Part shown: one piece after another, positions 1-32,968 of the stretch
Numbering within the stretch: the stretch's first letter is position 1
How the letters are laid out: every line of letters begins with the position of its first letter
DNA from: Candidatus Heimdallarchaeota archaeon
GTDB taxonomy: Archaea; Asgardarchaeota; Heimdallarchaeia; JABLTI01
Reading direction: 5' to 3'
NCBI GenBank assembly: GCA_019058165.1
Contig: JAHLVZ010000001.1
Location: forward strand, 62,412-95,379
Length of the DNA stretch: 32,968 nucleotides
Program-made: the position numbers and the translations under genes
The notes under the pieces: model-generated
Told to the model about the DNA's origin: nothing
Seen by the model: the letters and a program-made list of their open reading frames with translations, nothing else
Database searches by the model: none

Positions 1-812
1 CGATCATTTACGAACCAAGCACACAAGAGTATCAAGATAATGGCATTTACCAAGCAATAGATCTAGGAGTAATGAATATTGTTGCAGCAGTGAATAGTCA
101 TGAAGGGAAAACGATAATCATCAAGAATAAACGAGTGGACAAGTATTGGCAACCAAAAATTGAGGAAGTGCAAAAGAAAAGGGATTATTGCAAAAAATAC
201 TCTAATCGTTGGCATTGGTACAACAACAAACTCAGCAAAATGAATGTAAAACAAGCAAACCAAAGAAAAGATTTCCAACACAAAATAAGTAAGAAAATCG
301 TTGAGAACGCTAAAGCAAACACTATCATTATTGGTGACCTGAACGTTAAAGTAATGAGTAAAAGTCTTAAGGGGGATAAGAAGAATGATAAAAGTCTTCA
401 TCGTAACATGCAAAGTAGCGGCTCATTAGGTCGTTTCGCTCGATTCTTAACCTACAAAGCAGAAAAAAGAGGTAAGATAGTAATAAGACTCAGTGAACGA
501 GGAACAAGTAAAAATTGCTGTTACTGTATGAATAAGGAGAATAGATTGCTCTCCGAACGAACTATTAGTTGTGATTGTGGGCTAGTAATAAAAAGAGATG
601 CAAGCGGAGCAGTAAACATCTTACAAAGATTCTTCACTCTCCTAGCACTATCACAGAAACGCCTTGTGGTCAGGCAACGACTCTTGAAAGATTTTCGAGA
701 GAAGTTTTTTACGACACACAGCCAAACGTCAAACGAAAGTTCCTCCAAAAAAGGAGTTGGGTGGACTCGCAAAAAATCAAAAGTTAATGTAAACTCTTTA
801 AGAGTCCGTTAA
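1..812 (+). CDS. tnpB: TnpB-like RNA-guided nuclease (IS200/IS605 OrfB), 5' end cut by window edge
   Basis: The reading frame is open from base 3, well upstream of the ATG at 72 used by the ORF track, so the gene is truncated by the window and does not start at 72. The RuvC-I motif 'AIDLGVMNIVA' lies across that ATG, with the catalytic Asp codon at 60-62. 'TIIIGDLNVKVM' sits where RuvC-II is expected, but has Gly where most family members have Glu. A zinc-ribbon-like segment follows (CCYC ... CDCG), then RuvC-III 'RDASGAVNI'. After RuvC-III comes a basic tail of about 55 residues. No tnpA is visible, but sequence to the left is missing. In studied family members TnpB is a guide-RNA-directed DNA nuclease that helps retain the element. 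Family call is secure; activity is uncertain because of the Gly. Confidence 0.9.
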   Translation, partial: IIYEPSTQEYQDNGIYQAIDLGVMNIVAAVNSHEGKTIIIKNKRVDKYWQPKIEEVQKKRDYCKKYSNRWHWYNNKLSKMNVKQANQRKDFQHKISKKIVENAKANTIIIGDLNVKVMSKSLKGDKKNDKSLHRNMQSSGSLGRFARFLTYKAEKRGKIVIRLSERGTSKNCCYCMNKENRLLSERTISCDCGLVIKRDASGAVNILQRFFTLLALSQKRLVVRQRLLKDFREKFFTTHSQTSNESSSKKGVGWTRKKSKVNVNSLRVR

Positions 813-813
813 C
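783..813 (+). other. Nested inverted repeat at the tnpB 3' end
   Basis: Outer arms GTTAA/TTAAC (783-787, 809-813) enclose an inner palindrome ACTCTTTAAGAGT (793-805). The structure covers the last codons and stop of the truncated tnpB. IS200/IS605 right ends carry subterminal hairpins, and TnpB guide RNAs (omega RNAs) come from this end, so it is a candidate right-end or omega-RNA element. The element boundary itself cannot be fixed from this window. Confidence 0.5.
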
Positions 814-861
814 GAAGATAGACCATGTAATAAATAAACAAGACAAAAATTACTTTTGAAA

Positions 862-2097
862 CTATTTTCCTTCGAGGAGCATTAATGTTCGAGCTGTTAA
901 GTCACTTATAATCTCATTATAATTTGCAAAAGCTTCTATTGAATTTTTGTAATGCGAGAAGTAAGAATGAACTTCTCCTGGACCTGCGTCTGCTTGTGAG
1001 ATATAATATAAGTGATCCGAGGTAGTTAACATTCGCCAAATTTGTAAGAGAGTTTTATTATTTAGTTTCTTAATTGGTTTTTCTAGGAATTTTTGATCAA
1101 CAAATGAAATATTTTGCAAGGTATTATTCAACCAAGCACCTACATCCCTGTCATCTGCCCAACTTATAGTTGAAAAATCATCTATTGAGATTTTACCTGC
1201 TACCGGATATGCATCCACTACTTCTGTTGGGGTTTTGAAGTCGACTTTATCATATTTTAGTAGCTCTCCGGGTAGATGTTCAAGGAATTCAAAAATGCCA
1301 CTTTCAGCCCATAAGTGCTCTCCTAATGATTCATAATCCATGAAAATATTAATGCAATCACCTGGGGTGGCTGCTAACCAAGATGCGTACTTGTCAGCAT
1401 AAAGTGGATATTCTTCCCATCTACCTGATCCAAATCTAAAAGCAACATCATCACTTAAGTTGTAGTTTCTTAATAAAACTTTGAGAGAAGGAGCTTTTTT
1501 GCTCGAGAAGATGTGATTTGCAGTTTTACCTTTAGGCAAAATATGTTCAATGCCTTCGCCCATAATTGCTTTGAAACCCATTTCAGCAGCTAATTTCATA
1601 ATTGAATCATTTAAGATTAATTCCGTATTACGAAAGCTAGTTGGTTCTACTCCTAACAAATCTTTCATGAGTCTGCCATGCATGTTTACTTGTTCTTTAA
1701 ATTCCTCTCGATCAATACCATAGATTGATGTTAATGAATGGTAATAAGTCTCAGCTAGGAATTCAACGCAACCTGTTTCAGCCAATTGTTTGAAACTATC
1801 AATTACATCGGGTTGATATCTTTCGGCTTGCTCAAGAACAGTGCCTGTCAAACTAAACGCTATTTTCACTTTTCGTTTCTCTTTTTTGTACTTGTCAATA
1901 GCACTCAGCCAAGTTTTATTTGCAGGTAAATAACATTTTTTCGCTACTCTTTGCATAATATCTTTGTTTAGTTCTTCAGTGAAGTAGAGTTTCTCAAGAT
2001 TTTTAATTGAAGAATCTTGAAAGAAACGATCTCTTCTGAAATTCTGATTCAGACGATAAGGTTGATGGACTTGAAAGTAAAATACAATTGATGGCAT
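862..2097 (-). CDS. Glycoside hydrolase family 57 (alpha-amylase-type)
   Basis: About 411 aa. GH57 motifs appear in order: 'HQPYR' near the N-terminus, 'VEFLAETYYHSL', 'FRNTELILND' (the Glu is the expected nucleophile) and 'FMDYESLGEHLW' (expected acid/base Asp). Family members hydrolyse or transfer alpha-glucans; a cytoplasmic glycogen or maltodextrin-type role is likely because there is no signal peptide. The ORF track starts at a GTG (2109), but that GTG lies inside GGGTGA, a good Shine-Dalgarno for the ATG at 2097 (MPSIVFYF), so I prefer 2097. The gene is monocistronic and divergent from the next one. Exact substrate cannot be read from the sequence. Confidence 0.88.
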   Translation of the reverse strand: MPSIVFYFQVHQPYRLNQNFRRDRFFQDSSIKNLEKLYFTEELNKDIMQRVAKKCYLPANKTWLSAIDKYKKEKRKVKIAFSLTGTVLEQAERYQPDVIDSFKQLAETGCVEFLAETYYHSLTSIYGIDREEFKEQVNMHGRLMKDLLGVEPTSFRNTELILNDSIMKLAAEMGFKAIMGEGIEHILPKGKTANHIFSSKKAPSLKVLLRNYNLSDDVAFRFGSGRWEEYPLYADKYASWLAATPGDCINIFMDYESLGEHLWAESGIFEFLEHLPGELLKYDKVDFKTPTEVVDAYPVAGKISIDDFSTISWADDRDVGAWLNNTLQNISFVDQKFLEKPIKKLNNKTLLQIWRMLTTSDHLYYISQADAGPGEVHSYFSHYKNSIEAFANYNEIISDLTARTLMLLEGK

Positions 2098-2287
2098 TTT
2101 GTTATTCACCCAGTAATTTTTTTATTTATCCTTCATCTAAGGATTATTTCATAATAGTATTATGTTGTTTATTATATTGAAATAAATTTTCTCTACGATT
2201 TCTGATTGTTTTCGAAATGTTTTTACAGTTAAAGATAACAAAATAGATTACCTCTAAAAAGGTTAGATATTTAGCAGGAGAAATAAA

Positions 2288-2797
2288 ATGTCTAATAATG
2301 GACCCGATTCTATGGAGCTCTCTCCTTATTTCAAAGAAAGAATGCTCAAATCATTTATTGCTATTGTCGGTCTAGTTCTAGGTATTATTACTGTTGTTGG
2401 TGCACTAATTATTGAATTAATCACCATGGTAAGGTTCGCAGCTTTATTTCTGGGGGCTCTTTTCATATTCTTCTCCCTTTGGCGAATACTTAGAATAGCT
2501 ACAGTTAAGCTCTACATAGATGAAGAAGAAATCTGTTATCGAGATCAATTCATTTGGAGAAGGATTAATTGGGCGGAAGTAATCTCTGTAGGACGAGAAA
2601 ATGATATTGATGAAAAGGATCAACAGAGTAAACTAAAAAAGATAAAGTCATTGCTCATTTTAACTCAAGACGGTCTTAAGCAATTTGATATGTCAAGTTA
2701 TTCATTAGCTCACGGTGTGGAAACAGTGGAAAAAATAATGGATTCACGAAGTACTGCAACTGAAGTCGATGAAGTTGATGAATCTGATGAAGAATAA
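2288..2797 (+). CDS. Membrane protein with two TM segments and a PH-like cytoplasmic domain
   Basis: 169 aa. Two adjacent hydrophobic segments at about residues 17-66 form a hairpin. They are followed by a domain of roughly 70 residues (VKLYIDEEEICYRD ... INWAEVISVG ... LLILTQDG) whose beta-strand pattern resembles bacterial/archaeal PH-like domains of the 'short PH' type, then a very acidic tail (EVDEVDESDEE). The start is supported by AGGAG seven bases upstream of the ATG. Function is unknown; the PH-like call rests on pattern only. It is convergent with mch (21-bp gap) and divergent from the GH57 gene. Confidence 0.65.
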   Translation: MSNNGPDSMELSPYFKERMLKSFIAIVGLVLGIITVVGALIIELITMVRFAALFLGALFIFFSLWRILRIATVKLYIDEEEICYRDQFIWRRINWAEVISVGRENDIDEKDQQSKLKKIKSLLILTQDGLKQFDMSSYSLAHGVETVEKIMDSRSTATEVDEVDESDEE

Positions 2798-2818
2798 TTC
2801 TTCAAGAATAACAATTTT

Positions 2819-3763
2819 TCAATCCATGATAAGTTCTAAGTTGATTTTTCCATCGTGGTAAATCTTTCCAGTTCTTATATCATTAACGATTATTTCAGTT
2901 GGAGCAAGAAGTGTTAAGTCAAATTTAGCAAAATCCTTACCAGCTTCATTAAATAGGTCCAAGAATTTTTTACCATATGAAGGAGAAGATTTCGAAGGAA
3001 TTTTCTTAATTAGTTCAAGTAGGTTGTCATCTTGCTCAGATTTAGCAATTAAGTAAAGCTTAGTGCCATAAATTAAAGCATTATTCACTCTATCATTTGA
3101 AAGCTCATTATCTTGAGACATGGGTGGGATTATTCCAGTTCCAACTGCATGGAGGATTCGTTCTTTAGGATAACCTAATTGTTCAACCAACCTGAAAATT
3201 CCAAGTTCAATTGCTCTGGCAGCCATTTGGACATATTCCACAAGACAAGCTGTTTTAATCATTAATAGGAACAAGTTCTTTTTTTCAACATGACATTTCT
3301 CTGCTAGATATTGAATCACTTCTTCATTTGGTAATTGATCTGATTCTATGCAAAGAATTGCTTTCTCATTCTCATCTTGATATTCCAACAACTTGAAAAC
3401 CTTTGATGGTTTTTTAGCTAAAGCTCGTCCGGGTCCACAAGCCATTCCGAAGAAATCGCCTTTATTTATGTTCCAACTTGCAGCTTGACAACCCAATGTT
3501 GCTAGCACAGGAAATGAAGTATCCACTTGAACCGTTAGTAAAGAATTGTCTTTTGATATTGGAAGGTTTAATTGGACCTTCGCTAAACCTCCTAAACTGA
3601 TTTTTGTGAAAAATAATCCAGCTGAGAAACTCCCTTCTGTATTTATCCCACAATCAATAATTGTTGCTTCATCTATCTTTTTAACCGTAATTTTTAGCTT
3701 TTCAGCTTGTTCAATCATTTTTTCAACTAATGGTATGACTTCTTTTGTAAGAGAAATGGTCAT
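2819..3763 (-). CDS. mch: Methenyltetrahydromethanopterin cyclohydrolase
   Basis: 314 aa, the usual length of Mch (EC 3.5.4.27), which interconverts N5,N10-methenyl-H4MPT and N5-formyl-H4MPT in archaeal C1 metabolism (methanogenesis, archaeal Wood-Ljungdahl pathway, formaldehyde handling). Family-like stretches include 'CGINTEGSFSAGL', 'LATLGCQAASWNI', 'FFGMACGPGRALAKKP' and 'VGTGIIPPMSQDN'. No signal or membrane segment, so cytoplasmic. The start ATG has GGTAG about eight bases upstream. It lies 26 bp downstream of the UDP-sugar dehydrogenase gene on the same strand, so co-transcription is likely although the pathways are unrelated. No other H4MPT gene is in the window. Confidence 0.9.
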   Translation of the reverse strand: MTISLTKEVIPLVEKMIEQAEKLKITVKKIDEATIIDCGINTEGSFSAGLFFTKISLGGLAKVQLNLPISKDNSLLTVQVDTSFPVLATLGCQAASWNINKGDFFGMACGPGRALAKKPSKVFKLLEYQDENEKAILCIESDQLPNEEVIQYLAEKCHVEKKNLFLLMIKTACLVEYVQMAARAIELGIFRLVEQLGYPKERILHAVGTGIIPPMSQDNELSNDRVNNALIYGTKLYLIAKSEQDDNLLELIKKIPSKSSPSYGKKFLDLFNEAGKDFAKFDLTLLAPTEIIVNDIRTGKIYHDGKINLELIMD

Positions 3764-3789
3764 TTTACTCTACCTACTTATTTCAAATC

Positions 3790-5199
3790 TTAATTGCTTT
3801 TTAATCCTAGTCCTATACCAGAATATCTGATTCCTTCTTTCATGAATTTTTCCGGTTCATAAATTCTTCTACCATCAATTAGAATAGGATTTTTCATTGA
3901 TTTGAAATCTTTAGGTTCAAGGTTCTTGAATTCAGCCCATTCTGTTATTAGCATACAAATATCAGAATCCTTTAAGGCGTCCTGTATGGAATTAGCATAA
4001 GTTATTTTGTCACCAATCGAGTCTTTCTTTTTAGCTTCGCTCATCGCTTTTGGATCATAAGCGATAATTCTAGCGTTTTTAGATAATAATTGTTCAATTA
4101 TCTTGATTGAAGGAGCATTACGCATATCGTCTGTTTCTGGTTTAAAGGAAAGACCTAGAATACAAACCACTTTTCCAGAAAGAGTCTCAAGCTTTTCTTC
4201 GGCTAATTCAACCATGCGTTTCGTCTGATGAGTATTTATATCTATAACACTTTTCAAAATATTAGGTTCAAAATCTATATCTTTGGCAAATTTCATGATT
4301 GCTCTAACATCTTTAGGAAAACATGACCCGCCAAAACCAGCACCAGCTCGTAAGAAATTGGGATTAATTCTAAAATCAAAACCTATGCCTTTAGCAACGT
4401 TGTTGATGTCTACACCATCAATTCGTTCACAAATATTCGCGAATTCATTTATGAAAGAAATTTTTGTGGCGAGAAATGAATTATTAGCATATTTTATGCA
4501 TTCTGCGGTTTCTAAGGATAACCGAAGAATTTTAGGACAATGAACTTGTTTGTTATAAATTGCTTCCCAATTTTTTGAAAATTCATCTATTTTTTCACTA
4601 TAGAGAACTCGGAAAATTCCTTCAAGCATTTCTCCCGATTTCTTATCATATTCACCAATAATAATTCGATCAGGATAAATAGTGTCATGAACACTTTGCC
4701 CCTCACGTAAAAACTCTGGACTCATGCATAAACCAAATCCCTCACCAGCTTTCTTACCTGATTCTTCTTCAATAGCTTTTTTAATGAGATTTCGTGTTGT
4801 TCCAGGAACAATTGTAGATTTTGCAATTACTAAATGATAGTCATTTTTCTCTTTGATTGCACGACCAATATCTCTAGCACTTTGCTCGATGTATTGGAGA
4901 TCACAGCTTCCATCTTCTAGGGAGGGAGTGCCAACGCAGATAAATGTTACATCACTCGATTTTAAAGATTCAGCAATATTAGTAGTAGCTGTTAATGTTT
5001 TTTTCTTGAGAACAACTCTTTGAATTAAGGGTGGAAGATTAGGTTCAAAAAAGAATGTTTCTCCCTTATTCACTGCATCAACCTTATCTTGATCAATATC
5101 AAGAGCAACCACACTAAATCCTTTATCTGCGAATACTGCAGCTGTAACAAGCCCTACATAACCTGTTCCTGTTATTGTAATTTTTACCTCAGAGTTCAT
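3790..5199 (-). CDS. UDP-glucose/GDP-mannose dehydrogenase family protein (UDP-glucose 6-dehydrogenase-like)
   Basis: 469 aa. N-terminal NAD-binding Rossmann motif 'GTGYVGLVTAAVFADKGF' (about residues 11-28); 'KSTIVPGTT' and 'SPEFLREG' substrate loops; catalytic Cys in 'GAGFGGSCFPKDV'; C-terminal UDP-binding domain with 'LGLSFKPETDDMRNAPS'. These enzymes oxidise a nucleotide sugar to its uronic acid with two NAD+. UDP-glucose is the likeliest substrate but related UDP-HexNAc dehydrogenases cannot be excluded. The start has GGAGTAGAG nine bases upstream. The product would feed surface glycan or N-glycan synthesis, which fits the many exported proteins in the window, though no glycosyltransferase is adjacent. 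Confidence 0.88.
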   Translation of the reverse strand: MNSEVKITITGTGYVGLVTAAVFADKGFSVVALDIDQDKVDAVNKGETFFFEPNLPPLIQRVVLKKKTLTATTNIAESLKSSDVTFICVGTPSLEDGSCDLQYIEQSARDIGRAIKEKNDYHLVIAKSTIVPGTTRNLIKKAIEEESGKKAGEGFGLCMSPEFLREGQSVHDTIYPDRIIIGEYDKKSGEMLEGIFRVLYSEKIDEFSKNWEAIYNKQVHCPKILRLSLETAECIKYANNSFLATKISFINEFANICERIDGVDINNVAKGIGFDFRINPNFLRAGAGFGGSCFPKDVRAIMKFAKDIDFEPNILKSVIDINTHQTKRMVELAEEKLETLSGKVVCILGLSFKPETDDMRNAPSIKIIEQLLSKNARIIAYDPKAMSEAKKKDSIGDKITYANSIQDALKDSDICMLITEWAEFKNLEPKDFKSMKNPILIDGRRIYEPEKFMKEGIRYSGIGLGLKSN

Positions 5200-5284
5200 T
5201 GCAATTCTCTACTCCAGAAATTTTCATTTTAAATAGCTAAAGATGAGATTTTCTTAAAGATATCTAATTATGTGTAATTTGTAT

Positions 5285-5294
5285 CTATATATAG
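5285..5294. promoter_or_regulatory. Candidate TATA box in the divergent ugd/methyltransferase spacer
   Basis: CTATATATAG is a perfect palindrome in a 166-bp divergent spacer, at a plausible distance for a TATA box with a short 5' UTR before the ATG at 5366. GGTAGG precedes that ATG as Shine-Dalgarno. Being symmetric it could serve either direction. Assigned by sequence likeness only. Confidence 0.35.
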
Positions 5295-5365
5295 AAAAGC
5301 TTTAGGGGGATATTTGAGAACTTTGTTGTTATATTTAGCAAGTACTCTTTGGTAGGTTAAAAGAA

Positions 5366-6031
5366 ATGAAAGAAGTGAATATTAGTTACCCTATTTCACA
5401 AATCCAATACACAAAACCACAACGAAAAAAACTCAAAGAAAGATTGAATTTTGGAATAATGTATCAACACCCACGAATCTATGATTTCACTATCTGGTTA
5501 AATGATCCGAGTGGATTAATGCCTAAAACATTAGCCAAAAGCATTGTAGGAAATTCCGTTTTAGATTTAGGTTGCGGAACAGCTACTTTGCAGACCTTTC
5601 TACCAAAAGGAGTTCAATATATTGGGGTCGATTTAAATGAAGATTTTCTTGTGTTTGCAGACAAGAAAAACAGGGGCACATTTTACAAACGAGATGTTAT
5701 AGGGGATTTATCTGATTTGAAAGCAGATACTGTAGTACTAGCTGACATCTTACATCATATTCCTCCCAATCATCAAAAACTAATAGAGAATGCCATAAAC
5801 TGTGCCCAGAAAAAAGTCGTCATTTCTGCTTGTTATGAAAAAGAGGAGGGTCCTTTTAAACAAATTTCTGAATTTATTGGTAGAAGATTCATAGATAATG
5901 ACGGATTGAATGAGCAGCGAGAAGGAGCTGGCTGGTTGAAATTGGATGAGTTATTACAGTTTTTAGTGATTAATGGTGCAACAAATTTCCAAAAAGTGTT
6001 GTCCCACATCCATTGTGAAATTAACATATGA
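5366..6031 (+). CDS. Class I SAM-dependent methyltransferase
   Basis: 221 aa. The SAM-binding motif I is 'VLDLGCGTATLQTFL' (about residues 67-81), followed by the acidic 'YIGVDLNEDFL' (motif II) and 'ADTVVLADILHHIPPN' (motif IV/post-I region). The fold is clear but the substrate is not. The first 60 residues are basic and contain 'YDFTIWLNDPSGLMPKTLAK', as in small-molecule or sugar/lipid methyltransferases rather than rRNA enzymes. The start has GGTAGG 10-11 bases upstream. The TPR gene follows 25 bp later on the same strand. Confidence 0.8.
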   Translation: MKEVNISYPISQIQYTKPQRKKLKERLNFGIMYQHPRIYDFTIWLNDPSGLMPKTLAKSIVGNSVLDLGCGTATLQTFLPKGVQYIGVDLNEDFLVFADKKNRGTFYKRDVIGDLSDLKADTVVLADILHHIPPNHQKLIENAINCAQKKVVISACYEKEEGPFKQISEFIGRRFIDNDGLNEQREGAGWLKLDELLQFLVINGATNFQKVLSHIHCEINI

Positions 6032-6056
6032 AGCATGTAAGGAGAATCGTAAACAA

Positions 6057-6377
6057 ATGAATGTAAATAGTAGTAAAGTTGAGGTTTCTCTAGAATATAC
6101 TCAAACCTCTCAGATAGAAGAATTAGAAAAGAATATCGTAGAGAATGGTGATAGTAGTTCGTTAATTAAGAAACTCGCTGAGGTTCATTTTAAAGAAGGA
6201 AATTATCTTAGAGCTTTGAGTTGTTATTTGAAGTTATTATCTTTTGATCCAGAAAATGCAAGAACCTGGAATAAACTAGCTGTTATTTTTATAAAATTAG
6301 AGGAACACAAATCTGCAATAGAACTCTCGAGAATTGCTCATAGATTAATTTGTAAAGAAATGAATGATAACTGTTAA
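6057..6377 (+). CDS. Small TPR-repeat protein
   Basis: About 106 aa from the ATG at 6057. The ORF track begins at 5973 inside the preceding gene, and that extension (MVQQISKKCCPTS...) looks like out-of-frame shadow. AAGGAG at 6038-6043 supports the later start, with a rather long spacer. Residues about 35-100 form two tetratricopeptide-like helix pairs ('LAEVHFKEGNYLRALSCYLKLLSFDP' is the first, followed by 'ARTWNKLAVIFIKLEEHKSAIELSRIAH'). It is probably a soluble protein-interaction adaptor; partners are unknown. It may be co-transcribed with the upstream methyltransferase. Confidence 0.65.
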   Translation: MNVNSSKVEVSLEYTQTSQIEELEKNIVENGDSSSLIKKLAEVHFKEGNYLRALSCYLKLLSFDPENARTWNKLAVIFIKLEEHKSAIELSRIAHRLICKEMNDNC

Positions 6378-6392
6378 TTGGTTTTCATTTAG
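6374..6392 (+). repeat. 19-bp intergenic repeat, copy A
   Basis: TTAATTGGTTTTCATTTAG overlaps the stop codon of the TPR gene. It matches the sequence at 7480-7498 at 18 of 19 positions. Each copy lies upstream of a gene (membrane protein, serS). Confidence 0.5.
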
Positions 6393-6493
6393 TAGCGCAT
6401 ATTCTTGTGATAGGTCCTCAAAAAAGCTATTTTCCGAATATAAGAAAAGGTAAAAAATAGGGTAGTTTGTCAATAATAGGTAGGTGTTACTCT

Positions 6494-7453
6494 ATGCCTC
6501 CTAAAGATGATGACCTAGAACTTTTCTCTGCAGAAGAAGGAAAAATAGACGAACTTCGATTAGAATTGCATAAAGAGGAAAAGAAAACAAAACCTCCCCC
6601 AGCTATGTGGAAAATTCTTGTTATTATGATTAGTATTGCATTAGTATTAGCAGCTCTTGCTATTGGACTTGCTAAAATAATAGACAATGCAGATGGTGGC
6701 GGTACTAGAGATTTTTCTGATTGGATAATAATAATGCTTCTGATACTTTTAGGAGTGGCAATCTTTTCAGGTTCAATATTAGGTGCGTGGGGAGGACAAA
6801 GAAATATACCGATCCGAATGGTAAGTCCAGGTGATGCATCAGTAGTTGGTACTGGTGCGTTTGTTTCCGGATATGTTATCGAAGACTGTATTGATAATGA
6901 AATAGAACTAACTATTTACGGAAAAACGAAAGAAGTCCTCTATGAGGAATTAATACAAATTAATGAAGATGGATTATTCTACTCTGAATTATCAAATGCT
7001 TTTACTGATATTAAAAAAACTGAGAACGTCTCTGTAGAAGCATGGATGGTTTCTGCTAAATCAACTGAATTAAAATTTGTTAAAAGGAAGAAAAAACTTG
7101 AGGATTTAAATGTAAAAAGTGATGGTTTAAAGATTGGCTCGCTACAGTTCTTTCCGATTCTCTACAAGGATTTTTCTGATAAAGTAAAAGCTCTTTTTGA
7201 TCCTAAAAGGAAAGAAAAAGGATACATTGAGAAAGTTAAAATGGAAGGTGGTAGGACAACAAATATTTTCTTCCCTGAAAAAGACAAAGATGATAAATAC
7301 ATTCCCTTTTCTTTTGAGAAAGTTTCAGAAATGCGTCAAAATGCTATATATTTTGATATTAAACGAAGGAGAAGAGGATTATATAGTTTAATATTCCTAG
7401 CAATGGCAGTTCTCTTTGCAATCTATCCATTGATTGATGCATTTATTTCTTAG
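6494..7453 (+). CDS. Membrane protein with three TM segments and a beta-rich middle domain, function unknown
   Basis: About 319 aa from the ATG at 6494, which has GGTAGGTG seven bases upstream; the TTG at 6467 in the ORF track lies before that Shine-Dalgarno and is unlikely. Charged N-terminus, TM1 at about 39-63, a Gly-rich loop, TM2 at about 78-102, then about 190 residues of mixed beta character and a C-terminal TM at about 295-319. The stretch 'GAFVSGYVIEDC ... INEDGLF' resembles an Ig/carboxypeptidase-regulatory-like strand pattern. I do not recognise the family. Unrelated to the serS gene that follows. Confidence 0.6.
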   Translation: MPPKDDDLELFSAEEGKIDELRLELHKEEKKTKPPPAMWKILVIMISIALVLAALAIGLAKIIDNADGGGTRDFSDWIIIMLLILLGVAIFSGSILGAWGGQRNIPIRMVSPGDASVVGTGAFVSGYVIEDCIDNEIELTIYGKTKEVLYEELIQINEDGLFYSELSNAFTDIKKTENVSVEAWMVSAKSTELKFVKRKKKLEDLNVKSDGLKIGSLQFFPILYKDFSDKVKALFDPKRKEKGYIEKVKMEGGRTTNIFFPEKDKDDKYIPFSFEKVSEMRQNAIYFDIKRRRRGLYSLIFLAMAVLFAIYPLIDAFIS

Positions 7454-7479
7454 AGTAGAATGCCTAGAAAACTTTATCT

Positions 7480-7498
7480 TTAATTGGTTTTCTTTTAG
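7480..7498 (+). repeat. 19-bp intergenic repeat, copy B
   Basis: TTAATTGGTTTTCTTTTAG lies 18 bp upstream of the serS start codon. It differs from copy A by one base. It could be a promoter-proximal element or chance in AT-rich DNA. Confidence 0.5.
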
Positions 7499-7515
7499 AA
7501 ACAGAGGATGAACAA

Positions 7516-9090
7516 ATGAAGTATAATTTGCAGTTTAGTTTTAAATTGCGAGGAAAATTCCCTCAAAATGCTCCTGAAAAAATCGAAGAATGGTTAGTGG
7601 AGCTAAAACAAATGCTCGAAAAGGGCATAAATGAAAAGGATCTAAAAGAAATCTCTCGAGTTAAAAAGTGGGAGATCCCTACAACTTCTAAGAAAGAAGA
7701 TGAATTTATTCTTTCGGTTTCAAGTGGAGGAATACTTCTACCCCATCATGCTTTACTTAGAATGAGGAAGTTTTTCAGTGGAAAATTTGGGAAAGAATTC
7801 AAATTAGGGATTAGTGGGATAGAGATTAAATCCTATAAAATTGATGTTGATATACCTCGTAAACCGGAAAAAGAATTTTCTCTTCCATTTGCTTCATCCA
7901 TTAAATTCGGTGATAAAGTAGCAAAAGTCACTTTGGATAAAGATATCCCAATTGATTTTATTGAAAAAGGTGCTATTGACCGACTTGTCAAGCTTGTAAG
8001 GAATAAGGTTCTAGAGGAATTCATAAGAGGGAAAGATGAACACCACCTCGTTATTTGGACAAGTGAGGAGAAAACACCAGTAGTTAAAACAAATCCAACT
8101 GATAACATGATAAAGGAAGGGTGGATCCAAAGAACTAATTATCGAAATCAATGGATTTTCGGACCAACCATTACAGCTGTAACTGAAGCACTAAAAGATG
8201 TAATGGTTGATGTTTTGTATAAACCACTTGGTTTCAAGAATATGATTTTCCCAAAGGTTGTTCCCTGGGAAGTTTGGAAGAAAAGCGGACACCTTTCTGG
8301 ATTATATCAAGGGGGATTTGAGCCTTACTTTGTTTGTACTCCAAAAACACATGATGCTGAATTTTGGGAAGAAATTGCTGATTATTATCGAATTACTTTG
8401 GATATTGAACCAGAAAAAATCATGGAAAAACTACGACCTCCTATTGGCGGATTAAGTTATGCCCAATGCCCACCATTCTATTCATATCTTCAAGGTAAAA
8501 CAATTTCAGATGATAGTTTTCCATTATTAATCTATGATTGGTCGGGTCCAACATATAGATATGAAAGTGGAGCAGCACATGGTTTTGAAAGAGTTGATGA
8601 ACTTCACAGAATAGAAACCATAGTTATTGGGTTCCCTGACCAAGTCAAAAAAGCTGCACAAGATCTCCGAATAGGTTTTAGGAAGATAATTGGAGAAATT
8701 TTGGATTTAGAATATCGGGAAGCTTGGGTTACTCCCTGGTGGATTTCCCAAGAAGGATCAGCTGATCAAGAAGATGGAAAAACTGTTGAATTACCAAAAT
8801 TCGATCAAATTGGTACAATAGATTTTGAAATTTATATGCCTTACAGAGGTTCACGAGACTCAAGTGATTGGTTGGAAACTCAGAATGTTTCAATTTTAGG
8901 AAATAAATATGCAAAGAGTTTCACAGTGAAATCCCAGTCAGGAAAAGAATTATGGTCGAATTGTTGTGGTGGAAGCTTTGAACGCTTCATTTCAGCTTTT
9001 GTTGCACAGAAAGGTGTAGATCCGAAAAACTGGCCAGAGAAATTCCTAAAATATATCGATGAGCTCCCCAGTGGGCCCACGTTTATGTAA
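7516..9090 (+). CDS. serS: Type-2 (methanogen-type) serine--tRNA ligase
   Basis: 524 aa, close to the length of the rare atypical SerRS first known from methanogens (EC 6.1.1.11), which charges tRNA-Ser. It matches that family rather than the common bacterial/eukaryotic type: an N-terminal tRNA-binding domain of about 170 residues, then a class II core with 'YAQCPPFYSYLQG', 'DWSGPTYRYESGAAHGFERVD' (motif 2) and 'NCCGGSFERFISAFVAQKG' (motif 3 region). The Cys of 'AQCPP', the Glu of 'RVDEL' and a Cys of 'NCCGG' are at the positions of the active-site Zn2+ ligands known for this type. Followed after 25 bp by the protease gene. Confidence 0.92.
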   Translation: MKYNLQFSFKLRGKFPQNAPEKIEEWLVELKQMLEKGINEKDLKEISRVKKWEIPTTSKKEDEFILSVSSGGILLPHHALLRMRKFFSGKFGKEFKLGISGIEIKSYKIDVDIPRKPEKEFSLPFASSIKFGDKVAKVTLDKDIPIDFIEKGAIDRLVKLVRNKVLEEFIRGKDEHHLVIWTSEEKTPVVKTNPTDNMIKEGWIQRTNYRNQWIFGPTITAVTEALKDVMVDVLYKPLGFKNMIFPKVVPWEVWKKSGHLSGLYQGGFEPYFVCTPKTHDAEFWEEIADYYRITLDIEPEKIMEKLRPPIGGLSYAQCPPFYSYLQGKTISDDSFPLLIYDWSGPTYRYESGAAHGFERVDELHRIETIVIGFPDQVKKAAQDLRIGFRKIIGEILDLEYREAWVTPWWISQEGSADQEDGKTVELPKFDQIGTIDFEIYMPYRGSRDSSDWLETQNVSILGNKYAKSFTVKSQSGKELWSNCCGGSFERFISAFVAQKGVDPKNWPEKFLKYIDELPSGPTFM

Positions 9091-9115
9091 GAATGAATCT
9101 TTGTAGGTATTTGCT

Positions 9116-9616
9116 ATGACTGATAAGATAAAAGGCTTGAAACTTCTCAAGAAAATAAAACCTACAAAAAGAATATGCATAATGGGTATAGGTAATTATG
9201 ACCGTGCAGACGATTATGTTGGAAGTGCAATCATTGAATTACTTGAACAGAAAACCTTCCCAGAGAATATAAAATTAATCAATGCAGGTCCTGTACCAGA
9301 AGCTGTTACAGCAGTCATTAAACGTTTTGTACCTGATTATCTTATTATAATTGATGCAGCACAAATGGAAGAGGAACCTGGAACAATAAGAATTTTTTCT
9401 GAGAAAAATGTTGATTCTGCGTATATGATAACACCACACAAAGTTTCCATGAAAATGTACACACAATATCTAACTCATTTTCTTACAAAACTGAAAACAA
9501 TATTCATTGGTATTGAACCACAATCTTTGCGATACGATGAAGGTATGACCGAGAATGTTAAATTAAGTGCAGATTTTATTAGGAAGATGCTGGAAGACAA
9601 GTTTCTGAGGAAGTAA
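9116..9616 (+). CDS. Hydrogenase maturation protease (HycI/FrhD family, M52)
   Basis: 166 aa. Motifs of the nickel-dependent endopeptidases that trim the C-terminus of [NiFe]-hydrogenase large subunits are present in order: 'IMGIGNYDRADDYVG' with the metal-binding acid, 'IIIDAAQMEEEPGTIRIF' and 'TPHKVSM' with the metal-binding His. No hydrogenase subunit is in the window, so the substrate must be encoded elsewhere. The following gene starts one base after this stop codon (TAA-g-GTG), so translational coupling is likely. Confidence 0.85.
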   Translation: MTDKIKGLKLLKKIKPTKRICIMGIGNYDRADDYVGSAIIELLEQKTFPENIKLINAGPVPEAVTAVIKRFVPDYLIIIDAAQMEEEPGTIRIFSEKNVDSAYMITPHKVSMKMYTQYLTHFLTKLKTIFIGIEPQSLRYDEGMTENVKLSADFIRKMLEDKFLRK

Positions 9617-9617
9617 G

Positions 9618-10478
9618 GTGGCTCGAGATAAAAGTCCTAAAAGAGAGCTTCTAATTGAGTTATTAATTGATAAGATTCCAAAAGAACTACATATTCATTT
9701 TCCGCACCGTTGGTGGTTTATCGGAGATGTTTTAATTACAACAATTCCTGAAAAGCTCAAACAATATCGGAGTGCGGTTGGTGAAGCATTTCTACAACTC
9801 GAACCAAAGAGAGCGAGAACAATTCTTGGAAAAACAGGTCCAACGAGAGGAATTACAAGAGAACCAAGTTTTGATTATTTAGCTGGAGATAAGAACACTG
9901 AAACAATTCACAAGGAATTAGGTTGTTATTTCAAATTAGACGCAGCCAAGTTAACCTTTTCTCCTGGCAATCACTTTGAAAGAGAAAGAATGCTGGATGC
10001 AGTGAAAAGTGATGAATTTATTATAGACATGTTCAGTTGTGTTGGCAATTTATCATTACCCATTGCTGTTAATAAGGCACCAAAACAAATCATTGCAGCT
10101 GAAATAAATCCTTATGCTTTCAAATATCTTGAAGAAAACATAAAACTCAACAAAGTTACAGATGTGATGAAAGCAATTGAAGGAGATAACCGAGTAATTT
10201 TAAGGGAATTTGAAGGGAAAGCTGATCGGGTTATTTCAGGTTATTTACATAGCGATGAAGATCAAATTAGACAAGCTGTTAGATTATGTAATGAAGGCAG
10301 CATGCTCCATTACCATGTTGCTATTACTGCACGAAAAGAAATACAAACAGAAACAATCATGAATATTAAAAAAATAATTCAAGCAGAAGGAAGAGTTTGT
10401 ACGAAAATGATTCGAAAACGAGTGAAAAAATACTCGCCAGGAGTAGAGCACATCGTTTTAGATATAGTAATTAACTAA
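9618..10478 (+). CDS. taw2: tRNA wybutosine-synthesizing protein 2, archaeal (Taw2)
   Basis: 286 aa, GTG start one base after the previous stop, with GAGG in the end of the upstream gene. 'GDKNTETIHKELGCYFKLD' and 'FSPGNHFERERM' precede the SAM-binding motif 'IDMFSCVGNLSLPIAV', then 'AAEINPYAFKYLEENIKLNKV', and 'ADRVISGYLHS ... LHYHVAI'. That order fits the Trm5/TYW2 group. The last segment resembles the archaeal TYW2 members that transfer an aminocarboxypropyl group from SAM to the imG-14 base at position 37 of tRNA-Phe (EC 2.5.1.114). Trm5 itself is the main alternative, but it is usually longer with an N-terminal D1 domain. Confidence 0.8.
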   Translation: MARDKSPKRELLIELLIDKIPKELHIHFPHRWWFIGDVLITTIPEKLKQYRSAVGEAFLQLEPKRARTILGKTGPTRGITREPSFDYLAGDKNTETIHKELGCYFKLDAAKLTFSPGNHFERERMLDAVKSDEFIIDMFSCVGNLSLPIAVNKAPKQIIAAEINPYAFKYLEENIKLNKVTDVMKAIEGDNRVILREFEGKADRVISGYLHSDEDQIRQAVRLCNEGSMLHYHVAITARKEIQTETIMNIKKIIQAEGRVCTKMIRKRVKKYSPGVEHIVLDIVIN

Positions 10479-10798
10479 TCAAGAAGTACGTAAGGAAACG
10501 ATTACAAAAAGCACTCTTCATTAACAAAATCAATTTTGTGAATCATTAGCTGTAAATCAATTGTTTTGTGCAAGTGGTTCAGGATCAATTAATATAGGCT
10601 CCGTTCGTCAGTTCAGAAATTCAGGTATTAATTATTCTTCTAGTAATCTATTCGTTTTTTCTTTCTTAAATACCTTTTAGAAAAGCTGTACTTAAAGCTA
10701 ATTATTCAATTATTCTTTTAAACAAATGATAATACTTTCAGTTAACTCTTTGGATAAATGCCATATATCTGACTGAGTATAAACAATACTGAAGAAAA
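10479..10798. other. 320-bp intergenic stretch before the second tnpB
   Basis: No ORF or RNA gene recognised. It contains a perfect short hairpin ACAAAAT-CA-ATTTTGT at 10524-10539, without a following T-run, which may belong to the end of the taw2 transcript. The left end of the tnpB element presumably lies in the right part of this stretch, but no boundary could be identified. Confidence 0.5.
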
Positions 10799-11992
10799 AT
10801 GGTGAAAAGAGTCGTTAGAATACAGCTACCGAAAACAAAGCTTTTCGAAGAGCTAACATTCCTTGCGAAGAACCTCTACAATTCAGCCACTTACCTAGTT
10901 CGACAAACATACTTTGAAACAGGCAAAATTCTACGATATTATACAATCTGGAACAAGATGAAAAAGAAAAAGGAATACCGAAAACTCCATAAACGAGCTG
11001 GCAGCCAAACTCCACAACAACTATTAAGAGTGGTGGGAGCAACTTGGGGAGGATACAAAGCAGCGAAAGAAGACTGGCGCATAAATCCTGAGAAATACTT
11101 TGGAAAACCAAAGATGCCGAGATACTTACCAAAGAATGGTCGATTCATTGTAATTTGGTCAAAGATACAAGTAAGGATAAAAGAAGAAAAAGTGAGGATA
11201 GTAGAGCGACTCATGAAAGAAGGATTTCCAGCGATCCCAACGGAAAACCTACCAGTCACAGAAGCAAATCATTCCATCGTTCGTTTAAAACCATTTTTCG
11301 ACAAATTCATGTTGGAGTTAGTGTATGAAAAAGAATCGCCAATAATAAAAGTAAGGAAAGAGCAAAAGATTCTTGGATTGGATTTAGGCGTTAATAACCT
11401 CGTAGCTACGTCAGATGGGTTTATCATCAAAGGCGGGGTCGTTAAAAGCATCAACCAGTTCTTCAACAAGCAAAAAGCAAAGATCCAAGCACAGCTAAGG
11501 AAACAAGGTCATTGGACTAGTGAGAGAAAACAACAGCTGATGCGGTGGCGTCACGATAAATTGCATGACCTTTTTCACAAAGCGTCAAGAATGATTATTC
11601 AGCACTGTCTTAAGAATAAAATTTCCACAGTGGTCGTTGGTCGGAACAAGAATTGGAAGCAAAACATACGAATGGGTAGGAAAACCAATCAAAAATTCAC
11701 TAATATTCCTTTTAATAAACTTATAAAAATGTTACAGTACAAAGCAGAGGAGCGAGGAATCGATGTCATTCTTATTTCAGAGGAGTATACTTCCCAGACA
11801 TGTTCATGTTGTGGCTATTGTTCGCGAAGTAATCGTAAGTACAGAGGATTATTTGTTTGTAAAAAATGTAAGCTAGTCATTAATGCTGATGTTAATGCAG
11901 CAAAAAACATTGCTAAAAAAGTATTCCCCAAGTACCCATTAGGGATAGGGGGTAGTGGTTGTGTGGCACGACCGACAAAGCTTGCTTTGTAA
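10799..11992 (+). CDS. tnpB: TnpB-like RNA-guided nuclease (IS200/IS605 OrfB)
   Basis: 397 aa, full length for the family. The basic N-terminal half starts 'MVKRVVRIQLPK'. RuvC-I is 'LGLDLGVNNLVATSDG' (about residues 197-212). 'TVVVGRNKNWKQ' stands at the RuvC-II position with Gly instead of the usual Glu. Then 'MLQYKAEERGIDV', a CxxC...CxxC zinc ribbon (CSCCG ... CKKC) and RuvC-III 'NADVNAAKNI'. No tnpA is adjacent, so this is a stand-alone (IS1341-like) arrangement. It sits between taw2 and the PUA gene and disrupts neither visibly. It belongs to a different subgroup from the left-edge copy (VVVGRN versus IIIGDL). No strong Shine-Dalgarno precedes the ATG. Confidence 0.93.
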   Translation: MVKRVVRIQLPKTKLFEELTFLAKNLYNSATYLVRQTYFETGKILRYYTIWNKMKKKKEYRKLHKRAGSQTPQQLLRVVGATWGGYKAAKEDWRINPEKYFGKPKMPRYLPKNGRFIVIWSKIQVRIKEEKVRIVERLMKEGFPAIPTENLPVTEANHSIVRLKPFFDKFMLELVYEKESPIIKVRKEQKILGLDLGVNNLVATSDGFIIKGGVVKSINQFFNKQKAKIQAQLRKQGHWTSERKQQLMRWRHDKLHDLFHKASRMIIQHCLKNKISTVVVGRNKNWKQNIRMGRKTNQKFTNIPFNKLIKMLQYKAEERGIDVILISEEYTSQTCSCCGYCSRSNRKYRGLFVCKKCKLVINADVNAAKNIAKKVFPKYPLGIGGSGCVARPTKLAL

Positions 11993-12004
11993 ACTTTTGT
12001 TTAC
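11975..12004 (+). ncRNA. Two consecutive hairpins at the tnpB 3' end; candidate omega-RNA/right-end region
   Basis: ACAAAGC-TT-GCTTTGT (11975-11990) is followed, sharing two bases, by GTAAAC-TTTT-GTTTAC (11989-12004). The tnpB stop codon lies in the junction. Both stems are perfect. In characterised systems the guide RNA overlaps the tnpB 3' end and its guide is the sequence just beyond the right end. The structure is seen; the function is inferred. Confidence 0.5.
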
Positions 12005-12070
12005 AATTGATGTCATGAACAAAATTATATAATACTCGAATTCTTACGATTAATACTGGAGATATTTTCG

Positions 12071-12577
12071 TTGAATAAGAAAGTGGATGCAAAAACACCC
12101 GACCCATGGACATTGCGACAACTCAAGGTTGTTGCAGAATATCAATTCGGTAAGAAATTTGACAAGATTTTAGCTCCAAAAGACATTTTAGTGACATTTT
12201 CAAAAAACACAGACCGAGTGAGAGAGATAATTTTAGGGGAAGAACGTCTTGCAACGATTAGACCAACAGATGGCCTGTTTTCTATAGGTCTTGCTGGTGC
12301 ACAAAGAATTATTGATAATACTAAGATGCCAAAAAGACGTGTTGTTGTTCAATCTGATGTTAGTGAATTTATTGCAGATGGAAGAAATGTTTTTGCAAAA
12401 CATGTTGTAAAAGTTGATCCTGAAATATTGCCAGAAGATGAAGTAGTAGTTGTTTCTGAAGAAGATAAATTATTAGCAGTTGGCAGAGCTAAACTTTCAG
12501 CTGAATACATGCTCGCCTTTCAAAAAGGAACAGCAGTAAAAGTACGTCATGGGATTAAAAAACAAAAGAAATCATGA
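12071..12577 (+). CDS. PUA-domain RNA-binding protein related to the archaeosine TGT C-terminal part
   Basis: 168 aa with a TTG start preceded by TGGAGA about ten bases upstream; a GTG at 12083 is a weaker alternative. N-terminal half: 'LRQLKVVAEYQFGKKFDKIL' and 'TGLFSIGLAGAQRI'-like pattern ('DGLFSIGLAGAQRI'). C-terminal half: a PUA domain at about residues 92-165 with 'RRVVVQSDVSEFIADGRNVFAKHVV', ' VDPEILPEDEVVVVSE' and 'AVGRAKLS'. This architecture is that of the C-terminal RNA-binding part of archaeal tRNA-guanine transglycosylase as found in stand-alone proteins, so a tRNA-modification role is likely. Its stop overlaps the convergent polymerase gene by six bases. Confidence 0.78.
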   Translation: MNKKVDAKTPDPWTLRQLKVVAEYQFGKKFDKILAPKDILVTFSKNTDRVREIILGEERLATIRPTDGLFSIGLAGAQRIIDNTKMPKRRVVVQSDVSEFIADGRNVFAKHVVKVDPEILPEDEVVVVSEEDKLLAVGRAKLSAEYMLAFQKGTAVKVRHGIKKQKKS

Positions 12578-13729
12578 TTGAAAAAATTCTGTAATGGTTT
12601 TTTGTAAAGGATCTTGTTTTGTAAAATTTGATACCCTAACTGCAACTTTTCTTATTGGTGCATTATTATGTGCATGGTTTATTTCATCTAAAATCTCGTA
12701 AACAGTGGTTTTAATTCGTTCTTTATCATCATTTGCAGCTAAAAAAGAGCGACTACGATTAATGTTTTGGAAATTATCTTGTAAACGTACTGCCAGTGTT
12801 ACCGTCTTGTATTTGAAATTTTTTTTCACTAATCGATCATGAACACTATCTATTAATTTGGGCAAGATTTTTTCAGCAGTAACTCTTTCCCCATCATTCA
12901 TTTGCCCCCAAAACGTCCGACCATTACTGATGGATTTTGCACCATAGGTATTTATTGGTTCTATATTGGTTCTCCCTTTCCCTGAAATAATTCGATAAAA
13001 GAACTTGCCTAAACCCCCGAACTTCCGTATCATTTCAACTTCAGATCCAACAGCAATTATTTGTCCAATGGTTTTTATTCCATGCTTTCTTTTCAAACTC
13101 TCAGTTGTTTTAGGACCAATACCACTCATCTTTCTTACAGATAAGGGAGTTAAAAAATCAATTATTTTATCAGGAAGAACATATTTGATACCATCTGGTT
13201 TTGCTACACCAGTAGCTATTTTTGCTATTGTTGTATTAGATCCAATACCTATTGAACAGTTGATTTGTTCTGCTTCATAAATTTCTTTTTTTATTTTCTT
13301 AGCAAGTGGAATTGGGTCTCCACCATAGTCATTTTCTACCTCAGATGTTAAATTAAGATACGCTTCATCAATTGAAGCCACTCTAAATTGTTCAGTATAA
13401 GAAGATAGAATCGACATAATATTATCTGAAACATCTCTATAGAGAGAGTGATGTCTGCCAGTACAAATTAAATCCGGACAAAAATCAATTGCCTGGTTAA
13501 TTGGCATACCTGCATGCAATCCGAATTTCCTAGCTATATAATTACAAGAAGTAACTACCCCTCGTCTTGTCTCCCTGTTTCCACCAACAGCAACTGGTTT
13601 CCCTACTAATTCAGGATCTTCCCTTATTTCCACAGCAGCAAAAAAGCAATCTAAATCAACGTGATAGAGAAATTGACCTTCTCTTTGTTGTGTTTTTTTG
13701 GTTACTTTAGGAAGTTGGAGGAAAACCAT
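12572..13729 (-). CDS. dinB: Y-family DNA polymerase IV (Dpo4/DinB-like)
   Basis: 385 aa. 'HVDLDCFFAAVE' carries the first metal-binding Asp, 'VASIDEAYLNLT' the catalytic Asp-Glu pair, and 'GVVTSCNYIARKFGLHAGMP' and 'SIGIGSNTTIAKIA' complete the palm/fingers. 'VRKMSGIGPKTTESLKRKHGIKTIGQI' is the helix-hairpin-helix thumb, followed by a little-finger domain. The last residues 'QKTITEFFQS' fit a PIP-box (QxxIxxFF), so the enzyme should bind PCNA. It performs translesion synthesis past damaged bases. About 20 residues precede the catalytic core; start choice within them is not certain. Its 3' end overlaps that of the PUA gene. Confidence 0.93.
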   Translation of the reverse strand: MVFLQLPKVTKKTQQREGQFLYHVDLDCFFAAVEIREDPELVGKPVAVGGNRETRRGVVTSCNYIARKFGLHAGMPINQAIDFCPDLICTGRHHSLYRDVSDNIMSILSSYTEQFRVASIDEAYLNLTSEVENDYGGDPIPLAKKIKKEIYEAEQINCSIGIGSNTTIAKIATGVAKPDGIKYVLPDKIIDFLTPLSVRKMSGIGPKTTESLKRKHGIKTIGQIIAVGSEVEMIRKFGGLGKFFYRIISGKGRTNIEPINTYGAKSISNGRTFWGQMNDGERVTAEKILPKLIDSVHDRLVKKNFKYKTVTLAVRLQDNFQNINRSRSFLAANDDKERIKTTVYEILDEINHAHNNAPIRKVAVRVSNFTKQDPLQKTITEFFQS

Positions 13730-13906
13730 AAGCTAGTTTCTAACTCATAGAAAAAATAAGTTATATGCAGAGAGATAAACGAAAGTAATAAACTAAGAAA
13801 AAAAATAAGAAAAATATTATTTCGATATTTTTATTCTATAAACAACTTAATAAAAGAAAGTCTGTTGGGATTTCCTAACAAATTACTGAAATGAGTTACA
13901 ACACTG

Positions 13907-14029
13907 ATGATAAAAAAATGTCCATATTGTAGAACGGAATTAACAATTGAAGACCTTTGTTGGGAGATTTCCGAGAAAAAACAAGATGCAGAATATTATT
14001 GCCCACAATGCAAAAAAAAAGTAAGCTAA
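13907..14029 (+). CDS. 40-aa zinc-ribbon microprotein
   Basis: Too short for the ORF track. ATG ATA AAA AAA TGT CCA ... encodes 'MIKKCPYCRTELTIEDLC' and then a second knuckle 'YYCPQCKKKVS' before TAA. Two CPxC knuckles about 24 residues apart are the hallmark of a treble-clef/zinc-ribbon, and the lysine-rich tail suits nucleic-acid or protein binding. An overlapping ATG at 13891 in another frame stops after 13 codons. No strong Shine-Dalgarno. It lies alone in a 443-bp gap between two minus-strand genes. The regular Cys spacing argues for a real gene; function unknown. Confidence 0.6.
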   Translation: MIKKCPYCRTELTIEDLCWEISEKKQDAEYYCPQCKKKVS

Positions 14030-14172
14030 GAAAATAGAAAAGGGAATTCTTTTTCTTAATTTCTCATTTTAGACTTAGATAGCTCGTTTGAAAATTCTCA
14101 CTCGTTTTCTATATTTTACCTAATGAGAAATAACAAGACTGCAAAAGAGTAAGAAGAATGAAAAACAAGGTT

Positions 14173-14952
14173 TTACTCGGGAAAAACTGGTTTACCATAA
14201 AACATCTCGGTTTCATATGTGAATTGCACTTGATCATTCTCTTGATACTTTTCAAATAATGCCTCTAAACCATCCAGTAATAATTGATAGACAACTTGAT
14301 CCTCTTTTGGAGTATACGAAGAAGATAAAAGTCTACCTTTTAAACCATCAAAATTAAAAATTTGATAATTATCACAGACAAAATGAGTTACTTCTTCTGT
14401 TCCAAAAAAATCCTTGGCTTGTTGAAGATTTATATATTGTTGAGCAATGCCTTCATATTCCGGACAGTATTTTTTTAACAGTTGATCATATCCTTTCATA
14501 AAAGGTGTGCGTTCTATTTGTCTTGAATTATAGACAAGTACAAGACTACCTTTTGGTTTTAATATACGTTTAAATTCCCATTTTGTTTCTTCCGCATCGA
14601 ACCAATGAAAAGCTTGTGCAGCTGCTATCATATCTACGCTTCTTCTCCCAAGCGTTGTTGCTTCTGCTTGCCCATTAATACTAATGAAATTAGGATACCA
14701 CCCAAGGATTTTCTCTGCAGCTTCTCTCATCTCATCATTTGGTTCAACGGCATAGACTATACACCCAGCCTTCAAAAGTAGTTTAGTAAAAATGCCTGTT
14801 CCTGAACCAATGTCTGCTATAACAGTATCTTCCGAAATCAATTGCTCTTTCTTTAACTCAGTAATTAATTCTTTAGGATAAGTTGGACGATATCTAATAT
14901 AATTCTCAACTCGATCCGAAAATCTGCCTGTTGGATCCAAAGACAAAATCAT
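14173..14952 (-). CDS. Class I SAM-dependent methyltransferase (UbiE/Methyltransf_11 type)
   Basis: 259 aa. N-terminal 'DRVENYIRYRPTYPKELI' is typical of a group of small-molecule methyltransferases. Motif I is 'VIADIGSGTGIFTKLLL', then 'YAVEPNDEMREAAE' and 'VDMIAAAQAFHWFDAEETKWEFKRILKPKGSLVLVYN'. The substrate cannot be assigned. GAGG lies only three bases before the ATG at 14952, so a TTG two codons later (MSLDPTG) with a six-base spacer may be the true start. No obvious operon partner; the short zinc-ribbon gene upstream of its 3' end runs the other way. Confidence 0.8.
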   Translation of the reverse strand: MILSLDPTGRFSDRVENYIRYRPTYPKELITELKKEQLISEDTVIADIGSGTGIFTKLLLKAGCIVYAVEPNDEMREAAEKILGWYPNFISINGQAEATTLGRRSVDMIAAAQAFHWFDAEETKWEFKRILKPKGSLVLVYNSRQIERTPFMKGYDQLLKKYCPEYEGIAQQYINLQQAKDFFGTEEVTHFVCDNYQIFNFDGLKGRLLSSSYTPKEDQVVYQLLLDGLEALFEKYQENDQVQFTYETEMFYGKPVFPE

Positions 14953-15169
14953 ATCCTCAAAGATTATTTGGTGACTAAGTTATCGTTTAAGTTGTAAAAA
15001 ACCTTTTTCTCAAAAAATGTAAACGAAAACCGGAGTGTTAGAGGAACATTTCACTCATAAAACAAAATTTGAACTCGATTACTCACCATTAGAGCTTTGA
15101 AAATCATCAAATAAAACTTTAAATAATTCATTGTATTAATAAAATTGGAAATATGTGGTGGAGATATAT

Positions 15170-15586
15170 ATGCTCATAGAGGGATTCATATCAATAGAAG
15201 ACAGTGGTATTCCCACTTTTGTAATCAAACAACCTGATGCCAATTGGGATGAGGTGTTACTCTCTGGTTTCCTATCAAGCATTAATGACTTCTGTAACCT
15301 TGCTCTGGATTCCGGAAATTTATCCAACATTCAGTTTCAGGAAAAACAAGTTTTCTTTTCATTCTCCAATAGATTAGAAATTAAATTCGCCTTAATTGCG
15401 AAGAACTCAATCCCTAACGATATTGCGCAATACTGTTTAAATGAACTACAAGAACAATATACAGTCTTCTTTACTAAAGGGAAGAAAAAGAAGAAAGTAA
15501 CGAAAAACCAATCAGAGAAATTCACCAAAAGTATAGCTGTTCCAACGATTGAGAAATGGGAAACAAAAGCTTTGGATTCCAAATAA
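15170..15586 (+). CDS. Small longin/roadblock-like protein (probable)
   Basis: 138 aa from the ATG at 15170. The GTG at 15155 used by the ORF track sits just before GGTGGAG (15157-15163), a strong Shine-Dalgarno six bases upstream of this ATG. Pattern 'FISIEDSGIPTFVIKQ ... DEVLLSGFLSSINDFCNLAL ... IQFQEKQVFFSF' is the strand-strand-helix-strand arrangement of longin-like domains common in archaeal, especially Asgard, small-GTPase-associated proteins. A lysine-rich linker and short tail follow. No GTPase gene is adjacent. The family is assigned from pattern recall and needs a profile search. Confidence 0.5.
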   Translation: MLIEGFISIEDSGIPTFVIKQPDANWDEVLLSGFLSSINDFCNLALDSGNLSNIQFQEKQVFFSFSNRLEIKFALIAKNSIPNDIAQYCLNELQEQYTVFFTKGKKKKKVTKNQSEKFTKSIAVPTIEKWETKALDSK

Positions 15587-15712
15587 CAAATGACTAATAT
15601 TAGGTTTTTTGAATGGAAATCAATGATAAAAAGAGTTAGTTGAATTAAAATAACTCAATATTTACACAAAAAGACAAAAAGAAAGTATGTAAAGTAATTA
15701 TAGGTTAAATGA

Positions 15713-18700
15713 ATGAATTACTCTTTTCAGTATCGAAAACGATTAAAGAGAATATCTTTCGTATTTCTGTTTCTAGTTTTCATCCAGAGTAATGCACTTA
15801 TTATTCAAAGTGATTTGACTTTAGTTATTTCACCTGCTGATTCTTCTTTTACTAAACAAGCATCAAATACTACACAAATGTGGCTACCAGAGGTAGATAA
15901 TTTGTATGTTGGTTTTATTGAGTGGTTGCCAGAAGAAGTGCTAGAGGAAAATACTGGATTTATTCGAGATCTAAAAATAGCTATTGATGGGTTTAACAAT
16001 ACACATGTTTTTTGGGTTCAAATAATAGATAGTAACTGGCAGTTACTTGAGAAAATAAAATTTGCAGTCAATAGTACATGGAATGAACATCAAGTTTTAA
16101 GCTATCTTACTGATAGTAATGAAATTTGGATGTTTGATGTTGCAACCTCTAATGATGGGAAAATTCATTTAACATGGGAGAATAACGGACAAATTTTTTA
16201 TCGATATTACGTAAATCCTACTTGGAGTTCAGTATCATTTATTGCTTATGGGAAAAAACCTAAAATCGAGATAAGTATTTCAAATAATCCAGGGGTAATT
16301 TTTACCCAATCTGTAAATATTGAATATACTTATTATATGAGTCATAAATTTGCAGTATATTCAGCTACAGATGATTTATGGGAATATACCGAATTTGGCC
16401 TTTATTGGGAGGGTAGGGATTCCAATCATGACTTTACAACTAATATACAGAATGGAAAAGAATACTTCCAAGGTATTGTGTGTCATTTAAGAAAAACATG
16501 GAATCGTGAGGAGAGTAGATACTATACAAATTTCACTTTAGATTCAGTAAGTAAAGCAAACGATTCAGAGATATTACAAACCATCACTATTGAAGATGAC
16601 CCTTTGCTAGAAAGACCATTTTATTGGAATAGCGAACCAATAATATTAAGCGATAAAGAGAATAAAATGCATGTCATAGTAGATTATTGGGGACTGAATG
16701 GACAAGAAATCTTCTGTTACCAATATAATGGAGGGAATTGGGGATCGCGAATTAAACTCTCTACGACCGCTTCTCCGGATGTTTCAGTTGTTCATAAAAC
16801 AGCTGCAATAGATCCTTCAGGAGGAGTGACGAGTGTATGGACTGAGAGGAGATTCATCAATAGTTCAATTGAAACAGGTATGCTACAAATAAAATCATAC
16901 AAGCCAACATCCGGATGGTCGGAAACAGCTTATTTACAAACCAATCTTACTTATTCTAGAAGTCCATATCTTGAATTTGATGCAGCAGGAGACGCCCATT
17001 TAGTTTGGTGGGAAGATTTTGAAGGAGAAAGAACACTACACTATCGTTTTGGATATGGAGATGGAGACGGAGATGGATTATCAAATAAAGATGAAAAAAT
17101 ATATGGAACTGATCCTGACGATCCTGACACCGATGATGACCAAATGCTGGATGGAGAGGAAATTGCCAATGGTTTTGATCCGCTCAATCCTGATGAGGAC
17201 ACAGATGGAATGTTGGATGGATATGAATTTCATTATGGATTAGATCCATATTCAGATGATTCACTAGGGGATCTAGACAACGATTCTTTATTGAATATTG
17301 AAGAGTTCCTAGCAAACACATATCCAAACGATAATGATTCTGATGATGACTTTGTGAGCGATTATGAGGAGGTGGTTATTTATTTATCAAATCCATTGAA
17401 CACTGATACAGATGGTGATACGTTAGACGATGGTTTAGAGATCAATGATTTAAGTTCTGATCCAAATTCAGGTGATTCCGATAATGATACGATGTCTGAT
17501 GCGTATGAATATCTCTATCGGGATTATTTAGACATTAATGTCAATGATTCTGCATTAGATCCAGATGGAGAAGGCCTAATCAATCTCTACGAATACCAAT
17601 GGAATCTGCATCCCGGACAAGTTGATTATGAGGGCGATGGACTTGATGATTACCAGGAAGTGATGGTGTGGGGAACAAATCCCGTACTATTTGACACAGA
17701 CAAAGATGGTTATATGGATGGGGTGGAAGTTTATGGAATATATGCTCCTACTAATCCTGCAGCTAATGCAACAGGCTATGTTTTTACTAATCCAACATTA
17801 TGGGATACCGATGGTGATTTACTATCTGACAAAACTGATATAACAATAAATTGCAATCCTCTTGACAATGATACAGATGATGATTTAATGTCAGACGGGT
17901 ATGAATACTATATGCAACTGGATCCTCTTAATGCTTCAGATGCTACACTAGATCTCGACGGTGATACCCTGACCAATTACGAAGAGTTCTTACTGTGGAC
18001 TGATCCTAAAAATACCGATACGGATGGAGATAAACTCTGGGATAATGAAGAGCTCGTATATGGATCAGACCCCACCTTTTATGACACTGATGGAGATGGG
18101 CTTAATGATTACGTTGAAATAATCGTTTTATTAACGAATGTTACCAATCCAGATACAGATCTTGATGGGTTGCTAGATGGATTAGAAGTCCATACATACT
18201 ATTCTAATCCTCACATTCAGGACACAGACGGTGACACTATTATTGATGGGGATGAAGTTTATATCTATAACACAAATCCAACAACCATTCACTCAGATGA
18301 TGATCTTCTTGCAGATAACTTAGAAATAATCTTTGGAACTAATCCCAATCAAAAAGATACCGACATAGATGGGATGGATGATTTTTGGGAATGGCAGTAC
18401 GGATTGAATGGAACAATAAATGATTCCAACCTAGATTTTGATAATGATAATGTAATAAATATTGTTGAATATAATAAAGGCTCAAATCCATTACTTGCTG
18501 AAAGCGATGATGATGGGATTATAGACTATGATGAAATCTATATCTACTTCACCCATCCAGGAATGAATGATACAGATGAAGATGGTTTGTCTGACTATGA
18601 GGAATTATTCGTGTATCTAACGATACCTTATGACGCGGATACAGATGATGATGGATTATGGGATGGGTATGAAATTGAGATTGGAACTGATCCTTTGCAT

Positions 18701-18967
18701 GTTGACACAGATAGAGATGGAGTTAGTGATGAACAAGAGTTGGAGGAAGGAACAGATCCTTTGGAACCAAATAGTAATCGTTTGAGAATTACTCTTATCA
18801 CATTTCTTATTGTTTCTAATATAGTACTTGGTTCACTTACTTTGTATTATGGAGTTCCATGGGTGATTTCAAAACGCAAAAAGAATATTGAGCTCTTATG
18901 GATGAAACAGGGTTTGGAAACAAAAGAAAGAGAGTCAAAAAATGAAGAAATGACTAAGAATTCTTAG
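15713..18967 (+). CDS. Giant membrane-anchored surface protein with about 24 thrombospondin-type-3-like Ca2+ repeats
   Basis: 1084 aa. A basic N-terminus and hydrophobic stretch (about residues 14-30) form a signal peptide or anchor. Residues about 40-440 carry spaced 'IHLTW', 'MHVIVDYW' and 'AHLVWWEDF' strands, as in a beta-propeller. From about 447 to 1015 runs an unbroken series of D-x-D-x-D-G-x-x-D-x-x-E motifs ('DTDGDGLNDYVEI', 'DTDLDGLLDGLEV'), I count about 24, each expected to bind Ca2+ as in TSP type-3/dockerin-like loops. A TM helix at about 1024-1050 and a charged cytoplasmic tail end the protein. It should form a long, calcium-stiffened rod on the cell surface. Exact ligand or adhesion target unknown. 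No clear partner gene. Confidence 0.85.
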   Translation: MNYSFQYRKRLKRISFVFLFLVFIQSNALIIQSDLTLVISPADSSFTKQASNTTQMWLPEVDNLYVGFIEWLPEEVLEENTGFIRDLKIAIDGFNNTHVFWVQIIDSNWQLLEKIKFAVNSTWNEHQVLSYLTDSNEIWMFDVATSNDGKIHLTWENNGQIFYRYYVNPTWSSVSFIAYGKKPKIEISISNNPGVIFTQSVNIEYTYYMSHKFAVYSATDDLWEYTEFGLYWEGRDSNHDFTTNIQNGKEYFQGIVCHLRKTWNREESRYYTNFTLDSVSKANDSEILQTITIEDDPLLERPFYWNSEPIILSDKENKMHVIVDYWGLNGQEIFCYQYNGGNWGSRIKLSTTASPDVSVVHKTAAIDPSGGVTSVWTERRFINSSIETGMLQIKSYKPTSGWSETAYLQTNLTYSRSPYLEFDAAGDAHLVWWEDFEGERTLHYRFGYGDGDGDGLSNKDEKIYGTDPDDPDTDDDQMLDGEEIANGFDPLNPDEDTDGMLDGYEFHYGLDPYSDDSLGDLDNDSLLNIEEFLANTYPNDNDSDDDFVSDYEEVVIYLSNPLNTDTDGDTLDDGLEINDLSSDPNSGDSDNDTMSDAYEYLYRDYLDINVNDSALDPDGEGLINLYEYQWNLHPGQVDYEGDGLDDYQEVMVWGTNPVLFDTDKDGYMDGVEVYGIYAPTNPAANATGYVFTNPTLWDTDGDLLSDKTDITINCNPLDNDTDDDLMSDGYEYYMQLDPLNASDATLDLDGDTLTNYEEFLLWTDPKNTDTDGDKLWDNEELVYGSDPTFYDTDGDGLNDYVEIIVLLTNVTNPDTDLDGLLDGLEVHTYYSNPHIQDTDGDTIIDGDEVYIYNTNPTTIHSDDDLLADNLEIIFGTNPNQKDTDIDGMDDFWEWQYGLNGTINDSNLDFDNDNVINIVEYNKGSNPLLAESDDDGIIDYDEIYIYFTHPGMNDTDEDGLSDYEELFVYLTIPYDADTDDDGLWDGYEIEIGTDPLHVDTDRDGVSDEQELEEGTDPLEPNSNRLRITLITFLIVSNIVLGSLTLYYGVPWVISKRKKNIELLWMKQGLETKERESKNEEMTKNS

Positions 18968-19073
18968 CTTATTTTTTAAATTCATAAACTCTCACCTTCA
19001 AATCCTTATGTTTGGAGAAATCTGAAGTGTTGAAATTGTAAAGATATTAATAGCTATTTCATATTATATTATT

Positions 19074-19466
19074 ATGAGAATAATGGATTACTCACGTATA
19101 GTTAGCAAAATCGCTGTTGATAAAGACAGCATCACATTAGGGAAAATAATTAGAATTGATGAACTACTTGGAAAAACAATCAAGAAGTATAAACCATATG
19201 CAATGATTATTGTGAAGAAACGATTTAAAAAGAAGGGTTTAGTCGTTCCGATTGATGTTGAGAGGATAGTTAAAGTGGGAGGACAATATGTTTGGTTTGA
19301 TATTTTAAAAGAAGAATTCGATGAACAAGTGAAAACAGCTAAGACGATACAAACCGTTCGAGAAACCTATACTGGTGATACTGGTTTTCATCGAGTAAAA
19401 GGCAGTCTGGGTTTTGCTTATGAACCCTATCGTTTATCTCGAAAGGGTAAGGAAAGGAAAAAGTAA
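19074..19466 (+). CDS. PRC-barrel-like protein, paralogue 1
   Basis: 130 aa as listed; alignment with the paralogue at 22763-23128 suggests the start may be the ATG at 19083 (MDYSRIVSK), giving 127 aa. Pattern 'LGKIIRIDELLGKTIKKYKPYAMIIV', 'VVPIDVERIVKVGGQYVWFDI' fits the PRC-barrel fold, a small beta-barrel used in RNA-processing and membrane-associated proteins. A basic tail (RKGKERKK) follows. Neither ATG has a Shine-Dalgarno; AT-rich 'TATTATATTATT' lies immediately upstream, so a leaderless mRNA is possible. Role unknown. Confidence 0.65.
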   Translation: MRIMDYSRIVSKIAVDKDSITLGKIIRIDELLGKTIKKYKPYAMIIVKKRFKKKGLVVPIDVERIVKVGGQYVWFDILKEEFDEQVKTAKTIQTVRETYTGDTGFHRVKGSLGFAYEPYRLSRKGKERKK

Positions 19467-19468
19467 AA

Positions 19469-19501
19469 AATCTACAGCTCCATCAATCCTAAATACTCTG
19501 G
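19469..19501 (+). repeat. 3'-flanking short repeat, copy A (after PRC-barrel gene)
   Basis: 'AATCTACAG' followed by CTCCATCAATCCTAAATACT and CTG, starting three bases after the stop codon. It is similar to 21404-21446 behind the S9 peptidase gene, which has a 12-base insertion between the two parts. It could be a processing or termination element. Confidence 0.5.
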
Positions 19502-19596
19502 TACTAACCAAGAAAAAAGGAAAAGACAAAGAGTTCTTAATTATTTATTCTCTTTTTCAAAAAAATATCTATATCTAAAGAGAATATTACTATATT

Positions 19597-21393
19597 ATGA
19601 AAGCTAAGGATTTGATAGAAAAATTATCAGAAATTCCTTTCATTCGCTTACGCAAACAAAGCAAATTCCATGATACAATTGATTTCTTCTGGAATGCAAC
19701 TGGGAAATCTGAACTTTACACTCTTTTCCCGCAGACAAAAGAGATTCGACAAATGACTTCGGGAGAACTGAATAATATTTGGTGTGTTCGCTCTCCGGAT
19801 GATAACCTCATTTATTATGGGAGCGATGTTGGAGGGAACGAGCAATTCGCTGCTTTCCAGCTAGCTCTCTCAACAAAGGAAATTCTCCAATTAAGCTCTT
19901 CATATGAATTCGACGAGTCTCCATCAGATATCTCTCCTGATGGTAAATTCTTACTCCTTCTTTCGAAACGTTCAGGTCAGACCAATCTCTTCAAAATGGA
20001 TTTAGCAACAAAAAAAGTCACTCAATTAACAGATCAAAAGAATCCTTTCTGGGGATACGCTTTATGGTCTGTCAAAGATTGGATATATTATAGTGCTAAT
20101 GATACAGATAATCGAAGAAATTTGGATATCTGGGCTGTTCGAGCAAATGGTAAAGAAAATCATCTTTTATATCGTTTCTCACCAGACTCCCGTGAATGGG
20201 TTCTTGACCTTTCAAAAGATGGGAATTATTTGGTGGTTGATACTAATGGAAAAAAGACAAGGCAAGCAGGTGTTCTCAATCTCACAAAGAACGAGATTAC
20301 TTGGTTTGGGAATGAGCAATATGATGAAAAACCCAAAGCTATAAGTCGAGACAATTCGAAATTACTAACCATCCGTTTCAAAGGTCTTGAGCGAATTCCA
20401 GTAGTGTATGATGTTCAAACTGGAGAAGAGCATATCCTGAATGTTAAAGGAGTAGTAATTGAAGGGACTTTTTGCCTAAATGATAATTATGTCGTCTATG
20501 CTCGAAGTGATCCGAAAACACCAATGAGTTTAGCGTTGTATAATCTTTTAACTGATGAAGAAGAAATTATTTTAAAACCCGAGCTTGGCATTCCAGATGA
20601 GCAGCTGATAAATGGAACAGATATTACATATCCATCTTTCGATGGATTAAAGGTACCTGCAGTTCTCTATAAACCAAAAATAGAGAGAGGAGAAAAAGCT
20701 CCAGCTTTAATGTTTCATCCTGGAGGACCAGGGGGACAATTAAGTCTATTATTCTTACCAATACTACAAATCCTCTCTCAGTTGGGTTTTGTAATCCTAG
20801 GTCCCAGTCCTCGAGGTTCTACGGGTTTTGGCATGGAATATTTGAAAGCAAATGTAAAAGATCTAGGTGGAGGAGATGCTATGGATTATGTGTATGGTAA
20901 GAATTATCTTGAATCTTTACCATATGTTGATTCCAATCGAATTGGCGTTTTTGGTGGGTCCTATGGAGGATATATGACTTATATCCTCATGACAAAATAT
21001 GCTGAATATAATTGGGCAGCTGGAGCAGCTATGTATGGTATCACTCATTGGAAAACAGTCTACGACGAGTTTCCTTTAGATTACAAACAATTCTTTGAAG
21101 GATTGCTTGGGAAGTATAAAGAAAACAAAGAACTCTGGGAGGATCGAAGCCCGTTAAATCATGTGGACAAAGTAAATGCACCAATCCTCATGATTCAAGG
21201 TGTAAATGACCCACGGTGTACTATCAGTCAATCACGATTATTCAAACAGAAATTGCTTGACTTAGGAAAACAAGAAGGAATAGATTTCGAGTATCACGAA
21301 TTCGGAGATGTTGGGCATGGAGGAAGAGAGGTTAGGAAGGCAATAGAAGAGAATAAACTGCTCGTGGATTTCTTTTTACGTAAACTAAAATAA
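19597..21393 (+). CDS. S9-family prolyl oligopeptidase / acylaminoacyl-peptidase-like enzyme
   Basis: 598 aa. N-terminal about 340 residues form a TolB/WD40-like propeller with repeats such as 'SPSDISPDGKFLLLLSKRSG' and 'WSVKDWIYYSAND'. The C-terminal alpha/beta-hydrolase has 'HPGGPGGQ' (oxyanion region), the nucleophile Ser in 'GVFGGSYGGYMTY', an Asp in 'QGVNDPRC' and the His in 'DVGHGGRE', giving a complete triad. It has no signal peptide, so it is probably cytoplasmic and digests short or N-acylated peptides, although related proteins are often annotated only as alpha/beta hydrolases. No Shine-Dalgarno is visible before the ATG. Confidence 0.9.
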   Translation: MKAKDLIEKLSEIPFIRLRKQSKFHDTIDFFWNATGKSELYTLFPQTKEIRQMTSGELNNIWCVRSPDDNLIYYGSDVGGNEQFAAFQLALSTKEILQLSSSYEFDESPSDISPDGKFLLLLSKRSGQTNLFKMDLATKKVTQLTDQKNPFWGYALWSVKDWIYYSANDTDNRRNLDIWAVRANGKENHLLYRFSPDSREWVLDLSKDGNYLVVDTNGKKTRQAGVLNLTKNEITWFGNEQYDEKPKAISRDNSKLLTIRFKGLERIPVVYDVQTGEEHILNVKGVVIEGTFCLNDNYVVYARSDPKTPMSLALYNLLTDEEEIILKPELGIPDEQLINGTDITYPSFDGLKVPAVLYKPKIERGEKAPALMFHPGGPGGQLSLLFLPILQILSQLGFVILGPSPRGSTGFGMEYLKANVKDLGGGDAMDYVYGKNYLESLPYVDSNRIGVFGGSYGGYMTYILMTKYAEYNWAAGAAMYGITHWKTVYDEFPLDYKQFFEGLLGKYKENKELWEDRSPLNHVDKVNAPILMIQGVNDPRCTISQSRLFKQKLLDLGKQEGIDFEYHEFGDVGHGGREVRKAIEENKLLVDFFLRKLK

Positions 21394-21403
21394 CAACTAA
21401 ATG

Positions 21404-21446
21404 AATCTACAGCAATCTAAGTCTCCGTCAATCCTAAAAACTCCGT
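21404..21446 (+). repeat. 3'-flanking short repeat, copy B (after S9 peptidase gene)
   Basis: 'AATCTACAGC', then a 12-base insertion and CTCCGTCAATCCTAAAAACT, beginning ten bases after the S9 stop codon. It corresponds to copy A at 19469-19501; the shared 23-base part differs at three positions. Confidence 0.5.
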
Positions 21447-21512
21447 AGACATAGGATAAAAAAAATAATTTTAAAACGTGAGGATAGAAGAAAGCAATGA
21501 AATCTATATTAC

Positions 21513-22106
21513 CTATTTTTTAAGATGATTCTTCTTCTGAGAGTATTTATACACAGTAGCTACAATTATACTTGTTAGAAATACCAAACCAAAACCAATA
21601 GATGGTAATGCCTGCCTGATATTTAGCACATTTGTTGTAAAAGTAATTGTGGCATTTGAATCAACAGTAGGAACCGTACAATAATACCAAATAGCCAGAG
21701 CAAGTGGTCTAGTAGAAGTGCTAAAAGTATGAGTATTGAAAAACGATTCGCCTGGATCAAGTACAAATGCTTCTTCTAAGGTAGGAGTCCAACTATATAC
21801 ATAATCAGTTTCTGTTTCAGGTATTAATGAAAACAAAACACTTGAGTTGGAATTTACAGCTACTGAAAAACTAAATGAAATTACACCTTTATTAAAAGCA
21901 TATGATGTGTTTAGGACTACACCTTGATTCCAAGATATAACAACAGTTTCTTCATAATAAGAAGAAACCGTTGGAGAATGTACTATTCCTAAATTAATAT
22001 TATTCAATGAAAAAACAAGAAGAATCACAAGAAATAAAATACTTTTCCTGGAATACATCCAATTTCGAGTAAATTGATTCTTCTTAATCATTTGGGAACC
22101 CTTCAT
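21513..22106 (-). CDS. Signal-anchored extracytoplasmic beta protein with C-terminal TM, module A gene 2
   Basis: 197 aa as listed; comparison with the paralogue at 26323-26880 suggests the start may be the ATG for MIKKNQF, five codons later. N-terminal hydrophobic segment (about 23-43), then about 125 residues rich in beta-strand and Asn-linked-glycosylation-like N-x-S/T sites, then a TM helix and a basic tail. Shared with the paralogue: 'YEETV', 'WNQGVVLNTS', 'NSNSSVLF', 'LDPGESF' and 'NATITFTTNVLN'. Family not recognised. It lies 42 bp behind its partner gene, so the pair is probably an operon. Confidence 0.65.
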   Translation of the reverse strand: MKGSQMIKKNQFTRNWMYSRKSILFLVILLVFSLNNINLGIVHSPTVSSYYEETVVISWNQGVVLNTSYAFNKGVISFSFSVAVNSNSSVLFSLIPETETDYVYSWTPTLEEAFVLDPGESFFNTHTFSTSTRPLALAIWYYCTVPTVDSNATITFTTNVLNIRQALPSIGFGLVFLTSIIVATVYKYSQKKNHLKK

Positions 22107-22148
22107 TCTTAAAGGATCATTGAATGCTTTTGAGTTAATATGGAATTA

Positions 22149-22658
22149 TTATGTCGATTCGAAATAGAAAGTGAGCCATTGATTACCATAGCGATAATCG
22201 ATGAGAACAGACAAGCCATAATTCATCTCTGCGAGTATATCTTTTTGGAGCATGAATGTTCTTATGATATGAGCACCCCAAGCATACTCCTGCTTAACCA
22301 TCATGGATTGATAGCGTACTTCTCTATCAAGAGAGTGCAAATGTATTTTCTCAATATTAACAATTCCATCTACTGTTTCCATAATCAAGGTAAGCTGGTC
22401 TTCCTCTAGATTATCAGTGTAAGTCGTAATGGTAAGTAATTCGATTGTTCCAGGGTACTGTGCTCTACGAGCAAGTGGAATATAAACAGAGGGAACAGTA
22501 ATACTAACTAAAATAAATACAGCGAGAATACTAATGGTTAGTTTCTTTCGAAAACCTTTCCCTTTAGGTTTCAGCTTTTCTGATCGATCTATTGCTTTTC
22601 GCTTTCTATCACTTAATACTTCAGAACCACAAACTTGACAATACTGGTTTCTCGTCAA
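22149..22658 (-). CDS. CxxC-containing single-TM protein, module A gene 1
   Basis: About 169 aa. The ORF track starts at a GTG (22667), but alignment with the ATG-started paralogue (MTRKKHCHVCGSE) makes the TTG at 22658 the start (MTRNQYCQVCGSE), with GGGTGGG five bases upstream. The N-terminal cytoplasmic part has a single CxxC followed by 'GSE' and a lysine-rich stretch, then a TM at about 40-60 and a roughly 105-residue extracytoplasmic beta domain ending 'GNQWLTFYFEST'. One CxxC per chain is half a zinc site, so zinc might be shared between two chains (inference). Function unknown; it precedes its partner in a probable operon. Confidence 0.65.
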   Translation of the reverse strand: MTRNQYCQVCGSEVLSDRKRKAIDRSEKLKPKGKGFRKKLTISILAVFILVSITVPSVYIPLARRAQYPGTIELLTITTYTDNLEEDQLTLIMETVDGIVNIEKIHLHSLDREVRYQSMMVKQEYAWGAHIIRTFMLQKDILAEMNYGLSVLIDYRYGNQWLTFYFEST

Positions 22659-22662
22659 AATA

Positions 22663-22669
22663 CCCACCC
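22663..22669 (-). promoter_or_regulatory. Shine-Dalgarno in shared leader, module A gene 1
   Basis: On the minus strand GGGTGGG sits just before the TTG start, preceded by TATATTGGTACAA. The same leader layout is found before the genes at 26880, 27491 and 26187. Confidence 0.6.
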
Positions 22670-22762
22670 TTGTACCAATATACTAGCTCTTTTCTACTAT
22701 AAAACTAGCTAAATTAAAAGAAGGATTCCATAAAAAAGTGGATAAAACAAAGAATTCACTAT

Positions 22763-23128
22763 TTATTTCTTCTTCTTACGAGGTTTTGGTCTATAGTCAG
22801 ATCCTCCTCCTGCGGTAACCCAAGAAGTTGGCACATGATCGTCAAATGTTTCACGTTCTTTTCTTAAAACCTCTATTCGTTTTATCTCTACCTCAAAATC
22901 TTCCTTGGAAATATCAAACAACACATGACTTTCTTGCTCCTTAATCACTTTTTCAAGATCAATTGGGACAAAGATTTTTCTTCGTAAAAACCGATTCACT
23001 TGAACAATAGCATATGGTTTATATTTTTTTATCGTTTTTCCTATCAAGTCTTCTATTCGAATTATTTTACCAAGTTTTTCTCCATTCTTACACATTGCAT
23101 TTTTTGAAATGAAATTTATATAATTCAA
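22763..23128 (-). CDS. PRC-barrel-like protein, paralogue 2
   Basis: About 121 aa from the TTG at 23128 (MNYINFISKNAMCKNG). The GTG at 23137 in the ORF track overlaps the strong Shine-Dalgarno GGAGGGGTG, which has a five-base spacer to this TTG, and the TTG also aligns with the start of paralogue 1. Shared segments: 'LGKIIRIEDLIGKTIKKYKPYAI' and 'FVPIDLEKVI'. The tail is basic (RPKPRKKKK). It stands about 3.3 kb from paralogue 1 on the opposite strand, next to duplicated module A. Role unknown. Confidence 0.65.
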   Translation of the reverse strand: MNYINFISKNAMCKNGEKLGKIIRIEDLIGKTIKKYKPYAIVQVNRFLRRKIFVPIDLEKVIKEQESHVLFDISKEDFEVEIKRIEVLRKERETFDDHVPTSWVTAGGGSDYRPKPRKKKK

Positions 23129-23203
23129 ATTATACACCCCTCCTTTTTTAGTGACAAATATCCTGAAATAATATTCAATAAGGACAATTAATAATAATCA
23201 TCT

Positions 23204-24391
23204 CTATCCACTTTTCTTCTTCCACAGAATTAGAATCGAAGCTCCAACCACTACTACTGGTAATCCAATACCAAGTCCTAAACCCAGATTCAGTCCTACA
23301 GAATTCTCAAAGTATGTGTAGGTTCTGATGGTATCACTAATGGATAAGAACAAGTGGGTTTCTGTTACTGTTAGTCGATCAAATATTTGGTCTCCGGTGT
23401 CTATCCCAGCAATCCTTTTCACTTTGTGAGGGTTGCTTATGTCGAAAATACTGAGGTTTCTTCCACCAGCGAATAATCGATCGCCCACAATATCTATGTC
23501 ATGAATAATTCCTTCAACAGCTAAGTTCTTTTCAGGAAAGTCGTAATCCCAACAAATTATTGGATTAAAAGGATCTGCGCAGTCATAGACTTGAATCCCA
23601 GATTCCAAAAAGGTATTTATGACATAGTTCCCGTACACCCCACTACTAACAGAGGTGTTTTTTGTACTTTGAATTTCTCCATATAATAAAGGATGAACTG
23701 GATCCGCTATATTATAGATTTTTACACCATTCCCCACCAAGTACAAGAAGTCATTAATGACATGCATTCCCCCACCAGACGACGGAACAAACGCCACTTG
23801 CTCAGGTGACGACTGATTACTGCAATTAAAGATTAGCAAATCGTCTGAGCTAACATAGGCATAATTTTTGTATCCAATTATCTGTCTTGGACTCTCAACC
23901 ATATTTGGTATACTTAACTTAGAAGAATTTCCTAATAGAACAGGATTTGTTAAGTCAGTCATATTTACAAGTGCTACTAAAAATCTTTCCACACACAAAA
24001 CCGACCTCTCTACGAGTAAATAAGCAATGTTCTCACTAATATTGAAATCTTTAATCTACCAAGTAGAATTTAAGACATACCTTCCAACAACAACAGGACT
24101 CTCAGGTTGGTGAACATCTATAATCTGTACTATGTTCCTATATCCCGGATCTTGAGAGTTATTCGCTACCCAGAGATAAAGATACCCGTCCTGTTCACAA
24201 AGAACATAACCACTCTCCCATGCTTCTTGTAGGAAAGGAGTATCTACTTCGTCTATGAGGTAAAATCCCTCGCCCATAATAGTGGCATTATTCATTGAAA
24301 CGATAAGTAAGATAGAACATATAAAAAGCAACTTCAGCAGTGAAGAGACTGAATCCCTTCTAACTTTGCTTCTATTTTCATTTCTTTTCAT
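23204..24391 (-). pseudogene. LVIVD-repeat beta-propeller surface protein interrupted by one in-frame amber codon
   Basis: Two ORF-track entries (24433-24056 and 23998-23204) are the same reading frame: exactly 19 sense codons lie between the TAG at 24056-24058 and the second listed start, with no other stop. The joined protein is about 395 codons. It starts at the ATG at 24391 (MKRNENRSK), which has GGTGAT-GGGAG upstream, has a signal-like segment at about 17-32, LVIVD-type blades ('QIIDVHQPESPVVVG', 'IYNIADPVHPLLYG', 'IFDISNPHKVKRI') and a C-terminal TM with a KKKSG tail. The sense codons after TAG still read like a blade ('KDFNISENIAYLLVE'). Nonsense mutation, sequencing error or readthrough cannot be told apart here. 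Confidence 0.8.
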
Positions 24392-24393
24392 AA

Positions 24394-24404
24394 CTCCCAT
24401 CACC
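24394..24404 (-). promoter_or_regulatory. Strong Shine-Dalgarno of the interrupted LVIVD gene
   Basis: GGTGATGGGAG on the minus strand lies just before the ATG at 24391 and decides that start against three further upstream methionines in the ORF track. A TATA-like CCTATATAG lies about 45 bases upstream of the start. Confidence 0.6.
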
Positions 24405-24467
24405 ATTAACAAGCTAAGTAATATTATTAACACTATATAGGGTGTTTACCTTATTCTATTTTTCTAA

Positions 24468-24492
24468 TACTTTACAACCAAGACAAAGAATT
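24468..24492 (+). repeat. 25-bp interspersed direct repeat, copy 1
   Basis: TA + CTTTACAACCAAGACAAAG + AATT. Between the SBBP gene and the interrupted LVIVD gene, upstream of the latter. Its left flank is homologous to that of copy 6. Confidence 0.9.
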
Positions 24493-24603
24493 TTTCAGCA
24501 AAAGAGATCTCATTAACCGCAACAAGTTATTTGTGTATGTTAGATGAGTCTTTACCTAATTTCAAACAGGATTTTCCCCATTTTAAAACTAAAAAAAGTA
24601 AAG

Positions 24604-26187
24604 CTACTTCTGTTTCTTATATACAATGAGTGCGATTACAGGCATGGTTGCGAAGAGCATGACGGCTATGAAGACTAAAAATACAGTAACAGTAAGAGGT
24701 CGGGTAATTGGTATAGGTGAGTCAACAAATTTCGTAACAAAAGCATCACTCGAACCACCTAAGATATAACCATAAGCATTCTCAGTGGGAAAATCATTTG
24801 AACGGGTATCACCTGTGACAAAACAGCTCCCATCACTAGCAAAAGCAATCCCCCATCCATTATCAGAATCACTACCTCCCAGAAACGTGCTCCACAAAAG
24901 GGAGCCGCTGGAATTGAATCTACCAACAAAAGCATCCGACGTACCACCATATGCACTATCATATGCATTCAACATTGGGAAATCATCTGAACGGGTATCT
25001 CCTACCACCAAGCAACTATCATCACCACGAACAGCAATATCATGAACACGATCCGAATCACTTCCACCAAGAAAAGTGCTCCAGAGTAAAGAACCTCTCT
25101 TAGAAAATTTTGTAATGAAAACATCATCATCACCATTAATCGTCTCATCATAGGCATTTTTAGTAGGGAAATCACTTGAATAAGTAAAACCAGCAATATA
25201 ACAATAACCATTAAAAGCAGTAGCAATACCTATTCCTTTATCTAAATTACTACCTCCGAGAAAAGTACTCCACTGAATGATTCCATTCGCAGAAAATTTA
25301 GTAACAAAAGCATCAGTACCTTCAATGGTAGAATCATAAGCATTTAATGTAGGAAAATCAGTTGAAGTAGTATAGCCTGTAATATAACAGCTGTTATCAC
25401 TTGCAACAATAATACCCTTAGCTTCGTCCCATGAAGCTCCTCCGAGGTAGGTGCTCCAGAGGAGCGAACCACTTGCTGAGAACTTGGAAACAAAAGCATC
25501 ACCTTTTAAACCACCATTATAAGAGTTATCATGTGCATTTTTAGTTGGGAAATCACTCGATTTTGTTGAACCTGTTATATAACAGCTACCATCATTAGCT
25601 ACAGCAACACCTCTGCAATATTCGTAATCATTCCCTCCCAAATAAGTACTCCAGAGTAAAGAACCACTTGAAGAAAATTTTGTGATAAAAGCATCGTGAA
25701 AACCACTAAAAGTGCTATTATAAGCGTTCAAGGTTGGAAAATCATTTGATTCAGTATCTCCTATCACATAACAACTGCCATCACTACCAACAGCAATAGC
25801 ATAACAAATATCCCAAATACTTCCTCCTAGGAATGTACTCCATAAAAGCTCTCCATTTGCAGAGAATTTTGCTACAAAAGCATCAGTATTATTAACAAAA
25901 TTGTAAGAAGCATTCAAAATAGGAAAATCAGCTGATCGAGTAGCACCAGTTACATAACAAGAACCATCTTCAGTAACGGCAATATCATTCCCACGATCCG
26001 TCTCATTTCCGCCAAGGTAGGTGCTAAAATTCAATTTGGGATAGGTTGCAGGTAAAGCTTCAGGATAAGCAAGTGTTATAGTTTGTTCAGTAAAAGGAAG
26101 CACTTGCTGGGTTGCAGAAAGAAACACCACACTTATGAGGAGGACAATGCTCAAACGATTGATTACTAATCGTAAAAATTTTCCCAA
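24604..26187 (-). CDS. Membrane-anchored SBBP-repeat beta-propeller protein, exactly seven repeats
   Basis: 527 aa, TTG start with GAGGGTT seven bases upstream. Signal peptide at about 12-30. Seven repeats of about 60-65 residues follow the pattern 'GSCYVTGxTxSxDFPTxNAY ... DAFVTKFSxxGSLLWSTFLGGS', the SBBP (seven-bladed beta-propeller) repeat; seven units match one closed propeller. Each has a conserved Cys in 'SCY'. A C-terminal TM (about 495-522) and the tail KKQK anchor it outward. The DNA repeats are also visible. Probably a surface-exposed binding or adhesion module; ligand unknown. Repeat copies 1 and 2 lie on either side of this gene. Confidence 0.85.
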   Translation of the reverse strand: MGKFLRLVINRLSIVLLISVVFLSATQQVLPFTEQTITLAYPEALPATYPKLNFSTYLGGNETDRGNDIAVTEDGSCYVTGATRSADFPILNASYNFVNNTDAFVAKFSANGELLWSTFLGGSIWDICYAIAVGSDGSCYVIGDTESNDFPTLNAYNSTFSGFHDAFITKFSSSGSLLWSTYLGGNDYEYCRGVAVANDGSCYITGSTKSSDFPTKNAHDNSYNGGLKGDAFVSKFSASGSLLWSTYLGGASWDEAKGIIVASDNSCYITGYTTSTDFPTLNAYDSTIEGTDAFVTKFSANGIIQWSTFLGGSNLDKGIGIATAFNGYCYIAGFTYSSDFPTKNAYDETINGDDDVFITKFSKRGSLLWSTFLGGSDSDRVHDIAVRGDDSCLVVGDTRSDDFPMLNAYDSAYGGTSDAFVGRFNSSGSLLWSTFLGGSDSDNGWGIAFASDGSCFVTGDTRSNDFPTENAYGYILGGSSDAFVTKFVDSPIPITRPLTVTVFLVFIAVMLFATMPVIALIVYKKQK

Positions 26188-26193
26188 AAAACT

Positions 26194-26200
26194 AACCCTC
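26194..26200 (-). promoter_or_regulatory. Shine-Dalgarno in shared leader, SBBP gene
   Basis: Minus-strand TATATTACTGAGGGTTAG precedes the TTG start; the GAGGGTT part is the ribosome binding site. The block resembles the leaders of 22658, 26880 and 27491. Confidence 0.5.
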
Positions 26201-26296
26201 AGTAATATACTCTTAACTTGTAATAATTAAATACTTTTGTAAAAAATAACCAGAAATTGTTAGTCATGACCTTTGAAGAATTACTTGAGTGAATTT

Positions 26297-26321
26297 TACT
26301 TTACAACCAAGACAAAGAATT
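26297..26321 (+). repeat. 25-bp interspersed direct repeat, copy 2
   Basis: Perfect copy. It lies one base from the stop codon of the 26323-26880 gene and upstream of the SBBP gene. Confidence 0.9.
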
Positions 26322-26322
26322 T

Positions 26323-26880
26323 TCATCCTTTTCGCTTTCGTTTAAACCTAATTGCAATTATTACACAAGAAAGAAAGACTAACCCATAGCCAATTGAAGA
26401 TAATTTATTCCCAAAATTCAGTACTTTAGTTGTAAAAGTAATCGTAGCATTTGAACCCTCTAAAGGAATTGTACAATAATATTTGATGACCATTCCAACA
26501 CCACAATCAGAAAGCTTCAAAGAGTGATTATTGGAATAGGATTCTCCAGGATTAAGCTGTATTTCATTTTCAATTACCGGAGTCCAGTTAACGCTATAAC
26601 ATGATCCTGTAGCTGGGACATGCGTGAAGAGTACACTTGAATTTGAGTCTAATGAAACAGAGAAACTAAGGAAAACTTCTCCATTATTATGTATCATGGA
26701 AGTGTTTACAGCTACTCCTTGATTCCAATAAATTTCAATCGTTTCTTCATAAAGAGTGGAATCAATAGGTGATTGCACGATTCTTGCGTTTATAATAACT
26801 AATGAAAAGAAAATAACAAGTACTAAAAACGAAATGCTTCTTCTAGAAAGAAACATAGGATAATACAGATTTCTTTTCAA
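26323..26880 (-). CDS. Signal-anchored extracytoplasmic beta protein with C-terminal TM, module B gene 2
   Basis: 185 aa, paralogue of 21513-22106. TTG start, with GGGGTAGG five bases upstream. Hydrophobic N-terminal segment (about 14-32), a beta-rich ectodomain with 'YEETIEIYWNQGVAVNTS', 'DSNSSVLF', 'LNPGESYSNNHS' and 'SNATITFTTKVLN', then a TM and basic tail KRKRKG. Here it has its own TATATTGTATTGGGG leader and 107 bp of spacer holding repeat copy 3, whereas in module A the spacer is only 42 bp and has neither. Function unknown. Confidence 0.65.
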   Translation of the reverse strand: MKRNLYYPMFLSRRSISFLVLVIFFSLVIINARIVQSPIDSTLYEETIEIYWNQGVAVNTSMIHNNGEVFLSFSVSLDSNSSVLFTHVPATGSCYSVNWTPVIENEIQLNPGESYSNNHSLKLSDCGVGMVIKYYCTIPLEGSNATITFTTKVLNFGNKLSSIGYGLVFLSCVIIAIRFKRKRKG

Positions 26881-26885
26881 GTAAA

Positions 26886-26893
26886 CCTACCCC
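26886..26893 (-). promoter_or_regulatory. Shine-Dalgarno in shared leader, module B gene 2
   Basis: Minus-strand TATATTGTATTGGGGTAGG precedes TTTACTTG. It is very close to the leader of module B gene 1 (27491) although the two encoded proteins are unrelated. Confidence 0.55.
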
Positions 26894-26964
26894 AATACAA
26901 TATAATATAACTAATTCATAGTTAAATGTATTCAAACTAGAAATGAAAAATCCATGGAAAATAA

Positions 26965-26989
26965 TACTTTACAACCAAGACAAAGAACT
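26965..26989 (+). repeat. 25-bp interspersed direct repeat, copy 3
   Basis: First 23 bases perfect, last two differ (CT instead of TT). It abuts and slightly overlaps the stop codon (26988-26990) of module B gene 1. Confidence 0.9.
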
Positions 26990-27491
26990 AGAACAGATAT
27001 GTAATCCATTGGTCTTTATACTTGAATTCAATATGCAAAACAATCCCATCATTCAGCGAAGGTTCTTCTTTGTGGATAAAAAATGTATGCACGAAATTCC
27101 TGCGTGGTCCGTTTTCCATATCATATTCAATTGTATCATAATGGATTTGTCTGTCCACTGAAAACAGATGAATGTGTTTTATGCTTACTCGTCCCAGCCT
27201 AACTTCCGTAAATATTTCCAATTTATTATAATCTTGATCATACTGGTAGATGTTCACGCTTTTTATGTAGAGTTCTCCTTGAAATTGTGCTCTCGAAGCA
27301 AAGGGTATAGTAATCGAAGGTACTGCAATGAGCACAAAAACAGTTAACGCAAATACTCCAGTTAATCTTTTGCTGCGGAAGATATTCTTGAAAAACTGCT
27401 TCTTATCCTTACTATCTTTGACTTCTCTATTCTTCCGTCTTCCACTTAATTGCTCAGAACCACACACGTGACAATGTTTTTTTCTCGTCAT
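26988..27491 (-). CDS. CxxC-containing single-TM protein, module B gene 1
   Basis: 167 aa, paralogue of 22149-22658. ATG start with GGGGTGGG five bases upstream. 'HCHVCGSEQLSGRRK' gives one CxxC in the cytoplasmic N-terminus; a TM at about 42-62 ends in 'SITIPFASRAQFQG', matching 'SVYIPLARRAQYPG' in module A; the ectodomain includes 'IKHIHLFSVDRQIHYD' and ends 'YKDQWITYLF'. Followed on the same strand by module B gene 2, but with repeat copy 3 between them. Function unknown. Confidence 0.65.
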   Translation of the reverse strand: MTRKKHCHVCGSEQLSGRRKNREVKDSKDKKQFFKNIFRSKRLTGVFALTVFVLIAVPSITIPFASRAQFQGELYIKSVNIYQYDQDYNKLEIFTEVRLGRVSIKHIHLFSVDRQIHYDTIEYDMENGPRRNFVHTFFIHKEEPSLNDGIVLHIEFKYKDQWITYLF

Positions 27492-27496
27492 GTAAG

Positions 27497-27504
27497 CCCA
27501 CCCC
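27497..27504 (-). promoter_or_regulatory. Shine-Dalgarno in shared leader, module B gene 1
   Basis: Minus-strand ATATATTGTACTGGGGTGGG precedes CTTACATG. Upstream 'AGTTTTATTATTAGGAAAAG' resembles 'AGTTTTATAGTAGAAAAGAG' of module A, so the whole promoter region was duplicated with the gene; the TTTTATTATT part is a candidate TATA box. Confidence 0.6.
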
Positions 27505-27599
27505 AGTACAATATATTATAGCTTTTCCTAATAATAAAACTAATCATAATAATATGAGGAAATGTCAAAGAAATTTGCATTGACTAATAAATTACAACC

Positions 27600-27624
27600 T
27601 ACTTTACAATCAAGACAAAGAATT
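27600..27624 (+). repeat. 25-bp interspersed direct repeat, copy 4
   Basis: One mismatch (ACAATC for ACAACC). It is between divergent genes. Its right flank, through the start of the 135-aa gene, is homologous to that of copy 6. Confidence 0.9.
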
Positions 27625-27702
27625 TTTCACCAGTACGTTCTTCTTTTTTGCTAAAAAATTAAATTCAAAGAAGTACGTTGTGTATTTGAAAATTAATGTG
27701 GG

Positions 27703-28110
27703 TTGTTTTCTTTGTCAGTAAAATGTCTAAATTGTGGGGAAATGATTGAATCGGATAGTGACCAATGCAATAGTTGTGGATTTAAAATTGATAAAAGAGA
27801 ATCCAACGAACAAGTAGCTAAACATCTGCGAATTTTTTCTCTTATCTCATTAATATTTGGTTGTGTAGGAATGGGTTTCTTTTGGTGGTTCCCATTGCTT
27901 CCCTTAAATAATAAAATTAGTCTTGGTAATTGGGTAGCTTTATCTTTGTTTTGTCTCTTTATGATTTCTGCTATTCTTGGAATCATTTTTGGTGGTCTCA
28001 GCGTAAGAAAAGGAAAGAGATGGTTCTCGATAATCGGACTACTGTTTAATGCGTTTACGTTATTTACTCTAATATGGAGTTTAGTGATTTTCATCTTGAA
28101 TTTCTTCTAA
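27703..28110 (+). CDS. Zinc-ribbon protein with three TM segments
   Basis: 135 aa, TTG start. The near-identical copy at 32881 has ATG at exactly this position, which supports the start, although a TTG three codons later (27712) is possible in both. 'KCLNCGEMI ... QCNSCGFKI' is a complete CxxC/CxxC zinc ribbon, followed by TM helices at about 44-70, 76-100 and 107-133. Zinc-ribbon plus multi-TM proteins of this sort are common in archaea and have no settled function. Bounded by repeat copies 4 and 5. Confidence 0.7.
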   Translation: MFSLSVKCLNCGEMIESDSDQCNSCGFKIDKRESNEQVAKHLRIFSLISLIFGCVGMGFFWWFPLLPLNNKISLGNWVALSLFCLFMISAILGIIFGGLSVRKGKRWFSIIGLLFNAFTLFTLIWSLVIFILNFF

Positions 28111-28142
28111 ATAATTTTTACAATTTAGACTTTACAGATTAA

Positions 28143-28150
28143 TTTTTTTT
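28143..28150 (+). terminator. T-run, candidate terminator of the zinc-ribbon gene
   Basis: Eight consecutive T residues about 33 bases after the stop codon; archaeal terminators are T-rich tracts without obligatory hairpin. Confidence 0.4.
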
Positions 28151-28256
28151 ACAATCATCAAATCCTTCTCCAAACATTAGTAACAATGCTAAAAGCACAT
28201 TAACAAATTCTCTAAACTTTTCATTTCGCAATTTAATACTTTATATGATGATTAAA

Positions 28257-28281
28257 TACTTTACAACCAAGACAAAGAATT
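28257..28281 (+). repeat. 25-bp interspersed direct repeat, copy 5
   Basis: Perfect copy in the spacer between the zinc-ribbon gene and the large LVIVD gene. Confidence 0.9.
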
Positions 28282-28465
28282 CTAAAACAAATCACCAAAC
28301 AAATAACTCAACTTCTTTATATAATGGATCTTTTCAAGCCCGAAAAGTAAACCACTCTAAGAGATTTCATGAAGACATCATCTAACCACTAATTTCTCCT
28401 GTTTTGTGGATAGGAAACTCCTTGATATATTCTCTTAGTAATTTTTTAATTGTTAATATCATATT

Positions 28466-30829
28466 ATGAACGTAAACTTTATACATCGTAACAGCTTAAC
28501 ATTATCCATGAAGAGGGAAAGAAGCGCACTAATTTTTTCAGAAATTTTATTACTACTAATTAGTTTCTACTTTTCGTCAAATTTTTATTTACAAAATAAT
28601 CCAATAATGGTTGCTGCTTCCCATGAAGATATCACTAAAGATCAGTTATATGCTGATGATTTTCCTACAAGTTATAATTCGCAAAATCTAATGTCAAACA
28701 AACAATTGACCAAGATTTGCGATTTTGATTTTAGCTATGGTGCTATGGAAAAAATCTTTGTAAAAGAAAATTATGTCTATTCAATTTTAGAAAATGGTGG
28801 TTTGCTAATTTTTGACACGTCAATTTCTTCTAAACCAACATTGATTGGTAGCTTTAATGAATTTCAAATAAATACTGGGGGTTTTGTTGGAGATAATTTA
28901 ATTTATCTTGGAATTTTTGGTGGGGGCTCCGCCATAATTAATGTGTCTGATCCTTATAATCCTGTCAAAATTTCAACTTTGAAAGATGTCAATATTGTAA
29001 ACAAATTTTATGTGTCTAATGACTTATTTTTTACTCTTGATGGTTTTAACAGAATATTAGTCTATAATATTAGCAATCCATTAAGACCTGTTCTTTTGTC
29101 GTTAATAGATTATTATACACAAGACTTTACACGTGTGAACGACTTTTCTGTAAAGGGAGATTTGCTTTACATTCTTTTTATTACTGGTCTTGTTATAGTC
29201 GATATTTCAGATCCGGAAAACCCTATTGAATTAGTTAAACATGAGTCCGTTAAAGGATTATCTTTTGATTTTAAAGATGATTATGTTTTGACAACATCAG
29301 TTTTTAGAAATAATTCAATATCGTTTTGTCAATTGAATATTCATGATTTTACTGATCCTTTTACGATCAAAAACATTTCAAGTCTTATTTTAAATACTAC
29401 AGTTTATAATAAAAAAGTTCAAGTTATAAACAATTCAGCATTTATTTATGATGCTGAATTCATAATAGTTAACGTGTCTGAAATTAGCTCTCCTGAAGTT
29501 ATTGGTTTTTATTCCCAAATCTCTTTGCCTTCACAGAACAGGATTCTTTATTTGGATATTAATGAGTGTTTTATTGATTATGAAAAGGAAATCATTTATT
29601 GTGCTGATTTTGGAAATGGTTTGTTAATATTCGATTTTATTAATTATCCCTCTCTATTTTTGAAAGGTTTCTTTGATTCGGGTGGAAAAATTACTGATGT
29701 TTTTGTTAAAGATAAGTTTGTTTATATCAGTGATGTTCGTGAGAGTTATTACAATCCCACCTCGAAATTTAGCATTTATAAAACAGAACATAATTTTAGC
29801 TCCATAACCCTCTTAGGTGAGTATTATCCGAATGGAAGAATTCTCGATTTTATTATAAATGAGCAGTACGTTTATTTGTCTGTTTTAAATTCTGGCATTG
29901 AAATAATTAATATTTCTAATCCAATGGAACCTCAGCTTGTAAATACCTATAACAATAGCTTGAAATATCTAAATGAATTAGTCATTGATTCACAAAACAA
30001 CATACTCTATACAACTGTTTACGATAAAGGACTTGTAATTTTAAATATTTCAAATCCAAAAGAACCACAACTGATTACTGAATACATGCAGATGAATGAC
30101 TGGAATTACAAATATTCCGAGTTTTGTTTAGCAGATGAGCTTCTTATTGTCAAAATTGCTGGAAATGATTATGGTACGGGTTTTTCCATCCTTAATATAT
30201 CTAATCCAAGTCAACCAGCAGTTCTCTGGAGTGGGTATATTAGTCGTTATGTTACATCTCTAAGTGTTTTCGATGATTTGCTCATTGTAGGTAAACATTA
30301 CAATATTGTTGAAATTTATGATATCTCCGATCCAATTTCTCCTGAACTATTATCAAGTGTAAGTAATAACTGGTTTTTTTCTGAAAATGAAATTGTAACA
30401 AAGGAATCTTCAGTTTTTGTTGCAAGAGGTGAAAATGGTTTATTAATTGTTGATATTGAACATCCAAAAATGGCAAGATTAGTAACAACAATGAAGGATC
30501 ATTATAGTGGTGAAAGCTTTGATGTTTTTGTTCAAGGGGATTATGTTTTTTTGGCTGATGGTTGGGATGGTCTTGAGATTTTTAAACTCGATTCATACAA
30601 GCTCAGATTTGTTGTGTTTTTTGTACCAATAGGTGGAATCATTATTGTTTCTTTCATAATTTTCACTAATATCAGGAAAACAAAAAAGTATAAATTAACT
30701 ATGAAAAAAAATCCTACTCGATGCTATAAAAACTTTAATACATTCTCTATGCTTTTCTTTTTTCCTCTCTTCTTGTTCCTTCTTTTCCTTAAGCGTTGTT
30801 TCTCCTGTTTGAGAAGAGTTGTTTTTTGA
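28466..30829 (+). CDS. Large LVIVD-repeat beta-propeller surface protein with two C-terminal hydrophobic segments
   Basis: 787 aa. Signal/anchor at about 22-40. Many LVIVD-type blades ('GLVIVDISDPENPIEL', 'GIEIINISNPMEPQLV', 'GLVILNISNPKEPQLI', 'IVEIYDISDPISPELL', 'GLLIVDIEHP') occupy about 85-705, enough for more than one propeller. A TM at about 713-732 is followed by a basic stretch and a second, very Phe/Leu-rich hydrophobic segment near the end. It is strikingly T-rich on the coding strand compared with the A-rich left-hand genes. No Shine-Dalgarno is seen before the ATG at 28466 or the internal ATG at 28508, so the start is uncertain. Likely displayed outside the cell; ligand unknown. 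Confidence 0.8.
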   Translation: MNVNFIHRNSLTLSMKRERSALIFSEILLLLISFYFSSNFYLQNNPIMVAASHEDITKDQLYADDFPTSYNSQNLMSNKQLTKICDFDFSYGAMEKIFVKENYVYSILENGGLLIFDTSISSKPTLIGSFNEFQINTGGFVGDNLIYLGIFGGGSAIINVSDPYNPVKISTLKDVNIVNKFYVSNDLFFTLDGFNRILVYNISNPLRPVLLSLIDYYTQDFTRVNDFSVKGDLLYILFITGLVIVDISDPENPIELVKHESVKGLSFDFKDDYVLTTSVFRNNSISFCQLNIHDFTDPFTIKNISSLILNTTVYNKKVQVINNSAFIYDAEFIIVNVSEISSPEVIGFYSQISLPSQNRILYLDINECFIDYEKEIIYCADFGNGLLIFDFINYPSLFLKGFFDSGGKITDVFVKDKFVYISDVRESYYNPTSKFSIYKTEHNFSSITLLGEYYPNGRILDFIINEQYVYLSVLNSGIEIINISNPMEPQLVNTYNNSLKYLNELVIDSQNNILYTTVYDKGLVILNISNPKEPQLITEYMQMNDWNYKYSEFCLADELLIVKIAGNDYGTGFSILNISNPSQPAVLWSGYISRYVTSLSVFDDLLIVGKHYNIVEIYDISDPISPELLSSVSNNWFFSENEIVTKESSVFVARGENGLLIVDIEHPKMARLVTTMKDHYSGESFDVFVQGDYVFLADGWDGLEIFKLDSYKLRFVVFFVPIGGIIIVSFIIFTNIRKTKKYKLTMKKNPTRCYKNFNTFSMLFFFPLFLFLLFLKRCFSCLRRVVF

Positions 30830-30896
30830 CTCTTTTTCGGCTGTTTTTCAGGTTCTCTTCTTAAGCGGTTTTTGGTGTTTTAAGCAGAGTTTTTTC
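30830..30896 (+). terminator. T-tract cluster between convergent genes
   Basis: Four runs of five to six T residues follow the stop of the LVIVD gene in a 99-bp convergent spacer. They suit archaeal termination for the plus-strand gene. Confidence 0.45.
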
Positions 30897-30928
30897 GATT
30901 CATTTCTTCTTACACATTGCTTCTCAGT

Positions 30929-32083
30929 TTAGATATCCACTGGGTTTTCTAATGGGTACAAATCCTCATTATCGCTTCCCTCGATTGCATATGTTGCTCC
31001 TAGAAACCAGACTAATTCCGACCAATAATTGCCTTGACTTAGAGAAGCATTGTACCAAACATTTGGTCCATAATCACTTGCTGAGCTACTGTCATCATTT
31101 ACCTGTGATCTGTTTTGTAGGATTCCTGTATAGTAATTATTGATGAAATTGTTAGCATAAAATACCGTGTTAGTACTATCGTCTATTTCAATCGCCAATC
31201 CTGTATTATTGTAAAACACATTTTTGCTTACGCTTGAATTGATTATGTATTCAATATTCATTCCTTTTCCATTAAAACTGAAATAATTCCTCTTAATTGT
31301 GAGATTTAATCCTCTTCCTCCATATCCTGATCGTCCATTATAACTACAATTATTACCCAGAATTGTGGAATTCTCCACCCATGATACAAACATTCCTCTT
31401 TCACTATTATTGTTACACGTGTTGTTTGCGATTACTATTGAATGACTCACCATATATTTACCGTAAAGATACTGATCTTCATGTATGAAGAAAATGCCGT
31501 ACTCATTATTGTTACAGGTATTATTGTCTACCATCAAGTTGTCGTTCAGTCCTAAAAGATGCAAACCATATCTCATATTATTACAGTTATTGTTAGAAAT
31601 TAATGAGTCATAACATCCTGTAGTTTTAATTCCTACTGAGCCATAGCAGATATTATTCCTCACGATTGTACCTGGGCAATAAATCAATTCTATTGATGGT
31701 CTACCCTGTCCTGTAAATATATTATTCTCTATTCTTGCGGTCCCGTATGACACATTCACTAAAACAATTGGATATCCAGCTTCAATGTTACAATTCCTTA
31801 TGATGAAATGACTACTTGTTTGATTTATTTTGATCCCAAAAAGTCTCTTTGTGGAAAAAATAAAATTTTCAATTATGTATGGATCTTCTTTTGTTCCGTT
31901 CCCAGGAAAATGATACCGATTCGCAAAATCTTCATCCCGATAAATGATGATTTCCCCCACAAAATAAACTCGATTCTTCATATGCCATGTTAGTAACCAA
32001 GCACTCACGCTGATTACTAATACTAATTGCACTATTAAGATTGCAACTATAACCCTTATACCTCTCTTACTCTTCCCAAACAT
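30929..32083 (-). CDS. NosD-like right-handed parallel beta-helix protein, N-terminally anchored
   Basis: 384 aa from the ATG at 32083 (MFGKSKRG). The ORF track extends 32 residues into the upstream gene, but GGGGTGA lies eight bases before this ATG and the upstream stop is just two bases away. TM at about 8-31, then 'GNGTKEDPYIIENF' and a series of PbH1 rungs ('NNNCNNMRYGLHLLGLNDN', 'NNTCNNNEYGIFFI', 'NYFSFNGKGMNI', 'NNFINNYYTGI'), ending 'GNYWSELVW ... LYPLENPVDI', the usual end of archaeal NosD/periplasmic copper-binding-type helices. Likely an extracellular glycan-binding or -processing protein. Probably co-transcribed with the upstream membrane protein. Confidence 0.82.
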   Translation of the reverse strand: MFGKSKRGIRVIVAILIVQLVLVISVSAWLLTWHMKNRVYFVGEIIIYRDEDFANRYHFPGNGTKEDPYIIENFIFSTKRLFGIKINQTSSHFIIRNCNIEAGYPIVLVNVSYGTARIENNIFTGQGRPSIELIYCPGTIVRNNICYGSVGIKTTGCYDSLISNNNCNNMRYGLHLLGLNDNLMVDNNTCNNNEYGIFFIHEDQYLYGKYMVSHSIVIANNTCNNNSERGMFVSWVENSTILGNNCSYNGRSGYGGRGLNLTIKRNYFSFNGKGMNIEYIINSSVSKNVFYNNTGLAIEIDDSTNTVFYANNFINNYYTGILQNRSQVNDDSSSASDYGPNVWYNASLSQGNYWSELVWFLGATYAIEGSDNEDLYPLENPVDI

Positions 32084-32085
32084 CT

Positions 32086-32538
32086 TCAAGTCACCCCTTT
32101 TGTTTTCCCTTCTGCTTGAATCATAAGTAATATTTTTTTTCTTCTTATTAAAAACCAAATTAGGTTTCCAATAAAGCAAGCACCTGTAAAAATCGGCCCA
32201 CCTAAGAAAATAACTTGAAACCCTATGTATAAACCATAGTCAAGAATAACTCCAGGTATATTTGAACTGATTCTACTCACATCATCAAAAATAATGAAAA
32301 TAAGAATAATTAAAATGAAATAAATCATGTAAGATGCACCAAATACGAATACTGTTAATGGTATTCTTAGTAATTTATCATGTTTTATCGTTTGCATCTT
32401 TTGAGATAGAAAAACCAATATTAATGACACTAAAGGAATGAGTATTACTAATCCACATAGAAAGACTACGAATAGAATATCTACCCAAATTGGCAGCTCA
32501 AGAAACATCACATTGTTCGGAGCAAGTCTAAATGTCAC
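32086..32538 (-). CDS. Small membrane protein with three to four TM segments, unknown function
   Basis: 150 aa, GTG start with GGAGAGTAGG about nine bases upstream. Hydrophobic segments at about 18-43, 54-80 and 95-135, with a short basic tail. Its stop is two bases before the start of the beta-helix gene, so the pair forms an operon and the two products may work together at the membrane. No family recognised. Confidence 0.65.
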   Translation of the reverse strand: MTFRLAPNNVMFLELPIWVDILFVVFLCGLVILIPLVSLILVFLSQKMQTIKHDKLLRIPLTVFVFGASYMIYFILIILIFIIFDDVSRISSNIPGVILDYGLYIGFQVIFLGGPIFTGACFIGNLIWFLIRRKKILLMIQAEGKTKGVT

Positions 32539-32678
32539 AGGAATAATCCTACTCTCCTCTTAATTTTAGGTATTTAATTATTCATTTCCGAGTATTTAAT
32601 TCTTTTATCAAATCAATTAGTTTGTTACCTTTTTGTTCTTGTTTTTCCCGGAACACTTTTTCCACTATATTCTTCTTT

Positions 32679-32760
32679 TTAGTTATGAAGTTCTTTTCGT
32701 TTCAAAACTCCCAACACCACAAATAAACTAATCAATTTTAGTACTATATATGGTGTTTAC
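32679..32760 (-). pseudogene. Remnant of an LVIVD-gene 5' end (promoter, Shine-Dalgarno, about eight codons)
   Basis: On the minus strand 'GGTGTTGGGAGTTTTGAAACG' corresponds to 'GGTGATGGGAGTTATGAAAAG' at 24391, with TTG in place of ATG and a TAA after eight codons (MKRKELHN). The TATA-like CCATATATAG upstream also matches. The rest of the gene is absent. Confidence 0.5.
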
Positions 32761-32777
32761 TTTATTCTATATTTCTA

Positions 32778-32802
32778 CACTTTACAACCAAGACAAAGAA
32801 TT
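32778..32802 (+). repeat. 25-bp interspersed direct repeat, copy 6
   Basis: One difference (first base C for T). Left flank like copy 1, right flank like copy 4. Confidence 0.9.
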
Positions 32803-32880
32803 CTTCACCGTTTCGTTCTTCTTTTTGCTAAAAAAATTAAATTCAAAGAAGTTTATTGTATGTTTGAAAAGTAATGTGGG

Positions 32881-32968
32881 ATGTTTTCTTTGTCAGTGAA
32901 ATGTCTAAATTGCGGGGAAATGATTGAATCGGATAGTGACCAATGCAATAGTTGTGGATTTAAAATTG
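32881..32968 (+). CDS. Zinc-ribbon membrane protein, duplicate of 27703-28110, 3' end cut by window edge
   Basis: All 88 visible bases align with the start of the gene at 27703, with three differences: the start codon (ATG here, TTG there) and two synonymous changes (GTG/GTA, TGC/TGT). The zinc ribbon 'KCLNCGEMI ... QCNSCGFKI' is complete; the TM part lies outside the window. The upstream 80 bp are also highly similar. A recent duplication whose only visible non-silent change alters the start codon. Confidence 0.85.
   Translation, partial: MFSLSVKCLNCGEMIESDSDQCNSCGFKI

Follow-up and report, generated by a model that had tools for sequence, protein, structure and literature searches.

Site and gene content of the island

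The window, by which we mean the whole stretch of 32,968 nucleotides that was analysed, belongs to a draft genome of a Heimdall-type Asgard archaeon (G000) and ends where its contig C196 (95,379 bp) ends. Its conserved left chromosomal anchor is the gene of a Y-family polymerase (PolIV; 12572-13729, minus strand; Pfam IMS, E=1.7e-46), and further to the right lies the site-less outer part of an island (19074-24433) that encodes a 130-aa protein, an S9 peptidase, a 197-aa membrane protein, a 172-aa CxxC protein, a 124-aa protein and a broken LVIVD gene. Several of these genes have homologues that flank intact sites, or sit between them, in two sister genomes (G002 contig C165 and G005 contig C214), and in this outer part (19-24.4 kb) the sites were thus either lost or never there.

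From 24468 onwards, the window holds six copies of a short site, TACTTTACAACCAAGACAAAGAATT, all on the plus strand and all intergenic, as the preliminary description had it when it reported six copies of a repeat in a single orientation, always between genes and with at most two mismatches. Within the 19-bp core, five of the six copies have no mismatch and the copy at 27602 has one, and the chance expectation for the window is 0.02 copies at up to three mismatches. The gene contents that had been proposed for the intervals (SBBP propeller, LVIVD, NosD/beta-helix and a weak zinc ribbon) likewise agree with our annotation, and the genes face both ways while the repeat does not.

Site 1 (24468-24492, exact match) is the left-most intact site of the array and precedes an SBBP beta-propeller gene (24604-26187, minus strand; Pfam PF06739, E=2.7e-28) whose product has an N-terminal signal/TM segment and a C-terminal TM segment; a related gene stands ahead of the first site of C152rc. 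Site 2 (26297-26321) is followed by the gene of a 185-aa protein with N- and C-terminal TM segments (26323-26880, minus strand), which is homologous to 21513-22106 and matches no Pfam family, and site 3 (26965-26989) by that of a 167-aa CxxC protein with one TM segment (26988-27491, minus strand), which is 88.6% identical in nucleotides to G002 C165:4882-5536. Sites 2 and 3 lie at the 3' ends of these minus-strand genes (stops 26323 and 26988), which bears out the earlier remark that both copies directly adjoin stop codons; the site stands upstream of plus-strand genes and downstream of minus-strand genes. Site 4 (27600-27624), with one C-to-T change, precedes the gene of a 135-aa zinc-ribbon membrane protein with three TM segments (27703-28110, plus strand), whose Pfam match to Zn_Ribbon_1 is weak and below the cut-off. 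At the 3' end of this gene, a probable decayed site (28106-28145, plus strand) aligns with the intact site C202:116, which comes after the same zinc-ribbon gene there; the site profile does not score it as a site. Between site 5 (28257-28281) and site 6 (32778-32802) lie three genes, namely that of a 787-aa LVIVD-repeat surface protein (28466-30829, plus strand; Pfam PF08309, E=3.9e-35), that of a NosD/beta-helix protein with one TM segment (30929-32179, minus strand; Pfam PF13229 and PF05048) and that of a 150-aa protein with three TM segments (32086-32538, minus strand). A second zinc-ribbon cassette follows site 6, and as the window ends at the contig end, the array continues beyond it.

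Across the array genomes, the intervals between sites measure from about 0.5 kb (in G002) to 5 kb and as a rule hold one to three genes on either strand, with five ORFs in one 4.5-kb interval of G002. Most of the products have several TM segments, an N-terminal signal or TM segment, or a C-terminal TM segment that is followed by a basic tail; among them are SBBP and LVIVD propellers, a NosD beta-helix protein, a zinc-ribbon membrane protein, a solute-binding protein and an ABC/FtsX exporter.

Pattern searches, on which all genome-wide site statistics are based, found 16 good copies in the 3.36-Mb metagenome-assembled genome (MAG), six on C196, four each on C101 and C202 and two close to the end of C152, with one orientation for all copies within each contig. 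The genome-wide search for the 25-mer that had been proposed earlier thus placed it at the gene boundaries of the array contigs; the remaining six matches have three mismatches each and are isolated, compared with nine for a reversed control pattern. A profile leaves almost no middle ground, in that the sites score 32-41 bits, the next best place in the window 15.7 bits and shuffled windows up to 15.4 bits. Aligning 25 copies in related DNA from four MAG records delimits the conserved block sharply to 24-25 bp, (T)ACTTTACAACCAAGACAAAGAAT(T), with the information falling abruptly to background at both edges. The most invariant part is the centre, ACCAAGACAAA, and the ends read CTTT/AAAG. The block has little palindromic structure, the best palindrome covering 5 of 11 positions, so that it is not obvious how a symmetric recombinase dimer would bind, which counts against cassette exchange. 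No Rfam family matched on the four array contigs searched.

The ten copies outside the window, on three contigs or contig ends, look like the remainder of the same array. A zinc-ribbon gene of one kind lies at the ends of C196 and C202, and a solute-binding-protein gene at those of C202 and C101; C196, C202 and C101 are therefore probably consecutive, in an order that we infer from these ends.

Chromosomal locus and homology at the site

In four relatives (G006, G008, G007 and G001), the PolIV and Lhr-Era genes lie 0.5-2 kb apart in a compact locus, and these genomes have no sites. In the window genome, PolIV lies on C196 to the left of the array and Lhr-Era lies on C152 past its two sites, and since the two genes flank the array here and are neighbours in the four relatives, the array occupies a single conserved interval of the chromosome. 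In G005, the left side of the island has its counterpart in the order PolIV, methyltransferase, large protein, 129-aa protein and S9 peptidase. In its PolIV/Lhr-Era interval, G004 shares some of the gene families, but neither the site nor any other repeat common to the intergenic regions was found there.

Among the 59 genomes of the class that were searched, several copies of the site occur only in G000, G002 and G005, the latter two being sister species of the same genus (public records: 'Asgard group archaeon' and 'Candidatus Heimdallarchaeota archaeon') with four copies each. A single copy in a genome of another family, on contig G040:C45, was rejected, as the E1-like genes of this contig and of G005 are 99% identical and the contig is probably a misbinned one of this genus. 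Viral contigs gave 33 single matches, none with two sites, and thus no sign of viral arrays, and outside Asgard MAGs the contigs of GTDB genomes gave only isolated single matches in unrelated bacteria, which we take as chance.

The 80-bp left and right flanks were compared across all site pairs, with a threshold set at 99.9% of shuffled comparisons. Homology was one-sided in 22 of the 23 site pairs with a homologous flank, pairs that are not independent of each other, given that one family of four left flanks supplies six of them. About five groups of left flanks and five of right flanks recur in different combinations. One left flank is joined to four mutually unrelated right flanks (site 1, site 6, C101:8133 and C202:1454), site 2 has its left but not its right flank in common with C152rc:1559, and site 4 shares its right but not its left flank with site 6, the zinc-ribbon cassettes at these two sites being 91.6% alike from the site onward and unrelated before it. 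We gave up a formal four-gamete argument, as the similarity that unites two of the right-flank groups is short and due to basic tails or A-rich stretches.

The same switch is seen between species, in the kind of comparison at the repeat that had been proposed earlier for strains: the homology breakpoints in relatives coincide with the site. Site 5 and its LVIVD gene are 92% identical over 2.5 kb to G005 C214:774-3289, starting exactly at the first base of the site, and the DNA upstream of site 5 is unrelated to that preceding C214:774. In addition, the cassette at C152rc 1559-3013 recurs in G005 between other neighbours, the next cassette there being the counterpart of the one at C202:2200 in G000 and not of the one after C152rc 3013. 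The site copies are near-invariant, while homologous cassettes have diverged to 74-92% nucleotide identity. Contig C214 of G005 itself begins at base 1 of a site, which would be expected of an assembly graph if several left neighbours existed. That homology switches at the site speaks for an exchange of cassettes through site-specific recombination, which we consider probable on the strength of sequence comparison.

Known systems and rival explanations

The array shares with integrons and CALINs, including the archaeal ones described by Ghaly et al. 2022 (PMC9668308), the organisation into many small cassettes with one site each and one orientation of the sites, an order that varies among relatives and an integrase that is often off-contig. 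In contrast to these, the site here is 24 bp long, nearly invariant and devoid of attC core boxes or hairpin, the genes lie on either strand and encode mostly surface proteins, and no IntI was found among the genome matches or at either assembled end of the array, which is gapped and lies in a MAG that is 86% complete. None of 23 sites has an ordered pair of the core boxes RYYYAAC and GTTRRRY within 150 bp, and the mean folding z over these sites is 0.1 on the plus and 0.05 on the minus strand. A canonical integron with overlooked attC sites is therefore hardly probable at all, even though the same source records Asgard integrons, most of them arrays that lack an integrase; besides the missing core boxes and fold, none of the three PF00589 matches of the genome is of the IntI class. 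The site thus differs from that of bacterial integrons and is apparently undescribed, and within the reach of a limited literature search, the passages on Asgard mobile elements and archaeal integrons mention no such array.

In the R64 shufflon and in the vsa and vsp loci of Mycoplasma, a tyrosine recombinase rearranges surface-type genes at short repeats and inverts segments between inverted sites; here, all sites are direct, which predicts excision and insertion rather than inversion. The Xer/dif modules of Acinetobacter (pdif; PMC6449649) are likewise bounded by short sites (28 bp, compared with 24 bp here), and the candidate enzyme in our case also belongs to the Xer family. However, dif sites consist of two 11-bp inverted arms around a variable 6-bp centre with an inner palindrome (PMC6449649), whereas the present block of 24-25 bp has its most invariant part in the centre, a best palindrome of 5 of 11 and direct copies only, and a dif module was rejected on these grounds. 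A CRISPR array was dismissed as well, in line with the preliminary description, since the intervals of about 0.5-5 kb hold genes instead of short regular spacers and no Cas1 was found in the array genomes.

That no Cas1 was found in the three array genomes also bears on an insertion that duplicates its target site and is carried out by a Cas1-like or transposase-type integrase, by which each new module would copy the 24-bp target as spacers copy the CRISPR repeat. The same outcome would be expected, namely direct repeats of constant length between unrelated inserts, but related cassettes reappear next to different neighbours at either end, for which reciprocal exchange is the better fit, and we regard this mechanism as very improbable. 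More weight, while still unlikely, is due to the alternative that the repeat is a shared regulatory element of surface genes, as the preliminary description had suggested, or a terminator or an element of chromosome organisation, kept by selection while the genes were moved by duplication and ordinary recombination. The extreme conservation of the sites and their strictly intergenic position among mostly surface-type genes would suit such an element, as would the presence of related gene families of the same island without sites in G000 and G004. It fits poorly, however, with a fixed orientation despite genes on both strands and with homology that stops at the site from either side, unlike that of an element travelling with its gene; and eleven similar LVIVD-rich regions elsewhere in the genus, searched in the same way, lack the site and have no intergenic repeat.

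Finally, the shuffling might be an artefact in which short-read assemblers joined the wrong flanks at real sites. All genomes are fragmented MAGs with contig ends in or near the array, as in the case of C214 of G005, so that our evidence for exchange comes from drafts that are broken at the array and in which a 24-bp repeat can cause mis-joins. However, the reads normally used are far longer than 24 bp, mis-joining cannot account for a conserved site between all modules, and three separate MAGs keep the same anatomy, with a site at each cassette boundary in whatever order and sites confined to such boundaries, an observation that does not depend on any single junction. We thus judge an assembly artefact to be distinctly unlikely. 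Taken together, the breakpoints of homology in relatives fall at the site as they would in a general site-specific cassette array, and we favour an integron-like cassette array with exchange by site-specific recombination as the probable reading, which the confinement of the site to gene boundaries and the differing order in relatives also support; the preliminary description had put forward a cassette array with a short recombination site as the first of two readings.

Candidate enzyme and proposed mechanism of exchange

According to this model, each cassette would combine one asymmetric site of about 24 bp with one to three genes, whose products are mostly secreted or anchored in the membrane, and cassettes would be linked head to tail through the site at a single chromosomal locus between PolIV and Lhr-Era. 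The model draws on the sites themselves, their single orientation and restriction to boundaries, the homology switch, the different order of neighbours in the sister species and the lack of sites in relatives with the compact locus. A site-specific recombinase is presumed to act at the site, and since every site is a direct repeat, it would release cassettes, probably as one-site circles, and re-insert them at other sites, such that the set and order of surface genes would change without inversion. Neither circles of cassettes nor rearrangements within one strain were observed, which counts against this reading.

A recombinase near the array, for which the preliminary description had proposed to look, was not found on any assembled array contig. 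The window genome has three matches to tyrosine recombinases (PF00589), none of them near the array and all with their highest scores against XerA/XerC/XerD models and with scores that fall far short of the integron cut-off; serine recombinases were not found in the three array genomes, all of which are incomplete and have gaps in the array. Just one tyrosine recombinase was found that the three genomes have in common, an unlinked XerA-like protein of 352-360 aa that is 88-90% identical among them and whose best relative among solved structures is 4a8e, an entry described as a probable XerC-like tyrosine recombinase. Its gene also occurs in G004 and G008, which have no array, beside the same small winged-helix-type gene, and no site match above chance level was found near the XerA-like genes (best 14.1 bits). 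A tyrosine recombinase may act at the site, and we tentatively name the XerA-like protein as a candidate for this role; it is equally possible that the enzyme is encoded in the unassembled gaps or acts in trans from a mobile element.

Cassette arrays are a main known route by which bacteria stockpile and shuffle genes, and those reported from archaea rest on bacterial-type integrons. We see about an even chance that the present array represents an archaeal cassette system unrelated to integrons, which would use its own short asymmetric site to diversify the surface of Asgard archaea by excision and insertion at one locus. If true, this would constitute a second way to exchange genes as modules, directed at surface proteins, in the group that stands closest to eukaryotes, and the 24-bp site together with the candidate XerA-like enzyme offers a ready assay.

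Motifs near the sites and in the outer island

A second repeated motif, approximately GGAAATGACAAAGAG, is found 25-50 bp upstream of several sites, with occurrences at window 27560-27600 and at the loci L047:5800-5838, L048:3590-3618 and L052:980-1016. In the island's outer part, which has no intact sites, intergenic half-site-like stretches consisting of GACAAAGARTTCTT and its variants are present at window 18942-18965, 19520-19540 and 22745-22760, and these may possibly represent decayed sites. One of these stretches lies at the position where the sister genome G002 carries an intact site.

Contig C45, TnpB and recombinase genes

One site is also present on contig C45 (L226) of G040, a MAG of another family, in which this contig is probably misbinned. 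An E1-like locus abuts the array-like part there, a place that holds an SPFH-type gene in relatives. To the left of the island, a single gene for TnpB, an RNA-guided endonuclease family, is located at window 10799-11992, and a 397-aa ORF on contig C212 (L223:8123-9316) looks by eye like a second copy. A truncated tyrosine recombinase on contig C37 of G000 (L197:182-2890), whose N-terminal part is absent or replaced, adjoins the XerA-like recombinase gene and appears to be left over from an integrated element.

LVIVD genes

Adjoining site 1, an LVIVD gene of a 400-aa family seems to be divided into two ORFs of 264 and 125 aa (window 23204-24433) and is probably a pseudogene; unbroken relatives are found on C202 and C101, two other array contigs of the same genome. 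LVIVD-repeat proteins are strongly expanded across the genus, with 23-72 matches per genome in one search.

Follow-up and report, generated by a model that had tools for sequence, protein, structure and literature searches.

A directly repeated 22-bp site, ACTTTACAACCAAGACAAAGAA, occurs between genes at a chromosomal hotspot of a Candidatus Heimdallarchaeota archaeon, and sequence comparison indicates that it probably (we put this at about 0.6) delimits a non-integron gene-cassette array that is shuffled by site-specific recombination. The window, by which we mean the whole 32,968-bp stretch analyzed here, comprises positions 62412-95379 of contig JAHLVZ010000001.1 (C196) from a MAG of 3.36 Mb (253 contigs, 86% complete), and our whole evidence base consists of fragmented MAGs. 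Under the proposed mechanism, a cassette would usually hold one gene, oriented either way and encoding a secreted or membrane protein, between directly repeated sites. Recombination between sites would excise, insert or duplicate cassettes, so that the sequences to the left and right of a site would be inherited independently. The last of the six copies in the window may be one such junction, with the remnant of one cassette ('A') on its left and a second copy of another ('B') on its right. If this reading is true, genes for secreted and membrane proteins in this archaeal group would turn over by a new route, a non-integron cassette array, and the 22-bp site makes the system directly searchable and testable, using long-read data and heterologous recombination assays.

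Distribution and conservation of the 22-bp site

The MAG contains 16 copies of the site, six on C196, four on C202, four on C101 and two on C152, and their orientation is uniform within each contig (6/6, 4/4, 4/4 and 2/2, respectively). All six copies in the window are on the plus strand. Copies 1 (24469-24490), 2 (26298-26319), 3 (26966-26987) and 5 (28258-28279) match ACTTTACAACCAAGACAAAGAA exactly, copy 4 (27601-27622) has one mismatch, and copy 6 (32779-32800) is the point at which the mosaic described below is joined. Copy 3 abuts the stop codon of a minus-strand ORF (26988-27491), and three genes without a site stand between copies 5 and 6. A probable decayed site (28115-28138, plus strand) can be found at the 3' end of B, where it aligns with an intact site at C202:116.

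Nine further copies are carried by three related contigs, among which L041 and L043 hold four each. An alignment of 25 sites has 22 near-invariant positions, the flanking sequence being little conserved. Cassette identity is 68-92%, against near identity among the sites. Site scores are bimodal, with true sites at 32 bits or above and everything else at or below about 20 bits. Within this genome the site is confined to one locus. Elsewhere, a search of 84,980 species genomes recovered the 22-mer from only three Asgard contigs; these other records are MAG contigs of 'Asgard group archaeon' and 'Candidatus Heimdallarchaeota archaeon', and same-genus genomes match two of them. Other families yielded only solitary near matches, each with two mismatches, at about the frequency of a reversed control. 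IMG/VR holds no exact match to the site, and each of the three degenerate matches in it is a lone site whose flanks are unrelated, which led us to reject viral carriage. A 14-mer screen of related loci in the genus for arrays built on another repeat was negative at every sampled locus. On L042 (JABLTJ010000069.1), a cassette tail and one site (3080-3385) adjoin an ABC permease; the homologous gene on C20 of this MAG is without a site. L042 is possibly a second locus; its bin has been placed in a different family, and the contig may have been binned wrongly.

Towards its left end, the window carries ordinary chromosomal genes, including those for MCH cyclohydrolase, an aminoacyl-tRNA-synthetase-like protein, TRM5/TYW2 and Pol IV. 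Synteny with sister species allowed C196 and C152 to be oriented on the chromosome, and the sites of both contigs run the same way. In G006, G007 and G008, only ~0.6-1.3 kb separates the left flank (C196) from the right flank (C152, Lhr). Because both flanks thus lie at one place in sister species, the array represents a single chromosomal hotspot, which is nearly empty in those species and spans about 40 kb or more in this genome; G001 is compatible with the short sister-species spacing. Contig C114 of G005 aligns to 12642-21041 of the window with uneven identity, 82-86% left of the hotspot and 97.7% over 18965-21041, the latter of which suggests recent exchange at the hotspot edge.

Gene content of the array

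The units between sites mostly contain one gene each, in mixed orientation. Left of copy 1 is the A gene, encoding an LVIVD protein on the minus strand, with its 5' part at 24056-24433 and its 3' part at 23204-23998 (75% identity to C202:208-1477). The division of this gene (23204-24433) into two ORFs reflects either a pseudogene or a sequence error. An SBBP beta-propeller cassette (24604-26187, minus strand; Pfam SBBP), with a homologue at C152rc 1-1583, lies between copies 1 and 2, and an ORF encoding 185 aa with a hydrophobic segment at each terminus (26323-26880, minus strand) lies between copies 2 and 3. The 'D' cassette between copies 3 and 4 (26988-27491, minus strand) encodes 167 aa with a CxxC N-terminus and one hydrophobic segment, and is 88.6% identical to L043 4882-5536. 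Copy 4 is followed by B (27703-28110, plus strand), which encodes a 135-aa zinc-ribbon protein with three hydrophobic segments, and copy 5 by a gene for a 787-aa LVIVD-repeat protein (28466-30829, plus strand; Pfam LVIVD), 92% identical to L041 774-3289.

Positions 28191-28257 resemble L041 3256-3323, where in L041 the 732-aa LVIVD gene is followed by this tail; in the window the stretch precedes copy 5, ahead of the same LVIVD gene, and is a remnant of another such cassette. Homology of the LVIVD cassette stops where a dispersed element of ~145 bp (30752-30896) starts, which is also present in G000:C20, G002:C46, G004:C73 and L042 at 84-89% identity.

Most genes of the array encode N- or C-terminal hydrophobic segments or both, many with basic C-tails, and the domains found among cassette proteins are LVIVD, SBBP and beta-helix. 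The products are mostly secreted or membrane proteins, and they are presumably located at the cell surface. Neighbouring genes are arranged divergently in 7 cases, in tandem in 10 and convergently in 4. As genes run both ways, with four convergent pairs, while site orientation is constant, the site is not consistently a promoter or a terminator, and a promoter, terminator or other gene-linked regulatory element was rejected as the main reading.

Homology on either side of the sites

According to the preliminary description, the sequence left of copy 6 matches the left flank of copy 1, that right of it matches the right flank of copy 4 up to the window end, and homology switches at the repeat itself, as crossover or cassette joining would leave it. 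Each of these observations was borne out. The left flank (32691-32778, minus strand) is a remnant of the A cassette, comprising the 5' end of the LVIVD gene and its upstream region, and resembles the left flanks of copy 1, C101:8133 and C202:1454 both in blastn (82-83%) and in the flank test. The right flank (32801-32968, plus strand) opens a second copy of B, the zinc-ribbon gene with three TM segments, which the contig end cuts off. For copies 6 and 1, the left flanks scored 90 against a shuffle maximum of 35 (0/300), and for copies 6 and 4 the right flanks scored 259 against a shuffle maximum of 36; the crossed comparisons, i.e. left flanks of copies 6 and 4 (21) and right flanks of copies 6 and 1 (23), were at null level. 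In blastn, 24377-24497 aligns with 32691-32807 at 82.6% identity over 121 bp, and 27601-27790 with 32779-32968 at 91.6% over 191 bp, both including the repeat; the right-hand match covers all 168 bp to the window end. The count of 85 identical bases among 88 coding bases of B was exactly confirmed, with differences at 27703, 27720 and 27735 only. Homology extending across the repeat was absent in every tested pair.

Crossover or cassette joining at the repeat is also supported in kind by the wider set of sites, in which all 20 flank-sharing site pairs have the same one-sided pattern: across this genome and the three related contigs, 253 site pairs had enough flank to be tested, and 20 were one-sided and none two-sided. 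In clear cases, homology edges fall within ~4 bp of the site. The SBBP homology has its edge at W-26322 / C152rc-1583, 3 bp past the C152rc site, the D homology at W-27626 / L043-5536, 4 bp past the site, and the LVIVD homology starts exactly at the site (W-28258 = L041-774). The clearest case is that of a whole cassette, C152rc 1558-3036, which corresponds to L041 3323-4717, with sites bounding both copies and neighbours on both sides unrelated between the genomes; the SBBP, D, LVIVD and 421-aa LVIVD cassettes show the same behaviour. The same cassettes are thus seen with different neighbours in different genomes. Neither an exact before/after pair for one cassette insertion nor a circular cassette form was found among the compared MAG contigs.

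Controls qualify these observations. Hotspot gene junctions without a site were one-sided too (4/4 found), and over the opening 15 kb of the window 7/16 junctions were two-sided even against distant genus-mates. One-sidedness alone is therefore not specific to the site, and we rejected it as stand-alone proof; gene turnover in the hotspot can proceed without the site, and the whole island turns over fast. The sites stand out through the sharp homology edge within otherwise conserved intergenic sequence, the number of cases, an orientation that stays constant and a strongly conserved block of 22 bp.

These results bear directly on an alternative that we consider unlikely, yet the most serious: that a fast-evolving island of surface genes is rearranged by ordinary homologous or illegitimate recombination, with the 22-mer as a conserved intergenic element at gene borders that is kept for other reasons, such as factor binding, insulation or transcription. 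It would account for the one-sided junctions that lack a site, it suits a region rich in LVIVD and SBBP paralogues, and in relatives a native 33-aa gene is preceded by sequence resembling the right half of the site. However, ordinary recombination sits poorly with homology that ends no more than ~4 bp from the site edge when, on the shared side, intergenic DNA stays conserved as far as that point, and with a site orientation that is constant whereas gene orientation varies, convergent pairs included. The restriction of the site to one locus in this genome also counts against it, and 22 bp is short for homologous recombination.

Half-sites and a possible insertion step

A second motif, AAGGAAATGACAAAGAG, matches the repeat in its right half only, and we refer to it as the half-site. 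In the window it occurs as AAAAAAGGAAAAGACAAAGAG before the S9 peptidase gene (19513-19533, plus strand; 28.1 bits, null maximum 17.6) and again 28 bp left of copy 4 (27552-27572, plus strand; 23.5 bits), both being training sequences of the matrix. Half-sites are also located at C101:5800, C202:3582, C202:3655, L043:968, L043:3583 and L124:10229. The matrix was built from five instances and, beyond these, detected four that scored higher than anything in 0.9 Mb of random sequence, three of them belonging to the array region and the fourth to the nearly empty G006 locus. Among the loci scanned, no half-site lies outside the hotspot. In front of the S9 peptidase gene, the window carries the half-site alone, and L043 has the half-site followed, after ~48 bp, by a full site.

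To the right of the last site (C152rc:3013) is the 33-aa gene, which stands alone before Lhr in sister species and whose upstream sequence in relatives is loosely similar to the right half of the site. This conserved membrane microprotein of ~33 aa (MIDSNTILYIVYLVLILGGFLALGYHLVSGEEEE in G008) was an unlisted gene, at C152rc ~3078-3180 (reverse complement of L037); it is found upstream of the Lhr helicase gene in G001, G006, G007 and G008.

We hypothesize that cassettes may insert at a native half-site by crossover in GACAAAGA, which would fit the half-site data, these being a few AT-rich alignments. A crossover in the common GACAAAGA core would leave the 22-bp site as the right-hand junction, and later cassettes would insert at that site.

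The half-site data could also be explained if the sites were junctions left by small mobile elements inserting at a short target (GACAAAGA), the cassettes themselves being the insertion elements. Consistent with this, AAGGAAATGACAAAGAG has the right half only, occurs before the S9 peptidase gene of the window, where L043 also has a full site, and is present at the nearly empty G006 locus; the DNA right of the last site is native in relatives. We nevertheless regard insertion elements as rather improbable, as transposases and integrases were not seen within the cassettes, neither terminal inverted repeats nor target duplications were noticed, and many cassettes have just one flank in common.

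Assembly at the contig end

The window ends where C196 ends. The final 55 bp of C196 are identical to 27736-27790, and the opening 55 bp of C202 are identical to 27998-28052; these exact duplicates point to a k=55 graph break inside the duplicated B gene and suggest that C202, whose first site directly follows the stop codon of B, continues the B match of C196. The contigs are predicted to form one array in the order C196, second B copy, C202, C101 and C152, the order of C202 and C101 being tentative. Exact matches through the 16 sites reach at most 45 bp, and that through copy 6 is 26 bp. Both are below a k of 55, so the assembly was not confused by the repeat itself, and the junction at copy 6, for which a wrong join had been raised as an objection, is not an assembly join at the repeat.

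An assembly or binning artefact at the repeat is accordingly very improbable: every array contig ends near repeats, and the window stops 168 bp past copy 6 at a 55-bp exact duplicate, but against this stand the short exact matches through the sites, the ~8% difference between the two B copies and the presence of the same architecture in other MAGs.

Candidate recombinases and comparison with known systems

Returning to the reading as a site-specifically shuffled array, we infer that a site-specific recombinase would be the agent, the likeliest type being a tyrosine recombinase that acts in trans, and that the reaction would be conservative and reversible. Counting against the array is the absence of a recombinase gene beside it, and no PF00589 recombinase is present on the four array contigs. 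The MAG encodes three tyrosine recombinases (C37:1832-2890, C37:520-1071 and a 313-aa protein on C127), with PF00589 matches on C37 and C127 only. All three are nearest to XerA/XerC models, far below cut-offs, and they score 36-56 bits on the IntI model TIGR02249 (cut-off 265) in a MAG that is 86% complete. In G002 and G005, same-genus genomes with arrays, the sole tyrosine recombinase found has the size and profile range of the 352-aa Xer-like protein; a similar Xer-like recombinase is present in G004, which is without sites. Searches for weak sites around the tyrosine recombinase loci of the MAG gave nothing above noise, and serine recombinases were not detected in G000, G002 or G005. An imperfect CTTTAC-AACCAAG-ACAAAG arrangement would, speculatively, suit the core of a phage-type integrase with a 7-bp overlap.

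Integrons have been reported in Asgard archaea (Ghaly et al., 2022; PMC9668308). Like integrons and CALINs, the present locus is a chromosomal tandem array of mostly single-gene units with a conserved site between them, and unit order varies between relatives (PMC9668308). Unlike them, it has a 22-bp block with no attC hairpin, IntI was not detected and attI was not seen, although CALINs are by definition without IntI; cassettes are generally co-oriented in integrons, whereas genes here run both ways (PMC9668308). Folding of 23 sites with 60-bp flanks under DNA parameters gave a mean z of 0.10 on both strands, alifold returned no consensus structure, and Rfam had zero matches in 23000-32968. 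The site neither folds nor belongs to an Rfam family and is thus not an attC site; a structured RNA was rejected on the same grounds, i.e. no Rfam match in that interval and no conserved fold.

The dif/pdif modules of Acinetobacter (XerC/XerD; PMC12907356) are similar in that short sites flank genes, a module needs no recombinase gene of its own, a core recombinase could act in trans, and modules are clustered in chromosomal islands. However, dif sites are 28 bp long, with 11-bp inverted arms, a 6-bp centre and both C/D and D/C orientations, while the present site has 22 bp, a weak dyad and always one orientation (PMC12907356). The best dyad has 5/7 pairs around a 9-bp centre, which 758 of 3000 shuffles equalled or bettered, and this weakness together with the 22-bp length makes the site not dif-like by architecture. 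We tentatively suggest, as a possibility on the doubtful side, a third kind of gene-cassette system, apart from integrons and dif modules, by which Heimdallarchaeia would assemble and renew secreted and membrane proteins, with insertion at the half-site AAGGAAATGACAAAGAG via crossover in GACAAAGA generating the 22-bp site.

The present array has short sites beside genes for presumed surface proteins, as the vpma/Xer1 system of Mycoplasma (PMC2268961) has beside its surface-protein genes; the agent of vpma switching is a tyrosine recombinase, the type of enzyme also proposed here. In vpma, genes are inverted relative to one promoter with the recombinase next door, in contrast to direct sites without a neighbouring recombinase in the present array (PMC2268961). 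The terms 'integron', 'cassette' and 'direct repeat' are absent from the main text on aloposons and other mobile elements of Heimdallarchaeum (Wu et al., 2022; PMC8813620). Those elements are alike in being mobile DNA in the same archaeal group, and unlike in being large, carrying giant genes and integrating at tRNA sites (PMC8813620). The window also contains two TnpB-like (IS605 OrfB) genes, at 72-812 and 10799-11992.
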